This document shows positions 1 through 64,000 of a stretch of DNA of 64,000 bases, piece after piece (the first letter of the stretch is position 1; each line of letters begins with the position of its first letter). The stretch is taken from the NCBI RefSeq assembly GCF_030687535.1, contig NZ_CP117437.1, positions 3,741,501 to 3,805,500 of the forward strand. Reading direction: 5' to 3'. A model generated the notes under the pieces. The model was not told where the DNA came from. It did no database searches and was given only the letters and a program-made list of their open reading frames with translations. The DNA is from Pseudomonas sp. FP2335. Its GTDB lineage: Bacteria; Pseudomonadota; Gammaproteobacteria; Pseudomonadales; Pseudomonadaceae. A program made the position numbers and the translations under genes.

Positions 1-1991
1 AGTTTTTCTGGCGTCAGATCGGGATCAACATCGATGGGCTTGTCGCTGAGCACCCAGTCGATTTCCTCGCGTCGGGCGCTGGCAATATCGTCAATGGCCT
101 GGCGCACATGGCCCTCCCAGGCTTGGCGGGTGAACACCCCCGCGACCCTGGCGTCGGTGGAAAACAGTGCCAATGCATCGGTATCGGCGACCATCTGGTG
201 CAGGCTCAAGTCCGGCGAATGATTGGCGGCGGCATCGAGCACCTGTTGGTACAGGCTGGCTTCGGCGTTGCGTCGACCCAACTGGCCTAGCAAGACCTGC
301 CGGACCTGAGCGACCCGCTGCCAGTCAGCCGCGATGCGCCACTCGGGATGTACAGCCAACTGCACGCTGTAGAACTGCCAAAGCGTCGGCGACAGGCTCT
401 GCCAAATACCGGGTGACAAACCGGCGCGCAGTGGCTCAGCCTCGCTCAAGGTCTTGGCCAGGAAGACAGAATCGGTTTTTTCCGGGCGGGCCATCATCAG
501 GTAAGCCTTGAGTTGATCGTAGGCAACACGGGCGTAGCGGGCGCGGTCCGTGCTGTCCGGTGCAAGGTTGATCAACGTGTCGAGTTGGCGTTGCAAATTC
601 TCGACCGCCGGGTCGCGCATCAATCGGTTATTGCTTTCGACGTAGTGCGGCCAAAGGGCTTCAAGCAAGGCTTGGTTCTGGTTCAAGCCAAAACGTTGAT
701 ACCACGGCGTGCCGTGCTCGGCGCGGTAGTCCAGCCGGGCGAGGACGCGAGTCAGCTCGTTGAGGGCCTGAAATTGCTGGTCGCCTTGAGCCGATTGCTG
801 CAGCGCAGCGAGCGACGCGTGTACTTGAGCGACCTGCGCGCGGTTACTGGCGAAGGACAGCCACAAGCCCATTGCCCAGACCAGCATCAGCATCACCGTC
901 ACGGCGTAACCCACGCGAGCGGCGCTCCAGCCCACTCGACGCCGTACGGGCTTGTCCGCCAGTACGCCGTTCCAGGCGGGGTCCGCCGGCCAATAATGGC
1001 CCGTCTGCTCATGCTGCACCGGCAGGCTGAACCACACGCCACGCAGAGGTACTCCACGGGCGGACTGGCCCAGCAACGGCGCGAGCGCCTGGCGCCAACG
1101 GGTAATGCCTTCGGCCTGCAAATCGCGAGACAGCCGGAGCAGGAAATCATGGGTAGTCTGATCATGCATCTGTGCCAGACCTGCCTGACGCAGGGGCTCG
1201 ATCAAGCCTTGCAAGCACGCTTGCAGGGCGACGACGGTCAGCTTCGTCGGCAACACACTGCCAACCGGCTCGACCCTGCGCTGGGCCTGCGGCCATTGGC
1301 TGGCGCAGACTTGCCACAGGTGCAGAGGGATCTGCCAGCGCAGCCCACGGGACAGTTCGCAAAAATGCCGAACACCCTCACCCATTGCGACATCATCGAG
1401 GCTTTGCTCACTGCTCAGCGCCCAGACCACAGCATCCAGCGCACGCCAGCGGCTCAACTCGCGCCACTGTGCAAGGGCTGCCTCGTCCAGCCCGGAATGG
1501 ACACTGCCACCCCATAACAACACCGTGTCTTGCCCTTCCAGCCAGTTCTGTGGTGTCAAGCCAGGGGCGATAGCGCTGATCTGATCCGGTTCGCCAAACA
1601 CTAAAAACAAGCGGACTTTGCTGCGCCAGAAGTAGCCGTGCTGTGTGCGAAGAGACTTGCGTAGCGCCTCCAGCCACGGTTTTTCTTCAGGCTCGACAGG
1701 ACTCGGAAAAGCACCCCAGGGCTCAGCCACTGTCACCACCAACCCCGTTGCCCAGCCAACCGCAACACGGTCCCAAGCCAATACAATCAGCGGGCAAAAC
1801 CAGCAAAGCGCGAGCCCGATGAACAGGCCTCGTAGTGCCAGATCCTTGAGCGCCAGCGCTGGCCAAGCGAAATAGTCGCTGCACAATGCGTAGAGCAAGC
1901 AGCCGAGCATGACCAGCAACCACGCGACCACCAGATAACCCAACCCCACGCCGACCAAAGAGGCCTTACGTCCACCCTTAATGATTGCCAT
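1..1991 (-). CDS. IcmF/TssM-like type VI secretion protein, truncated by left edge
   Basis: I read this frame by hand; it is open from an ATG at 1991 to the left edge (663 codons plus 2 bases), so the C-terminus lies outside the window. The N-terminus (MAIIKGGRKASL) is followed by hydrophobic helices at about residues 12-35 and 50-70, a soluble stretch, and another TM helix at about 375-395. After that comes a region with the ImcF-related signature YDQLKAYLMMARPEK. I see no clear Walker A motif in the part present, unlike canonical TssM. The start codon overlaps the end of the upstream gene by 14 nt, so it is translationally coupled to the VgrG island. TssM is the inner-membrane anchor of T6SS; whether this copy replaces, modifies or merely resembles it cannot be told here. 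Family call fairly safe, role inferred. Confidence 0.75.
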   Translation of the reverse strand, partial: MAIIKGGRKASLVGVGLGYLVVAWLLVMLGCLLYALCSDYFAWPALALKDLALRGLFIGLALCWFCPLIVLAWDRVAVGWATGLVVTVAEPWGAFPSPVEPEEKPWLEALRKSLRTQHGYFWRSKVRLFLVFGEPDQISAIAPGLTPQNWLEGQDTVLLWGGSVHSGLDEAALAQWRELSRWRALDAVVWALSSEQSLDDVAMGEGVRHFCELSRGLRWQIPLHLWQVCASQWPQAQRRVEPVGSVLPTKLTVVALQACLQGLIEPLRQAGLAQMHDQTTHDFLLRLSRDLQAEGITRWRQALAPLLGQSARGVPLRGVWFSLPVQHEQTGHYWPADPAWNGVLADKPVRRRVGWSAARVGYAVTVMLMLVWAMGLWLSFASNRAQVAQVHASLAALQQSAQGDQQFQALNELTRVLARLDYRAEHGTPWYQRFGLNQNQALLEALWPHYVESNNRLMRDPAVENLQRQLDTLINLAPDSTDRARYARVAYDQLKAYLMMARPEKTDSVFLAKTLSEAEPLRAGLSPGIWQSLSPTLWQFYSVQLAVHPEWRIAADWQRVAQVRQVLLGQLGRRNAEASLYQQVLDAAANHSPDLSLHQMVADTDALALFSTDARVAGVFTRQAWEGHVRQAIDDIASARREEIDWVLSDKPIDVDPDLTPEK

Positions 1992-3114
1992 GAGGTACCA
2001 CCACTCCAATCGCCAGTCGCTTCTCGGCGTCCTGACTCAACCAGCCGCAGGGCTGAGCTGCCACCTTCGCCTGCAACAGCGCCAGCGACATACCGATGAA
2101 AGGCGCCAGGTTCCCCAGCAGGCCCCAATGCATGCTCAGTTGGTGCTCGGCTGCGCACCAGCCTCCCTGCGCAAACGTTAGCTGGCTGGTTGTATCCAAT
2201 GCCAAACAGCTGGGTGGCGGCCCATCAAGGCCGGCATAACATTGCACCTGCGCGCACAGTTGAGCGGGCGACTCATGCGCCTCGCTCAATAGATACTCAC
2301 CCCGATGCAACAGCTGCCTGGCTTGCCGATCCACTACCCACAGAAAGCCCGCTTCGCCTGGCAGCTCAGGGTCTTCGGCGCGTTCCAAAGACACCACGCC
2401 GGCACACAAGAACCAATCCCCCGCCTCCTGGCAGCGCGGGTAAAAGCCTTCAATCAGCGCATCGAGGTCGGCCAGATCGGCCAATGGCACGCGGGTATCG
2501 GGCAGCCTCACGCCGGCCTTGGCCAACTGTTGAGTGAACGCGCGCTCGCTGCCCGTATCACCCGCCCAGGCAACGCCGCACAACCTTGGCCAGCGCGCAG
2601 ATAACTCAGGAAGTGCAAGGGTCAACCGGGCAAGGTGGCGGGCCAAGGCAGGGCCGCGTTCGGTGAGATTGCTCAGTGACAATCGACACCGTAGCGCAGG
2701 CTGCGTCGCCCCCGGTATCAGCGACGGTTTCGGGACGGGCGTGGCGGCCATCAGCCCGCGGTACTGCGCCTGCTCGTCGCCCACCGGCCCGAGCAACAAC
2801 ACCTGTTGCACCGGCAACCCCAAACCACGCCGCCGCCACCAGCGCTGCAGGTCGCCATCACGGGTGCGGCGGTACACATCCGTCTGGAACTGAGCGATCT
2901 GCCAAATCAATACACGCAGCGCCAATACCAACGCCCAACTCAATGGCAGCACTGCACTCCATAACCACAGTTCTACCTGAGGCTGGCCTTCGGGCCAGAG
3001 CGCAAACAGGGCTGCCGCCTGCACGCTCAAGAGCACCAGCAATGCCAGCCACCAGCCTCGCCAATGGGGTGCTCTCGGCGCAATAACCTGCGGATACAGC
3101 GGCGGCCGAGTCAT
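1978..3114 (-). CDS. inner-membrane protein of unknown function in the T6SS island
   Basis: A 378-residue protein that I do not recognise. I chose ATG 3114 (MTRPPLYPQV) because it overlaps the PAAR gene stop as ATGA; an in-frame ATG at 3168 would extend far into the PAAR gene. Two hydrophobic segments lie at about residues 21-41 and 48-72, followed by a basic stretch rich in Arg and a soluble C-terminal domain of about 280 residues. There is no signal peptide cleavage site and no catalytic motif I can name. It sits between the PAAR gene and the IcmF-like gene, overlapping both, so its function is probably tied to them. It could be a loading or assembly partner of the IcmF-like protein, or a membrane-bound accessory of the lipase in the manner of Tla proteins; neither is shown by sequence. 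Confidence 0.7.
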   Translation of the reverse strand: MTRPPLYPQVIAPRAPHWRGWWLALLVLLSVQAAALFALWPEGQPQVELWLWSAVLPLSWALVLALRVLIWQIAQFQTDVYRRTRDGDLQRWWRRRGLGLPVQQVLLLGPVGDEQAQYRGLMAATPVPKPSLIPGATQPALRCRLSLSNLTERGPALARHLARLTLALPELSARWPRLCGVAWAGDTGSERAFTQQLAKAGVRLPDTRVPLADLADLDALIEGFYPRCQEAGDWFLCAGVVSLERAEDPELPGEAGFLWVVDRQARQLLHRGEYLLSEAHESPAQLCAQVQCYAGLDGPPPSCLALDTTSQLTFAQGGWCAAEHQLSMHWGLLGNLAPFIGMSLALLQAKVAAQPCGWLSQDAEKRLAIGVVVPHGNH

Positions 3115-3374
3115 GGCGACACCCCCATCGATGAGGTCGCAAGGGTGCTCACCAAACGACAGCCGCACTCACACCGATGCCCGTGCAGCGCCACAGGTTT
3201 GCCGTCCATCGTGGAACCCGCAGTGCCTTCACTGATTTTGTTCAAACCGTGCTTTTTACAGCGGACGGGGTCGCCCAGGCAGGCCACCGGTTTGCCGAAG
3301 GCCAGGAAATGACCTTGCAACACCTCGCCGCCAAAGGGCTGCAAAGGATCACCGACACGCACTAAAGGCAACAT
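3111..3374 (-). CDS. PAAR-domain spike tip protein
   Basis: An 87-residue protein with the layout of a stand-alone PAAR protein: an N-terminal LVRVGDP turn, a central VACLGDPVRC, and a C-terminal VALHGHRCECGC with His and Cys residues suited to the zinc-binding point of the PAAR cone. PAAR proteins cap the VgrG trimer in the T6SS and link effectors to the spike. The start overlaps the lipase stop by one base (TGATG) and the stop overlaps the next gene as ATGA. No extension domain is fused, so it probably sharpens the island VgrG and may help dock the DUF2235 lipase. Family call is strong. Confidence 0.88.
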   Translation of the reverse strand: MLPLVRVGDPLQPFGGEVLQGHFLAFGKPVACLGDPVRCKKHGLNKISEGTAGSTMDGKPVALHGHRCECGCRLVSTLATSSMGVSP

Positions 3375-5698
3375 CAGGCCACCTCCCCGTCGATCTCAAA
3401 CAAGCTGCCCGCCGCGCGCAACATGGCAGTGGTGCGTTCCAGGCGCTCGGCCAGATCCTCCTGGGCGATTTGAGTTTTCAGCTCGGCGGCCACCAAACCG
3501 ATGTGCGCGGTTGGCTTGAGGATTTGCTCGGCCCCCGGCAGGAAAGGCACCACCAGGCCCGTGGCCTTGTCGATGACCTGATAACCGATGGTCGCGCCGC
3601 CGATACCGGCGGCAAGGCCACCCAGGGCATTTTTTCGCTTGATGCCATACACCGTGGCCCCAACCACCATCGCCACACCCAGCATCCGCCCCGCCACCAC
3701 CACCGGGGAAAGCTCGCGGCTGTTTTCATTGCCAAAATAGGTCATGCGGTAGAAAAAATAACCGGCCCACAGCTCACGGGTTTTCAATGCGTCGTGCATA
3801 AACCAGGCGCGGGAATCGTGGATTTGGTCGTCGAACAGCGCGACCAGCAGGGCCATATTTTCTTCCGTACTGGGCGTACCTCGGTCATCCCGGAACAACT
3901 GTTTGCAACGTCGCTCGCCCGCCGCCTTGAGTGCGGCGTGGTCCTTGGCTTCGTCATCTTCGTTGAGCAGGTAGATCGCGTCGCGCAGCACCACGTCCAG
4001 CACGTAGCCCTTCAAGCTGGTTTGTTCGCGTTTGCTGCCGGTGTAGTCGGCCTTGAACTCGGCAGCGGCCTGACTCAGTTGGGTCTGGTCGATCTTCGGT
4101 TCGTAGATGGGCGGGCCGGGATAATTTTTGGCGGCCTCGGGGGCTTGTTGACGGTCTTTTTTTAGACCGCTTATCAACGCTTCATAGTGTTCGCGTTGCT
4201 GGCCCTCATCGTAGGCCGTGGTCTCGTGGGCTTGAGTGAAAAAGGGTTGGTGTTTGTAGCTGTCGTTGGCAAAACGGCCGATGCGCCAGCCAGTGATCCA
4301 GCCCAGTTGGTCGGCCAGGGTGTCTTCGACGGTAGTGGTGAGCTGGATAGGTTGGTAGGACCAGGGGGGAGTGGCGGTGGGTGGGTCGGAAGGGATGCCT
4401 GGGAGGGTTTGGCGCCAGGCGTTGAAGCGTTCGATAACGAGGGGGCTGATATCGAACTCCTCTTTTGTGTCCGGCCCCAACCTCCGCCAAGACTCGTTGC
4501 GCTGCAAGCTTTCAGGCAATGCCTGCTCCGGAACCTGCAACGGTGCGCCCGCAGCGAAGGCTTCGGCATACAGGTCGTGCAAGGCGATCTGTGAAACTAG
4601 TTCATTGGTACCACCGCGTGCCTTGCCCTGATCATTTTTTGGGTAGCCGCCCCCCACATCGGAATGAACACCGGGGTAGACCACTTCGATGGTGTTGGCT
4701 GGGTACTTGCCATCTTCATTGCGTATCGAATCCAGCGGGAAACACGAGCGCTGTTCGAATCCCGCGACGAAATGGCGGCAGCACTTGACCAGATCAGGGA
4801 AACGTTGGGCGTCGGGCAATAACTGAGTGTTATCGGCCCAATCCATATGCCCTGCAAAAAACGGCGCGGCGTGAGCGATGCCGACCGAGGCCACGGTATC
4901 CAGCAGGCCGAGAAACTCGACGCTGATTGGCAGACCAATCAGGCTTTGTTCGGGGCGCTCAGCGCCTTCTGGGGTGTCGAATAGCTGGCTTAGCCAAGAG
5001 ACAAAAGTGCGGGCCTCTGCGGCGCCTCGGGAGAAACCGTATACGAAGAGTTTGATTCCCAGAACCTTGGGCTGCGCTACCGGCACGCGGGCTTTCAAAG
5101 GGGCAAGCAGGCTGGTCATTACGGAGCGACGATTGCTTGGGCCAAGGGTACTCATCAAGGGCGTAGGCCACGTGCTCATTTTGGTGACCGCTTCTGCACA
5201 GTCATCCTGCAACAATCGATTCCTGGTCAACGCCCAATGCAACGCATCAGCGATGGAGACCAACGCCCAGTTGATGCGATCCTCTCCACCGGTGGCGTAC
5301 TTCAACCCCTTCTCGCTGTAATCCAACTCGCCTACTTCCGGAAATGGAGTGCCAACACCGGGCATGTAGTAAGAGTAATAGCCGCTCTTTTGGGCCTTTG
5401 GACCTTGAAGCGATGCATGAAAAAGTTTAGCAATATTGCTAGGGTGATCCTTTTGAGTGTCGTTATTTTCGTTATTATTGGTTCCATCGAAAAACAAACT
5501 TACGTGCAAGCTGTGGCAACATTCAAAACGTTGGCTTCTTCCTTGGGAATCGCGCTGCCGGCAAAAATACCTCTCTTCAGCCATCTGCTTATTATAGTTC
5601 TCGCTTACCCTTACCGCGTCAGTTGGCAATCGACCACCGAGAGGAAAAACAGGTGGACCAAAAGCGTTATCTTTTGAGTTATTTTTTAATTCGGGCAT
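3374..5698 (-). CDS. tle1: DUF2235 Tle1-type phospholipase effector
   Basis: A 774-residue protein with the DUF2235 alpha/beta hydrolase fold seen in the Tle1 class of T6SS lipases. LHVSLFFDGTNNN is at about residues 65-77, the nucleophile elbow GFSRG puts Ser near 223, FLGLLDTVASVG gives an Asp near 267, and GVHSDVGGG gives a His near 345. The C-terminal third has a glycine-rich hydrophobic stretch (about 690-735) that could insert in membrane. Tle1 enzymes cleave glycerophospholipids in the periplasm of target cells. The start (preceded by AGGAG) overlaps the nearest immunity gene by 13 nt, and the same overlap geometry is fossilised in the scar upstream. Delivery is probably through the VgrG, DUF4123 adaptor and PAAR encoded here. 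Numbering within Tle families is by memory; substrate untested. Confidence 0.85.
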   Translation of the reverse strand: MPELKNNSKDNAFGPPVFPLGGRLPTDAVRVSENYNKQMAEERYFCRQRDSQGRSQRFECCHSLHVSLFFDGTNNNENNDTQKDHPSNIAKLFHASLQGPKAQKSGYYSYYMPGVGTPFPEVGELDYSEKGLKYATGGEDRINWALVSIADALHWALTRNRLLQDDCAEAVTKMSTWPTPLMSTLGPSNRRSVMTSLLAPLKARVPVAQPKVLGIKLFVYGFSRGAAEARTFVSWLSQLFDTPEGAERPEQSLIGLPISVEFLGLLDTVASVGIAHAAPFFAGHMDWADNTQLLPDAQRFPDLVKCCRHFVAGFEQRSCFPLDSIRNEDGKYPANTIEVVYPGVHSDVGGGYPKNDQGKARGGTNELVSQIALHDLYAEAFAAGAPLQVPEQALPESLQRNESWRRLGPDTKEEFDISPLVIERFNAWRQTLPGIPSDPPTATPPWSYQPIQLTTTVEDTLADQLGWITGWRIGRFANDSYKHQPFFTQAHETTAYDEGQQREHYEALISGLKKDRQQAPEAAKNYPGPPIYEPKIDQTQLSQAAAEFKADYTGSKREQTSLKGYVLDVVLRDAIYLLNEDDEAKDHAALKAAGERRCKQLFRDDRGTPSTEENMALLVALFDDQIHDSRAWFMHDALKTRELWAGYFFYRMTYFGNENSRELSPVVVAGRMLGVAMVVGATVYGIKRKNALGGLAAGIGGATIGYQVIDKATGLVVPFLPGAEQILKPTAHIGLVAAELKTQIAQEDLAERLERTTAMLRAAGSLFEIDGEVA

Positions 5699-6207
5699 AC
5701 AGCTGGCTCCTGCATATCAAGTGGTTCTTGGATCGGATAGCTTGGGTGACCATATACCCAGCACGAGGTCGTCACCTCCACGCGATTACAGGTCAAAAAA
5801 TGAACATTCAGACTGCAAGATTTTTTTTCAGGCCACTCCGGAATGGCAACAACAGCTCTATAAACCCTGTAGCTCTCAGCGTGCCTTGCATAAACCTCGT
5901 GAAACTTATTCGACGTAACAGATGGCATTTCTGCGGACGAATTAGGATCAACCTCCCACTCAACCTCCACTTCCAACCCCGGCCGCCACTTAACTGGCAT
6001 AATGATGCAACACGAACTCCCTCCTCCGCCGTGCGCTCTATAGCCATTCACCGAAAACCAATTAATCGCAGTACCTTCAACATGATTGATCGCTGCTATA
6101 TTCCCGGCCACCATTTTATTTTCTGTAAACGCACACCCCAACAACACTAAAGTCGCCAGGCCGCCCCCCATAAAACCAAAGCAAAGCAAGCATCTCTTCA
6201 GGCTCAT
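5686..6207 (-). CDS. DUF3304-type lipoprotein, probable cognate lipase immunity protein
   Basis: A 173-residue lipoprotein. I chose ATG 6207 because AAGGAG lies correctly spaced upstream and it overlaps the DUF4123 relic stop as ATGA; an upstream ATG at 6225 would contain that ribosome site. The signal peptide ends in the lipobox LLGC. The mature part begins AFTENKMVAG and carries a core around FSVNGYRAHGGGGSSCC, followed by a variable segment (about 75-130) and a Cys-rich end. DUF3304 lipoproteins are, from memory, the usual partners of Tle1 lipases and protect the periplasm from self-intoxication. Its 3' end overlaps the lipase gene by 13 nt, so of the three copies it is the most likely cognate partner. 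Pairing is inferred from position. Confidence 0.8.
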   Translation of the reverse strand: MSLKRCLLCFGFMGGGLATLVLLGCAFTENKMVAGNIAAINHVEGTAINWFSVNGYRAHGGGGSSCCIIMPVKWRPGLEVEVEWEVDPNSSAEMPSVTSNKFHEVYARHAESYRVYRAVVAIPEWPEKKSCSLNVHFLTCNRVEVTTSCWVYGHPSYPIQEPLDMQEPAVCPN

Positions 6208-6275
6208 AACCTGCTCCTTACACACTCACTCAAATTACCAATATAATTTTCTCGACTGGCCGCCAAGACTAATGA
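6204..6275 (-). pseudogene. relic of the 3' end of a second DUF4123 adaptor gene
   Basis: Read in the adaptor frame, these 24 codons align without gaps to the last 24 codons of the intact DUF4123 gene: 16 of 23 residues match, including ASRENY and the final VRSRL followed by TGA. The stop overlaps the next immunity start as ATGA, exactly as in the intact pair at 7418-7421. No start codon or upstream domain remains, and the relic abuts the lipase relic directly. It is the right half of a deletion scar. Confidence 0.85.
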
Positions 6276-6322
6276 GTCGGACCAAAAACGTTATACTTTG
6301 AGTTATGTTCTAATTGGGGCAT
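6269..6322 (-). pseudogene. relic of the 5' end of a second Tle1 lipase gene
   Basis: An ATG at 6322, preceded by AGGAGCCAGCTGT just like the intact lipase start, opens 17 codons, MPQLEHNSKYNVFGPTH, then TAG. The intact lipase begins MPELKNNSKDNAFGPPV; 10 of the first 15 residues match. It overlaps the immunity gene stop by 13 nt, the same geometry as the real pair. Homology ends at the junction with the adaptor relic. It is the left half of the scar and is not expected to encode a functional product. Confidence 0.85.
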
Positions 6323-6906
6323 ACAGCTGGCTCCTTCATATCAAGTGGTTCTTGGATGGGATAACTTGGATGACCGTACACCCAGCACGAGGTCGTCACT
6401 TCCACTCGCTTACAAGTCAAAAAATGAACATTCAGACTACACAATTTTCTTTCTGGCCACTCCGGAACATCAACGACTGCGCTGTAACGTCGGTAATTGG
6501 ATTTATGCTTGACCATAAAGGCTTTGAACTCATTCGTTCCTATCGGAGGCGTAGCAACATCGCTGTTCGGATCAACCTCCCACTCAATATCCATCTTCAA
6601 CCCCGGTCGCCACTTAACTGGCATAATGATGCAACACGAACTCCCTCCTCCGCCGTGCGCCCTATAGCCATTCACCGAAAACCAATTAATCGCAGTACCT
6701 TCAACATGATTAATCGCTGCTATATTCCCGGCCACCATTTTATTTTCAGCGAACGTACACCCCAACAATGTAAGAACCAATAACCCACACAGGCATTTCA
6801 AAACCGCGCTTATCTTTCCAATAAAACACACTACCGACCTCAGCAACGAGAAAAACAAACTCTGCCCCCTAAAAAAATTAATCATGAAACGCGTCACTTC
6901 GCACAT
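6310..6906 (-). CDS. DUF3304-type lipoprotein, middle immunity paralogue
   Basis: A 198-residue paralogue of the flanking lipoproteins. ATG 6906 has AAGGAG eight to nine bases upstream and overlaps the previous gene by 13 nt, occupying the position where a lipase gene should start. It therefore has an unusual 40-residue hydrophobic leader (MCEVTRFMINFFRG...) before the lipobox LLGC, where its sisters have about 20 residues. From the lipobox on it shares the core AENKMVAGNIAAINHVEGT and FSVNGYRAHGGGG; the middle (DPNSDVATPPIGTNEF) differs. It may protect against a lipase variant no longer encoded here, in keeping with the lipase relic that follows it. Function is inferred from paralogy and context. 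Confidence 0.75.
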   Translation of the reverse strand: MCEVTRFMINFFRGQSLFFSLLRSVVCFIGKISAVLKCLCGLLVLTLLGCTFAENKMVAGNIAAINHVEGTAINWFSVNGYRAHGGGGSSCCIIMPVKWRPGLKMDIEWEVDPNSDVATPPIGTNEFKAFMVKHKSNYRRYSAVVDVPEWPERKLCSLNVHFLTCKRVEVTTSCWVYGHPSYPIQEPLDMKEPAVCPN

Positions 6907-7421
6907 ACAACTGGCTCCTTTGCATGCCTGGGCTCTTTGACAGGATAATCAGGCTGGCCATATGTCGAGCACGAGGTCGTCACCGCCACTCGCTCACAAG
7001 TCAAAAAATGAACATTCAGACTACATAATTTTCTTTCTGGCCATTCCGGAAGATCCACCGTAGCACTGTAACGCCGATATTTGGCTTTATGCTTAACTTG
7101 TTCAGCTCTATAGCCATCACTCCCCAACGGCGGCCACTTCGAATAAGCATAAGGATCCAAGTCGACTTCCCATTCAACATCCACCTTCAACCCCGGCCGC
7201 CACCTAACCGGCAAAATAATGCAACACGAACTCCCTCCTCCGCCGTGCGCTCTATAGCCATTCACCGAAAACCAATTAATCGCAGTACCTTCAACATGAT
7301 TAATCGCGGCTATATTCCCGGCTACCATCTTATTTTCGGTAAACGCACACCCCAACAACATTAAAGCCGCCAGGCCGCCCCCCACAAAACCCAAGCAAAG
7401 CAAGCAACGCTTCAACCTCAT
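6894..7421 (-). CDS. DUF3304-type lipoprotein, first immunity paralogue
   Basis: A 175-residue lipoprotein starting MRLKRCLLC, with lipobox LLGC and the same conserved core as its two sisters. It begins inside the stop of the DUF4123 adaptor gene (ATGA) behind a good AAGGAG. The variable part reads DLDPYAYSKWPPLGSDGYRAE, and the C-terminus ends EPVVCAK instead of EPAVCPN, so it has drifted most from the copy next to the intact lipase. Probable periplasmic immunity protein, perhaps kept against related lipases of competitors. Specificity cannot be read from sequence. Confidence 0.77.
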   Translation of the reverse strand: MRLKRCLLCLGFVGGGLAALMLLGCAFTENKMVAGNIAAINHVEGTAINWFSVNGYRAHGGGGSSCCIILPVRWRPGLKVDVEWEVDLDPYAYSKWPPLGSDGYRAEQVKHKAKYRRYSATVDLPEWPERKLCSLNVHFLTCERVAVTTSCSTYGQPDYPVKEPRHAKEPVVCAK

Positions 7422-8167
7422 AACCTGCTCCTTACATACTCATGAAAATCACCAAAATAATTTTCCCGACTGGCCTTCAAGGCTAATGAGTAGAACAAAG
7501 AAAAACGCTGCTCCCGGCCTCCAAGTGCTTGATAAAACTCTCCGCTGTTCATTAATTCCTGCGCATCGCTGATACACCCCATCAACTCGAACTGTTCGTC
7601 GCTCAATTCCAGAAAAGGTGAAACGTGAACGGCGCTCTTTCCACCCAATGCATGTCCCTTGAGCCACTGCATTTGCTCATCGCGATCAAACCAGCCCCAA
7701 AAAAAAGCCAGTTGCCGAAACTCAGTGCGTTGTTGGTCGGTAAAAATCGAAGACATCAATAAGGGAAAGCTGCGCGGGTCGTAGTAACGCAACAGTCCGG
7801 CTTTACCGCCCCAGCGGATTTGCGAAAGTGCTCGCAGCGCGTGACTCAGGGTTTCAAAGGCCAGCGGCGAGATCACCACCAACACGCGTGCGTCGGCTGC
7901 GCCGTGAGTCAGTAGTTCCTCCAGCCAGGCTTTATGCCGCCAATGGGTCAAGTCCAGGCGCATCAATAGGGGGGCCTGGTCCAGCATGTGTTCCTCGGGG
8001 GTTCCCGTGAACAGTGAAAACCAGGGGATCGCTGGCCTTATTTGCTCCAGCGCCCCGATAAGGTCGGTGTGCCAGGCAGCCTGATCAAACAACAGATCTA
8101 CAGAGTGCACACCGGCGGTGGCACATACGTGTTCGACCTGGTCCTGCCATGGGATAGGTGCTGACAT
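7418..8167 (-). CDS. DUF4123 T6SS effector adaptor/chaperone
   Basis: A 249-residue protein of the DUF4123 type, by the N-terminal VDLLFDQAAW, the central block RVLVVISPLAFETLSHALR and the position between vgrG and an effector module. DUF4123 proteins (Tap/TEC) bind a specific effector and load it onto the tip of a partner VgrG; they are not secreted. There is no signal peptide. It starts 15 nt after vgrG ends and overlaps the first immunity gene. The last 24 codons are duplicated as a relic at 6204-6275. By gene order it most likely loads the DUF2235 lipase on the island VgrG, although a separate PAAR protein is also encoded. Confidence 0.85.
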   Translation of the reverse strand: MSAPIPWQDQVEHVCATAGVHSVDLLFDQAAWHTDLIGALEQIRPAIPWFSLFTGTPEEHMLDQAPLLMRLDLTHWRHKAWLEELLTHGAADARVLVVISPLAFETLSHALRALSQIRWGGKAGLLRYYDPRSFPLLMSSIFTDQQRTEFRQLAFFWGWFDRDEQMQWLKGHALGGKSAVHVSPFLELSDEQFELMGCISDAQELMNSGEFYQALGGREQRFSLFYSLALKASRENYFGDFHEYVRSRL

Positions 8168-8182
8168 TTCACTCTCTCCTGA

Positions 8183-10576
8183 TCAACCTTCACGCATCAA
8201 AAGGGTGATGGCCTTTGCGCGTGCTCTCTTGAGGCAGTCCTCACACACCGACTGCGGCAACTCACGCAACGCAAAGCTCTGGCCCGCAGGCTGCTCCCAC
8301 ACATGCTGCCCCTTGAGGAGCAACTTGCCGGGGCTGTGGATGTCGATTGCGCCACTCGGGTGGATCCGCAGGTAACCGCCACCACACCCCAGGGTGATGC
8401 CGTTCCTGGCGGTCAGGTGCACTTGCCCCTGCACCGACTGCACGCTGATGTCCTGCTGTGCGATCAAATTGAGCAAATCACCGTGGGACTCGATTTCCAG
8501 CGGCCCCTTGCCCGAAACCAGGCGCATGCCGTGTTGCTGAGCGAGCAGGGAAATGCCTCTGTTGGCGTGAGCCGAGAGTTGCTGGGCGGCGGCTAGATGG
8601 ATGTCGTCGTGGCTTTGCAGGTACAGCGCGTCGCCGCTTTTGAGCAGCAGGCTGGACGGCGTAACCGCGCCAATACCTTGGGGAGCGCTGAGCAGGATGG
8701 CCGGGGCTGCCAGGTCTTTTGCGTCAGCCTGCAACTGCTGTAAACCGTTGATGGACGGTTGAGGGCTTCGGTGGGCCTGGGCGATGGTCTGCCAGTCGGC
8801 CATTTGCTGCGCAGCTCCCTGTATCAGCTGCGTGGCCGGGTCCATCGCCAAGACCGCGCCAGAGGCTTTGCTCTGTTGATCCGCACTGATCAGCAGGCCT
8901 TTTGCGGCCCGCATCGCGCCCCAGCCGTCAGTGCGCAGTTCGAACCCCTCGCCGCGTTTTTTCTTTGCGGCATCTACGATATGACCGAGGTTTAGCTGGC
9001 TCTTGCCGCTGTATTCGGTGCTGAGCTTGATGTGCTCCTCACCCCGGGTATCATCCATGCGCAATTTGTTATTGGCCGGCGTGCGCAACACATTGCGTTT
9101 GTAGTTGCGCAGGGTGACGTGATCAGGGCGTGCGCTGTCGTGCAGGGCGTGGGCAATATAAGGGCGGTCTGGGTCACCTTGCTCGAACGCCACGGCCACT
9201 TCGGTGCCCGCGATCAGTGGCAGGTGCAAGCCGTGAGTATCCCCCGCATAAGGCCGGGCCAGGCGCAGCCAGAGGCTTTCCTCGCCGCGCGTCCAAGTGT
9301 CGCGATCAAACAGGAAATTGACCTTGTAGCGCCCCTCCAGGTCGATATGCGCGTAAGGGTCGTTCACCCCCGGGTTGGAGACACGAGCCGGGACGGTGCC
9401 GGCGATACTTGGCTTGGGTTGCAACGGCGGTCGGTAACACACGGTTTCCGAATAGGGGATGGCGCCGAAGCTGACCTCAAGGCTGCGATCGCGGGCAGCA
9501 CGGGTTGTCAGTTGGGTGATCACCACCCTGGGCATGAACGCCTTGGGCGCGCCGCCGGTAATGGTCAGTACCTGGCCTGGCGCCAGCGTTGCACTGGTGC
9601 TAAGCCCGCTGAGCCGGGTCTGGTTATTGAGGTAGCGTTCATGCCGCAGGCGCGCGTAGCTGTAGCCGCTTTCGGTGGGCAGGTCCTCGTCGGTATCCAG
9701 CCTGTTCCCGAGCACGCTGTAGGGTTCGGCATAGTGGTATGCCTCGCCATAAGTGGTGGTGGCACCACGGGTCTGGTCGATGTCGCCGTCGAGACACGCA
9801 TTGGCATCCCGGTATTGATAAGCGCGAACGTTGACGTGTTGCTCTACAACCTGATGGTGGGTTTGCAGTTTCCACACACAGTCCTGATCGCTGCTAAGCC
9901 CGGAGGGCGGTCGATAGGGCAACTCGACGTCGAACTGGTAGTAACGCTGGTGATCGTGAAACTCCACGACATCAAGATTCAATCGCTCATCGCGAACGAA
10001 GCGATACCAGATGCCAACGTCGGCCAGCAGCCGTGAAATAAAGGCCAGATCACTTTCGTCGTACTGCATGACCTGCTCGCGCCTGGGGTAGTCGCGCAGC
10101 AGTTGGAAGTAAAAATCTTGCCCTTCAAAACCGTGACGGCTACGCAGGATGTACTCAACGATCTGCGGCACGGATTGCTGCTGGTAAATGCGAAATTGCT
10201 TGCCCTGCGCCAGCAGCGCCAAACGTGGTTCGAGGATGATTTCGTAGCGGCCTTCATCACTGGAACCAGACAGGCGTTTGAAGCCGGTGACAACGCCGGT
10301 CAGGGTGCGAAGTGGCTTGTTTTTTGGAGGTGGCTGCCAAACCAGGACAGGCTTGGGCGGCAAGGAAAAAAGGCTGAAAGTTGCGGGTTTGCCCAGCACT
10401 CGGTCGACCGCCAGATCGCGCTCGGTGCAGGTGAATTCGATGTGGTACTTGAAGGGAAGGCTCAGCTGCTCTTCGCCGCGAAAAGCCAGCACGTCGAGCA
10501 ACGGATCGACACCGTAGACCCTGAGCCTGTGTCGGCTGTGATCAAAGAAAGCGCTCGGCAGTACGCTCGTATTCAT
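8183..10576 (-). CDS. vgrG: VgrG spike protein with C-terminal DUF2345 region
   Basis: A 797-residue VgrG. The first 380 residues form the gp27-like part (HRLRVYGVDPLLDVLAFRGEE, YDESDLAFISRLLADVGIWYRF). The OB/gp5 region follows with DPYAHIDLEGRYKVNFLFD and the family hallmark GTEVAVAFEQGDPDRPYI near 450-475. The C-terminal half contains the repetitive beta-helix and DUF2345 region, ending in a short Cys-containing tail (CEDCLKRA) that may hold the adaptor or PAAR. No evident toxin domain is fused. It is the first gene of the minus-strand island, and no core T6SS genes (tssB, tssC, clpV) are seen nearby, so this is an orphan vgrG that would need a T6SS encoded elsewhere. Confidence 0.93.
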   Translation of the reverse strand: MNTSVLPSAFFDHSRHRLRVYGVDPLLDVLAFRGEEQLSLPFKYHIEFTCTERDLAVDRVLGKPATFSLFSLPPKPVLVWQPPPKNKPLRTLTGVVTGFKRLSGSSDEGRYEIILEPRLALLAQGKQFRIYQQQSVPQIVEYILRSRHGFEGQDFYFQLLRDYPRREQVMQYDESDLAFISRLLADVGIWYRFVRDERLNLDVVEFHDHQRYYQFDVELPYRPPSGLSSDQDCVWKLQTHHQVVEQHVNVRAYQYRDANACLDGDIDQTRGATTTYGEAYHYAEPYSVLGNRLDTDEDLPTESGYSYARLRHERYLNNQTRLSGLSTSATLAPGQVLTITGGAPKAFMPRVVITQLTTRAARDRSLEVSFGAIPYSETVCYRPPLQPKPSIAGTVPARVSNPGVNDPYAHIDLEGRYKVNFLFDRDTWTRGEESLWLRLARPYAGDTHGLHLPLIAGTEVAVAFEQGDPDRPYIAHALHDSARPDHVTLRNYKRNVLRTPANNKLRMDDTRGEEHIKLSTEYSGKSQLNLGHIVDAAKKKRGEGFELRTDGWGAMRAAKGLLISADQQSKASGAVLAMDPATQLIQGAAQQMADWQTIAQAHRSPQPSINGLQQLQADAKDLAAPAILLSAPQGIGAVTPSSLLLKSGDALYLQSHDDIHLAAAQQLSAHANRGISLLAQQHGMRLVSGKGPLEIESHGDLLNLIAQQDISVQSVQGQVHLTARNGITLGCGGGYLRIHPSGAIDIHSPGKLLLKGQHVWEQPAGQSFALRELPQSVCEDCLKRARAKAITLLMREG

Positions 10577-10714
10577 ACCTTGTCATCCCTGGACGGTGCG
10601 AAAGTCCAGAGAGTAAAGATTTGTTATCGGCGAATAATGTCGGAAAGGTCCTCTTTAAAAGCAGGGCACTTCCCAACCTATAGCGTCGGTTGCCGATGTG
10701 AACACAGATCCAAC

Positions 10715-10804
10715 TGTGCGGGCTTGCTCGCGAAGGCGGTGTGTCAGTCAACCAAGGCATCGACTGAACCACCGTCTTCGCAGGCAAGCCAGCTCCCACA
10801 GGGG
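10715..10804. repeat. REPIN-like inverted repeat
   Basis: Inverted pair with a left arm around GGGCTTGCTCGCGAAGGCGG and a right arm around CCGTCTTCGCAGGCAAGCC followed by AGCTCCCACAGGGG. The arms are imperfect. It lies between the end of the efflux operon and the upstream region of vgrG, so it may act as transcription terminator or mRNA stabiliser for emrB. The remaining bases 10577-10714 probably hold the vgrG promoter, but I cannot name one with confidence. Confidence 0.8.
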
Positions 10805-10826
10805 ATTGCATTCCACATTTCGTGGA

Positions 10827-12356
10827 TCAGTGCCCGGAAGCCGCCGGCCCCGCCTTCGCCGTAAACGGCGGCTTCGCCAGCCACACCAACAGCATCAACC
10901 CCATGAACATCCACCCCAGCAACGTGAAGTAATCCACGGTGGACATCATGTATGCCTGGCTGGTGAGGATCTGGTCCAGCTGCGTGTAGGCTTTCTGCCC
11001 TGCCCCGCCCAAGGCATCCAGCGCATTGCGTGTGGCCGAGTCGTAGGTGGTCATGTTTTCACTCATGTAGGCATGGTGCTGGTCTGCGCGGCGAATCCAG
11101 ATCCAGGTGGTCAGCGACGCCGCGAAGCTGCCGCCCAGGGTCCGCAGGAAGGTCGCCAGGCCGGCGCCGTCGGCGATCTGGTGCGGCGGCAGGTCGGACA
11201 TGAGGATGCTCAAGGTCGGCATAAAGAACAGCGCCACGCCGATGCCCATGAACAGCTGCACCAGGGCGATGTGCTGGAAGTCCACCTCATTGGTAAAGCC
11301 CGCCCGCATGAAGCAGCTCAAGCCAATTGCCAGGAACGCCAGGCCCGCCAGCAGACGCAGGTCGAACTTGTGCGCGTACTTGCCCACGAACGGCGACATC
11401 AACACCGGCAGGATGCCGATCGGCGCCACCGCCAGGCCGGCCCAGGTGGCGGTGTAGCCCATCTGGGTTTGCAGCCATTGCGGCAGGATCAGGTTGATCC
11501 CGAAGAAGCCCGCATAACCGAGGATCAACACGATGGTGCCGATGCGGAAGTTGCGGTGCGCGAACAGCTTCAGGTTGACCACCGGGTGTTTGTCGGTGAG
11601 CTCCCAAATGATGAACACCGCCAGGGCAATCACCGAAATCGCCGCGCCGATGATGATGAAGTTGGATTCGAACCAGTCCAGGTCATTGCCCTTGTCGAGG
11701 ATGATCTGCAAGGCGCCCACACCGACGATCAAGCTGAGCAACCCAACGTAATCCATCGGTTGGTGGCTGGTGACCACCGGGCGTTTCTTCAGCTGCGAAC
11801 GCACCACCATCACTGCAAAGATGCCGATCGGCACGTTGATAAAGAAGATCCACGGCCAGCTGTAGCTGTCGGTGATCCAGCCACCGAGGATCGGCCCTGC
11901 AATCGGCGCCACCACCGTGACCATCGCCAGCAACGCCAGGGCCATGCCGCGCCTCGCCGGCGGGTAGACCGCGATCAGCAAGGTCTGGGTCATCGGGTAC
12001 AACGGCCCCGCGACCAGGCCTTGCAGGACCCGGAAGGCGATCAGCTCGGGCATCGACGTGGAAATACCACAGAGGAACGACGCCAACACAAACAGGATGG
12101 TCGCCCACAGGAACAGCTTCACCTCGCCAAACCGGCGGCTGAGCCAGCCGGTGAGCGGCAAGGCGATGGCGTTGCTCACCGCAAACGAGGTGATGACCCA
12201 GGTGCCCTGCTCCGAACTCACGCCAAGGTTGCCGGAAATCGTCGGCAACGCCACGTTGGCGATGGTGGTGTCGAGCACCTGCATAAAGGTCGCCAGCGAC
12301 AGGCCAATAGTGGCCATCAACAGGCTGGGTGGCGTGAAGGAGGCGTTATTGCTCAT
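10827..12356 (-). CDS. emrB: EmrB/DHA2-family MFS drug efflux transporter
   Basis: A 509-residue polytopic protein with about 14 TM segments. Motif D1 LDTTIANVALPTI lies in the first helix, WLSRRFGEVK gives the loop 2-3 motif A-like segment, and APIAGPILGGWI gives motif C typical of drug-proton antiporters. It would export toxic hydrophobic compounds across the inner membrane using the proton gradient, working with the adaptor and outer-membrane channel encoded just upstream in the same operon. The start overlaps the adaptor stop by one base (TGATG). The substrate cannot be told from sequence. Confidence 0.9.
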   Translation of the reverse strand: MSNNASFTPPSLLMATIGLSLATFMQVLDTTIANVALPTISGNLGVSSEQGTWVITSFAVSNAIALPLTGWLSRRFGEVKLFLWATILFVLASFLCGISTSMPELIAFRVLQGLVAGPLYPMTQTLLIAVYPPARRGMALALLAMVTVVAPIAGPILGGWITDSYSWPWIFFINVPIGIFAVMVVRSQLKKRPVVTSHQPMDYVGLLSLIVGVGALQIILDKGNDLDWFESNFIIIGAAISVIALAVFIIWELTDKHPVVNLKLFAHRNFRIGTIVLILGYAGFFGINLILPQWLQTQMGYTATWAGLAVAPIGILPVLMSPFVGKYAHKFDLRLLAGLAFLAIGLSCFMRAGFTNEVDFQHIALVQLFMGIGVALFFMPTLSILMSDLPPHQIADGAGLATFLRTLGGSFAASLTTWIWIRRADQHHAYMSENMTTYDSATRNALDALGGAGQKAYTQLDQILTSQAYMMSTVDYFTLLGWMFMGLMLLVWLAKPPFTAKAGPAASGH

Positions 12357-13555
12357 CAGCGTTGCACAGCCTTGGGCGCGGCGAGGCTGTTGTCATGGAT
12401 CAACTGGGTGATCATGGCATCGGCCTCGGCGAGCTGGCGGTCATACACGTTGGTGCTGAACGAGGCTTTTTGCGGCGCCTGTTGCGCCAGCACCGGGCCG
12501 CTCTGGTCGTGCAGGTCAACGCTGACCTGGGTCGACAAGCCCACCCGCAGCGGGTGCTTGGCCAGCTCGGTGGCGTTTATGTGGATGCGCACCGGTACCC
12601 GCTGCACGATCTTGATCCAGTTACCCGTGGCGTTCTGCGCCGGCAGCAAGGCAAATGCACTGCCGGTGCCCGCGCCGAGGCTATCGATGGTGCCGCTGAA
12701 TTTCACGTCACTGCCATAGATGTCCGACTCGATGTCCACCGGCTGGCCGATGCGCATATCGCGCAGCTGGGTCTCCTTGAAGTTGGCGTCGATCCACAGT
12801 TGGTTCAGCGGGATCACCGCCATCAACGCGGTGCCTGGTTGCACGCGCTGGCCCAGTTGCACGGTGCGCTTGGCGACGTAGCCGGTGACCGGCGCGATCA
12901 GGGTGCTGCGCGCATCGGTCAGGTAGGCCTGGCGCAGTTGCGCGGCGGCGGCTTGCACGTCCGGGTGGGAGCTGATCACGGTGTCATCCACCAGCGCGTT
13001 GGTGGTTTTCAGTTGTTGCTCCAGGTTGGTCAGGGCGTTCTTCGCGGCGGTCAGGCTGTCGCGGGCGTGGGACAGTTCTTCCTGGGAAATCGCGCCACCC
13101 TGGGCCAGGGTTTTACGCCGGTTGAAGTTGTCCTGGGCGGTTTGCACGTCGGCTTTCTGCGCGTTGACCTGGGCCTTCATGCCGTCGACGTTGCTGTACA
13201 GGCCGCGCACCTGGCGCACGGTGCGGGCCAGGTTGGCCTGGGCACTTTGCAGGCCGACGGCGGCGTCGTTCGGGTCGAAGTTGACCAGCACCTGGCCTTC
13301 GTGGACCAGGTCGCCATCGTCGGCGCCGATGCTGACCACGGTGCCCGTGACCAGCGGGGTGATTTCCACCACGTTGCCGTTCACATAGGCGTCGTCGGTG
13401 CTTTCGCTGAAGCGCCCGTAAAGTTCGTGCCAGGCCCACACGCCGACGACGCTGAGGATGACGATCAGCGCCAGGCCGATCAGCATCACTTTGCGTTTGC
13501 GTGGGTTGTTGTCTTTCGGTTGTTCGGTTGCGTTGGTGTTTTCGGCAGTGGCCAT
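12356..13555 (-). CDS. emrA: EmrA/HlyD-family membrane fusion protein
   Basis: A 399-residue periplasmic adaptor: one TM helix at about 23-44 (KVMLIGLALIVILSVVGVW), then a lipoyl half GTVVSIGADDGDLVHEGQVLVNF, a coiled-coil hairpin at about 100-200 and a beta-barrel part with TLIAPVTGYVAKRTVQLGQRVQPG. It bridges the MFS pump and the outer-membrane factor. It is the third gene of the marR-led operon, 15 nt after the outer-membrane lipoprotein gene and one base overlapping emrB. The long hairpin fits EmrA-type adaptors. Confidence 0.9.
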   Translation of the reverse strand: MATAENTNATEQPKDNNPRKRKVMLIGLALIVILSVVGVWAWHELYGRFSESTDDAYVNGNVVEITPLVTGTVVSIGADDGDLVHEGQVLVNFDPNDAAVGLQSAQANLARTVRQVRGLYSNVDGMKAQVNAQKADVQTAQDNFNRRKTLAQGGAISQEELSHARDSLTAAKNALTNLEQQLKTTNALVDDTVISSHPDVQAAAAQLRQAYLTDARSTLIAPVTGYVAKRTVQLGQRVQPGTALMAVIPLNQLWIDANFKETQLRDMRIGQPVDIESDIYGSDVKFSGTIDSLGAGTGSAFALLPAQNATGNWIKIVQRVPVRIHINATELAKHPLRVGLSTQVSVDLHDQSGPVLAQQAPQKASFSTNVYDRQLAEADAMITQLIHDNSLAAPKAVQR

Positions 13556-13570
13556 GACAAGTACCTCAAA

Positions 13571-15022
13571 TTATTCCGTGCGTGTGGCTGGGGTGGTCGC
13601 TGCCACGTTGTCGGCGCTGTAGCCGCCGCCCAGGGCCTGCATCAGTTGAATCGACAGATCGATCTGCGCGGCATTCAGGGTTGCCAGCTGACGCTGGGCC
13701 TGCAGCAGTTGCTGCTCGATGCTCAGCACATCCAGGTAGTTACCGATCCCGGAGCTGTAGCGCTGCACCCCGGTGTCGTAGGACTGCTGGGCAATGTCCG
13801 CGGCATGTTGCTGGGCCTGGATCTGCCGGCCGGTGTCGCGCAGTTGCGAAAGGGTGTTGCCGATATCGCCCAGGGCTTGCACCAGGGTTTTGTTGTACTG
13901 CGCCACCGCCAGGTCGTAGTCGGCGTCGCGGGCATCAAGGTCGGCGCGCAGGCGGCCGCCGTCGAAGATCGGCAGCGAGATCGTCGGTGCAATGTTGAAG
14001 AAGCGGCTGGCCGACCCGAACATCGCATCGCCCAGCAACGACTCGGCCCCAGCGCTCGCGCTCAGGTTGAGGTTGGGATAGAAGCGCGTCTTGCTGGCAT
14101 CGATGTTCCTGCCTGCCGATTCGACCCGCCAGCGTGCGGCGATCAGGTCCGGGCGCCGCCCCAGCAGCTCGGCCGGCAGCACCGAGGGCACGGCGACCGC
14201 GCTGGGTTTCAGCACAGTGGGCCGGGCCAATTCATTGCCACGGTCCGGGCCTTTGCCGAGCAACACGGCCAGGGCGATCTTGGCGCTTTTCAGCTGTTTT
14301 TCCGCGTCGATCAATTGCGACTGCGAGCTGGCTTCCAGGCTTTCGGTCTGCTGGTACTGGTATTGGCTGTCGATGCCCGAGTTCAGCCGGCGCTTGCCCA
14401 GGTCGAGCATCTGCCGGGTGCGCTTGAGGTCGTCATTGGCCAGGTCGCGCACGATATGGGCCTGGCCCAGGTCGCTGTAAGCCTTGGCCACGTTGGCGGC
14501 CAGGGTCAGGCGCGCGGCCTGCTGGTCGACCTGGGCGGCACGCGCCTCGCCCAACGCGGCTTCCCAGGCCGCACGCTGGCCGCCCCAGAGGTCGAAGGTG
14601 TAGTTGAAGCTGGCGCCAATATTGCGCACGGTCGAGTAGGCATCGCCCTGCCCGCGTGGGTCCTGGTCCTTGGCCAGGCGCGAGCGGGTCACACCGGCGC
14701 TGGCATCCAGGGTTGGCATACGCGCCGCGTCGGCGGCGTAGGCGGCGGCTTCGGCCTGATGGGCACGGGCGCTGGCCACTTGCATGTCCGGGCTGTTTTG
14801 CAGGGCTTCCTGGATCAGGCCGTCGAGTTGCGGGTCGCCGAGGCTTTTCCACCAATCGGCGCTGGGCCAGGCGGCACTCGACAGGGTCACGTCGCTCAAG
14901 GTCTTACCCGTTTGCAAAGTGCCGGCGTCGAGGCGTTTGCCTTGGGTGTCGAGGCCGCTGTAGTTGGCGCAACCGGCCATGCTCATGGCCACCAGCACCA
15001 GGCTGAGTGCACGTGTGTTCAT
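13571..15022 (-). CDS. NodT/OprM-family outer-membrane efflux lipoprotein
   Basis: A 483-residue TolC-like channel with a lipoprotein signal (MNTRALSLVLVAMSMAGC), giving a lipidated N-terminus. Two outer-membrane efflux repeats are visible, with typical segments SPDMQVASARAHQAEAAAY, ADYDLAVAQYNKTLVQALGDIGNTL and YSSGIGNYLDVLSIEQQLL. It completes the tripartite pump. The start overlaps the MarR regulator stop as ATGA, so channel, adaptor and pump are expressed as one message under the regulator's promoter. Confidence 0.9.
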   Translation of the reverse strand: MNTRALSLVLVAMSMAGCANYSGLDTQGKRLDAGTLQTGKTLSDVTLSSAAWPSADWWKSLGDPQLDGLIQEALQNSPDMQVASARAHQAEAAAYAADAARMPTLDASAGVTRSRLAKDQDPRGQGDAYSTVRNIGASFNYTFDLWGGQRAAWEAALGEARAAQVDQQAARLTLAANVAKAYSDLGQAHIVRDLANDDLKRTRQMLDLGKRRLNSGIDSQYQYQQTESLEASSQSQLIDAEKQLKSAKIALAVLLGKGPDRGNELARPTVLKPSAVAVPSVLPAELLGRRPDLIAARWRVESAGRNIDASKTRFYPNLNLSASAGAESLLGDAMFGSASRFFNIAPTISLPIFDGGRLRADLDARDADYDLAVAQYNKTLVQALGDIGNTLSQLRDTGRQIQAQQHAADIAQQSYDTGVQRYSSGIGNYLDVLSIEQQLLQAQRQLATLNAAQIDLSIQLMQALGGGYSADNVAATTPATRTE

Positions 15023-15492
15023 TGATTACCTACCCGCTGGATGACGATGGCGTCACCGGCAGCTACCAGAATTTTCTTGAGGATGCGCTCCAGGGTCTGC
15101 AGCTCGCCGGGCTCCAGGGCGCCGGCCAACTCGTTCATCGACTGGGCGCCGATGTGCGGCAGCATGTCGGCCAGGCGCTGGCCGTCTTCGGTGAGCACCA
15201 AGCGCACTTGGCGCCGGTCCTGCTCGGAACGCTGGCGCGCGAGCAAGCCTTTCTGTTCCAGGCGGTCGAGCATGCGGGTCATGGAACCGCTGTCCAGGGA
15301 CAGGTGGCGGCACAGCTCTGCCGGGGTGTCCACGTCGAACTGGGCAATGATGATCAACACCTTGAACTGCGCGGCGGTGACGCCGTACGGCTCCATATGG
15401 GTGTCGATAATGCGGTCCTTGAGCAGCGCCGCCCGGCCAAGGAGCAGGCCGAGGTGGCAGTTGCGAAAGCTGTCAGGGGTGAAGTGGGGCAT
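15019..15492 (-). CDS. MarR-family repressor of the efflux operon
   Basis: A 157-residue winged-helix regulator: the recognition region TPAELCRHLSLDSGSMTRMLDRLEQKGLL and the wing QRSEQDRRQVRLVLTEDG are classic MarR. It is first in the operon, followed without gap by the channel, adaptor and pump genes, and two perfect palindromes lie right upstream. The family normally represses its own operon and is released by small phenolic or drug ligands, so autoregulation is likely. A perfect TTGACA on the minus strand (15564-15559) could be the -35 box, with the distal operator in the spacer. Confidence 0.9.
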   Translation of the reverse strand: MPHFTPDSFRNCHLGLLLGRAALLKDRIIDTHMEPYGVTAAQFKVLIIIAQFDVDTPAELCRHLSLDSGSMTRMLDRLEQKGLLARQRSEQDRRQVRLVLTEDGQRLADMLPHIGAQSMNELAGALEPGELQTLERILKKILVAAGDAIVIQRVGNQ

Positions 15493-15506
15493 CGGAAGTC
15501 ACCTTA

Positions 15507-15528
15507 TTACTGCCTAGGCAGTGAATGT
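15507..15528. promoter_or_regulatory. MarR operator, proximal copy
   Basis: Contains the perfect 14-bp palindrome ACTGCCTAGGCAGT, flanked by TT on one side and GAATGT on the other. It starts 15 bp before the marR start codon, covering the presumed start of transcription. Confidence 0.8.
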
Positions 15529-15539
15529 ATGACAAGATG

Positions 15540-15561
15540 TTACTGCCTAGGCAGCGAATGT
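15540..15561. promoter_or_regulatory. MarR operator, distal copy
   Basis: A second copy of the operator with core CTGCCTAGGCAG, differing from the proximal copy at one base and with the same flanks. The start-to-start distance of 33 bp (about three helical turns) puts both on the same face of DNA. Confidence 0.8.
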
Positions 15562-15612
15562 CAAAAGAAATTATTAGCTTGCTTGGTAATTGGCGGATGA
15601 ATGGTGGGTTTC

Positions 15613-15655
15613 TAAGGATTACCTGATGGGTTGCGACGCCTTCGCTCAGTAATCT
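15613..15655 (+). promoter_or_regulatory. RcsB-box-like promoter of the adhesin gene
   Basis: TAAGGATTACCTGA at 15613-15626 is followed after 23 bp by TAATCT at 15650-15655, a fair -10 hexamer. The -35 position directly after the box (TGGGTT) is poor, which fits an activator-dependent promoter. The same arrangement recurs before the first kinase gene and the pilin gene. Confidence 0.6.
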
Positions 15656-15690
15656 GCGTAGTCCCTTGGCCAGTCGATAGCGACCTTTCC

Positions 15691-16641
15691 ATGACCTCTT
15701 TGAAACAGCTTGCCTGCCTCGCGGCAATCAGCCTGGCGGGTGCGCAAGCGGCCTTTGCGGCTAATTGCACCGTCACCACCAACACCAACGAAACCCTTAA
15801 TTTCGGCGCGAGCCTGGCCAATGGCAGCCTGACGGTTCCCGCTGACACACCCGACGGCACTGTGATTTACCAGGACACCGTGCAATCGGTTCGAAACGAA
15901 TGGAAATGCACGGGCGCTTCGCAATACGGCCTGGTGATGAACCCTGCACTGGGCTCGGTCACCAGCGGCTCGACCTACCCTATCGGCAAGACCGGGCTTT
16001 CATTCCGGATCTGGATCGACGCACTGAGCCGCTATGAGAAAAGGCCTTTCACGCTCAAGCCAGACAATTACGGCATCTCCCCAGGCTCGGTACGCCTGGA
16101 AATCGTCAAGTCAGGCCCGCTGTCTCCACAGGTCAAGGTCGCTGCCGGCAACCTGGGCAACTTGCAAGCTGACGATCTGATCATCAGCAAGTACAACCTC
16201 ACCAACCCCCTGGTGCTGAACGCCGCCTCCTGCCAGACCCCTTCCGTCCCCGTCGCCATGGGCGACGACTATCAGCTCTGGGAGTTTCGCGACGCAGGCG
16301 CAACCCCTCGCACCATTCGCTTCAACATCGGCTTGAACCAGTGCCAGACCGGTATCAATAAAGTCACCTATTCGCTCAAGGCCACCACCTCCGTCATCGA
16401 CGCGGCAAAAGGTGTCGTCGCGCTCAATGGCGGCTCCACGGCCAAAGGCATCGGCCTGCAATTGATGGATGATGCTGGGCAACCCATCGCGTTTGATACG
16501 ACCTACACCTTCAGCGGTTTCACCACCACGGGCGCCAACTTCAAGATCCCCTTGTCGGCCTCGTATTACCGCTTGCCCACCGGCAACGTCGAGGCTGGCA
16601 GCGCCAACACCGAAGTCACCTTTATCGTGAACTACCTGTAG
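15691..16641 (+). CDS. chaperone-usher fimbrial tip adhesin
   Basis: A 316-residue secreted protein. I chose ATG 15691 because it opens a standard signal peptide, MTSLKQLACLAAISLAGAQAAFA; the open frame reaches back to 15631. The length suggests a two-domain adhesin: an N-terminal binding domain (about 24-190, with Cys pairs) and a C-terminal pilin domain (from about ASCQTPSVP) ending EVTFIVNYL, the usual donor-strand C-terminus with aromatic and alternating hydrophobic residues. It is separated from its pilin, chaperone and usher by the four phosphorelay genes, but has the same promoter motif. The receptor is unknown. Confidence 0.75.
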   Translation: MTSLKQLACLAAISLAGAQAAFAANCTVTTNTNETLNFGASLANGSLTVPADTPDGTVIYQDTVQSVRNEWKCTGASQYGLVMNPALGSVTSGSTYPIGKTGLSFRIWIDALSRYEKRPFTLKPDNYGISPGSVRLEIVKSGPLSPQVKVAAGNLGNLQADDLIISKYNLTNPLVLNAASCQTPSVPVAMGDDYQLWEFRDAGATPRTIRFNIGLNQCQTGINKVTYSLKATTSVIDAAKGVVALNGGSTAKGIGLQLMDDAGQPIAFDTTYTFSGFTTTGANFKIPLSASYYRLPTGNVEAGSANTEVTFIVNYL

Positions 16642-16646
16642 CAAAC

Positions 16647-16689
16647 TAAGGATCGTCTGATTTTTCCTAAACCCGGCCACGCCTAGAGT
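16647..16689 (+). promoter_or_regulatory. RcsB-box-like promoter of the phosphorelay operon
   Basis: TAAGGATCGTCTGA at 16647-16660, then 23 bp, then TAGAGT at 16684-16689. The 14-mer is identical to the copy before the pilin gene. A start of transcription about 7 bp after the -10 would fall on the kinase ATG at 16696, raising the possibility of a leaderless message. The box matches the enterobacterial RcsAB consensus TAAGAATATTCTTA, as I remember it, at 10 of 14 positions. Confidence 0.6.
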
Positions 16690-16695
16690 GCCGGG

Positions 16696-19482
16696 ATGCG
16701 ATTAAAGAACTATCTCCACCAGATCAGCCCCGTCCTGTCCACACCCCATGCCGCACGCCGGCTGCTGCGGATTTTTGCGCTGGTGCTGCTGGTGGGCATG
16801 CTGGGCGGCGTGTACAGCTTCCTGCTGTTTACGTTCAACAACGAAATCTCCCAGCGGCGCAGCTACATGAGCAGCGCCATCGCCGAGGCCCATACCTTTT
16901 TCACCACCCGTGAAGCCCTGCTGGAAAGCCTCAGCCTGTCGGCCACACGCAAGGCCGAATTGAACCTGCCGGTGAACGATGAGGAAATCCGCCTGTTGCT
17001 CGGCAAAATCCCGGGTAAGCAATGGAGCATCTGGCTGACCCAGCGCATGCGCGACTTCCTGAAGGCCAAGCAGCTCAACCTGCTGTACGTCGGCACCGAT
17101 GCCCAGGTACTGCGGCTGTACGATGCGGGGCCCGCGGCCGCCGATTTTCCCGCGTCCATGCTGGCGCAACTCAATGCGCTCAAGCAGCAGAAAACCCTGC
17201 AGGAACTCTGGCTGACCCACACCGACGACGGCCACTCGCAGCTGTATATCTTTATCCGCCTGGATGAACGCGACCTGAACTCCGGTTGGCTCGGCCTGGA
17301 AATGGATGACCGCGAAGTCTCCAAGGCGTTGAGCGACCACAGTGCTGGCAAGTTCACCATGTTCAACGCCCAAGGTATGCCTCTATTCAGCAACAGCCGT
17401 AACCCGCCGCCCGGGCAATACCTGCCGCACCTGCGCCAGCAGGACTTCTTCGGTTTTGTCGGCGACGGCTGGCTGCCCGAGCAATTGGTGTTGCGCAAAC
17501 AGCTGAAGTCTTCGGACTGGCAGCTCACCTACTCCATCGACCTGCGTGCCGTCCTTTGGGCGCTATGGCCGCAGATGCTCGGCGCCCTGCTGTTCTGCCT
17601 GCTGACCATCAGCCTGGTGTGCCTGCTGACCCGGCGCCTGGAACACCGCTTCATCACCCCCGCCATCCACCGCATCCAGGCGCTGGTGGAAAGCGAGCTG
17701 TTCAGCCGCGATGTGATCCAGACCGCCCCGGTGGCCCTGTGCGTGCTGCGGCGCACGGACGGCGAAGTGGTGCTGGAAAACACCCTCGCCCAACAATGGC
17801 TCGGCCAAGCCGGCGTGCACCTGGGGCCGGGCTGGATTCGTGGTGCCTTCGACCCCGACGCCCCCAGCCTCACCGACTACTTCGAGGCTGCCGATGGTCG
17901 TCACCTGTACCTGAGCTGCGCACCTACCCGCTACAAGGGGGAAGACGTGTTGCTCTGCGCCTTCAGCGACATCAGCGCACGCACCCAGATCGAAGCGGCG
18001 CTGGAACAGGCACGCCAATCCGCCGATGCCGCCAACGAAGCCAAGACGCTGTTCCTGGCGACCATGAGCCACGAAATCCGCACGCCGCTGTATGGCGTGC
18101 TCGGCACCCTGGAACTGCTCGCCCGCACCCGCCTGGATGCCCAGCAGAAAAGCTACCTGCATGCCATCGAAGGTTCCTCGGCGACGCTGCTGCAACTGAT
18201 TTGCGATGTGCTCGACGTGTCAAAGATCGAAGCCGGCCAACTGGCCCTGGAGTTGAGCGAGTTTTGTGTGCCCAGCCTGGTGCAGGAAGTGGTGCAGGGT
18301 TACGCCGCCGCCGCACAGAGCAAGGGTTTGCAGCTGTATGCGTGCCTCGACCCGCAACTGCCGCTGCGCCTGATCGGCGATGCCAGCCGCTTGCGCCAGA
18401 TCCTCAACAACCTGCTGAGCAATGCGGTCAAGTTCACCGACTCCGGGCGCGTAGTACTGCGGGTCAAAAAGCTCAGCTGTGAAGGCGAACGGGCGTGCCT
18501 GCAATGGCAAGTCTCGGACACTGGCAAAGGCATCGCCCAGGAAGACCAGGCGCTGATCTTCGAGCCTTTCTACCAGACCGAAGGCAACCCCCATGTGATC
18601 GCCGGCACCGGTCTCGGCCTGCCCATTTGCCTGCGCCTGACCCACTTGATGAACGGCACCCTGCGCATGGTCAGCGAGCCGGGGCTGGGCAGCAGCTTTT
18701 CCCTGACCGTGCCGCTGGAGCAACCCGCTGGCCTCGCGCCGTCGCTGCTGCCGCTGTTGGCACAGGAGGTGGTGTATGTGCTCTCGCCTGTACGCGAACT
18801 GGCCGACAGCCTCTGCGGCTGGCTGCGCCGCTGGGGCGCCCGTGCGCAGGTTGGCCCGCCGTCCAGCGCCGAGCTGGCCGCACCCGCGGTACTGCTCGAA
18901 CTGGTAGAGCGCAGCCTGGACACCTCCTGGCACGGCCCACGGGTATTCGCCAGCAGCGATGGTGCCCACGAACCGCAGTTCACCGGCGATGGCTGGCAGG
19001 TCAACCTCAACGACCTGAACGCAATCCACCAGGCGGTTCGACACGCCCAGAACGGCCAGGCCGCACCGTCCCAGGCGCGTTGCGAGCGGCGCGACCTGCA
19101 CCCCTTGCACCTGCATATCCTGGTGGCCGAAGACAACGTCATCAACCAGTTGATCCTGCGCGACCAGCTTGAAGAGCTCGGTTGCACCGTAGAGCTGGCC
19201 GGCGATGGCGAAGAGGCCTTGTCCCGCTGGCACGAAGGCGCCTTCGACATCGTCCTCACTGACGTCAACATGCCCAAGCTCAATGGCTACGAACTGGCCG
19301 AAGCCCTGCGGCGCCTTGGCTGCAACACCCCGATCATCGGCGCAACCGCCAACGCCCTGCGCGGTGAAGATGCCTTGTGCCTGGCGGCCGGCATGAATCA
19401 CTGCCTGGTCAAACCCTTCACACTGCGAGCCTTGTTCACTGCCCTGGCTCCCTACGCACGAGCTACCCATGAAACCCTGTAG
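16696..19482 (+). CDS. hybrid sensor histidine kinase without HPt (PvrS/RocS-like)
   Basis: A 928-residue membrane kinase. TM1 is at about 26-48, a periplasmic sensor fills about 50-280 and TM2 is at about 283-310. Then come a linker, HisKA ([16 protein letters not shown], His459), HATPase ([19 protein letters not shown]) and a receiver ([18 protein letters not shown], Asp856). The protein ends right after the receiver, so there is no HPt domain; its phosphate would need an HPt elsewhere, most simply His999 of the second kinase. There is no clear Shine-Dalgarno sequence before the ATG. It overlaps the next gene by 14 nt. The layout resembles PvrS of the P. aeruginosa cupD locus; the signal sensed is unknown. 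Confidence 0.85.
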
Positions 19483-20656
19483 CATTTTGATCGTTGAAGA
19501 CCATCCCTTTCAGCACCTGTATCTGCAGAACCTGTTCAGCGAGTTGGGTGATTTCGACCTGGTGTGCGCCAGGGACGGCGAAGAGGCGCTGGCGTGTCTG
19601 AAACAACGTGACTTCGACCTGGTGCTTACCGACCTACTGATGCCGGGCATGGACGGCGTGCAATTTATCCAGGGCCTGGCCGCACAACCGTCGCGCCCGG
19701 CCCTGGCGATCATGAGTGCCGCCTCACGGCGCATGCTGATGGGCGCGAGCCTGGTGGCGAGCAACCTGCAAGTAAAGGTGATCGGGCTGATCTCCAAGCC
19801 GGTGAATGCTGCCGCCTTGCGCTGCCTGACCGATCAATTGCTGGCGCTGCGTCAGGTCGTACCGGCAGAGGCGCAGCCCGGCATTGATTGCCAAAGCCTG
19901 ACGAATGCCCTGGTCAACGGCGAACTGCAAGCCTGGTTCCAACCCAAGAAAGCCCTGAGCAATGGTCGCATCGTTGCGGCTGAAGCGTTAGTGCGCTGGG
20001 TTCACCCCGAGCATGGCCTGTTACTGCCGGGTGTGTTCCTGCCGGCCTTGATTGCCTGCCACCTGGAAGAACGCCTGTTGTGGTGCGTGCTCAAACAAGC
20101 GATGGCCGCCCAAGCCGTATGGCGCCAACAAGGCTATGACATCCCGGTGTCCATCAACCTGCCCACGCACCTGCTCAACAGCCACGACCTGCCCGACCGC
20201 ATTCTGGCGTTCGTGCTGGAACACCAGGGGTTGCCGGCACGTATCTGTTTCGAGCTGATGGAATGCTCGGTGCCCGACGATATCAGTAATTTCTACGCCG
20301 GCGCCTGCCGCTTGCGCATCAAGGGGTTCGGCCTGTCCCAGGACGATTTCGGCAAGGGCTACAGCTCGTACATGAACCTGGTTTCGGCGCCGTTCACCGA
20401 GGTAAAGATCGACCGCGCCCTGGTACAGGGCTGCAACACCAACGAAGAACTGGCCCAGGCACTCACCAGCATCGTCAGCCTCGGGCGTCAATTGGGCTTG
20501 ATTGTGGTCGCCGAAGGTGTAGAAACCGCGCAAGAACTTGCGCTGTTGCGTAAGATCGACTGCACTCAGGTCCAGGGTTTCCTGATCTCCCACGCCGTCT
20601 CTGCGGATCAGTTCCAGCAATTGCTGACCCACGACGGGCCGGCGAGCGCCTATTGA
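19469..20656 (+). CDS. receiver-EAL response regulator, c-di-GMP phosphodiesterase (PvrR/RocR-like)
   Basis: A 395-residue protein: receiver domain at about 1-125 with acidic pocket ED (10-11), Asp55 in LTDLLMPGMDG and SKP Lys near 109; EAL domain at about 140-390. Catalytic signatures look intact: AAEALVRW, SINLPTHLL, ELMECS, SQDDFGKGYSS, VKIDRAL, EGVETAQE and TQVQGFL. It should hydrolyse c-di-GMP and, as with RocR and PvrR, lower fimbria expression or biofilm when phosphorylated. It overlaps the first kinase by 14 nt. It probably competes with the RcsB-like regulator for the single HPt of the locus (inference from the related P. aeruginosa systems). Confidence 0.87.
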   Translation: MKPCSILIVEDHPFQHLYLQNLFSELGDFDLVCARDGEEALACLKQRDFDLVLTDLLMPGMDGVQFIQGLAAQPSRPALAIMSAASRRMLMGASLVASNLQVKVIGLISKPVNAAALRCLTDQLLALRQVVPAEAQPGIDCQSLTNALVNGELQAWFQPKKALSNGRIVAAEALVRWVHPEHGLLLPGVFLPALIACHLEERLLWCVLKQAMAAQAVWRQQGYDIPVSINLPTHLLNSHDLPDRILAFVLEHQGLPARICFELMECSVPDDISNFYAGACRLRIKGFGLSQDDFGKGYSSYMNLVSAPFTEVKIDRALVQGCNTNEELAQALTSIVSLGRQLGLIVVAEGVETAQELALLRKIDCTQVQGFLISHAVSADQFQQLLTHDGPASAY

Positions 20657-20706
20657 CCGGCTGCCGGGTGTGGAACAACACCGTTAGCTTGCGAGGTCAC
20701 CGCGTC

Positions 20707-23700
20707 ATGCATCCCCCCAATGCCTTCCTGGAGAAACTCACCAGCAGTTCACTGCGCCTGAACAAAGGCTTGCAGGTATTGGGAGCCTTGGTGCTGTTGC
20801 TGCTGGGTATCAGCTACCTGGGGGTGCAACGCATGGTCCAGGAGCAGCATGAAACCCTGCAATTCCATTTCGCCCGGCTGATGGAGAATATCCACGAGCA
20901 GGAAGCCTTCCTGCACGAAGTCTCGCGGGGCAGTATCCAGGGCGAACTCAACCCTTCGGCCCTGCTCCCACCCGTTGCGCAAAAGCCGCTGCCCGAAGAA
21001 GGACCGAATATCTATGAGGGTCGCGGGCTGCCGTTTTCCCTGCCCTACAGCCTGAAAATCAACCCGGACAAGATCGCCGCCGCCGAGTACCCCAAGGTGT
21101 TCGCCCTCGGCACCTACTTGTCGGCTTACTACAGCGCATTCTGGGCCGCCTCTCACTATCAGTCGCCCCAGGTAATGGTGGTCAACAGCCCGGACAACTT
21201 CGACATCAGCGTGCCCGCCACCGGCCGGCTGCGCGATGGCGGCCAGGTGCCCGTCGGTGCGCTGCTGGACGTGCTGACCCAGTTGAGCGAACGCCTGCAC
21301 GCACAGAATTCGTCGCGGACGGATCATCAAGTGCACTGGGAACCCTACGCCCCCACACCCGATCACAACGGTGCGCCCGTGCTGCTGGGCTATGTCGACA
21401 TCAACCTGGCCTCGACCGCGCTGACCATCGACGGCGCCAACACCTGGGTGGTGGTGGCCTCTCTGCTGGACCTGGCCAAGGTCAATCACATCGAGCGCTT
21501 GATGCAGTGGTCGATCTACGACAACTTCACCTTGATCACCCCAGCCGGCATGACACTGACTGGCGCGGTGAAGCCCGGCCAAGTGCTGAACGAGGGCGTG
21601 AATGTCACCCGCGACGGCCTGGTGTTCAAGCTGACCAGCCAGGACGGCCAGCCCTGGACGGCGATCTACGTGATCAGCCTGCAACGCTTCCTCGACTACG
21701 CGCTGTGGCCACTACTGTGCCTGCTGGCCGTGGCGCTGGCGATGCTGGGCTGCAGCCGCGCCTTCAACCGTTGGTACACGGCACGGGTGGTGTTGCCTGC
21801 CCATCAGGCCCACGCCAGCATCGCCGAAAGCGAGGCGTTCAGCCGCGCGGTCATCGACACCGCGCCGACCGGCCTGTGCGTGATCCGCCGCAGCGATCAT
21901 CATGTCCTCCTGCAAAACCAGCGGGCCCAGCAATGGCGGGACGCCCGCGCCTTGTTCGAGTTGCTCAAACAGCAGCCGCACACCGTGCCGGGCCAGGCCG
22001 ACCTTGAAAGTGACGGCCACCACCTGCACGTGGCCTTCGTGCCCACCCGTTACCAGGGCCAGGACGCGTGGTTGTGTGCAGTGCACGACGTCACCCGGCA
22101 CATCGAAGATGCCGCCGCCCTGGAGGACGCCCGCCAGGCGGCCGATTCGGCGAACCAGGCCAAGAGCCGCTTCCTCGCGACCATGAGCCATGAAATCCGC
22201 ACACCGCTGTATGGCGTGCTGGGCACCCTGGAGCTGCTCGGCCTGACCTCGCTCGCGCCACGTCAGCAGGATTACCTGCAGACCATCCAGCGTTCGTCCA
22301 CCACCCTGTTCCAGTTGATCAGCGACGTGCTGGATGTGTCGAAGATCGAAGCCGGGCAAATGACCCTCGAACTCCAGGATTTCTGCCCGCTGGAATTGAC
22401 GCAAGACTGTGTGCGCACCTACAGCGCGTTCGCCCGCTCCAAGGGCTTGCAGCTGTATGCCTGCATCGACGCGAACCTGCCGGACAGGGTGTGCGGTGAC
22501 CCGCTGCGGATCCGCCAGATCCTCAATAACCTGCTGAGCAATGCGATCAAGTTCACCGACAACGGGCGCGTGGTCCTGCGCCTGCGCGGCCTGGAAACCA
22601 GCGATGGGCGGATCGACCTGGACTGGCAAGTCAGCGACTCCGGCGTGGGCATTTCCCAAGCACAGCAGCAACAACTGTTCGACCCGTTCTACCAGGCCGA
22701 AGATGCCACCAGCCAGGCCGGTGCCGGCCTGGGCCTGGCGATCTGCAAATGGCTGTGCGAGCTCATGCACGGGCAACTGAAGGTGGTCAGCGAACCCGGC
22801 CTGGGCAGCAGCTTTACCCTGCAAGTTGCACTAAAGCCCGTGCCAGGCACGTTGGCCGACTGTCCGGCCTTCAGCCCCGGTACGCCGGCTGTCTACGTGC
22901 GCGCACTGGAACCGGAGCGGGCGCAACACATGATCGATTGGCTCAAACGCCTGGGTCTCGACAGCCGCGCGCTGGCAACCGACCTGCCCGCCTGCGCCGT
23001 GTTGGTGGACTTCACCGACAATCCGGCATGGCCCGGCACACGCATTATCGCCAGCGCCGGAGGGCCGAACCCGGCGCAACGCTGCGGCGGTGATTGGGCG
23101 GTCGACGCCGACGATGTACGCGCCATTGCCTGGGCGATCTACCTGGCGCAATACGGCGCCGACGCCGGCCAGCGCCCCGCGCCATCCGCCCAGGCACGCC
23201 CGCTGAACCTGCACGTGCTGGTGGCCGAAGACAACGTGATCAACGCGGCCATCATCCAGGAACAACTGGAAGCCCTGGGCTGCTCGGTGGTACTCACCGC
23301 CAACGGCGAACAGGCACTGACCCAATGGGTGTCCGGACGCTTCGACCTGGTGCTGACCGACGTGAATATGCCAGTGATGAACGGTTACCAGTTGGCCGAG
23401 GCATTGCGCCGGCGCGACGCCACACTGCCGATTATCGGGGTGACCGCCAATGCCATGCGCGAAGAAGGCGAACACTGCACAGCCGTCGGCATGAATGGGT
23501 GGATGGTCAAGCCGCTGAACCTCGCCAACCTGCGTGCGCAATTGCAACAACACTGCAAGATCGAAGTGCCCGCCGTCGTCGAGATGCCGGCGCTGTCGCC
23601 CAAGATGCGCGAACTGTTTGTCACCACGCTGCGTCAGGACGTGCACACCACCCTGGCCGCACTGGACAACCAAGACGCCAATGGCGCTGCACAACAACTG

Positions 23701-23865
23701 CACAGCATGGCCGGTGCCCTCGGCGCCGTGCAGCTCGGTGATATGGCCAATGCCTTTGTCGAGCTGGAACTTCGCCTGGCCGGCATGGCCGTCACGCCCG
23801 CCCTGGCCTTGGAGGTGAGGCGCAAACTGACGAGCCTCACGGCATTGCTCGACACCTTTGAATAA
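20707..23865 (+). CDS. hybrid sensor histidine kinase with HPt (RcsC/RocS-like)
   Basis: A protein of about 1052 residues. I chose ATG 20707 (MHPPNAFLEKL) with GAGGT upstream; the frame also allows a TTG at 20653. TM1 is at about 20-40, a large periplasmic domain runs to about 340, TM2 is around 345-365. HisKA has [16 protein letters not shown] (His495), HATPase has NNLLSNAIKFT and GAGLGLAI, the receiver has LTDVNMP (Asp885) and the HPt domain has QLHSMAGALGA (His999). It is a full unorthodox kinase and carries the only HPt in the locus, so it is the likely phosphate hub for both response regulators. Its kinase core is clearly paralogous to the first kinase; the sensor domains differ. Confidence 0.87.
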   Translation: MHPPNAFLEKLTSSSLRLNKGLQVLGALVLLLLGISYLGVQRMVQEQHETLQFHFARLMENIHEQEAFLHEVSRGSIQGELNPSALLPPVAQKPLPEEGPNIYEGRGLPFSLPYSLKINPDKIAAAEYPKVFALGTYLSAYYSAFWAASHYQSPQVMVVNSPDNFDISVPATGRLRDGGQVPVGALLDVLTQLSERLHAQNSSRTDHQVHWEPYAPTPDHNGAPVLLGYVDINLASTALTIDGANTWVVVASLLDLAKVNHIERLMQWSIYDNFTLITPAGMTLTGAVKPGQVLNEGVNVTRDGLVFKLTSQDGQPWTAIYVISLQRFLDYALWPLLCLLAVALAMLGCSRAFNRWYTARVVLPAHQAHASIAESEAFSRAVIDTAPTGLCVIRRSDHHVLLQNQRAQQWRDARALFELLKQQPHTVPGQADLESDGHHLHVAFVPTRYQGQDAWLCAVHDVTRHIEDAAALEDARQAADSANQAKSRFLATMSHEIRTPLYGVLGTLELLGLTSLAPRQQDYLQTIQRSSTTLFQLISDVLDVSKIEAGQMTLELQDFCPLELTQDCVRTYSAFARSKGLQLYACIDANLPDRVCGDPLRIRQILNNLLSNAIKFTDNGRVVLRLRGLETSDGRIDLDWQVSDSGVGISQAQQQQLFDPFYQAEDATSQAGAGLGLAICKWLCELMHGQLKVVSEPGLGSSFTLQVALKPVPGTLADCPAFSPGTPAVYVRALEPERAQHMIDWLKRLGLDSRALATDLPACAVLVDFTDNPAWPGTRIIASAGGPNPAQRCGGDWAVDADDVRAIAWAIYLAQYGADAGQRPAPSAQARPLNLHVLVAEDNVINAAIIQEQLEALGCSVVLTANGEQALTQWVSGRFDLVLTDVNMPVMNGYQLAEALRRRDATLPIIGVTANAMREEGEHCTAVGMNGWMVKPLNLANLRAQLQQHCKIEVPAVVEMPALSPKMRELFVTTLRQDVHTTLAALDNQDANGAAQQLHSMAGALGAVQLGDMANAFVELELRLAGMAVTPALALEVRRKLTSLTALLDTFE

Positions 23866-23887
23866 CCTCACTCTGGATAATCACCCC

Positions 23888-24535
23888 ATGGAAACCCTCA
23901 ACGTAGTCATTGCAGACGATCACCCCATCGTGCTGGTCGGGGTACGGGAACTGGTCGAGCGCGATGAGCGTTTTCGCGTGGTGGGCGAAGCCGTGTGCTC
24001 CAACGAATTGGTGACGCTGCTGGAAAACACCGCCGTTGACCTGGTGATCACCGACTTCAACATGCCGGCGGACTCGCCCTACGGCGATGGCCTGAAACTG
24101 GTGGAGTACCTGGTGCGGCGCTTTCCCAAGGTGCGCGTGCTGGTGCTGACGATGATCTCCAACCCGCTGATCCTGACGCGCTTGCAGGAATTGGGCGTAC
24201 TGGCCGTGATCCAGAAGAACCAGCTGCACAATGAGATCCAGGCGGCGCTCAAGGCCATCGCCCGGGGCAATCCGATCCGCAGCAGCGGGCCGCTACCGAC
24301 GTCGGTGATGGAGTCCGGCGCCGATTTGAATGAGCGGTTTACCCGGTTGTCGCCCAAGGAACACGAGATCCTGCGTTTGTTCGTGGCCGGACAAAGTGTC
24401 AATGAAATCGCCCGGGGCTTGAACCGAAGTGCCAAGACCATCAGCACGCAAAAAGTGGCGGCGATGCGCAAGTTGGAAGTTACCAGCGACCAGGACTTAT
24501 TGGCTTATTGCATAGAACGCAACTTGTTCAACTAG
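23888..24535 (+). CDS. RcsB-like LuxR-family response regulator
   Basis: A 215-residue regulator starting METLNVVIADDHPIVLVG. Phospho-acceptor Asp56 lies in LVITDFNMP, the same position as in E. coli RcsB, and the NPLILTRL region also matches RcsB-type receivers. The HTH part, LSPKEHEILRLFVAG...EIARGLNRSAKTISTQK, is close to the RcsB recognition helix (LNRSIKTISSQK from memory). This supports binding to the RcsB-box-like motifs found upstream of the adhesin, the kinase and the pilin genes. It ends 25 bp before the pilin promoter box. Likely activator of the fimbria genes and of its own operon. Confidence 0.87.
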   Translation: METLNVVIADDHPIVLVGVRELVERDERFRVVGEAVCSNELVTLLENTAVDLVITDFNMPADSPYGDGLKLVEYLVRRFPKVRVLVLTMISNPLILTRLQELGVLAVIQKNQLHNEIQAALKAIARGNPIRSSGPLPTSVMESGADLNERFTRLSPKEHEILRLFVAGQSVNEIARGLNRSAKTISTQKVAAMRKLEVTSDQDLLAYCIERNLFN

Positions 24536-24559
24536 CCCTTATTCAAACAATCGGATTTC

Positions 24560-24602
24560 TAAGGATCGTCTGATGTCTAACTAATGGCCAGGGCTTTATT
24601 GT
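24560..24602 (+). promoter_or_regulatory. RcsB-box-like promoter of the pilin operon
   Basis: TAAGGATCGTCTGA at 24560-24573, 23 bp, then TATTGT at 24597-24602. The 16 bases CTAAGGATCGTCTGAT are identical to the copy before the first kinase gene, and the TTTC preceding the box is shared with the adhesin copy. The -35 position (TGTCTA) is weak. Confidence 0.6.
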
Positions 24603-24632
24603 GTTGTTTCAACTCCCAGCATGGAAAACAAC

Positions 24633-25223
24633 ATGAAACAGCTCTCTCGGACACTTCTGGCCCTGTCGATCTTTGCCGCCGGCAATGCGTTCGCCGTCGA
24701 CCCGCCTGCCACACCGACCAAGGCTGGTAGCGGCACCATCAACTTCACCGGCTCCATCAACAACGATGCTTGCTCGGTGGAAGGCATTGGTTTGAACAAA
24801 ACCATTTCGGTGAACATGGGTGAAGTGTCGATCAAGGACATGGGCACCGCCACCGCACCGCAAGGCACCGGCACCCTGAGCGCAGAGAACTTCGACATGA
24901 AGATCAGCTGCAACGCCGGCACCAAAGTGGCAATGCTGTTCGAACCGACCAAAGGCGCGGGCTCGGGCATCGTTGCCGGAACCAAGGTGTTGAAACTGAT
25001 CGACGGCCTGGGCGCCGCCAAGAACGTCGGTATCGCCCTGCTCGATGCCAACGGTGCCTTGATCGACTTGAGCACCCCGGCCACTGCAAAGATCGAGAAC
25101 ACCCTGCAAGACAGCAATACCACGCTGAAATTCTCGGCCGCCTACGTTACCACCGCCGATGCCAAAACGGCCGTGGCTGGTCGCGGCGACGCCACCCTGC
25201 CGTTCACGCTGCAATACGAATAA
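24633..25223 (+). CDS. major fimbrial subunit (chaperone-usher pilin)
   Basis: A pilin of 196 residues from ATG 24633 (MKQLSRTLLALSIFAAGNAFA signal peptide); an in-frame ATG at 24621 would add four residues. The mature protein has the pilin pattern: GTINFTGSINNDACSVE with first Cys, DMKISCNAGTKV with the second, and the C-terminal donor-strand signature ATLPFTLQYE with penultimate Tyr. It would be secreted by Sec, folded by the PapD-type chaperone and polymerised through the usher. A strong hairpin follows the gene, which fits higher pilin than usher levels. Confidence 0.87.
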   Translation: MKQLSRTLLALSIFAAGNAFAVDPPATPTKAGSGTINFTGSINNDACSVEGIGLNKTISVNMGEVSIKDMGTATAPQGTGTLSAENFDMKISCNAGTKVAMLFEPTKGAGSGIVAGTKVLKLIDGLGAAKNVGIALLDANGALIDLSTPATAKIENTLQDSNTTLKFSAAYVTTADAKTAVAGRGDATLPFTLQYE

Positions 25224-25244
25224 CCCGCGCGAACGCCCAGGCAC

Positions 25245-25270
25245 AGTGCAGGGCCATACGGCCCTGCACT
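25245..25270 (+). terminator. intercistronic hairpin after the pilin gene
   Basis: A perfect 11-bp stem AGTGCAGGGCC/GGCCCTGCACT with a 4-base loop, followed by TTCATT rather than a long T run. It could be a leaky terminator or a 3' stabiliser that keeps pilin mRNA above that of the chaperone and usher. Confidence 0.7.
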
Positions 25271-25295
25271 TTCATTCAACAGCGCGGTAGCCATC

Positions 25296-26039
25296 ATGTT
25301 TTATCGTCACACTCTATCCCTCTGCGTGGGCCTGTTGGGCCTGCTTGCGGCTAACTCGGCCACGGCCGGCATTTCATTGAGCAGCACCCGCCTGATCTTC
25401 GACGGCACGCATAAAGAAGCCGGTATTACCGTGCGTAACAACGGCGAAACCGTGTTGATCCAGTCATGGGTCGACACTGACAACGCTCCATCCGCACCGT
25501 TTGCCGTGACCCCGCCCCTGGCACGAATCAATGGTGAAGAGCAGCAACTGCTGCGGGTGATCTACGAAGGCCAGGGCATGCCAACCGACCGCGAGTCGAT
25601 GGTGTGGCTCAATGTGCAGGAGATCCCCCAGGCTTCGAAACTGCAGAACACCCTGCAACTGGCCGTACGCCAGCGCATCAAGCTGTTCTTCCGCCCTGCG
25701 GGCATGAAGAACGAGGCCTACCTGGCACCGACCGAGCTGATGTGGAGCCTGGCCGAGCGTGCCGGCAAGCCGGTGCTGGTGGTGACCAACCCGGGCCTGT
25801 ATCACGTGTCAATTGCCGAAATCACCCTGCATGCCGGCGGCGTCAAAGAACATCCTTTTGATTCGATGATGATCGCGCCCGGCGAACAAAAAGAGTTCCC
25901 CCTCAAACAACTAAGCCGGGACAGTTCGCCAACATTGTTGTTCAGCAGCATTAATGACTATGGCGCACAAGACCGATACACCGCACGCCTTTCAAACAGC
26001 GCCGACAGCCGCGCCACGTTGAATAAAGAATCGCCATAA
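25296..26039 (+). CDS. PapD-type periplasmic fimbrial chaperone
   Basis: A 247-residue chaperone with signal peptide (MFYRHTLSLCVGLLGLLAANSATA). The mature part has GISLSSTRLIFDG, containing the conserved Arg that anchors the subunit C-terminus, and VRQRIKLFFRP, containing the conserved Lys. WLNVQEIP and ITVRNN are further family hallmarks. It folds and caps the pilin and adhesin by donor-strand complementation in the periplasm. Lies between the pilin and usher genes. Confidence 0.9.
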   Translation: MFYRHTLSLCVGLLGLLAANSATAGISLSSTRLIFDGTHKEAGITVRNNGETVLIQSWVDTDNAPSAPFAVTPPLARINGEEQQLLRVIYEGQGMPTDRESMVWLNVQEIPQASKLQNTLQLAVRQRIKLFFRPAGMKNEAYLAPTELMWSLAERAGKPVLVVTNPGLYHVSIAEITLHAGGVKEHPFDSMMIAPGEQKEFPLKQLSRDSSPTLLFSSINDYGAQDRYTARLSNSADSRATLNKESP

Positions 26040-26124
26040 CCCGTCTGCCATTCTGGCAAACGCACTTTCACTGTATTTCTCTTCGCTCCGTTAGTTCGTA
26101 TCGGAGGTGATATAGGGTTCCTGC

Positions 26125-28623
26125 ATGTTTTTAATCAAGCGCAACGGATGGTCGCCGCTGCTGGTTGCCCTGGGTTTCAGCACGGCATGCCAAGCCGACG
26201 GTGAGGAACAGTTCAATACCTCCTTTCTGCAAGGCGCGGCCTCCTCGGTCGATCTGCAATCGTTGCTGGCCAGTAGCAACGTACTACCCGGTAACTACCG
26301 GGTGGACTTGTATGGCAACGAAACCCTGGTGGGCCGTCGCGATATCGACTTCCGACGCAACCCCGGCAACGGCAGGATCGAGGCCTGCCTGACCCTGGAT
26401 ATGGTGCAACAACTGGGTGTCGATATCGCCAAGCTACAGGCCAGCGGCAAGCTCGAAGGCAGCGACCCTGACGCCTGCCTCGACCTGCCCACGTTGATCC
26501 CCGGTGCCAGCATGCGCTACGACGTGCCGCGCCTGCGCCTGCTGGTGAGTGTGCCGCAGATCGCCATGGAGCGTGGCCGCCGTGGTTACGTGGACCCGGC
26601 GCTGTGGGATGCCGGCGTGTCGGCGGCATTCATCAACTACCAGTTGAGCAGCAACCGCAACAGCACCGAGGCGCAAAATACCCTGTCCAACAACCTCGGC
26701 CTGCGCAACGGGATCAACCTGGGCGGCTGGCGGTTGCGCAACGAATCCAACTTCAACAGCAGCACCGACCGCCCGAGCACGTTCAAGAGCAACCGCACCT
26801 ACGTGCAACACGACGTGACCGCGCTGAAGGGCCAGTTCAGCGCCGGGGATATTTTCTCCGACGCCGACCTGTTCGACAGCGTGCGCTATCGCGGGGTCAA
26901 GCTGGGCTCCGACGATGGCATGCGCGCCGACAGCGAGCGCGGCTATGCGCCGATCATCCGCGGTATCGCGCAAACCAGCGCCACTGTGGAGATCCGCCAG
27001 AACAACTACATCCTCTACACCGCCAACGTGCCGCCGGGCCCGTTCGAGATCAGCGACATCTACCCCAGCGGCTCCAACGGCGACCTTGAAATCACCGTGA
27101 TCGAAGCCGATGGCAGCCGCCGGGTCACGGTGCAGGCGTTTTCCAGCCTGCCGATCATGGTGCGCGAAGGCCAACTCAAATACAGCCTGTCGGCGGGCCA
27201 ATACAACAGCAACAGCGACGGGCAACAGTCGCCACAGTTTGTCAGCAGCACCCTGGCCTACGGCATCAGCAGCAACTTGTCCGGCATCGTCGGCGTGCAG
27301 GCCAGCCAGGACTTCCAGGCGATGTCCGTGGGTGTCGGGCGCAACACGCCGATCGGCGCCGTGTCGCTGGACATGACCCACTCCGCCAGCCGCACCTTCG
27401 GCCAGGCCGTCACGGGTAACAGCCTGCGCGCCTTGTATGCCAAGACGTTTACCGGCACCGACACCAGCTTCACCCTCGCCGCCTACCGCTACTCCACCGA
27501 GGGCTATCGCACCCTCACCGAACACGTCGAGGAACTGAGCAGCGACGGCCAACGGCGCACCGGCAACTCAAAAACCCGCACTGACCTGACCGTCAACCAG
27601 AGCCTGGGCCGCAACCAGCAATATGGCAGCCTCTACGTGAACGCCAGCGACCAGCGCTACTGGAGCCGTGGCGGCTCGCAAAGCCTGTCGGCGGGCTACA
27701 GCAACTATTGGGGTGAGGTGAGCTACAACGTTGCCGCCACCTACACCAAGGATGTGGGCAACGCCGGGCCGTCGAACAATGACACCCTGGTCAACCTGTC
27801 ATTGTCCTTCCCGCTCGGCTCGACACCCCGCGCGCCGAGGGCCTTTGTCTCCGCCAGCACACAGAAAGACAACGACACCGCGCAAGTCGGTATCAACGGC
27901 TACCTCACGGAAAACAGCGACACCTATTACTCGCTGCAAGGCGGCAACAGCAGCACCGGTGGCAGCACCGGCTCGGCCAACCTCAGCACCCGTACCTCGG
28001 TGATGGATGTCAGCGCCAGTTACAGCCAGGGCCGTGGCTACAACTCGCAGAGCCTCAACCTGGCCGGCTCGGTAGTAGGCCACGGCGGCGGGATCAACCT
28101 GGGGCAAACCGTGGGCGAGACCTTTGCGCTGGCGCAAGTCGAAGGCGTGAGCGGAGTGAAGATCGGCAGTTTTTCCGGGGCCAAGACCGGCAGCAATGGC
28201 TACGCGGTAGTGCCCAATGCGCAGCCCTATCGGGTCAACTGGATCAGCCTTGACACCCGTGACCTGGGCGCCGATATCGAGATCGACAACGCCACCCAAC
28301 AAGTGGTGCCGCGTCGCGGTGCCGTGGTGTTGGCGCGCTATGTCAGCAAGACCGGGCGCCGCGTGCAGTTCGCGCTGTTCGATGCCAAGCAACAGCCGAT
28401 CCCGTTTGGTGCTTCGCTGGAAGACACGGCGGGCAAGCAGATGGCGATTTCCGATCCCAACGGCAAGGCGCTGGCCTTGGTTGAGCAGGATACGGGCACG
28501 TTGGTGATCAAGTGGGGGGAGCAGCAGTGCCAGGCGAACTATGCGTTAGGGGAACGCAACAAGGCGCTCAATTATGAGCGGGTGGACTTGAAGTGCACCC
28601 CACAATTTCAGGAACACCAATAA
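26125..28623 (+). CDS. fimbrial outer-membrane usher (FimD/PapC family)
   Basis: An 832-residue usher: signal peptide, N-terminal chaperone-binding domain (FNTSFLQG, LPGNYRVDLYGN), a 24-strand barrel region with the plug-associated segment APIIRGIAQTSATVEIRQNNYILYTANVPPGPFEISD, and C-terminal domains (GAVVLARYVSKTGRRVQFALFD) ending with a Cys pair. It selects chaperone-subunit complexes and secretes the fimbria. The ATG is preceded by AGGG; a stronger GGAGG is 15-20 nt upstream. No further subunit follows, so this locus has only one pilin and the distant adhesin. Confidence 0.92.
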   Translation: MFLIKRNGWSPLLVALGFSTACQADGEEQFNTSFLQGAASSVDLQSLLASSNVLPGNYRVDLYGNETLVGRRDIDFRRNPGNGRIEACLTLDMVQQLGVDIAKLQASGKLEGSDPDACLDLPTLIPGASMRYDVPRLRLLVSVPQIAMERGRRGYVDPALWDAGVSAAFINYQLSSNRNSTEAQNTLSNNLGLRNGINLGGWRLRNESNFNSSTDRPSTFKSNRTYVQHDVTALKGQFSAGDIFSDADLFDSVRYRGVKLGSDDGMRADSERGYAPIIRGIAQTSATVEIRQNNYILYTANVPPGPFEISDIYPSGSNGDLEITVIEADGSRRVTVQAFSSLPIMVREGQLKYSLSAGQYNSNSDGQQSPQFVSSTLAYGISSNLSGIVGVQASQDFQAMSVGVGRNTPIGAVSLDMTHSASRTFGQAVTGNSLRALYAKTFTGTDTSFTLAAYRYSTEGYRTLTEHVEELSSDGQRRTGNSKTRTDLTVNQSLGRNQQYGSLYVNASDQRYWSRGGSQSLSAGYSNYWGEVSYNVAATYTKDVGNAGPSNNDTLVNLSLSFPLGSTPRAPRAFVSASTQKDNDTAQVGINGYLTENSDTYYSLQGGNSSTGGSTGSANLSTRTSVMDVSASYSQGRGYNSQSLNLAGSVVGHGGGINLGQTVGETFALAQVEGVSGVKIGSFSGAKTGSNGYAVVPNAQPYRVNWISLDTRDLGADIEIDNATQQVVPRRGAVVLARYVSKTGRRVQFALFDAKQQPIPFGASLEDTAGKQMAISDPNGKALALVEQDTGTLVIKWGEQQCQANYALGERNKALNYERVDLKCTPQFQEHQ

Positions 28624-28627
28624 CTCA

Positions 28628-28719
28628 ATGTGGGAGCGGGCTTGCTCGCGAATGCGGTATGTCAGTCAACAGATTCATTGGCTGATCCACCGCATTCGCG
28701 AGCAAGCCCGCTCCCACAT
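28628..28719. repeat. REPIN with perfect 31-bp arms
   Basis: Two 31-bp arms in perfect inverted orientation (28628-28658 and 28689-28719) around a 30-bp loop, followed by a T run on the plus strand. It lies between the convergent usher and tamB genes and probably works as a two-way terminator. Confidence 0.88.
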
Positions 28720-28736
28720 TTTTTACTGTGTATGAC

Positions 28737-31700
28737 TCAAAAGTCGCGTTTGTAGAAGATGTCCAGGGAGCTGGCCACGCCACTCGCCACTTCCAGGTAC
28801 ACCTTCTTGCTCAACAGATACCGCAGCGCAATCGTGCTCGCCGGTTCAAACACCCCCACCCCGTAGCGCAGGCTGAGTTTCTCGGTGATCTTGCCGCTGG
28901 CCACCACCGCCGTGGTGGTGCCGCTGCCTTGGGTGTCGAGTTCAAAGTCCTGGATACCCAGGTTCTTCGCCAGGTCCGACGTAACCCCGGCGCTGCCCAT
29001 CAAGCCCAGCCCCAGTGCGGCTTGGGCGAGCATATTGTTGTCTTCGCCGGTGGTGGTCAGCGGACGCCCCAGCACCAGGTAGGACAACGCCTGCTCCTGG
29101 CTCATGGCCGGCTCGGAGAAGATTTGCGTGGTGGGCTGCTCGGCGCTGCCGCTCAGACGGATACCGGCGATGATGTCGTCGGTCTTGCGGATCGCTTCGA
29201 TGTCCAGGTACGGCTGATCCAAGGGGCCTGCGAACAGCAACCGCGCGCGACGCACATCGAGCTTCTGCCCATAGGCACGGTAGCGGCCATCGTTGAGCCA
29301 CAGCTCGCCACGGGTGTCGAGGTTGTCGCCGATGTGCACGTGCCCCTGCACCTTGGCGGTGAGGCCAAAGCCGGAGAAGTTGAGCTTGTCTTCGCCCACC
29401 GCCACATCAATGTCCATCGCCATGGCCATCGGCGGTTTGCCCTCTTCGGTCTGGCTGCCGATGATCACGGTGTCGCCGGAGACCTTGACCGTGGACGGCG
29501 GCAACTCCCGCACGGTGATGTCACCGCGTGGGATCTGCACCTTGCCGGCGATGGCCAGCTTGTCATCCTTGAGGCTGATTTTCAGGTCGGGCGCCACTTC
29601 GAGCACGGCGTAAGGCTCCACCGTGACCGGCAATTGCGAGCCTTGCAGGCTGAGGTCCACCGCCAGGGCGCGACCCCAGTCGATCCGGCCTTTGAGGCTG
29701 CCCTGCCCGGCCTTGCCACTGCGCCAGCCACCGTTGAGTTGCACGCTCTCGCCAGCAATCAGCGCCTGCACGTTGAGGCCCTCAAGGCTGATCGGCAGTT
29801 CCGGGCCGGACACTTCGCCCCCCACCAGATTGACGTTGCCGTTGACCTGCGGCGCGAGCAGGCCGCCGGAGATACGTCCGTTGCCGTTGAGCTTGCCGCT
29901 GAGGGTTTCCACCATCGGCACAAACGGCCGCGCCACCGCCAGATCCAGCCCGACCAGGCTGAAGTTGCCGGTGATCGGCTTGTTTTTCGGCAATGGGTTG
30001 ATCTGTGCCTGCACCGTCAGTTCACCGAGTTTGCCGCCATGGAAGTTCAGCTGGGTGTCGATGCGCTTGGGGTTGAGGGTGGTTTCCAGCTTCAAGGTGT
30101 CGTAGGGGAAGTCCAACCACTGGTCTTTGTCCTTCACGCGCAAGGTGCCGCTGCCGGCATCCACCGCGATCACGCCCTTGGGGCCGCTGTCGGGCAGGTC
30201 CAGTTGGAGGTCGGCGTTGAGCTTGCCCTGCCAGGCGAAGTCCTTGGGCAGAAACGCCGCCAGGCTGTCGATGGGGAATTGCTTGAGGTGATAACGCAGC
30301 TTGGGCTCGGGCATCAGGCGCTGGTCTTCACCGCACAGGCTGGCAGGGCCGGACACCCAGCAGTGCGCGGCGAAGGTCAACTTGCCGTCGACCATGCGCT
30401 CGATTTTCGCCGGGGCTTGCAGCTTCCAGTCCTGGCCGCCGGCTTGCACATCGCCACTGGCCAGGCGCCCGCGCCAGTTGCCTTTGTCGAGGTTGCCGTC
30501 CAACGCCAGGGCGAGTTTGACCAGCGGGCCGGCCAGGTCGAGTTGGACCTTCTGGTTCTTGATGTCGCCTGCGGCGCTGGCGGTCAGGGTGCCGACCTGG
30601 GTGTCACCGGATTGGATGCCGCTGCCCTTGAGGTCGATCTTCGCGCGCTGGGCGCTATCCAATGTGGCGTCGAGGCTCAGGCTTTGCAGGCGATTGTCGG
30701 CAAAGGCCAGTTGCTGACCCTTGAGGCCGAGTTTGCCTTGGGGCGCGTTGAGGCTACCGGCCACGTCGAGACGCCCGTTGATTTGCCCCCGCAACTGCGG
30801 CCACAGCTGGGCCAGGCGCGCCAGCTTGATGTCGATCTGCCCGGCGAGGCGTTGTTGCAGGCTGCCGCTGCCGTTGATGCGGTTGTCGCCCAGGCGTATA
30901 TCCAGGTTGGCCAGGGTCCATTGATCAGCGGCACCTTCGGCCTTGGCCGCGAGTACGGCGGTTTGCCCACGCAGGCGCCCCTTGAGGTCAAGGTCGGCGT
31001 TCAGCTTGAGCTGCTCGTTCTTGAACTCGCCCTTGCTGCGCAACGGTCCGGCGAGGGTGCCGGGCAGTTCCGCGACCCAGTACGCCGGGTTCAGCGCCGA
31101 CAGGTCGAGTGCGGTGTCCCAGGCGATGCCGTCGGCGAACTGCACGTTCAAGTGGCCTTCGGCCTTGCCTTGGCCGGCGGTGAGCTTGAGTTCGGGCAGG
31201 AAGATTTGCTGGAGGTCGCCACTGAACGGCGTGACCACATTGAACTTGCCGGCGGGACCGTCGAGGTCGGCCTTGAGGTTGCCCAGGTAGTTGCCGTCCT
31301 TGTAGGAAATCTCACCGTTAAACGTACGCAACGCCACCTGCGGTTCGTCGATCACCGGGTACAGGCGATGCCACGGGAAGTCCAGCCAATCGATCTTGGC
31401 GTCGGCACTGAAGCCTTGCTGCCAATCCAATTGGGCCGTGAGCTTGAGGCTTTGTTTATCGCCTGCCGTCAGGTCCAGGCCGGCGATCTGCGCGCCCTTG
31501 GCGTCGACCTTGCCTTGCAGCAGCAGGTCCACCGGGCCTTTTTCCGCGGGCAGTACGGCTTTGCCCAGCAGTTGGTAGCCGCTTTTCAGGTCGCCCTTGG
31601 CCGTGAGCTCGAGTTGATTGAGTTGCAGGGTGTCGGGCAAGTCGGCGCTGGGCTTGAAGCCATCGGCGGTGATCTGCACCTGTGCCGGGAGGTTGTCCGC

Positions 31701-32411
31701 CAGGGGTTGCAGCTCGCCGTTGAGCTTGGCGGGCAGGTAACCGCTGCTGTCGGCGTCGAGCTTGAGGGTCTTGAGCAGGTCGCCTTCGACTTTCAGCGCG
31801 ACAGTCCAGGGCGCGCCGCCTGGCGCGTAAGGCAGGCTCAGGTTGCCGGTAACGCTCAATGGCCAATCGCCGGTGGGTTGCAGCAGGCCAGCCAGGTCCA
31901 GTACCAAATCGTCGCGTTGCAGGTGCACTGAATCGATCTGCATACCTGCGACGGTCCAGTGCGCGGCCAGTTGCAGGCCCTTGAGTTCTTCGCTGCCGTT
32001 GAACAGCAGGCTGCCGACACGAACGTCGCCCAACTGGATCGCCACGGGCAGTTTCAACTCGGGCAATTGGATCGGCCCGCTGCTTTGCTCGGTGGAGGGT
32101 GGAAATTGCAGGCTGACCTGCTCCACGTCCAGTTGGTTGACACACAAGGTCATGCGCAACAGGCACGCGGGCGACCAATCCACTGTCGGCGCCTTGAGCT
32201 CGACGCGGCTGCTGTCCTGTTGCCACAACAGGTGTTCGGCGCTCCAGCGACCACCCAAATGGCCCTGGAAATTCTCCACGGTCAAGCCCGGCACACGGCC
32301 CAAGGCCCAGCGGCTGCCCGCCTGGGTGCCGAGTACCGCCCACAGGGCCAGCAACAGCACGGCGAGGATCGCCACTATGGCCAGCCCCGCTATTTTCACA
32401 CCACGCATCAC
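28737..32411 (-). CDS. tamB: translocation and assembly module protein TamB
   Basis: A 1224-residue protein with one N-terminal TM anchor (GLAIVAILAVLLLALWAVLG), a very long repetitive beta-rich body of the AsmA/TamB type and a C-terminal TamB (DUF490) domain: LSYLVLGRPLTT, ALGLGLMGSAGV, VGVFEPASTIALRYLLSKKVYLE and a terminal YKRDF. It spans the periplasm and works with TamA in outer-membrane protein assembly and, per recent work on the family, phospholipid transport. The start overlaps the tamA stop as ATGA. Confidence 0.93.
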   Translation of the reverse strand: MMRGVKIAGLAIVAILAVLLLALWAVLGTQAGSRWALGRVPGLTVENFQGHLGGRWSAEHLLWQQDSSRVELKAPTVDWSPACLLRMTLCVNQLDVEQVSLQFPPSTEQSSGPIQLPELKLPVAIQLGDVRVGSLLFNGSEELKGLQLAAHWTVAGMQIDSVHLQRDDLVLDLAGLLQPTGDWPLSVTGNLSLPYAPGGAPWTVALKVEGDLLKTLKLDADSSGYLPAKLNGELQPLADNLPAQVQITADGFKPSADLPDTLQLNQLELTAKGDLKSGYQLLGKAVLPAEKGPVDLLLQGKVDAKGAQIAGLDLTAGDKQSLKLTAQLDWQQGFSADAKIDWLDFPWHRLYPVIDEPQVALRTFNGEISYKDGNYLGNLKADLDGPAGKFNVVTPFSGDLQQIFLPELKLTAGQGKAEGHLNVQFADGIAWDTALDLSALNPAYWVAELPGTLAGPLRSKGEFKNEQLKLNADLDLKGRLRGQTAVLAAKAEGAADQWTLANLDIRLGDNRINGSGSLQQRLAGQIDIKLARLAQLWPQLRGQINGRLDVAGSLNAPQGKLGLKGQQLAFADNRLQSLSLDATLDSAQRAKIDLKGSGIQSGDTQVGTLTASAAGDIKNQKVQLDLAGPLVKLALALDGNLDKGNWRGRLASGDVQAGGQDWKLQAPAKIERMVDGKLTFAAHCWVSGPASLCGEDQRLMPEPKLRYHLKQFPIDSLAAFLPKDFAWQGKLNADLQLDLPDSGPKGVIAVDAGSGTLRVKDKDQWLDFPYDTLKLETTLNPKRIDTQLNFHGGKLGELTVQAQINPLPKNKPITGNFSLVGLDLAVARPFVPMVETLSGKLNGNGRISGGLLAPQVNGNVNLVGGEVSGPELPISLEGLNVQALIAGESVQLNGGWRSGKAGQGSLKGRIDWGRALAVDLSLQGSQLPVTVEPYAVLEVAPDLKISLKDDKLAIAGKVQIPRGDITVRELPPSTVKVSGDTVIIGSQTEEGKPPMAMAMDIDVAVGEDKLNFSGFGLTAKVQGHVHIGDNLDTRGELWLNDGRYRAYGQKLDVRRARLLFAGPLDQPYLDIEAIRKTDDIIAGIRLSGSAEQPTTQIFSEPAMSQEQALSYLVLGRPLTTTGEDNNMLAQAALGLGLMGSAGVTSDLAKNLGIQDFELDTQGSGTTTAVVASGKITEKLSLRYGVGVFEPASTIALRYLLSKKVYLEVASGVASSLDIFYKRDF

Positions 32412-34135
32412 AACTCAGGCCCCATGGAAAAGTGCAAACGAACGCCGCCCGGATCTTCGAGGGCATGGGCCAGGTCAAGGCGGATCGGCCCCACCGGCGA
32501 AACCCAACGGATGCCGACGCCCACGCCGGTCTTCAAGCTGGGCATTTCCAGGGTATTAAACGAGTTGCCCTGGTCGATAAACGTTGCGATCCGCCATTTC
32601 TCGGCGATGGAATATTGATACTCGGCGCTCAGGGCCACCATATAGCGGCCGCCAATGCGGTCGCCGCGGTCGTTTTCGGGGGACAACGTCTGGTATTCGT
32701 AGCCGCGCACGCTCTGGTCGCCACCGGCAAAGAAACGCAGCGACGGCGGCACTGACTTGTAGCCATTGGTGGCACTGCCGCCGACCTGGGCGCGCGCAAG
32801 GAAGCGATGGTTGTCCCACAAGGTGGTCAGGCCTTTGACCATGGCCGTGCCGTAAAGCAGGTTGGTGTCGGAGCCCAGGCCTTCTTTGGCCACCTTGGAA
32901 TCAAATTGCAGGCGGTAGCCGTGGTGCGGGTCGATGCGGTTGTCGCTGCGCAGGTAGGAATAGTTGATGCCCGGCATCACCAGGTTGCTGAGGCCGGAAT
33001 CATTGCCCAGGCGATATTCTTCGCGCTGGTATTTGAGCGAGATCACCCGGGTCCAGCCGCTGGGCAGCTTGCTGTGCCATTCGGGGCCGAGGGTGAGCAA
33101 TTTACTCAGGGTGTCGGTGTTGGCCAGTTCTTCGTTCTGATAGCCACCGGCGAAGCGCAGTTTGTCGGTGAGGGGCGGGTCCAGCGGGATGTCGTACCAC
33201 AGCCCGACGTTCTGCCGAGGAGCCGACAATTCGGCTTCCCAGCCGTAACTGTGGCCCTGGGGGTTGACCCAGTGACGTGTCCAGTTGGCCTTGCCACGTG
33301 GGCCGACGTCGGTCGAAAAACCCAGGCCAAGGCCCATGGTGCGTGGCTTGCGGGTCTGCAGTTGCACGGCTACCGGAATCACATCGTTGGCCGAGGCGGC
33401 GGGCGCGGCGTCCACGCGCACGCCTTCGAAAAAGCCGCTGGCTTGCAGGTTCTGGTTGAGCTCGGCGATCAGTTCGGAATCGTAGGGAGCGCCGCTTTTG
33501 AACGGCACCATGCGTTGCAGCAGTTCTTCGTCGAACGGCGTGTCGCCCTTGAAGTTGACCTGGCCCAAGGTATAACGCGGACCGCTGTCATAGATCAGTT
33601 CGATGTCGGCGACACCCGCCTTAGGGTCCACCGCGAGTTTCTGGCTGGTAAAGCGCCCACTGAAAAAGCCGTAGCGCGAGGCCTGGTTCTGGATCAGACG
33701 CTTGGCGTCTTCGTAATGGCCGTGGTTGAGCACGGCGCCGGGTTTGAGGTCGTCGCTGGCGGGCACGCGAAATGCCTTGAGGTTCGCGGCCTGGCCGTCG
33801 ACCCGAATGGTCACGTCGCGCAAATGCACCGGTTCGCCGGGGTCGATGGTGAGGATCAGGCGCGGGTTCTTGCCGCCCTTCACGTCGCTCTCGATCTGTG
33901 GCTGATAGAAGCCCAGGGCCTGTGCCGCTTTACGCGCCTGCTCCTCGGCGCCACGGCTGAACCGCAGCAAGGCCTCTTCATCACGATCGCCCACCCCGCC
34001 GATGTAGCCTTCGATGTTGGCTTTCAACGCGTCGTTTGAGGGCTTGATGCGCACGTCCAATTCGCTTTGCGCCAACGCGCCGCAGCTTGTGAACAGCAGA
34101 ATCAAGCCGCTGGTAAATCTTCCTGGAAACTTCAT
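32408..34135 (-). CDS. tamA: outer-membrane assembly factor TamA
   Basis: A protein of 575 residues from ATG 34135, which opens a signal peptide (MKFPGRFTSGLILLFTSCGALA); the frame is open back to 34249. Three POTRA domains fill about 25-265, followed by an Omp85 barrel with the RGY-type motif VRGYEYQTLSP and a C-terminus GIRWVSPVGPIRLDLAHAL...LHFSMGPEL. It pairs with TamB, encoded in the same operon, to insert outer-membrane proteins. Length and order match the family. Confidence 0.92.
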   Translation of the reverse strand: MKFPGRFTSGLILLFTSCGALAQSELDVRIKPSNDALKANIEGYIGGVGDRDEEALLRFSRGAEEQARKAAQALGFYQPQIESDVKGGKNPRLILTIDPGEPVHLRDVTIRVDGQAANLKAFRVPASDDLKPGAVLNHGHYEDAKRLIQNQASRYGFFSGRFTSQKLAVDPKAGVADIELIYDSGPRYTLGQVNFKGDTPFDEELLQRMVPFKSGAPYDSELIAELNQNLQASGFFEGVRVDAAPAASANDVIPVAVQLQTRKPRTMGLGLGFSTDVGPRGKANWTRHWVNPQGHSYGWEAELSAPRQNVGLWYDIPLDPPLTDKLRFAGGYQNEELANTDTLSKLLTLGPEWHSKLPSGWTRVISLKYQREEYRLGNDSGLSNLVMPGINYSYLRSDNRIDPHHGYRLQFDSKVAKEGLGSDTNLLYGTAMVKGLTTLWDNHRFLARAQVGGSATNGYKSVPPSLRFFAGGDQSVRGYEYQTLSPENDRGDRIGGRYMVALSAEYQYSIAEKWRIATFIDQGNSFNTLEMPSLKTGVGVGIRWVSPVGPIRLDLAHALEDPGGVRLHFSMGPEL

Positions 34136-34199
34136 AGGCGCGGATGCTACACGAGCTTGGGAGCTTCTTAGAACTCGGATGAATCTGAAAAATTCTGCG

Positions 34200-34850
34200 C
34201 TAAGCCGTTGCAGCATGTAACGCCTGGGGATTGGGGTGGAAAAAAACATGTTCCAGCACAGGTCCTACGGCGACTTCACCAATCTCCTCATAGCCCTGGC
34301 GTTTATAGAACTCCAGATAGCGAGAATTCCCAGTGTCCAGCACCACACCGGATGAGTGCGGGTCTTCGGCGCACCAATTGTGCACCGCCTCCAGCAGTTG
34401 CTCGCCGTAGTGTTTGCCCTGGAATTGCGGGTGAATACCCAACAGCGGCAGCATATGCACCGCGTCGCCGGGCAGACAGGCCAGCACCGCGTGGTGGTAG
34501 TCGAGGTAACGCCGGGTGCCACGCACCCCGGTGCTCAGCCACATGCGGATCTGCCAGGCCCAGCTCTCGGTGATCCCCAGGCGGCGCTGCGGGGGGGCGA
34601 TCAGCGCGATGCCGATCAGGCGGTCGTTGACGAACAGGCCGATGGCGGGAAGCTTCTGGAAAAAATGCTGCTTGACCAGTTCGCGCACGGTGGCGCGTAC
34701 CCGCTGTTCATAACCGGGACGTTCGGCTTCGAAGATGTAGGCGAACGTCGGCTCATGCCGATAGGCCTGGTACAACAGGGAGCGGGCCTCGCGGGAATAG
34801 CCGCTGTTGAGCAGGCGAATTTCGGCGGTGGCAGTGGACGTGTCCGGCAT
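34200..34850 (-). CDS. GNAT-family N-acetyltransferase
   Basis: A protein of 216 residues from ATG 34850 (MPDTSTATAE), chosen because GGGAGA lies at good spacing; a start at 34874 would contain that site. The GNAT core shows MLPLLGIHPQFQGKHYGEQLLEAVHNW, with the acetyl-CoA loop QFQGKHYG, and GVVLDTGNSRYLEFYKRQGYEEIGE, the motif B part. It transfers acetyl groups from acetyl-CoA to an unknown amine. It lies divergent from xthA and upstream of tamA. Confidence 0.82.
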   Translation of the reverse strand: MPDTSTATAEIRLLNSGYSREARSLLYQAYRHEPTFAYIFEAERPGYEQRVRATVRELVKQHFFQKLPAIGLFVNDRLIGIALIAPPQRRLGITESWAWQIRMWLSTGVRGTRRYLDYHHAVLACLPGDAVHMLPLLGIHPQFQGKHYGEQLLEAVHNWCAEDPHSSGVVLDTGNSRYLEFYKRQGYEEIGEVAVGPVLEHVFFHPNPQALHAATA

Positions 34851-35020
34851 ACAGTTGATCTCCCTGGGCGCCATTGAAAAGGATGGCGTTCTTATGGGTA
34901 CGAACCTACGCGACTCCAGTCGTTCCCAGACATTAGCAGTGCATCCATCCTACCGCCACGCTGGCCCCCGTCCGACTTGTCGGCTAGCATCGCCCTTTTG
35001 CCCAGACTGGACTGCCGACC

Positions 35021-35833
35021 ATGAAAATCGTCTCCTTCAATATCAATGGGCTGCGCGCCCGCCCACATCAGTTGGCGGCGCTGATTGAAAAGCATCAACC
35101 GGATGTGATCGGCCTGCAGGAAACCAAGGTCCACGACGACCAGTTCCCCCTGGCCGAAGTGCAGGCTCTTGGCTATCACGTGTACTACCACGGCCAAAAA
35201 GGCCACTACGGCGTGGCCCTGCTTTCGCGCAAGCCGGCATTGAGCCTGCACAAAGGTTTCGCCAGTGATGAAGAAGACGCCCAGCGCCGTTTTATCTGGG
35301 GCACTTTCGCCGACGAGCACGGCACTCCGATCACCATCATGAACGGCTATTTCCCACAAGGTGAAAGCCGCGACCACCCGACCAAGTTCCCCGCCAAGCA
35401 GCGCTTCTATGAAGACTTGCAACAGCTGCTGGAAAGCCAGTTCAGCAATGACCAGCCGTTGGTGGTGATGGGCGACATCAACATCTCGCCGGAAGACATC
35501 GACATCGGCATCGGCCCGGACAACGCCAAGCGCTGGCTGAAAACCGGCAAGTGCAGCTTCCTGCCGGAAGAGCGTGAGTGGATGGCGCGCCTGAAGAACT
35601 GGGGCCTGGTGGACAGCTTCCGTCACCTGAACCCGGATGTGGCCGATCGTTTCAGCTGGTTCGACTACCGTAGCCGGGGGTTCGAGGATGAGCCCAAGCG
35701 CGGGCTGCGGATTGACGTGATCATGGCGTCCAATGGCTTGCTGTCACGGGTCAAGGATGCGGGGGTGGATTACGAATTGCGCGGGCTGGAAAAGCCGTCT
35801 GATCACGCACCGATCTGGCTTGAATTGAGCTGA
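35021..35833 (+). CDS. xthA: exodeoxyribonuclease III
   Basis: A 270-residue EEP-fold nuclease that matches XthA throughout: [14 protein letters not shown] with the active Asn, GLQETKV with the metal-binding Glu, [11 protein letters not shown] with Asp and Asn, and [10 protein letters not shown] with the catalytic Asp-His. It cuts at abasic sites and degrades 3' ends in base-excision repair. The length is normal and there is no signal peptide. Monocistronic by context. Confidence 0.95.
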
Positions 35834-36185
35834 TCTCAGGTTGCACCCAGTCAACCCGTGGGAGCTGGCTGGTGTGGGAGATTCTATGGTGGAGGCAACA
35901 TCTCCACCGACAGTCCCACCGCCTTCGCAGCCTCGCTAACTCCCACAGGGGATTGGCAATGCCTGGGCGATCTCCAGCCGAGCGCCTATTGAGCATCAAC
36001 ACCAATCAACTGTGGGAGCGGGCTTGCCCGCGAATGCGGTGGGTCCGTCAGTGCATATTGTTCTGACATTGCGCTTTCGCGGGCAAGCCCGCTCCCACAT
36101 TTTTGCCCTGTGAACACCTGTCATATTTACGCAATCTTACTGACTTATTCTCGCGGCACTCCCTTTGGCCCAAGAAGGTGCCGGC
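35834..36185. other. intergenic region with two REP-type repeats
   Basis: A 352-bp stretch between xthA and the PstS-OmpA gene. It holds a degenerate REP-type repeat (35862-35950) and a full REPIN (36011-36100). After the REPIN, CTGTGAACACCTGTCAT (36108-36124) has a partial resemblance to a Pho box, but the repeat period is 10 rather than 11 bp. No coding region is convincing here. Confidence 0.7.
36011..36100. repeat. REPIN-type inverted repeat
   Basis: Arms of about 25 bp built on TGTGGGAGCGGGCTTGCCCG and its complement, with mismatches near the loop. The right end is followed by TTTTT. Confidence 0.85.
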
Positions 36186-37517
36186 ATGCGGCTGCGCGCT
36201 CTGTTCCTGCTGACTCTGTTTCCCCTCCACGCGGTGTGCGCCGCCCTGCCCGTTCCCGATCAAGGCCCCGCTTTGCGCATCCAGGGCTCCAACACCATTG
36301 GCGCGGCACTGGGGCCGGCGTTGGTCAAGGGGTTGATGGAGCACCAGGGCTTGCAGGCGGTGCACAGCGAACCCGGCGACGGCGCCAATGAGCTGCGGGT
36401 ACTGGGCAAGAATCGCCAAGGCAAAACCGTATTGATCGAGATCGCCGCCCACGGCTCCAGCACCGGGTTTGCCGCGCTGAAAAAATCCAGCGCCGACCTG
36501 GCCGCGTCATCCCGCCCGATCAAGGACGGCGAACTGGTCGAGCTCGAGCCCCTCGGCGACCTGAAAAGCCCCGACGCCGAGCAGGTCATCGCCATCGACG
36601 GCCTGGCCATCATCCTCAACCCACAGAACCCGTTGGCCAGCCTGAACACCGAGCAACTGGCGCAGATCTTCAACGGTGAAGTGACCACCTGGGAGGCCTT
36701 GGGCGGTGTCGGCGGCGCCATTCATTTATATGCGCGGGATGACCAGTCCGGCACCTACGACACCTTCAAGGAACTGGTGCTGCGCCTGCGCGGCAAACCG
36801 CTGGCGGCGTCGGCCAAACGCTTCGAGTCCAGTGAACAGCTGTCCGATGCCGTGAGTCAGGACCCCCAGGGTATCGGCTTTATCGGCCTGCCCTATGTGC
36901 GCCAGGCCAAGGCCGTGGCGATTGTCGATGGTGACTCGCAGTCGATGTTACCGCTCAACAGCCTGATCGCCACCGAGGACTACCCACTGTCGCGCCGACT
37001 GTTTTTCTATCTGCCGCCGTCCAGCCACAACCCGTGGGCCAAGGCGCTGGTCGACTTTAGCCAGAGCAGCAAGGGCCAGGCGATTGTCGCCGCCAACGGG
37101 TTTATCGCGCAGCGGGTGCAGGCGATGGCCGTGGAACCGCGCCCATCGATGCCTGAGGACTATCAACGTATCGCCCGTGAAGCCCAGCGCCTGACCGTGA
37201 ACTTTCGTTTCGAAGAAGGCAGTGCCAGCCTGGACAACAAGGCACGCCAGGATTTGCAGCGAGTGGTGGCGTATCTCAAAGGCCACGACAAGCTCGACCG
37301 CCAAGTCACCCTGGTGGGCTTTGGCGATGCCAAGAATGACCCGCAGCGTGCGGCGCTGCTGTCGAAGTTGCGGGGCATGGCGGTGCGGCGCGAGCTGGTC
37401 AAGAGCGGCGTGGTGCTAAGGGATATTCGCGGGTTTGGCGCGCAGATGCCGGTGGCGGCGAATACGGCGGATGAGGGCCGGATCAAGAATCGGCGGGTGG
37501 AGGTTTGGGTGTACTGA
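36186..37517 (+). CDS. PstS-like substrate-binding protein fused to an OmpA domain
   Basis: A protein of 443 residues from ATG 36186 (signal peptide MRLRALFLLTLFPLHAVCA). The first 300 residues are a PstS-like phosphate-binding fold: LRIQGSNTIGAALGPALV, AHGSSTGFAAL, IAIDGLAIILNPQNPLASL, LAQIFNGEVTTW, YARDDQSGTYDTF. The C-terminal 110 residues are an OmpA/MotB peptidoglycan-binding domain: FRFEEGSASLDNKARQDL and NRRVEVWVY. The protein is probably periplasmic, capturing phosphate or a similar anion while held to the cell wall. No transporter genes are adjacent. The ligand is inferred from the fold. Confidence 0.85.
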   Translation: MRLRALFLLTLFPLHAVCAALPVPDQGPALRIQGSNTIGAALGPALVKGLMEHQGLQAVHSEPGDGANELRVLGKNRQGKTVLIEIAAHGSSTGFAALKKSSADLAASSRPIKDGELVELEPLGDLKSPDAEQVIAIDGLAIILNPQNPLASLNTEQLAQIFNGEVTTWEALGGVGGAIHLYARDDQSGTYDTFKELVLRLRGKPLAASAKRFESSEQLSDAVSQDPQGIGFIGLPYVRQAKAVAIVDGDSQSMLPLNSLIATEDYPLSRRLFFYLPPSSHNPWAKALVDFSQSSKGQAIVAANGFIAQRVQAMAVEPRPSMPEDYQRIAREAQRLTVNFRFEEGSASLDNKARQDLQRVVAYLKGHDKLDRQVTLVGFGDAKNDPQRAALLSKLRGMAVRRELVKSGVVLRDIRGFGAQMPVAANTADEGRIKNRRVEVWVY

Positions 37518-37548
37518 ACCCTGGTTTTGTGTTGTTAACACTGGCCTC

Positions 37549-37621
37549 TTCGCGAGCAAGCCCGCTCCCACATTTTGAATGTGTTCACAAATCAAAGTGT
37601 GGGAGCGGGCTTGCTCGCGAA
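37549..37621. repeat. REP pair in inverted order
   Basis: Arms TTCGCGAGCAAGCCCGCTCC and its complement in tail-to-tail order around a 25-bp centre, between the convergent PstS-OmpA and acyl-CoA dehydrogenase genes. Likely a two-way terminator. Confidence 0.85.
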
Positions 37622-37641
37622 TGCAGGCGACTCGTTCCTAC

Positions 37642-38871
37642 TTACTGCCCGCTGCGCATCAACTCCCGGGGCACATACTTGCCAATCTCGAACTTGCCAA
37701 TCGCCGCCCGGTGCACTTCATCCGGCCCATCGGCCAGGCGCAGGGTGCGTTGCATGGCGTACATGTAGGCCAGCGGGAAGTCGTTGGACACCCCCGCACC
37801 GCCATGGATCTGGATCGCGCGGTCGATCACCTTCAACGCCACGTTCGGCGCCACCACCTTGATCTGGGCGATTTCGCTTTTCGCCACTTTGTTGCCCACG
37901 GTGTCCATCATGTACGCCGCCTTCAAGGTCAGCAGGCGTGCCATGTCGATCTCCATGCGTGAGTCGGCAATCTTGTCGATATTGCCGCCCAGGCGCGCCA
38001 ATGGCTTGCCGAACGCGGTGCGGCTGACCGAGCGTTTGCACATCAATTCCAATGCGCGCTCGGCCATGCCAATGGAGCGCATGCAGTGGTGGATACGGCC
38101 TGGGCCAAGGCGGCCTTGGGCGATTTCGAAGCCGCGACCTTCGCCGAGCAGGACGTTTTCGTACGGAACCCGCACGTTGTCGAACAGCACTTCGGCGTGG
38201 CCGTGGGGCGCGTCGTCGTAGCCGAATACCGGCAGCGGGCGCACGATCTTCACGCCAGGGGTGTCCACCGGCACCAGGATCATCGAATGCTGCTGGTGGC
38301 GCGGTGCGTCGGGGTTGCTCAAGCCCATGAAGATCAGGATCTTGCAGCGCGGATCACAGGCGCCGGAGGTCCACCATTTCTTACCGTTGATCACCCATTG
38401 GTCGCCCTGGCGCTCGGCACGGGCGGCCATGTTGGTGGCGTCGGATGAGGCCACGTCCGGTTCGGTCATGGCGAAGGCCGAGCGGATCTCACCGCGCAGC
38501 AGGGGTTGCAGCCAGCGTTGTTTCTGCTCTTCGTTGGCGTAGCGCACCAGCACTTCCATGTTGCCGGTGTCGGGGGCGGAGCAGTTGAACGGCTCCGGGC
38601 CCAGCAGGGAGCGGCCCATGATTTCGGCCAATGGCGCGTATTCGAGGTTGGTCAGGCCGGCACCCAGCTCGGATTCCGGCAGGAACAGGTTCCACAGGCC
38701 TTCGGCTTTGGCCTTGGCTTTCAGCTCTTCCATGATCGCGGTGGGCTGCCAGCGGTCGCCTTCGCTGACCTGGCGTTCGAACACCGGCTCGGCGGGGTAA
38801 ACGTATGCATCCATAAACGCAGTGACGCGTTCACGCAGTTCCTGAACCTTGGGCGAATAGGCGAAATCCAT
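37642..38871 (-). CDS. acyl-CoA dehydrogenase family protein (ACAD10/11-like)
   Basis: A 409-residue flavoprotein of the acyl-CoA dehydrogenase fold: [28 protein letters not shown] (FAD and substrate region), [34 protein letters not shown] near the end. The long N-terminus and the GPDEVH ending are typical of the ACAD10/11-like group rather than short-chain enzymes. It would oxidise an acyl-CoA in beta-oxidation; substrate unknown. It is divergent from a LysR regulator, which probably controls it. Confidence 0.87.
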
Positions 38872-39022
38872 GAGCAGCTCCCTTCTCTGAGAGGTTGTTT
38901 AGGTCATGCAATCGATGCTAGAACAGCGTTGATAATTTACCTAGCCTATTCTCGGCGTGTATTAACATTCATCACCGATATATGATCGACGTATGACCAC
39001 CTAACAATAAGAGCGCAACGAA

Positions 39023-39958
39023 ATGAATCTGAGCAAGGTCGACCTCAACCTCTTTATCGTCTTCGACGCGATCTACACCGAAGCCAACCTGACCCGCGCC
39101 GGGCAGATCGTGGGCATCACCCAGCCAGCGGTGTCCAACGCCCTGGCGCGTCTGCGCGAGACCTTCAACGACCCGCTGTTCGTGCGCACCGCCCAGGGCA
39201 TGGTGCCCACACCGATGGCTCAGAACATCATCGGCCCGGTGCGCAATGCGCTGTCGTTGTTGCGGGTGTCGGTGCAGGAAAGCCGCATCTTCAACCCGCA
39301 GCAAGCGGCCAAGACCTACCGCATCAGCATGACCGACCTCACCGAAGCGGTGATTTTGCCGCCGCTGTTCCAGCGCCTGCGCCGCCTGGCACCCACGGTG
39401 GTGATCGAGAGTTTCCTGTCCAAACGCCGCGAAACCACCAAGGAACTGGCTGCCGGGCGCCTGGATTTCGCCGTGGACGCGCCACTCAACACCGACCCCC
39501 AGGTGCGCCACGTCAAGCTGATGGAAGACCGCTACGTGTGCGCGATGCGCAAGGGCCACCCGCTGGCGGGCAAGGACAAGCTGACCCTGGATGATTACCT
39601 GGGGCTGACCCACATTCATATCTCCAGCCGCCGCAACGGTTTGGGCCATGTGGACCTGGCACTGGGCAAGATGGGCTTGCAACGCAAGATCGCCCTGCGT
39701 TCCCAGCATTATTTGATGGCGTCGCAGGTGTTGCAGCAGACCGACATGGTCATGACCGTGCCCGAACGCTTCGCTCGCCGTCATGAATTGCACTGGTTCA
39801 ACCTGCCGGTGAACGACGTGCCGCCGGTGGAAACCCATCTTTACTGGCACGAAAGCACCGACCAGGACCCGGCGAACCGCTGGATGCGCGAGCAGATGAT
39901 CGAGTTGTGCCAGCAAGTGACGGCGCACGAAAAGAAATTGGATGGCAAGCAGGCTTGA
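39023..39958 (+). CDS. LysR-family regulator next to acyl-CoA dehydrogenase
   Basis: A 311-residue LysR regulator of the group starting MNLSKVDLNLFIVFDAIYTEANLTRAG, with the HTH at about 22-45 (QIVGITQPAVSNALARLRETFNDPLFVR) and a substrate-binding domain (DFAVDAPLNTDPQVRHVKLMEDRYVCAMRKGHPLAG). It is divergent from the acyl-CoA dehydrogenase with a 151-bp shared promoter region, the usual layout for a regulator and its target. The inducer is probably an acyl-CoA or fatty acid; this is inference from context. Confidence 0.87.
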   Translation: MNLSKVDLNLFIVFDAIYTEANLTRAGQIVGITQPAVSNALARLRETFNDPLFVRTAQGMVPTPMAQNIIGPVRNALSLLRVSVQESRIFNPQQAAKTYRISMTDLTEAVILPPLFQRLRRLAPTVVIESFLSKRRETTKELAAGRLDFAVDAPLNTDPQVRHVKLMEDRYVCAMRKGHPLAGKDKLTLDDYLGLTHIHISSRRNGLGHVDLALGKMGLQRKIALRSQHYLMASQVLQQTDMVMTVPERFARRHELHWFNLPVNDVPPVETHLYWHESTDQDPANRWMREQMIELCQQVTAHEKKLDGKQA

Positions 39959-40000
39959 GTGGCTTTTTTGTGGCAAACGCTCTTGTTACGGATGGCGACC

Positions 40001-40022
40001 TGCTTGACGTTAACGTCAAGCA
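40001..40022. promoter_or_regulatory. LiuR-type operator before liuR
   Basis: A perfect 22-bp palindrome centred on GTTAAC, containing TTGACGTTAACGTCAA. TTGACG inside it could serve as -35 box, with a -10 near TTAGCT at 40027, the overlap typical of MerR-type control. Confidence 0.8.
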
Positions 40023-40063
40023 GCCATTAGCTTAGCGCCCAAGACTTCTTCCTGGGCACTGCC

Positions 40064-40456
40064 ATGAGTACCACCTACAGCATCTCCGACCTCGCCCGCG
40101 AGCTCGACATCACCACCCGCGCCATTCGCTTCTATGAAGAACAAGGCCTGCTGGCCCCGGAACGCCGGGGCCAGGAGCGCATCTACTCGGCGCGGGACAA
40201 GGTCAGCCTCAAGCTGATCCTGCGTGGCAAGCGTATCGGTTTTTCCCTGGCCGAATGCCGCGAACTGATCGAACTCTACGACCCCACCAGCGGCAACCAC
40301 ATCCAGCTCAACAGCATGCTCAGCAAGATCGCCGAGCGCCGTGAGCAGTTGGAGCAGCAACTGCTGGACATCGAACAGATGAAACTGGAACTGGACACCG
40401 CCGAAGAGCGTTGCACCCAGGCCCTGGCCCACACCATGAGCCAGGTTGGCCATTGA
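40064..40456 (+). CDS. liuR: MerR-family regulator of leucine/isovalerate catabolism
   Basis: A 130-residue MerR protein: HTH YSISDLARELDITTRAIRFYEEQGLLAPERRGQERIY, then an effector helix region with LAECRELIELYD and a dimerisation coiled coil. The short C-terminus without Cys fits the LiuR/organic-effector class rather than metal sensors. It is followed within 16 bp by liuE. LiuR-type palindromes occur in front of this gene and between the acyl-CoA ligase and liuA, so it probably controls all three transcripts. Confidence 0.87.
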   Translation: MSTTYSISDLARELDITTRAIRFYEEQGLLAPERRGQERIYSARDKVSLKLILRGKRIGFSLAECRELIELYDPTSGNHIQLNSMLSKIAERREQLEQQLLDIEQMKLELDTAEERCTQALAHTMSQVGH

Positions 40457-40472
40457 TCAGAAGGTAACTGCC

Positions 40473-41372
40473 ATGTCCCTCCCCTCCCATGTGCGCCTGG
40501 TGGAAGTCGGCCCGCGCGACGGTTTGCAGAATGAAGCCCAGCCGATCAGCGTGGCCGACAAGGTCCAACTGGTGGACGCATTAAGCGCCGCAGGCTTGAG
40601 CTATATCGAAGTCGGCAGCTTTGTCTCGCCCAAATGGGTGCCGCAGATGGCCGGGTCGGCCGAGGTGTTCGCACAGATCCAGCGCAAGCCCGGCGTAACC
40701 TACGGCGCGCTCGCGCCGAACCTGCGTGGTTTTGATGATGCGCTGGCCGCGGGGGTGAAGGAAGTCGCAGTGTTCGCGGCGGCATCCGAGGCGTTTTCCC
40801 AGCGCAATATCAACTGTTCCATCAGCGAGAGCCTGGAACGTTTCGCGCCGATCATGGCCGCGGCCAAACAGCACGGCATCAGCGTGCGTGGTTATGTGTC
40901 GTGCGTGCTGGGCTGCCCTTACGAGGGCGAGATTGCGCCGGAGCAAGTCGCCGCGGTCGCACGGGAGTTGTATGCCATGGGCTGCTACGAGGTGTCCCTG
41001 GGCGACACCATCGGCACCGGCACAGCGGGGGCCACGCGGCGGTTGTTCGAGGTGGTCGGCGCGCAGGTGCCACGGGACAAGCTGGCCGGGCATTTCCATG
41101 ACACCTATGGGCAGGCCATCGCGAACATCTACGCCAGCCTGCTGGAAGGGATCCATGTGTTCGACAGCTCTATCGCGGGCCTCGGTGGCTGCCCCTACGC
41201 CAAGGGCGCCAGTGGTAACGTCGCCACCGAAGATGTGCTGTACCTGCTCAACGGCCTGGGTATCGACACCGGTATCGACCTGCAGGCGTTGATTCGCGCG
41301 GGTGAGCAAATCAGCCACGTGCTGGGTCGGCCGACGGGGTCGCGAGTAGCCAAGGCGCGTAGGGCCAGTTGA
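40473..41372 (+). CDS. liuE: hydroxymethylglutaryl-CoA lyase
   Basis: A protein of 299 residues from ATG 40473 (MSLPSHVRLVEVGPRDGLQNE), preceded by AAGGT. It has the HMG-CoA lyase TIM-barrel motifs VGPRDGLQNE, SFVSPKWVPQMA, the metal-site HFHDTYGQA and the catalytic-loop signature GLGGCPYAKGASGNVATEDV with the active Cys. It splits HMG-CoA to acetoacetate and acetyl-CoA, the last step of the leucine pathway encoded further right as liuABCD. The gene (also called mvaB) sits directly upstream of the CrcY RNA, an arrangement I recall from P. putida. Confidence 0.93.
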   Translation: MSLPSHVRLVEVGPRDGLQNEAQPISVADKVQLVDALSAAGLSYIEVGSFVSPKWVPQMAGSAEVFAQIQRKPGVTYGALAPNLRGFDDALAAGVKEVAVFAAASEAFSQRNINCSISESLERFAPIMAAAKQHGISVRGYVSCVLGCPYEGEIAPEQVAAVARELYAMGCYEVSLGDTIGTGTAGATRRLFEVVGAQVPRDKLAGHFHDTYGQAIANIYASLLEGIHVFDSSIAGLGGCPYAKGASGNVATEDVLYLLNGLGIDTGIDLQALIRAGEQISHVLGRPTGSRVAKARRAS

Positions 41373-41391
41373 GTAGCGTAGCCGTGACAAT

Positions 41392-41423
41392 GTGTTACCG
41401 CACGACTACACATCGAGTAACAC
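41392..41423 (+). promoter_or_regulatory. inverted repeat upstream of crcY, candidate CbrB site
   Basis: Arms GTGTTAC (41392-41398) and GTAACAC (41417-41423) separated by 18 bp, about 110-140 bp upstream of the expected start of the CrcY RNA, where a sigma-54 activator would bind. TGTTAC/GTAACA matches the CbrB half-sites as I remember them; the spacing should be checked. Confidence 0.5.
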
Positions 41424-41503
41424 GGGAACATATTTTGTCGCATTAGCCGTAGGCTGTTGCCCACACAAAAACCAAGTAATTGATTTTAAAGGATTTTTAA
41501 AAG

Positions 41504-41521
41504 TTGGCACGGCTCCTGCTA
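41504..41521 (+). promoter_or_regulatory. sigma-54 promoter of crcY
   Basis: TGGCACGGCTCCTGC has the -24 GG and -12 GC exactly ten bases apart, matching the RpoN consensus. It points to a start of transcription near 41531, right before the first CA motif. Confidence 0.85.
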
Positions 41522-41530
41522 TCTCTATGG

Positions 41531-41905
41531 CATAACAAGAATAAAAAGCGCCAAACCTAATAAAAATAAGACGAAACGACTCTGACATAACAAAAACAAC
41601 ACGGCAGAGACGCAGCTAACAGATTTTTTTGGAGAAGATGTGCTTCGCAGGGAACGGCATCGCCGAAACCCGCGACCAGTAGAGAACAATAAAACTACCT
41701 TCAGGTAGCTACCCACTGGTTGGATCGCGTACGAAGAAGCAGATCAGCGCTCAAAAAAATACGTTTGCTCTTGACCCCGGATGGGGGTCGCCAAAAACAG
41801 CGGTAAAGGGTAACGGTTACCAAAAACAACAATAGACCGCCCCTCAATAATAAAAAAAGAGCACGTAACGACAAATTAAAGGGGACCTTTGGGTCCCCTT
41901 TGTGC
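41531..41905 (+). ncRNA. crcY: CrcY/CrcZ-family regulatory RNA
   Basis: An RNA of about 375 nt defined by the sigma-54 promoter and the terminal hairpin. It carries six A-rich CA motifs of the AANAANAA type: AACAAGAATAA (41534), AATAAAAATAA (41559), AACAAAAACAACA (41589), AACAATAAAA (41685), AAAAACAACAATA (41822) and AATAATAAA (41846). In Pseudomonas, CrcZ and CrcY sequester Hfq/Crc through such motifs and relieve catabolite repression; they are switched on by CbrB and RpoN. The position downstream of the HMG-CoA lyase gene matches crcY in P. putida as I recall it. An open frame antisense to it (41701-42048) is not supported as a gene. Confidence 0.87.
41878..41901 (+). terminator. terminator of crcY
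   Basis: Stem AAAGGGGACC/GGTCCCCTTT with a 4-base loop; U residues are in and after the stem. The symmetric A and T ends allow it to work in both directions. Confidence 0.8.
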
Positions 41906-41947
41906 TTTCTGCGATTCAGCGATTTGCCTGACACCGCGCTATTCAAA

Positions 41948-42039
41948 ATGTGGGAGCGGGCTTGCCCGCGAAAGCGGCGGATCAGGCAACACACCTGTAA
42001 CTGACAGACCGCTATCGCAGGCAAGCCAGCTCCCACATT
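41948..42039. repeat. REPIN-type inverted repeat
   Basis: Left arm ATGTGGGAGCGGGCTTGCCC and right arm ending GCAAGCCAGCTCCCACAT around a 40-bp centre, just past the 3' end of the acyl-CoA ligase gene. The arms are imperfect. Confidence 0.85.
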
Positions 42040-42044
42040 GAGCC

Positions 42045-43688
42045 TCACTGTGACGGGGGCTGCATGCGCAACTCTTGCATCGAAATCTCGCGCATCCGGA
42101 ATTTCTGGATCTTGCCCGTCACCGTCATCGGAAACTCATCCACGAATTTGAAATGCCTGGGCGTCTTGAAGTGCGCAATGCGGCCCTTGCACCAGGTTTG
42201 CAGCTCCAGCGCGTTGGCCACATGGCCGGGATGAAACTTGACCCAGGCGACGATCTCTTCACCGTATCGCTCGTCGGGAATGCCGATGACCTGCACGTCT
42301 GCCACCGCCGGATGGGTGAAGAAAAACTCCTCAAGCTCACGCGGGTACACGTTCTCTCCGCCACGAATGATCATGTCCTTGTTGCGCCCGGCGATGCACA
42401 CGTAGCCGTGGGCGTCCATGCTTGCCAGGTCGCCGGTGTGCATCCAGCCAGCGTCGTCGATCGCTTCGCGGGTGGCGTCGGGATTGTGCCAGTAGCCGAG
42501 CATGACGCTGTAGCCACGGGTGCAGAGTTCGCCGATCTCACCGCGCGCAACCGTGTTGCCGTCGGCGTCGATGATCTTGCTTTCCAGTTGCGGCTGGGTG
42601 CGGCCAACCGTGGTCACGCGGCGCTCCAGGTCGTCATCCGCACCGGTTTGCAAAGACACCGGGCTGGTTTCAGTCATGCCGTAGGCTATCTGCACCTCGC
42701 TCATGTGCATCTCGCTGATCACCCGGCGCATCACTTCGATGGGGCAGGTGGCGCCGGCCATGATGCCGGTGCGCAGGGTGGACAGATCAAAGTCGCCAAG
42801 CTGCGGATGATCGAGCATGGCGATGAACATGGTGGGCACGCCATACAAGCCGGTGGCACGTTCTTCGGCGACGGCAGTCAGGGTCAACAGCGGGTCGAAG
42901 CCATCATTCGGGTAGATCATGGTGGTGCCATGGGTGATGCAGCCCAGGTTGCCCATGACCATGCCGAAACAGTGATACAGCGGCACAGGGATCACCAGGC
43001 GATCCTGCGCGGTCAGGCCCAGGCTTTCGCCGACCATGTAGCCATTATTGAGGATGTTGTGGTGACTGAGGGTGGCACCCTTGGGAAAGCCAGTGGTGCC
43101 GGAGGTGTACTGGATATTCACGGCCTGATCGAAGCGCAGGCTGGCCTGGCGGGAGTGCAACTGTTCGGGCGGGATACCTGCCCCGAGCGCCGCCAACTGC
43201 GACCACGGCAGGAATCCCGACGGCGGGCTGGGGTCGAGACTGATCATGCCACGCAGGTCCGGCTTCAAAGCCTGCAGCATCCCGTGGTAATCGGAGGTCT
43301 TGAACGCCCCGGCGCACACCAGCCACTGACAGCCGGATTGCTTGAGCACGTATTCCAACTCGCTACTGCGATAGGCCGGGTTGATGTTGACCAGGATCAC
43401 GCCCAGCTTGGCGCTGGCGATCTGGCTGATGCACCACTCGGCGCAATTGGGCGCCCAGATCCCCAGGCGGTCGCCGGTTTGCATGCCCAGGGCGAGGAAG
43501 GCGCGGGCGTGCAGGTCAACGGTTTCAGCGAGTTGGCGCCAGGTGTAGCGACGTTGTTGATGGCGCACTACCAGGGCTTCGCCATCGGGAAACTGTGCAG
43601 CGGTTTGATCAAAGGCCTGGCCAATCGTCATGGCCAGCAAGGTCTTGTCCTGAGAACCGCGGCTGTAGCTCGGATTCGGTTGTTCCAT
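42045..43688 (-). CDS. AMP-binding acyl-CoA ligase of the liu region
   Basis: A 547-residue member of the adenylate-forming family: P-loop [21 protein letters not shown] motif [23 protein letters not shown] and the C-terminal TVTGKIQKF with the catalytic Lys. It activates a carboxylic acid to the CoA thioester. Its place opposite liuA, with LiuR-type sites between them, suggests a branched short- or medium-chain acid feeding isovaleryl-CoA-type catabolism; chain length is not readable from sequence. Confidence 0.88.
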
Positions 43689-43716
43689 AACGACCCCTAT
43701 TGTCTTTTTTGTTAGG

Positions 43717-43774
43717 TTGACGTTTACGTAAGCTACGATTGACAGCGCCTTAACGCAAGCTTACGTTAACGTAA
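43717..43774. promoter_or_regulatory. LiuR-type sites between the acyl-CoA ligase and liuA
   Basis: TTACGTTAACGTAA at 43761-43774 is a perfect palindrome; TTGACGTTTACGTAAG at 43717-43732 is an imperfect copy. Both resemble the palindrome in front of liuR. Their spacing suits control of two divergent promoters by one regulator. Confidence 0.75.
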
Positions 43775-43840
43775 AGGTGAGCGCCCTCCTCCCGGCGTTG
43801 AACCCACATAAAAACAACGCTCACATTAAGGTGCCTGTCC

Positions 43841-45004
43841 ATGAGTTACCCGTCCCTGAACTTCGCCCTCGGCGAAACCATCGACATGCTGCGCGACCAG
43901 GTGCAGTCCTTCGTCGCCAAGGAAATCGCCCCCCGCGCGGCACAAATCGACAGTGACAACCTGTTCCCCGCCGACCTGTGGCGCAAGTTCGGCGACATGG
44001 GCCTGCTTGGCATCACCGTCCCGGAAGAATACGGCGGCGCTGGCCTGGGCTATCTGGCCCACGTGGTGGCCATGGAAGAGATCAGCCGCGGCTCGGCGTC
44101 GGTGGCGTTGTCCTACGGCGCCCATTCCAACCTGTGTGTGAACCAGATCAACCGCAACGGCAATCACGCGCAGAAACTCAAGTACCTGCCCCAACTGATC
44201 AGCGGCGAACACGTTGGCGCCCTGGCCATGAGCGAACCGAACGCCGGCTCCGACGTGGTCTCGATGAAACTGCGCGCCGACAAGCGCGGCGACCACTATG
44301 TACTCAACGGCAGCAAGACCTGGATCACCAACGGCCCCGACGCCAACACCTACGTGATCTACGCCAAGACCGACCTGGAAAAGGGTCCCCACGGCATCAC
44401 CGCATTTATCGTCGAGCGCGACTGGAAGGGTTTCAGCCGCAGCAACAAATTCGACAAGCTGGGCATGCGCGGCTCCAACACCTGCGAGCTGTTTTTCGAT
44501 GACGTGGCGGTGCCCGAGGAAAACATCCTCGGCGTACTCAACGGCGGCGTGAAAGTGCTGATGAGCGGCCTGGACTACGAACGCGTGGTGCTGTCCGGCG
44601 GCCCCACCGGGATCATGCAAGCGTGCATGGACCTGATCGTGCCCTACATCCACGACCGCAAGCAGTTCGGCCAGAGCATCGGTGAATTCCAGCTGATCCA
44701 GGGCAAGGTCGCCGACATGTACACCCAACTCAATGCCAGCCGTGCCTACCTCTATGCCGTGGCCCAGGCCTGCGAGCGCGGCGAGACCACGCGCAAGGAC
44801 GCCGCCGGCGTGATCCTCTACAGCGCCGAACGCGCCACGCAGATGGCCCTCGACGCGATCCAGATCCTGGGTGGCAACGGCTACATCAACGAATTCCCCG
44901 CCGGCCGCCTGCTGCGCGACGCCAAGCTGTACGAAATCGGCGCCGGCACCAGTGAGATCCGCCGGATGCTGATCGGCCGCGAACTGTTCAACGAAACCCG
45001 CTGA
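43841..45004 (+). CDS. liuA: isovaleryl-CoA dehydrogenase
   Basis: A 387-residue acyl-CoA dehydrogenase. Catalytic Glu is at about residue 247 in [13 protein letters not shown], the position typical of isovaleryl-CoA dehydrogenases; [33 protein letters not shown] and [35 protein letters not shown] are standard. It converts isovaleryl-CoA to 3-methylcrotonyl-CoA in leucine breakdown. First gene of liuABCD, 11 bp before liuB. Confidence 0.95.
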
Positions 45005-45015
45005 GGGAGCGCGCC

Positions 45016-46623
45016 ATGGCCACCTTGCATACCCAGCTCAACCCGCGCTCGGCGGAATTTGCCGCCAATAACGCGGCGATGCGCCAGCAGGTCGATGCCC
45101 TGCACACCCTGCTCGCCCACGTCAGACAAGGCGGCGGCGCGCAAGCCCAGGAGCGGCACACCTCACGCGGCAAACTGCTGCCGCGCGAGCGCATCAACCG
45201 CCTGCTCGACCCAGGCTCGCCCTTCCTCGAACTCAGCCAACTCGCCGCCCATCAGGTGTATGGCGAGGACGTACCCGCCGCCGGCGTGATTGCCGGGATC
45301 GGCCGCGTGGAGGGCGTCGAATGCATGATCGTCGCCAACGATGCCACCGTGAAAGGCGGCTCCTACTACCCGCTCACGGTGAAAAAACACCTGCGCGCCC
45401 AAACCATCGCCGAGCAGAACCGCCTGCCGTGCATCTACCTGGTGGACTCCGGCGGCGCCAACCTGCCGCGTCAGGATGAAGTGTTCCCTGACCGCGAGCA
45501 CTTCGGGCGGATCTTCTTCAACCAGGCCAACATGAGCGCCCAGGGCATCCCGCAGATCGCCGTGGTGATGGGCTCTTGCACCGCCGGCGGCGCGTATGTG
45601 CCGGCCATGGCAGACGAAGCGATCATGGTGCGCCAGCAAGCCACTATCTTTCTCGCCGGCCCTCCCTTGGTAAAGGCCGCCACGGGTGAAGTGGTGAGTG
45701 CCGAAGACCTCGGCGGCGCCGATGTGCACTGCAAGATTTCCGGGGTGGCCGACCACTACGCCGACAACGACGAACACGCCCTTGCGCTGGCCCGGCGCAG
45801 CGTGGCCAACCTCAACTGGCGCAAACAGGGCGAGTTGCTGCAACGCACGCCCGTAGCGCCGTTGTACAGCGGCGAGGAGCTGTATGGCGTGATCCCCGCC
45901 GATGCCAAACAGCCGTTCGACGTGCGCGAAGTGATCGCACGGCTGGTGGATGGCTCGGTGTTCGATGAGTTCAAGGCGCTGTTCGGCACCACCCTGGTGT
46001 GCGGCTTTGCGCACCTGCACGGCTACCCGATAGCGATCCTGGCGAACAACGGCATCCTGTTCGCCGAAGCCGCGCAAAAAGGCGCGCACTTTATCGAGCT
46101 GGCCTGCCAGCGCGGCATTCCGCTGCTGTTTTTGCAGAACATCACCGGTTTCATGGTTGGCCAGAAATACGAAGCCGGCGGCATCGCCAAGCACGGCGCC
46201 AAGCTGGTCACGGCGGTGGCCTGCGCCAAGGTGCCGAAGTTCACGGTAATCATCGGCGGCAGCTTTGGTGCAGGTAACTACGGCATGTGCGGCCGCGCGT
46301 ATGACCCACGGTTCTTGTGGATGTGGCCGAACGCCCGCATTGGCGTGATGGGCGCTGAACAGGCCGCCGGGGTGCTGGTGCAGGTCAAGCGCGAGCAGGC
46401 CGAACGGGCCGGTAACGCCTTCAGTGCCGAGGAAGAACGAGCGATCAAGCAGCCGATCCTCGACCAGTATGAAACCCAGGGCCACCCCTACTATTCCAGC
46501 GCACGCCTGTGGGACGACGGTGTCATCGACCCGTTGCAAACCCGCGACGTGCTGGCCCTGGCCCTCTCTGCTGCGTTGAACGCCCCCATCGAGCCGAGCC
46601 GCTTCGGCGTGTTCCGCATGTAA
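45016..46623 (+). CDS. liuB: methylcrotonyl-CoA carboxylase, carboxyltransferase subunit
   Basis: A 535-residue carboxyltransferase with both crotonase-fold halves: [21 protein letters not shown] and [22 protein letters not shown] in the N-half; [25 protein letters not shown] and [25 protein letters not shown] in the C-half. It moves the carboxyl from biotin to 3-methylcrotonyl-CoA and forms the holoenzyme with LiuD. The length is normal for the family. Confidence 0.95.
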
Positions 46624-46637
46624 ATGGAGCTGTACCC

Positions 46638-47444
46638 ATGAGCGATTTCAATACCCTCGAACTGATCACCGACAGCCGTGGTTTCGCCACGCTGTGGCTC
46701 AGTCGTGAAGCCAAGAACAACGCGTTCAACGCCGAGATGATCCGCGAACTGATCATTGCCCTCGACCGGGTACAGGGCGATCCAACCCTGCGCTTCCTGG
46801 TGTTGCGCGGGCGCGGCAGGCATTTCAGCGCAGGCGCCGACCTGGCCTGGATGCAGCAGTCAGCCGAACTGGATTACCACACCAACCTGGACGACGCCCG
46901 CGAACTGGCGGAGCTGATGTACAACCTGGCCAAGCTGAAGATCCCGACCCTGGCGGTGGTGCAAGGCGCGGCCTACGGCGGCGCGCTGGGCTTGATCAGT
47001 TGCTGCGACATGGCGATTGGCGCCGATGATGCGCAGTTCTGCCTGTCGGAAGTGCGCATCGGTCTGGCCCCCGCGGTGATCAGCCCATTCGTGGTCCAGG
47101 CCATCGGCGAACGTGCGGCACGGCGCTACGCCCTCACGGCCGAACGCTTTGGCGGCCAGCGCGCGCGGGAAATCGGCCTGCTGGCGGACAGTTATCCGGT
47201 TGCCGACCTCGACCTGCATGTCGAACTGTGGATCACCAATCTGTTGCAAAACAGCCCGGCGGCAATGCGCGCCAGCAAGGATTTGCTGCGTGAAGTGGGC
47301 AACGGCGCCCTCACCCCGGCGTTGCGGCGCTATTGCGAAAATGCCATCGCACGGATTCGCGTGAGTGCCGAGGGCCAGGAAGGCTTGCGTGCCTTCCTGC
47401 AAAAACGTCCGCCCAGCTGGCAAGCACAGGAGCCGCGCCCATGA
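46638..47444 (+). CDS. liuC: enoyl-CoA hydratase/isomerase of the liu pathway
   Basis: A protein of 268 residues from ATG 46638 (MSDFNTLELITDSRG), preceded by GGAG. Crotonase motifs are NNAFNAEMIREL, GRHFSAGADLAWM (oxyanion loop) and VQGAAYGGALGLISCCDMAIGADDAQFCLSEVRIGLAPAVI, with the catalytic Glu in the last. It hydrates 3-methylglutaconyl-CoA to HMG-CoA (or the related geranoyl intermediate). The stop overlaps liuD as ATGA. Confidence 0.93.
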   Translation: MSDFNTLELITDSRGFATLWLSREAKNNAFNAEMIRELIIALDRVQGDPTLRFLVLRGRGRHFSAGADLAWMQQSAELDYHTNLDDARELAELMYNLAKLKIPTLAVVQGAAYGGALGLISCCDMAIGADDAQFCLSEVRIGLAPAVISPFVVQAIGERAARRYALTAERFGGQRAREIGLLADSYPVADLDLHVELWITNLLQNSPAAMRASKDLLREVGNGALTPALRRYCENAIARIRVSAEGQEGLRAFLQKRPPSWQAQEPRP

Positions 47445-49366
47445 GTCCATTGACCACCGTACTAGTGGCCAATCGCGGTGAAATTGCCTGCCGCGTCATG
47501 CGTACCGCCAAGGCCATGGGTCTGACCACCGTGGCCGTGCACAGCGCCACCGACCGCGATGCGCGGCATAGTCGCGAGGCGGATATTCGGGTCGACCTGG
47601 GCGGCAGCAAGGCCACCGAGAGTTACCTGCAGATCGACAAACTGATCGCCGCCGCCCAGGCCAGCGGCGCCCAGGCGATTCATCCGGGCTATGGCTTCTT
47701 GTCGGAAAACGCCGCATTTGCCCGTGCGATTGAGGCCGCAGGCCTGATCTTTCTCGGCCCGCCCGCCTCGGCCATTGATGCGATGGGTAGCAAATCCGCC
47801 GCCAAGGCGCTGATGGAAACCGCCGGCGTGCCGCTGGTGCCGGGCTATCACGGCGCCGCCCAGGACCTGGAGACCTTCCGCGACGCGTGCGAGCGCATCG
47901 GCTACCCGGTATTGCTCAAGGCCACTGCCGGCGGTGGCGGCAAGGGCATGAAAGTGGTCGAGGACGTCAGCGGGCTCGCCGACGCCCTCGCCTCCGCACA
48001 GCGGGAGGCCTTGTCGTCGTTCGGCAATGGGCAGATGTTGGTCGAGAAATACCTGCTCAAGCCACGCCATGTGGAGATCCAGGTGTTTGCCGATCAGCAT
48101 GGGCATTGCCTGTACCTCAACGAGCGCGACTGCTCGATCCAGCGACGCCATCAAAAGGTCGTCGAGGAAGCCCCGGCGCCGGGCCTGAGTGTTGAACAGC
48201 GCAAGGCCATGGGCGAAGCGGCGGTGTGTGCGGCCCAGGCCATCGGTTACGTTGGGGCTGGCACCGTGGAGTTTCTGCTGGATGCACGCGGCGAGTTCTT
48301 CTTCATGGAGATGAACACGCGCCTGCAAGTGGAACATCCGGTGACCGAAGCGATCACCGGCCTCGATCTGGTGGCCTGGCAGATTCGCGTCGCCCAGGGC
48401 GAGGCGCTGCCCATCACCCAGGAACAGGTGCCGCTGATCGGGCATGCCATTGAAGTGCGGCTGTATGCCGAAGACCCGGCCAATGATTTCCTGCCGGCCA
48501 CCGGCCACCTGGCGCTGTACCGCGAATCCGCACCAGGCCCTGGGCGCCGGGTAGACAGCGGCGTCGCCCAAGGCGACAGCGTGTCGCCGTTCTACGATCC
48601 GATGCTCGGCAAGCTGATTGCCTGGGGCGAAGACCGTGAACAGGCGCGCCTGCGCTTGTTGAGCATGCTCGATGAATTTGCCGTCGGCGGGCTCAAGACC
48701 AACCTGGGCTTTTTGCGACGCATCATCGAACATCCGGCGTTTGCCGCGGCGCAGTTGGATACCGGGTTTATCCCGCGTTATCAGGATGCACTGCTACCGG
48801 AGCCAGGCGAGTTGAGCGATGTATTCTGGCAGGCGGCCGGCGCGGCCTTCATGCAGAGCCTGCCCAAGGCTGATGGGCCGTGGGCCGACACTCGCGGCTT
48901 TCGTGCCGGGCTGCCAGCCGAGGTCTCCCTGCATTTGAGCTGCAATGGCCAGGATCGGCTGGTGACACTGTCGACAGACGCGCCGCAGTTAAGCGGCGAA
49001 CAGTTGCTGATCGAACACCAGGGCGTGCGTCGCGCCCATCTGGCCGTACGCAGCGCCGACACCCTGTACCTGCGCTGGGACGGCCAGATGCATGCGGTCA
49101 GCCTGTTTGACCCGATTGCGGCGGTCGAAGCCGGTCAGTCGCACCAGGGCGGCCTCACGGCGCCGATGAACGGAAGTATCGTGCGGGTGCTGGTCGAGGT
49201 TGGCCAAACCGTCGAGGCTGGCACGCAATTGGTGGTGCTGGAGGCGATGAAGATGGAACACAGCATCCGCGCGCCCCAGGCCGGGGTGATCAAGGCACTG
49301 TTCTGCGAAGAAGGCGAAATGGTTGCTGAAGGTTGCGCGCTGGTGGAGCTCGCCACGGCGGACTAA
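47441..49366 (+). CDS. liuD: methylcrotonyl-CoA carboxylase, biotin-containing subunit
   Basis: A protein of 641 residues from ATG 47441 (MSPLTTVLVANRGEIACRV). The biotin carboxylase part shows ATAGGGGKGMKVV (ATP loop), ERDCSIQRRHQKVVEEAP and MNTRLQVEHPVTEAITG; the C-terminal BCCP domain has LVVLEAMKMEHSIRAP with the biotinyl-Lys. It carboxylates biotin with ATP and bicarbonate and passes it to LiuB. It ends four bases inside the convergent repressor gene. Confidence 0.95.
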   Translation: MSPLTTVLVANRGEIACRVMRTAKAMGLTTVAVHSATDRDARHSREADIRVDLGGSKATESYLQIDKLIAAAQASGAQAIHPGYGFLSENAAFARAIEAAGLIFLGPPASAIDAMGSKSAAKALMETAGVPLVPGYHGAAQDLETFRDACERIGYPVLLKATAGGGGKGMKVVEDVSGLADALASAQREALSSFGNGQMLVEKYLLKPRHVEIQVFADQHGHCLYLNERDCSIQRRHQKVVEEAPAPGLSVEQRKAMGEAAVCAAQAIGYVGAGTVEFLLDARGEFFFMEMNTRLQVEHPVTEAITGLDLVAWQIRVAQGEALPITQEQVPLIGHAIEVRLYAEDPANDFLPATGHLALYRESAPGPGRRVDSGVAQGDSVSPFYDPMLGKLIAWGEDREQARLRLLSMLDEFAVGGLKTNLGFLRRIIEHPAFAAAQLDTGFIPRYQDALLPEPGELSDVFWQAAGAAFMQSLPKADGPWADTRGFRAGLPAEVSLHLSCNGQDRLVTLSTDAPQLSGEQLLIEHQGVRRAHLAVRSADTLYLRWDGQMHAVSLFDPIAAVEAGQSHQGGLTAPMNGSIVRVLVEVGQTVEAGTQLVVLEAMKMEHSIRAPQAGVIKALFCEEGEMVAEGCALVELATAD

Positions 49367-49998
49367 AACTTCACCGTGGCCTGCACCACCACGCCCAGGA
49401 TGCGGCAATCCGCGCTGAACAGCTGCTTGGGATAGGTGGGATTGAGCGGCACCAGGTACAACTGGCCGCTCTCTTGCACCAACTGGCGGAAGGTGGCCTG
49501 GGGGCTGTCGGCCCATTGTGCGACCACCAGCTTGCCCGGTTCGGGGGTGATGGCCGGGTCCACCAGGATCAGCATGCCCGCGCTGATGCTCAAGCCGCTG
49601 GGCGCGGTCATGGCATCGCCCGTGACCGGCAGCCAGAAGGCGGCGCCCCGGGCGTGGTAATCCGTCGGTTCGAAGCGTGGCGCGGCATAGGTCCCGCGCT
49701 CCTCGCGCACTTCACACAGGCCTTTCCAATCGCTGACCGGGTAGCGGAAATACGGGTTGTACTTGCCGGTCGCCGCCGGTGCTTCAGCGCTGCGTTCGCG
49801 AATGTGCAGCGTCACCTCCAGGTCACCCAGGCCCAGCTCGGCCAGCACCCGATTCATATCTGCCACGCGCGGCGTGCGACGCTTCGTCAACCAGTGGCCG
49901 ACGCCCCCCTGGCTCATGCCCAGGCGCTTGGCCAGTTCGGTTTGGGAGACCTTGGCGTCTTCCATGTTGGCTTTGACCAACGCTATCCATTTATCCAT
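49363..49998 (-). CDS. XRE-type repressor with inactive S24/LexA-like peptidase domain
   Basis: A protein of 211 residues from ATG 49998 (MDKWIALVKANMEDAK); the open frame reaches 50112. N-terminal XRE HTH (SQTELAKRLGMSQGGVGHWLTKRRTPRV, about 19-46), C-terminal S24 fold (VTGDAMTAPSG...GMLILVDP, ATFRQLVQESG, LVPLNPTYP, CRILGVVVQ). In self-cleaving repressors of this type the catalytic Ser sits in GDSM and the Lys in ATFK; here they are Ala129 (GCC codon) and Arg171 (CGC codon). It therefore resembles a phage CI-type repressor that cannot self-cleave in the SOS response. It is divergent from the DUF3077 gene, which it probably regulates. Confidence 0.85.
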   Translation of the reverse strand: MDKWIALVKANMEDAKVSQTELAKRLGMSQGGVGHWLTKRRTPRVADMNRVLAELGLGDLEVTLHIRERSAEAPAATGKYNPYFRYPVSDWKGLCEVREERGTYAAPRFEPTDYHARGAAFWLPVTGDAMTAPSGLSISAGMLILVDPAITPEPGKLVVAQWADSPQATFRQLVQESGQLYLVPLNPTYPKQLFSADCRILGVVVQATVKF

Positions 49999-50072
49999 GG
50001 GGCCTGAGCATACGGCAGGCATATTCCAGGGCAATAAACAGTTTGTAGTAATCCATAAAACGACATAAATAC

Positions 50073-50085
50073 GATACGTACTATC
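50073..50085. promoter_or_regulatory. possible operator between the repressor and DUF3077 genes
   Basis: GATACGTACTATC has GATA/TATC ends in inverted orientation and lies in the 131-bp divergent region. The symmetry is limited (8 of 13), so this is only a candidate for the XRE repressor. Confidence 0.3.
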
Positions 50086-50129
50086 ATCGGACATAAGGTT
50101 TTCGCCCCCCACACGGAGTACCGCCCCTT

Positions 50130-50480
50130 ATGACGACAAGCCTGTATTCACTGCCCGACACAACCGAAACCGACGACCCGCTGGACATGCGCAGCAGCGG
50201 CGCCGCCCAGCGCGCGCTGGACTATTACTTGAAAGAAGATATGTCGACATCGATCCAGGACGACATCCTGTTCCGCGTCAAATCCGGCATCAGCCAGGAG
50301 GAAGCACTGGTGCATGCCTCGGATTTGTTGCGCAGTGCGGCCGCCACCGCGTATGAATCGGCGAACAGCCATCAAGGCAACCAGCGGGACCTGGCGTTTT
50401 CAGTGGTGTATTTGATTGATATGGCAAAGGCGATGGTGGAGCGGTCGTTGCAGGTGCCAGAAGCCCAGGCGAACGTTTAG
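50130..50480 (+). CDS. DUF3077-family small protein
   Basis: A 116-residue protein with the pattern I associate with DUF3077, a family found in Pseudomonas: ILFRVKSGISQEEALVHASDLLRSA and LAFSVVYLIDMAKAMVE. There is no signal peptide or TM segment; predicted helical and cytosolic. It is divergent from the S24-fold repressor, which suggests they form a regulator-target pair. The function is not known to me. Confidence 0.75.
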   Translation: MTTSLYSLPDTTETDDPLDMRSSGAAQRALDYYLKEDMSTSIQDDILFRVKSGISQEEALVHASDLLRSAAATAYESANSHQGNQRDLAFSVVYLIDMAKAMVERSLQVPEAQANV

Positions 50481-50522
50481 CGGGCACGCGGGAAAATATT
50501 TCTATCCCACGGATAAAAACAT

Positions 50523-50555
50523 TTGACTTGCAAATGATAATGATTATTATTGGAC
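50523..50555 (+). promoter_or_regulatory. Fur-controlled promoter of prrF
   Basis: TTGACT (50523-50528) and TATTAT (50545-50550) with a 16-bp spacer. Overlapping the spacer and -10 is AAATGATAATGATTATTATT, a close match to the Fur box built from GATAAT/ATTATC units. Repression by Fur with iron is expected. Confidence 0.85.
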
Positions 50556-50556
50556 C

Positions 50557-50672
50557 CAGCTGATCGCGAGATCAGTCGATAGACCAAGGGACCTTAGGTC
50601 GGACTCTTGGAATATCTCCTCATCAGGCTAATCACGGTTTTTGACCCGGCTCTTTGGCCGGGTCTTTTTTTT
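50557..50672 (+). ncRNA. prrF: PrrF iron-responsive small RNA
   Basis: An RNA of about 115 nt. It begins with a region like CTGATCGCGAGATCAG, which folds on itself, then the core TCTCCTCATCAGGCTAATCACGG that is the conserved pairing part of PrrF RNAs, and ends with the terminator. In Pseudomonas, PrrF RNAs are made when iron is low and, with Hfq, silence mRNAs of iron-containing proteins. A single copy is seen here, not the tandem pair of P. aeruginosa. Identification rests on the Fur promoter plus the remembered core sequence. Confidence 0.87.
50643..50672 (+). terminator. Rho-independent terminator of prrF
   Basis: Stem GACCCGGC/GCCGGGTC, 6-base loop TCTTTG, followed by eight T. A textbook intrinsic terminator. 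Confidence 0.92.
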
Positions 50673-50947
50673 GCCAGTTTCCCTGGCATGGCTTCAGGCT
50701 AATGAAGACTGTGTGTTGCTTGATGGCGCGCATGGTAGCAAAAGACCATCGCGAAAAGAAAGCCGAACGAACGCCCTGCGTCGGATCTCTGCGAATTAGC
50801 GCTTGAGAATCAATCTCATAGATTCTAAGCTGCTGCGGCGTCATGGACGACGCCCCCCCCTTCTCCATGCAACAATTTTGCATCAAGATTTTGCCCGACT
50901 CCTGTGTAAGATACCTGCCACAACACTCATACTCAGGCAATCAGACT

Positions 50948-52099
50948 ATGACCGTGGCCTTGACCTCCATCCGGATCAGCACCGACTTCGACAGTGGCAA
51001 TATCCAGGTGCTCGACGCCAGCGATTCCTATCAGTTGTTGCTCGCCATCAAACCCGACACCCGCAGCCCGCATTTCCAATGGTTCCACTTCAAGGCCGAA
51101 GGCATGCATGTGGGCCACACCCACACCTTCCGCCTGAGCAACGCGAGCCAGTCTTCCTATAAGCACGCGTGGAGCGGCTACAACGCCGTGGCGTCCTACG
51201 ACCATATCAACTGGTTCCGCGTGCCCACGCGTTTTGATGGCGACCTCTTGCACATCAGCCTCGAAACCCGTGAGAAACACGCCTGGTTTGCCTATTTCGA
51301 ACCCTATAGCCGTGAGCGCCACGACTGGCTGATCGAACAGGCCCTGACCCGTGCGGGCACCCAGTTGCTGGCCACCGGAAAAAGTGTCGAAGGCCGCGAC
51401 ATTCAGTTGCTGCGCCGTGGCAAAGGCGGCGAAGGCCGACGCAAGGTGTGGATCATCGCCCAACAACATCCCGGCGAACACATGGCCGAATGGTTCATGG
51501 AAGGCATCATCGAACGCCTGCAACAGGACGGCGACATCGAGCTGAAAAAACTGCTGAAAGTCGCCGACCTGTACCTGGTGCCCAACATGAACCCTGACGG
51601 TGCATTCCACGGCCACTTGCGCACCAACGCCATGGGCCAGGACCTCAACCGAGCCTGGCAAAGCGCCAGCGAAGAACTCAGCCCGGAAGTCTTCTTCGTC
51701 CAGCAACAGATGGAGAAGTACGGCGTCGACCTGTTCCTCGACATCCACGGCGACGAAGAAATCCCCTACGTGTTCACCGCTGGCTGCGAAGGCAACCCAG
51801 GTTACACGCCGCGTATAGAAGCCTTGGAAAAACACTTTCGCAGTCACCTGAGCGCCCTGACCCGCGACTTCCAGACCACCCACGGCTACACCCGCGACCT
51901 GCCGGGCGAAGCCAACATGACCCTGGCCTGCAATGCCGTTGGGGAAAAGTACGACTGCCTGTCGCTGACCCTGGAAATGCCGTTCAAGGACAACGACGAC
52001 GCGCCCAACCCGCACACTGGCTGGTCGGGCAAACGTTCGATGCAGTTGGGCAAGGATGTGTTGAGCACCGTCGCCGACATCGTCAGCGTTTTGCGCTGA
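50948..52099 (+). CDS. M14-family cytosolic-type zinc carboxypeptidase
   Basis: A protein of 383 residues from ATG 50948 (MTVALTSIRISTDFDSGNIQV); the frame is open from 50843. It has an N-terminal beta domain (about 1-115) as in cytosolic carboxypeptidases, then the M14 fold: WIIAQQHPGEHMAEW (zinc HxxE), NMNPDGAFHGHLRTNAMGQDLNRAW (with Arg for the carboxylate), FLDIHGDEE (third zinc ligand) and LEMPF with the catalytic Glu. There is no signal peptide. It trims C-terminal residues from an unknown protein or peptide. A small palindrome TGAGAATCAATCTCA lies at 50804-50818 upstream. Its 3' end overlaps the convergent cytochrome gene by 17 nt. Confidence 0.88.
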   Translation: MTVALTSIRISTDFDSGNIQVLDASDSYQLLLAIKPDTRSPHFQWFHFKAEGMHVGHTHTFRLSNASQSSYKHAWSGYNAVASYDHINWFRVPTRFDGDLLHISLETREKHAWFAYFEPYSRERHDWLIEQALTRAGTQLLATGKSVEGRDIQLLRRGKGGEGRRKVWIIAQQHPGEHMAEWFMEGIIERLQQDGDIELKKLLKVADLYLVPNMNPDGAFHGHLRTNAMGQDLNRAWQSASEELSPEVFFVQQQMEKYGVDLFLDIHGDEEIPYVFTAGCEGNPGYTPRIEALEKHFRSHLSALTRDFQTTHGYTRDLPGEANMTLACNAVGEKYDCLSLTLEMPFKDNDDAPNPHTGWSGKRSMQLGKDVLSTVADIVSVLR

Positions 52100-52628
52100 C
52101 GCCTGTCATGCTGCGCAGCACGCCATCGCGGCGGATCAGCCCGTGGAACAACGCCGCCGCCAGGTGCAACAGCACCGTCAGGAACAACAGGTAGGCGAGA
52201 AAGCCATGGGCCTTGCGCAGCACTGCGAACAACGGTGCATTTGCCGCCACCAGCGCGGGCAATTGCACCGAGCTGCCGAGCATCACCGGGTCGCCGGCGG
52301 CCGAGATCATCGCCCAGCCCAGCAGCGGCAACACCAGCATCAAGCCGTACAACATCCAGTGGGACGCCTTGGCTGCCAGCACTTGCCACATCGGCAAATC
52401 GGCAGGCAACGGCGGTTGGCGCGTGGAAAAGCGCACCACCAAACGCACGATCACTAGCGCCAGAATCGCTATCCCCAACGGCTTATGCAGATGGATCAAC
52501 CACTCGTGCCGCTGCGACACTGACGCCGCCAGCCCCGCGCCGATAAACAGCATGGCGATGACCATCAGCGCCATCACCCAGTGCAGCAAGCGCGCCAATG
52601 GCGCAAAAAACCGCGGTTGGGCATTCAT
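52083..52628 (-). CDS. cytochrome b561, partner of the catalase-like protein
   Basis: A 181-residue membrane protein with four TM helices: LLHWVMALMVIAMLFIGAGL (heme His), HLHKPLGIAILALVIVRLVV, MLYGLMLVLPLLGWAMI and HGFLAYLLFLTVLLHLAAALFHGLI (heme His). It belongs to the bacterial cytochrome b561 family, which moves electrons from quinol. It overlaps the catalase-like gene as ATGA, so it probably supplies electrons to that periplasmic heme protein. Confidence 0.88.
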   Translation of the reverse strand: MNAQPRFFAPLARLLHWVMALMVIAMLFIGAGLAASVSQRHEWLIHLHKPLGIAILALVIVRLVVRFSTRQPPLPADLPMWQVLAAKASHWMLYGLMLVLPLLGWAMISAAGDPVMLGSSVQLPALVAANAPLFAVLRKAHGFLAYLLFLTVLLHLAAALFHGLIRRDGVLRSMTGVSAKR

Positions 52629-53707
52629 GGCTTCGACTCCTGAGGGGCACGGTGCAGCGGGCTGACTTCACCGGCACGGCGCAGATATGAACTGGCATAC
52701 GCCGCCGAACGTGCGGCCAACAGCGGATCATTGGAGGCTTCGATACCGCTGGGCAAAATCAGCGGGTCGAAGTTGATGTCGCGACAATCGCCGTTCGCTT
52801 GCGGCTGGCTGCTCTGCAACACCAGCGTCCCGGCGTTCAGCACCTTGTGCGCGCCTGCCCAGGTCTTGCTCGCGTCGTCCAGCGGGTCGCCGGGGTTGGC
52901 CAGGGCCATGTTCAACTGCCAACGCAGGGGGCCAGCGCCTAGACGCTGCACCAGGTCCTGCTCAAGAAAATCAGGCCCCGCCGGCGCGGTATCACCCGCT
53001 GCATCCTGACTCAGCGGCACCATTGCCCAACGCACGGCCTGGCGCTTGCCATCGGCGTCCACCAGATAAAACGCATTGATCCCGTTGTAAGTTTCGGTCG
53101 CATAGCTGGCCGACGGCTTGGCCGTCTTGACCCACGCCAGAAACGCCGCCGTCTCCGGATGCGTGGCGAAAAATGCGGGCATGCTCGACGGGTTCGGCTT
53201 GCCGGTAGCCGGGTCCGGCGCGCCGGCCTTGAGCAGCGCGTAAAAAGCCTCGGGCGTACCCACCGGGAATACCGGCATGCTGTTCATCCCGGTGCGCCAT
53301 TGCTGGCCGTTGGCCTGAGTGAATTGCACGGCAAAACTGCGGATCGGCACACTGCTGTCCGGCGCATACGGGTTGCCGCTGGGCAAGGCAAAACGGCCAA
53401 TGACCGGAGTCTTGGCCGCACTGAATACCTGTGCGCTGGAATAGGCACGTGCCTCGGGGCTACTTTCGAAATAACCCGCAACGCATACGCCCTTGGCATG
53501 GTTACGCCGGAAACCCGGGTGCACACCGTTGTTGGTTTCCAAGGCATTCACCAAGGTTTTCGGACGCAGGCGTTGTGGGTCGAGCGTGCCGTTGACGTAG
53601 GCAAACGCCCCGGCCACCAGCGCGACCACGGCACCGATACCGGCGAGTCGCGCGATCAGGCTCGCCGTACTCAACGGGGGACGGGGTGGTGATGAGTGAT
53701 CTACCAT
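52625..53707 (-). CDS. catalase-family heme peroxidase (SrpA-like), membrane-anchored
   Basis: A 360-residue protein with an N-terminal membrane anchor or uncleaved signal (ASLIARLAGIGAVVALVAGAFAYV) and a compact catalase fold: RRNHAKGVCVAGYFESS carries the distal His, FALPSGNPYAPDSSVPIRSFAVQF the core, and AARSAAYASSYLRR the proximal Arg/Tyr area. Such small catalase-like proteins act as peroxidases. The ATG has GGAG seven bases upstream. First gene of a two-gene operon with cytochrome b561, divergent from an ECF sigma factor. Confidence 0.87.
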   Translation of the reverse strand: MVDHSSPPRPPLSTASLIARLAGIGAVVALVAGAFAYVNGTLDPQRLRPKTLVNALETNNGVHPGFRRNHAKGVCVAGYFESSPEARAYSSAQVFSAAKTPVIGRFALPSGNPYAPDSSVPIRSFAVQFTQANGQQWRTGMNSMPVFPVGTPEAFYALLKAGAPDPATGKPNPSSMPAFFATHPETAAFLAWVKTAKPSASYATETYNGINAFYLVDADGKRQAVRWAMVPLSQDAAGDTAPAGPDFLEQDLVQRLGAGPLRWQLNMALANPGDPLDDASKTWAGAHKVLNAGTLVLQSSQPQANGDCRDINFDPLILPSGIEASNDPLLAARSAAYASSYLRRAGEVSPLHRAPQESKP

Positions 53708-53763
53708 GAAGGAACTCCAGGGCCAGGGGCCTCAGGGGGGTGGAACATAAGGTCGGAGCATTA

Positions 53764-53790
53764 GGACGAACGCCAACCGCCTCTATTCCC
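53764..53790 (-). promoter_or_regulatory. ECF-type promoter of the catalase-like operon
   Basis: Minus-strand GGGAATA (53790-53784), 15 bp, CGTCC (53768-53764). The same hexamers and spacing occur in the opposite promoter of the sigma factor gene, suggesting both are read by this sigma factor. Confidence 0.65.
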
Positions 53791-53817
53791 TGGCCATTGA
53801 CTTAATTTTCCGGCCCC

Positions 53818-53845
53818 GGGAATAACCGCCAACGCCGGACGTCTC
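53818..53845 (+). promoter_or_regulatory. ECF-type promoter of the sigma/anti-sigma operon
   Basis: GGGAATA (53818-53824), 15 bp, CGTCTC (53840-53845), 15 bp before the sigma ATG. Matches the divergent promoter, in keeping with autoregulation. Confidence 0.65.
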
Positions 53846-53860
53846 TCTAGTCCCAGCGCA

Positions 53861-54385
53861 ATGACCAGCCAGAACTCCATGCATGAACTCGACGCAGCGT
53901 TACGTGAACTCATCCCCAGGCTACGGCGCTTTGCCGTGTCCCTGACCCGTAACGCCAGCAGCGCCGACGATCTGGTGCAATCGACCCTGGAACGGGCGCT
54001 CACCCGTTGGGTCGGCAAGCGCAGCGAAGGCGATTTGCGTGCGTGGCTGTTTTCAATCCTCTATCGGCAGTTCCTCGACGCTCACCGGCGCACCCGACGC
54101 TATGCGCGCATGCTCGAATTGTTCACCGGCCGCGAGGATGCGCAGCCGTCGGTGGAACGCACGGTGATCGCCCAATCCACCCTGCAAGCCTTCGACCTGC
54201 TCAACACCGAGCAGCGGGCCCTGCTGCTGTGGGTCTCGGTCGAAGGCTTGAGCTACAAGGAAGTCGCCGACATCCTGGAGGTGCCCGTCGGCACCGTGAT
54301 GTCGCGTCTGTCCCGCGCGCGCCAAGCCTTGCGTCAACTCAGCGATGGCGAAATTGCCAGCCCTTCCCTGCGGATACTCAAATGA
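53861..54385 (+). CDS. ECF RNA polymerase sigma factor
   Basis: A 174-residue ECF sigma factor: region 2 LRELIPRLRRFAVSLTRNASSADDLVQSTLERALTRW with DLVQ, and region 4 LLWVSVEGLSYKEVADILEVPVGTVMSRLSRARQALRQL. The stop overlaps the anti-sigma gene as ATGA. Divergent from the catalase-like/cytochrome b561 operon; both sides carry the same promoter pattern, so the target regulon probably includes that operon, making oxidative or singlet-oxygen stress a likely signal (inference). Confidence 0.92.
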   Translation: MTSQNSMHELDAALRELIPRLRRFAVSLTRNASSADDLVQSTLERALTRWVGKRSEGDLRAWLFSILYRQFLDAHRRTRRYARMLELFTGREDAQPSVERTVIAQSTLQAFDLLNTEQRALLLWVSVEGLSYKEVADILEVPVGTVMSRLSRARQALRQLSDGEIASPSLRILK

Positions 54386-55119
54386 TCAGCCTGCCCCCCA
54401 GCGAACGCGATTTGCATGCCTACGTCGACCACCAATTGGCGGACAGTGACCGGCGCCTCCTCGACACCTGGCTGGCCGCCCACCCCGACGTCGCGGCCCA
54501 GGTCCACGCCTGGCAGCAGGACGCACAATTGCTGCGCGCCGCACTCGGCGCAGGCCTGCAACAGCCGAGCAACCCCGCGCTGGACCCGGCGCTGATCCGC
54601 CAACGCCGCAAACGCCAGACCCGCCGACACTTCGCCACGGCGGCGCTGCTGTTGCTCGCCGTCAGCCTCGGCGGCATCGGCGGCTGGCAGGCCCGCGAAG
54701 CAACGCAAACGCCCCTGCTGCCCATGGCCGACGCCATGCAGGCGTATCGCTTGTTTGCCAGGGACGGCGTGCTGCCCGCCGACTATCACGTGCAGAACGG
54801 CGGCAGCATGCAAGCCTGGATCGACCGCTACTTCAGCCAAGCCAGCCGCCTGCCGGACTTGAGCGCAGCCGGCTACACAGCGGTCAGCGGGCGTTTGCTC
54901 ACGACCGACCAAGGCGCGGCGGCGATGGTGTTGTATGAGGATCAACAAGGTCGGCGCATCAGCTTCTATATTCGCCCGCCGGGCCCGGACAACGGTTTCC
55001 TGCCCCGTGGCAGCCGCAGCGCCGATGGCTTGCAGGCCGAGTACTGGTCCGGCGGCGGCTACAACTATGCGATGGTCAGCCCAGAGGGCGAGCCCACCAC
55101 GGCACTGCTGAAGTTCTAG
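54382..55119 (+). CDS. transmembrane anti-sigma factor
   Basis: A 245-residue protein starting MISLPPSERDLHAYVDHQLADSDRR, the usual anti-sigma zinc-finger-like N-terminus but without an obvious HxxxCxxC motif. One TM helix is at about 79-97 (ATAALLLLAVSLGGIGGW), then a periplasmic domain of about 145 residues (YRLFARDGVLPADYHV...GGYNYAMVSPEG). It holds the sigma factor until a periplasmic signal arrives. Overlaps the sigma gene by 4 nt. Confidence 0.87.
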   Translation: MISLPPSERDLHAYVDHQLADSDRRLLDTWLAAHPDVAAQVHAWQQDAQLLRAALGAGLQQPSNPALDPALIRQRRKRQTRRHFATAALLLLAVSLGGIGGWQAREATQTPLLPMADAMQAYRLFARDGVLPADYHVQNGGSMQAWIDRYFSQASRLPDLSAAGYTAVSGRLLTTDQGAAAMVLYEDQQGRRISFYIRPPGPDNGFLPRGSRSADGLQAEYWSGGGYNYAMVSPEGEPTTALLKF

Positions 55120-55275
55120 AAGCCCCCGCCCGGAATCACGCTGCGCAAGTCGATACCGGCCGGCGGCGGGAGCTGGCCATCTGCTTTTGCGATCGCTGGC
55201 CAGCGCATTTTGTATTGGTTAAATTGGCGCGCTTTCCCGCAAAATAGCGCCCCTCACTAGACGGAACCCGCCCCA

Positions 55276-56346
55276 TTGGCCCTACCCAGCACCCTGCGCC
55301 GTTTATTCGCCAAGCCTGCCGCGGCCGCGGTTGAAGAGGTGTCTGCGTATTTTCAGGACAAGGCCCAACGCCAAGGCTACACCCTCAGCCCCAGCCAGCA
55401 GCAGGTCATCGAACGCATGACGCTGCTGGCCGGGGCCTTGCAGCAAGCGGGGCCAGCGCCGCGCAGCCTGTATCTGCACGGCGCCGTGGGACGCGGTAAA
55501 AGCTGGTTGCTCGATGGTTTTTTCCAGGCAATGCCCCTGGCCGAGAAGCGCCGCGTGCACTTCCACGATTTTTTTGCCCGCCTGCACCAGGGTATGTTCC
55601 GCCATCGCCAGCAGCCCGACGCCCTCGCGGTGACCCTGGATGAATTGCTCGAAGACTGTCGCGTGCTGTGTTTCGACGAATTCCACGTCCATGACATCGG
55701 CGACGCGATGCTTATCACACGCCTGTTCAAAGCGTTGTTCGAACGAGGCGTGCTGGTACTGGTGACCTCCAACTACGCGCCGGCGGGGCTGCTGCCGAAC
55801 CCGCTGTACCACCAGCGGTTCAAGCCGGTGATCGAGCTGATCGATGCGCGCATGGACGTCATGGAGGTCAACGCGCCCCAGGACTACCGTGGCTTGGCGC
55901 AAAATCACGACCAACAGCGCTTCACCCAGGGCCGCTTCGTGTGCCCGGGCAGCCCGGCACAACGCCAGGCACTGGGCTTGCCAGCGGCCGATTGCGCCGC
56001 CCTCAGCCTGACCGTCGGCACCCGCCAGCTGCGAGTCCGTGGTCACGAGGGGCGCACCATCGCCTTCACCTTCAACGATGTGTGCGAGCAACCCACGGCG
56101 GTGCTGGACTACCTGCTGCTGTGCGACGACTTCGACCACTGGATCATCGACGGCCTGCCGGAGCTGGCGGAGTGCCCGATTGCCGTGCAGCAGCGTTTTA
56201 TCAATCTGGTGGACGTGCTCTACGACAAGGACAAACACCTGATCCTGATCGGCGAACAACCGCTTGCGCACGCGTTGCGCGGCCAGGCCATCGACCTCTC
56301 CCGCACCGTCAGTCGCCTGGGGCAATTGCAACAGAGCGACGCGTAA
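55276..56346 (+). CDS. zapE: ZapE/AFG1-like cell-division ATPase
   Basis: A protein of 356 residues, apparently starting at a TTG (55276) with a weak GGAA upstream; the next in-frame Met is too far in. The ATPase core has Walker A GAVGRGKSWLLDGFF, Walker B VLCFDEFHVHDIGDAM, and LVTSNYAPAGLLPNPLYHQRFKPVIELI. It belongs to the AFG1/ZapE family. The N-terminus differs somewhat from the classic family start, so it could be a second family member rather than the housekeeping zapE. Confidence 0.8.
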   Translation: MALPSTLRRLFAKPAAAAVEEVSAYFQDKAQRQGYTLSPSQQQVIERMTLLAGALQQAGPAPRSLYLHGAVGRGKSWLLDGFFQAMPLAEKRRVHFHDFFARLHQGMFRHRQQPDALAVTLDELLEDCRVLCFDEFHVHDIGDAMLITRLFKALFERGVLVLVTSNYAPAGLLPNPLYHQRFKPVIELIDARMDVMEVNAPQDYRGLAQNHDQQRFTQGRFVCPGSPAQRQALGLPAADCAALSLTVGTRQLRVRGHEGRTIAFTFNDVCEQPTAVLDYLLLCDDFDHWIIDGLPELAECPIAVQQRFINLVDVLYDKDKHLILIGEQPLAHALRGQAIDLSRTVSRLGQLQQSDA

Positions 56347-56398
56347 CCGTTATCATGGGCGCCGCTTGCGTCCCCACCGCCCAGAGACTGCGCCGTTC

Positions 56399-57700
56399 AT
56401 GCATACCCTCGCCCAACTCAAGGCCGGCCAACTGGCTGGCATCACGCGCCTGGACCTGTCCTGCGGGCTGACCGAATTCCCCCGGGAAATCTTCGCGCTG
56501 GCCGACTCCCTGGAAATCCTCAACCTCAGCGGCAACGCCCTGAGCCACCTGCCTGAGGACCTGCACCGCCTGCCGCACCTGCGCGTGCTGTTCTGCTCGG
56601 ACAACCGCTTCACCGAACTGCCACCATGCCTGGGCCAGTGCGCCAAGCTGAGCATGATCGGCTTCAAGGCCAACCAGATCACGCAGGTGCACGCCGCCGC
56701 ACTGCCGCCACTGCTGCGCTGGCTGATCCTCACCGATAACCAGATCAGCCAATTGCCCAGCGAATTGGGACGGCGCCCCTTGCTGCAAAAACTGATGCTG
56801 GCCGGCAACCAACTGACGCACCTGCCGGAAAGCCTGGCCGGCTGCCACAACCTCGAACTGCTGCGCATCGCCGCCAACCGCTTCACCCGCCTGCCGCAAT
56901 GGCTGCTGGCGCTGCCAAGCCTGACCTGGCTGGCGTATGCCGGCAATCCGGTGGAAATGGCGGTGGAGCTGCCTGGCGATGACAGCACGCCGAATATCCC
57001 CTGGTCCGAACTGGAACTGGCCGAAGTGCTGGGCGAAGGCGCCTCGGGGGTGATCCATAAGGCGCTGTGGAAAACCACGGGGCAATCCGTCGCGGTGAAG
57101 CTCTACAAAGGCACCATCACCAGCGACGGCTCGCCCCTGCATGAGATGCAAGCGTGCATCGCCGCCGGGCTGCACCCCAACCTGATCAAGGTCGAAGGTC
57201 GCGTGATCGGCCACCCTGAGGGTCAAGCAGCGCTGGTGATGGACCTGATCGACCCGAGCTACCGCAACCTCGCCGCCCTGCCGAGCCTGGCCTCGTGCAC
57301 CCGTGACATCTACGCACCGGGCACCGTGTTCAGCCTGGAGGTGGCGTTACGCATGGCGCGGGGCATCGCCTCGGTCGCCGCGCATCTGCACCGGCATGGC
57401 ATCACCCATGGCGACCTGTATGGCCACAATATTTTGTGGAATGAAGCCGGTGATTGCCTGCTTGGGGATTTTGGCGCGGCGTCGTTCCATGCCACGACGG
57501 ATACCGAGGAGACCCGGGCGTTGCAGCGCATTGAAGTGAGAGCGTTTGGGGTGTTGTTGGGGGAGTTGTTGGCGCGGGTCGAGACCCAGGTGAGTGACGC
57601 GCTGATCGGGTTGCGCGAGCGTTGCTGCCAACCTGATGTGCTGGCGCGTCCAGGTTTCGCAGAAATCGAAACCTTGCTAGGGGCTATCGGACACCACTAA
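56399..57700 (+). CDS. leucine-rich repeat protein fused to a protein kinase
   Basis: A protein of 433 residues from ATG 56399 (MHTLAQLKAGQLAGITRLDL). About seven leucine-rich repeats fill residues 20-190 (LEILNLSGNALSHLPEDL, LRVLFCSDNRFTELP, LQKLMLAGNQLTHLPESL). A eukaryotic-type kinase domain follows: glycine loop LGEGASGVIHKAL near 210, AVKLYK with Lys234, catalytic loop HGDLYGHN with Asp339 (HGD in place of HRD) and LGDFGAA with Asp357. All catalytic residues are present. No TM segment. Possibly a cytosolic signalling kinase that uses the repeats to bind a target; bacterial effectors with similar parts exist, but no secretion signal is seen. Confidence 0.85.
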   Translation: MHTLAQLKAGQLAGITRLDLSCGLTEFPREIFALADSLEILNLSGNALSHLPEDLHRLPHLRVLFCSDNRFTELPPCLGQCAKLSMIGFKANQITQVHAAALPPLLRWLILTDNQISQLPSELGRRPLLQKLMLAGNQLTHLPESLAGCHNLELLRIAANRFTRLPQWLLALPSLTWLAYAGNPVEMAVELPGDDSTPNIPWSELELAEVLGEGASGVIHKALWKTTGQSVAVKLYKGTITSDGSPLHEMQACIAAGLHPNLIKVEGRVIGHPEGQAALVMDLIDPSYRNLAALPSLASCTRDIYAPGTVFSLEVALRMARGIASVAAHLHRHGITHGDLYGHNILWNEAGDCLLGDFGAASFHATTDTEETRALQRIEVRAFGVLLGELLARVETQVSDALIGLRERCCQPDVLARPGFAEIETLLGAIGHH

Positions 57701-57704
57701 CCCC

Positions 57705-57733
57705 ATGTGGGAGCGGGCTTGCCCGCTCACACA
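57705..57733. repeat. collapsed REP hairpin
   Basis: Only the outer parts of a REP pair remain, joined head to head: TGTGGGAGCGGGC and GCCCGCTCACACA with a 2-3 base loop. It lies between convergent genes and probably serves as a terminator hairpin. Confidence 0.75.
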
Positions 57734-57760
57734 TTTCGGACTGCATGTGGTCTGCTGGAA

Positions 57761-58468
57761 TCAGCCAGCCAGGCCGACGAACATGTCCTGCACGTCGTCG
57801 TGGTTGTCCAGGCCTTCGAGGAAAGCCTCGACTTCGGCCATCTGCTCATCGCTCAAACCGCTCACCGGGTTCTTCGCGAGGTAGCCCAACTTGGCCGACA
57901 ACACGGTGAAACCCTGCTCCGGCAGTGCTTTCTGTACCGCATCCAGGTCAGTGGTCTCGGTGATGAACAGGGTGGTGCCCTCTTCTTCACCGGCTTCGAA
58001 ATCCTGGGCACCGGCTTCGATCGCGGCCATTTCAGGATCAGCGTCCGGCGTGTCCGCCGAGGCTTCGATCAGGCCGACATGGTTGAAGTCCCAGGCCACG
58101 GAGCCGGAAGCACCGAGTTGGCCCTTGCGGAACGCCACGCGGATTTCCGCCACGGTGCGGTTGATGTTGTCGGTCACGCACTCGACGATCAGCGGTACCT
58201 GGTGCGGCGCGAACCCTTCGTAGGTCACTCGGTGGTACTGCACGGTTTCACCCAGCAGGCCTGCGCCTTTCTTGATCGCGCGGTCCAGGGTTTCCTTGGG
58301 CATCGAGGCCTTTTTGGCCTGTTCCACCACCAGACGCAGGTGGGCGTTGGTGGAGGTGTCGGCGCCGTTGCGGGCGGCGATGGTGATTTCTTTCACCAGC
58401 TTGCCGAAGATCTTGCCCTTGGCATTGGCTGCCGCTTCTTTATGTTTGACTTTCCACTGTGCGCCCAT
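57761..58468 (-). CDS. YebC/PmpR-family protein (YeeN-like paralogue)
   Basis: A protein of 235 residues from ATG 58468 ([28 protein letters not shown]). It matches the YebC family: [65 protein letters not shown] and an acidic middle domain. The start differs from the classic MAGHSKW, as in the YeeN-like subfamily. The family is described as transcription regulators and, more recently, as helping ribosomes at stall sites. It lies convergent to the kinase gene. Confidence 0.88.
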
Positions 58469-58567
58469 GACTCGCTCTCTTCTGTCCATCGCGCCCAAAC
58501 GTCTACTGGCGGGCGCTTTGGGGGCAGAGTTTATAGGGCAAAAACGCAACGTTCCACCAAAAAACCG

Positions 58568-59425
58568 TCAGGGCGCCAACTCGAAAAACGCCTGGATCAG
58601 GCGCAATGAGCGACGCCGCTCCAGGCAGCCGAGCAGATGGCGGTTGACCAAGCCGTCGCCTTGCAGGGGAATCGCCCGCACCCGTGGGTCGGGGCTGACT
58701 TCCATCGACGACACCACCCCCACGCCCAGTTCAGCGGCGACGGCCTCGGTCACCGCCTCGCGGCTGTCCAGTTCCAGCAACACCTTGGGCTGCACAGCGG
58801 CCGCCTGACAGGCCTCATCAAAAGTGCGCCGGGTGGTGGAGGTCGGCTCACGCAGCACCATGATCACTCCGTGCAACTGCGCCAGCGCAATGCCCGCGGG
58901 CTGCATCGCCCAGGGGTGGCTGACCGGCACCAGCGCGCAAATCCGCGATTCACTCAACGCTTGCAGATGCAGGCCGTTGCGCGGCTCCACTTCGGTCAAC
59001 ACCGCCACATCCGCGTGCTCCGAGAGTAACGCCGCCAGGGTTTCCTGGGCGTTGCCCAGGCGCAGGTTGACGGTGATGCCGGGGTAGCGCGCGCGCAGGC
59101 TGGCGAGCATCGGCATCACCAGATGCGGGCCGTCGGCTGCCACTTCGAGGCGCCCGCTGAGCAACTGGCGATTGGCTTCCAGCATCGTCTGCGCCTCGTC
59201 CACCAGGCCGAAAATCGCCCGGGTGATCGCCGCCAAACGTGCGCCCTCTTCGGTCAATTCCACCCGTCGCGCGGTACGGCGCAGCAAGGGGATCTGGTAG
59301 TGCTCTTCCAGGGCCTTGATGTGCCCGGTCACCGCCGGCTGGCTGATAAACAGCCGCGCCGCCGCCCGGGTAAAGCTGCCCTCGCGGGCCACGGCATCAA
59401 ATGCACGCAGTTGGAACAGGTTCAT
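58568..59425 (-). CDS. LysR-family regulator of the phnWX genes
   Basis: A protein of 285 residues from ATG 59425 (MNLFQLRAFDAVAREGSFTRAAARLFISQPAVTGHIKALEEHY), with a standard LysR HTH and an effector domain (DGPHLVMPMLASLRARYPGITVNLRLG). It is divergent from phnW with a 111-bp shared region, so it most likely activates 2-aminoethylphosphonate use. The intergenic region has TTGATAAC/GATAGC-like elements, but I do not define an operator. Confidence 0.87.
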   Translation of the reverse strand: MNLFQLRAFDAVAREGSFTRAAARLFISQPAVTGHIKALEEHYQIPLLRRTARRVELTEEGARLAAITRAIFGLVDEAQTMLEANRQLLSGRLEVAADGPHLVMPMLASLRARYPGITVNLRLGNAQETLAALLSEHADVAVLTEVEPRNGLHLQALSESRICALVPVSHPWAMQPAGIALAQLHGVIMVLREPTSTTRRTFDEACQAAAVQPKVLLELDSREAVTEAVAAELGVGVVSSMEVSPDPRVRAIPLQGDGLVNRHLLGCLERRRSLRLIQAFFELAP

Positions 59426-59536
59426 GGTTATCGGCCTCACTGATAGCTCGCATAACAACAAACAATTTGATTGATAACAAGCCAAACTGCAATTTAGGCG
59501 CCGTAGCTTGAATCGATGGCTTGACGAGGATTTGCA

Positions 59537-60658
59537 ATGACCGCGCCTGTACTGCTCACCCCTGGCCCCCTGACCACCTCCGCCCGCACCCGCCAGGCGA
59601 TGCTGGTGGACTGGGGTTCATGGGATGAGCGCTTCAACCAACTGACCGCCAGCGTCTGCGAGCAATTGCTGGCGATCATCGACGGCGCCGACAGTCACCA
59701 CTGCATAACGTTGCAGGGCAGCGGTACCTTCGCCGTCGAAGCCGCCATCGGCACGCTGGTGCCCCGCGATGGCAAGGTGCTGGTGCTGATCAACGGCGCC
59801 TACGGCAAGCGCCTGGCGAAGATCTGCGACGTGCTGGGCCGTGCCGTCAGCACCTTTGAAACCGCCGAAGACCAACCCACCACCGCCACCGATGTCGACC
59901 GCCTGCTGCGCGCCGACCCGCGCATCAGCCACGTTGCCTTGATTCACTGCGAAACCAGCACCGGCATCCTCAACCCGCTGGCCGCGATCGCCGAGGTGGT
60001 CAAGCGCCACGGCAAGCGCCTGATCATCGACGCCATGAGCGCCTTCGGCGCACTGCCCATTGACGCCCGCGCCGTGCCGTTCGATGCGCTGATCGCCGCC
60101 TCGGGCAAGTGCCTGGAAGGCGTGCCGGGCATGGGCTTTGTCTTTGCCGACAAACAGGCCTTGGCCGCCGCCCAGGGCAACTGCCACTCCCTGGCGCTGG
60201 ACCTGTTCGACCAGCACGCGTACATGGCCAAGACCGGCCAATGGCGCTTCACCCCGCCGACCCACGTGGTCGCCGCACTGCATGAAGCGCTGGTGCAATA
60301 CGCCGAAGAAGGCGGCCTGCCCGCACGCCATCAACGCTATGCGCGCAATTGCCAGGCGCTGCTGGACGGCATGGCCGACCTGGGCCTGCGCAGCTTTCTG
60401 CCGGCGGCGATCCAGGCGCCGATCATCGTCACGTTCCACGCCCCGCACGACCCGCGTTACCAGTTCAAGGACTTCTACGAACGGGTCAAGGCCAAGGGTT
60501 TCATCCTCTACCCCGGCAAATTGACCGAAGTCGACACCTTCCGCGTCGGCTGTATCGGCCATGTCGACACCCCGCAAATGCGCGCCGCCGTCACCGCCAT
60601 CGGCGACGCACTGCGCGCCATGGGCATCACCCCTTCCTCTATTGGATCGCCAGCATGA
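59537..60658 (+). CDS. phnW: 2-aminoethylphosphonate-pyruvate transaminase
   Basis: A 373-residue class V aminotransferase: [18 protein letters not shown] at the start, [19 protein letters not shown] segment, [13 protein letters not shown] and the PLP lysine in [16 protein letters not shown]. It transfers the amino group of 2-aminoethylphosphonate to pyruvate, giving phosphonoacetaldehyde and alanine. The stop overlaps phnX as ATGA. The arrangement with PhnX allows phosphonates to be used as P, C or N source. Confidence 0.94.
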
Positions 60659-61482
60659 ACTATCAGACCCCCAACACCCTCCAGGCCGTGATCCTCGACT
60701 GGGCCGGCACCGTGGTCGACTTCGGCTCCTTTGCGCCCACGCAGATCTTTGTCGAGGCATTTGCCGAGTTCGACGTGCAAGTCTCCATCGAAGAAGCCCG
60801 CGGCCCGATGGGCATGGGCAAGTGGGACCACATCCGCACCCTGTGCAACCAGCCGCAGGTGGCGGAGCGCTACCGCCAGGCATTCGGGCGCACGCCAACG
60901 GATGATGACGTGACGGCCATCTACCAGCGCTTCATGCCCTTGCAGATCGAGAAGATCGCCGAGCACTCGGCACTGATCCCCGGCGCCCTCGACACCATCG
61001 CCCGCTTGCGCCTGCAAGGGCTCAAGATCGGTTCCTGCTCCGGCTACCCCAAGCAGGTGATGGACAAGGTAGTCGCGCTGGCCGCCACCAATGGCTATTA
61101 CGCCGACCATGTGGTCGCCACCGACGAAGTGCCCAACGGCCGCCCCTGGCCGGCCCAGGCCCTGGCCAACGTGATCGCCCTGGGCATCGATGACGTGGCC
61201 GCCTGCGTGAAGGTCGACGACACCGTGCCGGGCATCCTCGAAGGCCGCCGCGCCGGGATGTGGACCGTCGCGCTGACCTGCTCCGGCAATGCGCTGGGCT
61301 TGACCCATGAGCAGTTCCGCGCTCTGGACGCCAGCACCCTGGCCAGTGAACGCACGCGCATCGAAGCACTGTTCGCAGGCTCGCGCCCGCACTACCTGAT
61401 CGACACCATCGCCGAGTTGCCGGCGGTGATCGCCGAGATCAACGCACGGCTGGCCCGTGGGGAAATTCCGCAAGGTCACTGA
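60655..61482 (+). CDS. phnX: phosphonoacetaldehyde hydrolase
   Basis: A 275-residue HAD-family enzyme: nucleophile motif [24 protein letters not shown] with the Schiff-base Lys, [13 protein letters not shown] and [21 protein letters not shown]. It hydrolyses phosphonoacetaldehyde to acetaldehyde and phosphate, completing the pathway begun by PhnW, with which it is translationally coupled. Confidence 0.95.
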
Positions 61483-61591
61483 TAGAAGTCAAGACAACGG
61501 CATTTACCCCAGGCAAAGCGCTCAAAACCGGCATACAGTTAAGTCACTGCGTCACTGAAGAACGCAATGCTGTTCCGTGAAGAAACTGTAG

Positions 61592-61686
61592 CTGTGGCGA
61601 GGGTGCTTGCTCCCATCGGGGCGCGAAGCGGCCCTGAACAGAGGGACTGCTGCGCAGCCCAACGGGAGCAAGCGCCCTCGCCACAG
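61592..61686. repeat. second-type Pseudomonas inverted repeat
   Basis: Arms CTGTGGCGAGGGTGCTTGCT and its near-complement at 61664-61686 around about 48 bp. The sequence family differs from the REPINs elsewhere in the window (TGGCGAGGG instead of TGGGAGCGGGC). It follows phnX and may terminate it. Confidence 0.85.
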
Positions 61687-61715
61687 GATTGCCCTGATGA
61701 GTGAGGAACACAGCG

Positions 61716-62273
61716 ATGCCGTGGAAAAACTCCGATACGCGTTACAGCACCATGTCGATTGCGTTGCACTGGTTGATGGTGGTGCTACTGGCGGTGGTCT
61801 ACGCCTGCATTGAATTGCGCGGCCAGTTCCCCAAAGGCAGCGGGGCGCGAACCCTGATTGTCGAGATGCACTTCATGTTGGGCCTCACCGTGTTTGTGCT
61901 GGTGTGGCTACGCCTGTTTGCACGCAGCCTGGGGGTGGCGCCGAAGATTGTGCCAACGCCGCCGAAATGGCAGAGCCTGTTGGCGACGCTGATGCACGTC
62001 GCACTGTACGCACTGATGATTGGCATGCCGATCGCCGGTTGGCTGGTCGTCAGTGCCGAAGGGCACTCGGTGATGTTCTATGGCATTGAACTGCCGCCGT
62101 TGATCGCGGAGAACAAGGCACTGGCCAAAGAAATCGAGGGCTGGCATGTGTGGTTCGGCAAGGTCGGGTATTGGTTGATTGGGTTGCATGCATTGGCGGG
62201 GATTTTTCACCATTACATCCTGCGCGATAACACGGCCTTGCGCATGATACCCGGCAAGCGCGCTACCCCATGA
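61716..62273 (+). CDS. cytochrome b561
   Basis: A protein of 185 residues from ATG 61716 (MPWKNSDTRYSTMSIALHWLM), the usual start of this family. Four TM helices carry heme His residues: ALHWLMVVLLAVVYACIELRG, EMHFMLGLTVFVLVWLRLF, LMHVALYALMIGMPIAGWLVV and GLHALAGIFHHYILRDNT. It transfers electrons from quinol, possibly to reduce superoxide as in E. coli CybB. It ends eleven bases inside the convergent deaminase gene. Confidence 0.9.
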   Translation: MPWKNSDTRYSTMSIALHWLMVVLLAVVYACIELRGQFPKGSGARTLIVEMHFMLGLTVFVLVWLRLFARSLGVAPKIVPTPPKWQSLLATLMHVALYALMIGMPIAGWLVVSAEGHSVMFYGIELPPLIAENKALAKEIEGWHVWFGKVGYWLIGLHALAGIFHHYILRDNTALRMIPGKRATP

Positions 62274-63156
62274 AACCCCGGCGGCCCTGAAGGCCGCCAG
62301 TGTGGATGAAGATCAGACGGGTGCCGGGCCGAAAACGCCCGGCTTCGATCTGCTGCTTCAAGGCCAGCAGCGCTTTGCCGGTGTAGAGCGGTTCCAGGGG
62401 CAGGCCGCAGGCCTTTTCTGTTTGCTCGATAAAGTCCAGCAGCAGCGGATCGACCTTGGCAAAACCACCTCGGCTGGCGTCCAGCAGTTCATAACCGCCC
62501 CGCACGATAGCCTCCACGTTCTGCGCCACACCATGGTCGTCCGGTACCGCCATAGCGCCGTACACCGGGTGTGCGCCCGTCTCCGCCAATGCCAATCCGG
62601 CCAACGTGGTGCCGGTGCCCGCCGCCAGCCACCAGGCGTCGTAGTCGGCCCAGCCCAGCACGTGCAACTGCGCGCGAACCTGCTCGATGAGCACGCCGCA
62701 ACCTGTTGCACCGGCGAGCCCGCCGCCACCTTCGGGCACCGCATGCAGATCGGGATATTGCTCACGCCACGGCGTCCAGAACCCCGGCTGATGCCGCGCG
62801 CGATAGCCGCCATAACCCAGCCAGTGCAGTTGCATGCCGAAGGCTTTCAGGTCGAGTACGGTGGGCGTGTCCTGGGGATGGCCGCGCAGCAGGCCCACAG
62901 TCGGAAAACCAAAGCGCTTGCCCGCCGCCGCCAGCGCATGCAGATGGTTGGAGTAGGCGCCGCCCAGGCTGATGATGCCTTGGGCGTTGTGCGCTTGCGC
63001 CAGGTGCCCGCTGAGCTTGAACCACTTGTTGCCGCTGATCAGCGGGTCGATGCGATCCAGGCGCAGCACGGCCAACTCGACGCCTTGCAGCCAGTCCAGG
63101 CGCAAGGGCTCAAGGGGAGCGTGGGGAAGCCAGTCAAACGGGCCCATCAGGTGCAT
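62263..63156 (-). CDS. PLP-dependent ACC deaminase/D-cysteine desulfhydrase family protein
   Basis: A protein of about 297 residues; ATG codons at 63156 and 63147 are both possible and neither has a strong ribosome site. The fold-type II PLP enzyme shows LDRIDPLISGNKWFKLSG with the PLP Lys, SLGGAYSNHLHALAAAGKRFG, WLAAGTGTTLAGLAL and IFIHTGGLQGRRGF. It probably acts on D-cysteine or related amino acids; true ACC deaminase activity is not assured from these motifs. Confidence 0.85.
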   Translation of the reverse strand: MHLMGPFDWLPHAPLEPLRLDWLQGVELAVLRLDRIDPLISGNKWFKLSGHLAQAHNAQGIISLGGAYSNHLHALAAAGKRFGFPTVGLLRGHPQDTPTVLDLKAFGMQLHWLGYGGYRARHQPGFWTPWREQYPDLHAVPEGGGGLAGATGCGVLIEQVRAQLHVLGWADYDAWWLAAGTGTTLAGLALAETGAHPVYGAMAVPDDHGVAQNVEAIVRGGYELLDASRGGFAKVDPLLLDFIEQTEKACGLPLEPLYTGKALLALKQQIEAGRFRPGTRLIFIHTGGLQGRRGFMG

Positions 63157-63189
63157 CTCTGTGCGCAAAGGGCCCGTAGTCTATGTGCC

Positions 63190-64000
63190 TTACAGCTCGG
63201 CGGCCAGTCGCGAGCCTTGGTTGATCGCGCGTTTGGCGTCCAGCTCGGCCGCCACATCTGCGCCGCCGATCAGGTGCACATGCTGGCCCGCTGCGAGCAA
63301 ACCGTCCTGCAACTCGCGCAGCGGGTCCTGGCCGGCGCAGATGACGATGTTGTCCACCGCCAACACCTGGGGCTCGCCCTCGGCGCCGATGCGGATATGT
63401 AAACCTGCATCGTCGATCTTCAGGTATTCAACGCTGTTGAGCATCTGCACCTGCTTGTTCTTCAGACCGGTGCGGTGGATCCAGCCGGTGGTCTTGCCCA
63501 AGCCGTCGCCGACCTTGGAGGCCTTGCGTTGCAGCAGGAACACTTCACGCGCCGGCGCATGCACTTGCGGCTTGATCCCGGCTACGCCACCACGGGCCTG
63601 CAACTGGGTGTCGATGCCCCACTCTTTCCAGAACGCTTCACGGTCAAGGCTGGTGGACACCCCCTGATGCACGAGGAATTCCGAAACGTCGAAACCGATA
63701 CCGCCCGCACCGATCACCGCCACGCGCTTACCTACCGGCTTGCGTTCCAGGATCACATCCAGGTAGCTCAACACCTTGGCATGCTCGATGCCCGGGATCG
63801 CCGGGGTGCGCGGCGCAATGCCGGTGGCCAGGATGATCTCGTCGTAACCGCCGGCCTTGAGTTGCTCGACGTCGACGCGGGTATTGAGGCACACCTCCAC
63901 GTGGGTGGTCTGCAATTTGCGCTTGAAGTAGCGCAGGGTTTCGAAAAACTCTTCCTTGCCCGGTACACGCTTGGCGATGTTGAACTGGCCGCCGATTTCG
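63190..64000 (-). CDS. fadH: 2,4-dienoyl-CoA reductase, C-terminal part (cut by right edge)
   Basis: The frame is open from the right edge to the stop at 63190, about 269 residues. Visible are KLQTTHVEVCLNTRVD, DEIILATGIAPRTPAIPGIEH, the nucleotide-binding VAVIGAGGIGFDVSEFLVHQG and IVICAGQDPLRELQDGL, which match the FAD/NADPH half of FadH. The N-terminal FMN barrel and iron-sulfur motif lie outside. It reduces 2,4-dienoyl-CoA in breakdown of unsaturated fatty acids. It follows the deaminase start by about 30 bp in the same direction but is upstream of it in transcription. Confidence 0.9.
   Translation of the reverse strand, partial: EIGGQFNIAKRVPGKEEFFETLRYFKRKLQTTHVEVCLNTRVDVEQLKAGGYDEIILATGIAPRTPAIPGIEHAKVLSYLDVILERKPVGKRVAVIGAGGIGFDVSEFLVHQGVSTSLDREAFWKEWGIDTQLQARGGVAGIKPQVHAPAREVFLLQRKASKVGDGLGKTTGWIHRTGLKNKQVQMLNSVEYLKIDDAGLHIRIGAEGEPQVLAVDNIVICAGQDPLRELQDGLLAAGQHVHLIGGADVAAELDAKRAINQGSRLAAEL

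Follow-up and report, generated by a model that had tools for sequence, protein, structure and literature searches.

An RcsB-type box at a fixed distance from the -10 hexamer in three promoters of a Pseudomonas fimbria locus, with a predicted leaderless phosphorelay mRNA

Results

Organisation of the locus

The window is a stretch of 64,000 nucleotides from Pseudomonas sp. FP2335, and it contains a fimbria locus whose genes all lie on the + strand. Domains were assigned by Pfam matches for nine proteins of the locus. A fimbrial adhesin gene (15691..16641; Fimbrial, 1.1e-14) is separate from and upstream of the relay and pilin genes. The relay begins with a gene for a PvrS-like hybrid histidine kinase (16696..19482; HisKA, HATPase and REC, with no Hpt match), whose end is overlapped for 14 nt by the start of a PvrR-like gene for a REC-EAL response regulator (19469..20656; Pfam domains). 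An RcsC-like unorthodox histidine kinase (20707..23865; HisKA, HATPase, REC and Hpt) and an RcsB-like response regulator (23888..24535; REC with Asp56, LuxR-type HTH) are encoded next. The pilin gene (24621..25223; Fimbrial, 5.8e-14), a periplasmic chaperone gene (25296..26039; PapD_N, 9.1e-38) and an outer-membrane usher gene (26125..28623; Usher, 4.3e-161) follow. An alternative in-frame ATG of the pilin gene at 24633 may be its true start instead of the ATG at 24621.

Three promoters with a common box

The pattern TAAGGATNNNCTGA has exactly three matches in the window, which stand before the adhesin, first kinase and pilin genes, as the original prediction had it. All three are on the + strand. 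The adhesin promoter carries the box TAAGGATTACCTGA at 15613..15626 and the -10 hexamer TAATCT at 15650..15655, and its transcription start is predicted at about 15662. The box of the phosphorelay operon, TAAGGATCGTCTGA, at 16647..16660, begins 5 bp past the adhesin stop codon, no terminator-like site being found between the two, and is followed by TAGAGT at 16684..16689. The same 14-mer at 24560..24573 precedes the pilin operon, where the hexamer is TATTGT (24597..24602) and the predicted start lies at about 24609. The adhesin box differs from the other two. The predicted spacing was borne out, the gap between box and hexamer being exactly 23 bases at all three promoters, and the poor -35 noted earlier was confirmed by the lack of a sigma-70-like -35/-10 pair at any of them. 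The three spacers look unrelated to one another on reading. Numbered from the -10, the box covers -49 to -36 with its centre at -42.5 and abuts the missing -35 element. It thus lies upstream of the -35 region, like an RcsB-type operator.

Frequent occurrence of the 14-mer elsewhere would speak against such an operator. Only four exact matches to TAAGGATNNNCTGA were found in the 6.06 Mb genome, with 0 for the reversed control. The fourth (G000:C1:5130090) lies inside a reading frame whose translation reads as carA-like, with no -10 at 23 bp. When one mismatch was allowed, 29 matches including the four exact ones were obtained against 19 in the control; this is near background, and the one-mismatch scan was discarded as a test. 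The relaxed consensus from relatives, TARGRATYRYCTKAT, matched the three window sites only (control 0). The regulon is self-contained, as had been proposed, for its own genome at this stringency, all three matches being in the locus. In some relatives, boxes are also present at fimbrial genes elsewhere in the genome, and among 20 extra stretches read, 8 had boxes that were not before fimbrial genes or a PvrS-like kinase gene.

Conservation in relatives

Among 174 distinct promoters of relatives whose box has at most two mismatches, 168 have TANNNT at gap 23. When the downstream sequences were shuffled 1000 times, the count at any one gap never rose above 11. Of the distinct promoters with a box, 28 of 30 at adhesin genes and 63 of 65 at pilin genes keep this position. 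Tblastn matches beginning past query residue 25 or below 45% identity were excluded, as were duplicate promoter sequences. Promoters whose box has more than two mismatches did not enter the gap count; these were 22 of the 106 kinase, 1 of the 71 pilin and 4 of the 24 adhesin promoters. One of these four is the window's own adhesin promoter, which is outside the 174 and whose box has three mismatches to the relatives' consensus.

In relatives the box reads TAAGRATCGTCTKAT, an imperfect inverted repeat TAAGR-N4-YCTKA, near-invariant at the phosphorelay operon and conserved at the pilin operon. It holds 1.7-1.8 bits per column against 0.36-0.60 for the spacer, which drifts in relatives; these values were computed only from promoters with TANNNT at 23 (81, 68 and 23). 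Refinement and counting of the box patterns drew on one set of sequences. Because the relatives have common ancestry, the promoter counts are not independent events. The co-occurrence with the regulator and the inspection of other stretches provide tests that are more independent than the pattern counts.

Regulator and its probable link to the box

The best PDB match of the regulator is E. coli RcsB (E 1.2e-42), and the receiver Asp56 is present. Lys183 aligns with Lys180 of E. coli RcsB and Thr187 with Ser184, both reported as base contacts in the RcsB-DNA crystal in the covered parts of PMC5829831. The RcsB-like recognition helix that had been ascribed to the regulator is present, and the base-contact lysine is retained. 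The change from Ser184 to Thr187 is conservative. The identity of residue 187 (T or A) seems to go with that of box base 13 (G or T), and covariation of recognition helix and box was considered; it was rejected, as only three to four independent changes are involved and descent explains them equally well.

Among 398 Pseudomonas genomes, the strict box is present in 72 of 108 with the regulator versus 6 of 290 without it (Fisher p = 2.8e-44). In at least three of the 72 (G082, G092 and G346) the sole strict match precedes neither fimbrial nor relay genes and lacks a -10 at 23; without these genomes the value is p = 1.3e-41. The strict box is absent in 36 of the 108 regulator-bearing genomes, and variants were seen in some of those checked. 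The co-occurrence and the RcsB homology support by comparison the proposal that the box is a candidate operator recognised by the locus's own RcsB-like regulator.

Predicted leaderless mRNA of the first kinase

The ATG of the first kinase at 16696 follows the hexamer TAGAGT after 6 nt. Therefore, a leaderless mRNA is predicted for this gene, with transcription of the phosphorelay probably starting at the A of the ATG. The leaderless look of the kinase promoter is an addition to the original prediction, which had missed it. A spacing of 5-7 nt from -10 to ATG recurs in 97 of the 99 distinct kinase promoters, a count that left out 7 of 106 promoters with more than three box mismatches. The ATG is kept in 80 of 80 distinct sequences, with codon-level constraint from the first codons on; this codon table comprised 99 loci (80 distinct) and required a kinase identity of at least 60% and a match that begins within the first three residues. 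In other genomes, the ATG of four chaperone genes likewise lies 35 nt from a box, but with no TANNNT at 23. Shine-Dalgarno strength was tried as a test of leaderlessness and dropped as not decisive; for none of the tested genes did more than 38% of start sites reach the cut-off, and the pilin starts from tblastn may be wrong. In PA14, 60 genes without a 5' UTR were reported (covered parts of PMC3460626). Those mRNAs were reported as leaderless, whereas here the lack of a leader is a prediction, one that is tied to an activator box and holds for 97 of 99 distinct promoters.

Comparison with E. coli and Roc-type loci

The enterobacterial RcsB/RcsAB box is a 14-bp imperfect palindrome upstream of the -35 region (covered parts of PMC5651002). 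The resemblance to it that had been noticed holds in both respects. At E. coli rprA, TGAGACGAATCTGA is followed by 23 bp and then TACTAT, and the annotated 5' end is 7 nt behind the -10. This site has five mismatches to the strict Pseudomonas consensus and different central bases. The palindromic half-sites of the Pseudomonas box are like those of RcsB sites, and the rprA site fits the relaxed pattern TRAGRNNNNTCTKAT, which was written after the rprA site had been read. In the two other E. coli regions tried, bdm-osmC and ftsQ-ftsA, no clear site with TANNNT at 23 was found; a site with three mismatches before bdm has CATGCT at gap 23. The enterobacterial proteins govern a global envelope-stress regulon, whereas the regulon here is locus-specific with three sites.

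A further comparison comes from paralogous loci, which we take to be of the Roc type (RocS/RocA/RocR). Their regulator is a paralogue with 39-42% identity, its neighbour is a gene matching REC-EAL, and a palindrome stands 23 bp before TANNNT in 4 of 4 examined. Its centre differs, however (TARGAC..GTCYTA), and it stands before the REC-EAL gene. Because about 49-67 nt or more separate the box from the likely start codon, these REC-EAL genes are not leaderless.

Discussion

The gene set at this locus is of the CupD type, with a hybrid kinase, a REC-EAL protein, a kinase with Hpt and an RcsB-type regulator adjoining pilin, chaperone and usher. It resembles the PvrSR/RcsCB-CupD system, where the covered parts of PMC2696094 and PMC3842833 describe two sensors, a REC-EAL protein and an RcsB-type regulator beside a chaperone-usher cluster. 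An RcsB-box-like site before the first pilin gene, another trait of the CupD type, is present at 24560-24573 and in relatives. According to the covered parts of PMC3842833, mutating the cupD1 box, a site proposed by Nicastro et al. 2009 as cited there, abolishes promoter function in PA14. In that strain RcsB activates the pilin and regulator genes, its overproduction induces pvrS, pvrR, rcsC and rcsB, and PvrS acts through RcsC (PMC3842833). The core system is thus already known from P. aeruginosa PA14 and is not new, because the cupD1 box and the RcsB induction of regulator genes have been published for that strain. The gene arrangement of PA14 is not found here, a difference of layout and not of defining function. 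In PA14 the regulator genes run opposite to the cupD genes, and the cluster includes cupD4 for the adhesin and cupD5 for the second chaperone, whereas here all genes run in one direction and the adhesin gene has its own promoter and box. The covered parts of PMC2696094 and PMC3842833, outside which a promoter-alignment figure lies, make no mention of boxes before adhesin and kinase, of a constant spacing or of a kinase mRNA that lacks a leader. Likewise, neither the spacing nor a pvrS-type gene without a leader was found described in the literature searched, most subscription journals being outside its scope.

It is highly probable, judging from sequence comparison, that the RcsB-type regulator occupies positions -49 to -36 and acts as activator of three transcription units, among them its own phosphorelay, whose mRNA would probably be leaderless. 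The box would be the operator of the locus-encoded RcsB-like regulator, and comparison favours this concrete RcsB-box-type operator as first suggested. We infer a class II-like activation, in which a phosphorylated regulator dimer on the box would recruit RNA polymerase in place of a -35 element. The units switched on would be the adhesin gene, the operon of kinase, REC-EAL protein, kinase with Hpt and regulator, and the pilin-chaperone-usher operon. Activation of the relay operon would form a positive loop and would also raise a c-di-GMP phosphodiesterase. The suggested feedback on the phosphorelay genes finds support by comparison in the box before the relay operon and in the PA14 precedent (covered parts of PMC3842833).

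A different regulator of the NarL/RcsB type, such as a Roc-type paralogue, might bind the box, since the similar palindrome with the same spacing at Roc-type loci implies that related regulators use similar sites. We consider this quite improbable. The centre of the Roc-type palindrome is different, the box tracks the locus-type regulator across the 398 genomes, and only one relative of the regulator, the regulator itself, is found in its own genome at E ≤ 1e-40. Still less probable is that an alternative sigma factor reads the conserved block as its -35 part, the block then being no activator operator. Box and -10 do form one rigid unit and a sigma-70-like -35 was not found, but an inverted repeat of 14 bp whose end lies 23 bp ahead of the -10 is too distant for a usual -35 element, the -10 retains the sigma-70 pattern TANNNT, and the PA14 and rprA precedents are RcsB-dependent.

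The kinase operon may instead have a leader if its mRNA begins further up, as it would with read-through from the adhesin promoter, and the -10 at 16684 is minor or inactive. Read-through is likely because the box lies so close to the adhesin stop with no terminator-like site found between, and the Shine-Dalgarno comparison decides nothing. We nevertheless judge a leadered operon unlikely, as the short distance from -10 to ATG is kept also at loci that showed no adhesin relative upstream; the four chaperone ATGs at the same distance from the box point the same way, though they have no TANNNT at 23. Lastly, the identity of two of the three 14-mers could suggest a chance repeat or a functionless remnant of promoter duplication. 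This is hardly conceivable given the unrelated look of the three spacers and the retention of box and -10 in distant relatives.

With the locus regulator as the activator, a circuit known from one P. aeruginosa pathogenicity island would extend to a promoter rule that much of the genus has retained, unusually strict within a system of known kind. The rule can locate fimbrial genes from DNA alone. It suggests that fimbriae, adhesin, the controlling relay and the countering phosphodiesterase rise together. The leaderless kinase prediction and the 23-bp geometry common to rprA offer a handle on the contact between RcsB-type activators and polymerase. A wider idea is tentative and rather doubtful: RcsB-family activators across gamma-proteobacteria may share one rigid promoter (14-bp palindrome, 23 bp, TANNNT), which in Pseudomonas would be fused to the start codon of the relay kinase, so that a leaderless autoinduced relay mRNA would differ from a leadered read-through mRNA by a built-in translational difference. 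In a plasmid collection (E ≤ 1e-40), none of the records was from Pseudomonas; all eight were enterobacterial, with below 60% identity.

Results and discussion

Three 14-bp boxes of the RcsB type start at 15613 (adhesin), 16647 (first kinase) and 24560 (pilin), and TAATCT, TAGAGT and TATTGT follow them at exactly 23 bp, just as originally predicted. None of the three places showed a sigma-70-like promoter with a -35. With the -10 hexamer numbered -12 to -7, the box occupies -49 to -36, directly upstream of the would-be -35 position. The box pattern TAAGGATNNNCTGA matches four times in the 6.06 Mb genome and its reversed control 0 times. The fourth match falls in a reading frame whose translation, judged by eye, is carA-like, and it has no -10; a relaxed consensus matched this genome at the three locus sites only.

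The genes were identified by Pfam scans of nine proteins. From left to right they encode a MarR regulator (minus strand), a fimbrial adhesin, a hybrid kinase, a REC-EAL protein, a kinase with Hpt, the RcsB-like regulator, a pilin, a chaperone and an usher. P. aeruginosa PA14 has the same gene set in its PvrSR/RcsCB-CupD system. Both operator and feedback loop are already known in kind, because in PA14 a GAA to TTC mutation of a site near -75 of the cupD1 reading frame abolished promoter function, and RcsB overproduction induced pvrR, pvrS, rcsC and rcsB (PMC3842833). The available part of that account mentions neither an exact spacing rule nor boxes before the adhesin and kinase genes, and it says nothing of a genus-wide co-occurrence of box and regulator or of a leaderless kinase start. 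The closest named relatives by the regulator, among the best 80 of 113, are P. canadensis, P. reactans, P. simiae and P. extremorientalis (93-95%), a list that may omit records of the same genome or its nearest kin.

Support for the operator reading is comparative throughout. Promoters were taken from 60 of the matched regulator places and from 80 named loci (the best 80 of 113), two overlapping sets; collapsing identical promoters left 106 kinase, 71 pilin and 24 adhesin promoters. The -10 pattern TANNNT stood 23 bp behind the box in 168 of the 174 promoters with at most two box mismatches, against a maximum of 11 at any gap in 1000 shuffles; these counts are non-independent since the species are related, and the box patterns were refined on the same sequences. 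Among 81 kinase, 68 pilin and 23 adhesin promoters, all with TANNNT at 23, box columns carried 1.7-1.8 bits and spacer columns 0.36-0.60. The base after the box was T throughout this set, which gives the extended pattern TAAGRATCGTCTKAT. A more distant clade, with a regulator about 60% identical, carries variants in the position of the box, for example TGAGATCCGTCTTA, and its -10 position is mostly unchanged. One relative (L098:2959) has a second box, TAAGGATTGTCTGA, which precedes the kinase box by about 100 bp.

The strict box and the regulator go together across 398 Pseudomonas genomes. Regulator relatives (E <= 1e-60) were found in 108 genomes and the strict pattern TARGRATCGTCTKAT in 78, with 0 control matches in every row. 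The pattern occurs in 72 of the 108 genomes with the regulator versus 6 of the 290 without it (Fisher p = 2.8e-44). In three of the 72 (G082, G092, G346) no fimbrial or relay genes follow the sole strict match, and p is 1.3e-41 after removal of these genomes. In two of the six regulator-less genomes, G227 and G358, a pilin or kinase promoter has the usual form. Covariation of box and regulator at single positions was looked for and could not be shown.

Twenty stretches were examined, a subset of the matches that lie away from the usual kinase and pilin positions or come from regulator-less genomes. In 12 the box precedes fimbrial genes or a kinase relative: an adhesin (L242, L245, L246, L252), a chaperone (L243, L244, L247, L260), a pilin (L256, L261) or a kinase (L250, L258, also L260). 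TANNNT at 23 is present in L245, L246, L250, L256, L258, L261 and at the kinase box of L260, and absent in L242, L243, L244, L247, L252 and at the chaperone box of L260. The other eight (L248, L249, L251, L253, L254, L255, L257, L259) have neither fimbrial genes nor a first-kinase relative behind the box, and TANNNT at 23 in 0/8; in L254 another receiver-domain gene follows. Five of these genomes, with partly similar surroundings, share a palindrome, TAAGAATCGTCTTA in L249, L251, L253 and L259 and TAAGAATCGTCTGA in L248, not before fimbrial genes and with no TANNNT at 23 bp. L258 (box at 1001), from a genome that lacks the regulator, keeps the kinase box, the -10 and the beginning of the kinase gene, and usher-like sequence is in frame with the latter; the locus seems to survive there as a deletion remnant.

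E. coli RcsB is the best solved relative of the regulator. Regulator Lys183 and Thr187 align with its Lys180 and Ser184, which are reported as base-contacting (PMC5829831), and RcsB homodimer sites usually lie upstream of the -35 according to a review (PMC5651002). In E. coli rprA, described as strictly RcsB-dependent (PMC6298664), a candidate box TGAGACGAATCTGA is followed after 23 bp by TACTAT, and the annotated 5' end lies 7 nt behind this -10. The site has 5 mismatches against the strict Pseudomonas consensus, and the looser pattern that fits it was written after its sequence was seen. The geometry was not clearly seen in two other E. coli regions. In all four Roc-type loci examined, whose regulators are 39-42% identical, a gene with a REC-EAL match is preceded by a variant palindrome (TARGAC..GTCYTAT) and, after exactly 23 bp, TANNNT (L262:5792 and L265:9762, minus strand; L263:12011; L264:6817). 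Its consensus came from two loci and matched the other two with at most one mismatch; it is likely the operator of a paralogous regulator. Since rprA and the four Roc-type loci have the same spacing, the geometry appears to predate this locus.

The first-kinase mRNA is predicted to be leaderless, although Shine-Dalgarno strength did not discriminate between the leaderless and the leadered reading. The kinase ATG at 16696 lies 6 nt behind the -10, which would put its A at +1. This distance is 6 nt in 84, 7 nt in 12 and 5 nt in 1 of 99 distinct kinase promoters with at most three box mismatches; the other 2 lack TANNNT at both gap 23 and gap 24. The start codon is ATG in 80 of 80 distinct sequences, Leu3, Lys4, Tyr6 and Leu7 are largely conserved, and third codon positions are variable. 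These comparisons support the assigned start codon. The adhesin stop codon and the kinase box are 5 bp apart and no terminator-like site was found between them, so leadered read-through transcripts into the kinase gene probably exist as well. Four chaperone genes of other genomes (L243:1001, L244:1001, L247:1001, L260 minus strand 1001) have their ATG 35 nt behind the box, the same leaderless-type distance as in the kinase, with CAGAAT or CATGAT in place of TANNNT. Three of them are remote from the locus, and the fourth precedes the kinase box by about 1.9 kb.

The palindrome CTGCCTAGGCAG occurs twice at 15510-15554 (starts 15510 and 15543), upstream of marR, a minus-strand gene. The one promoter-like site found in this region (TTGACA at 15564, TAACAT ending 15537) contains the second copy, and the pair is probably the MarR operator. 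Judged by eye, the minus-strand genes at 10827-15022 resemble an efflux operon.
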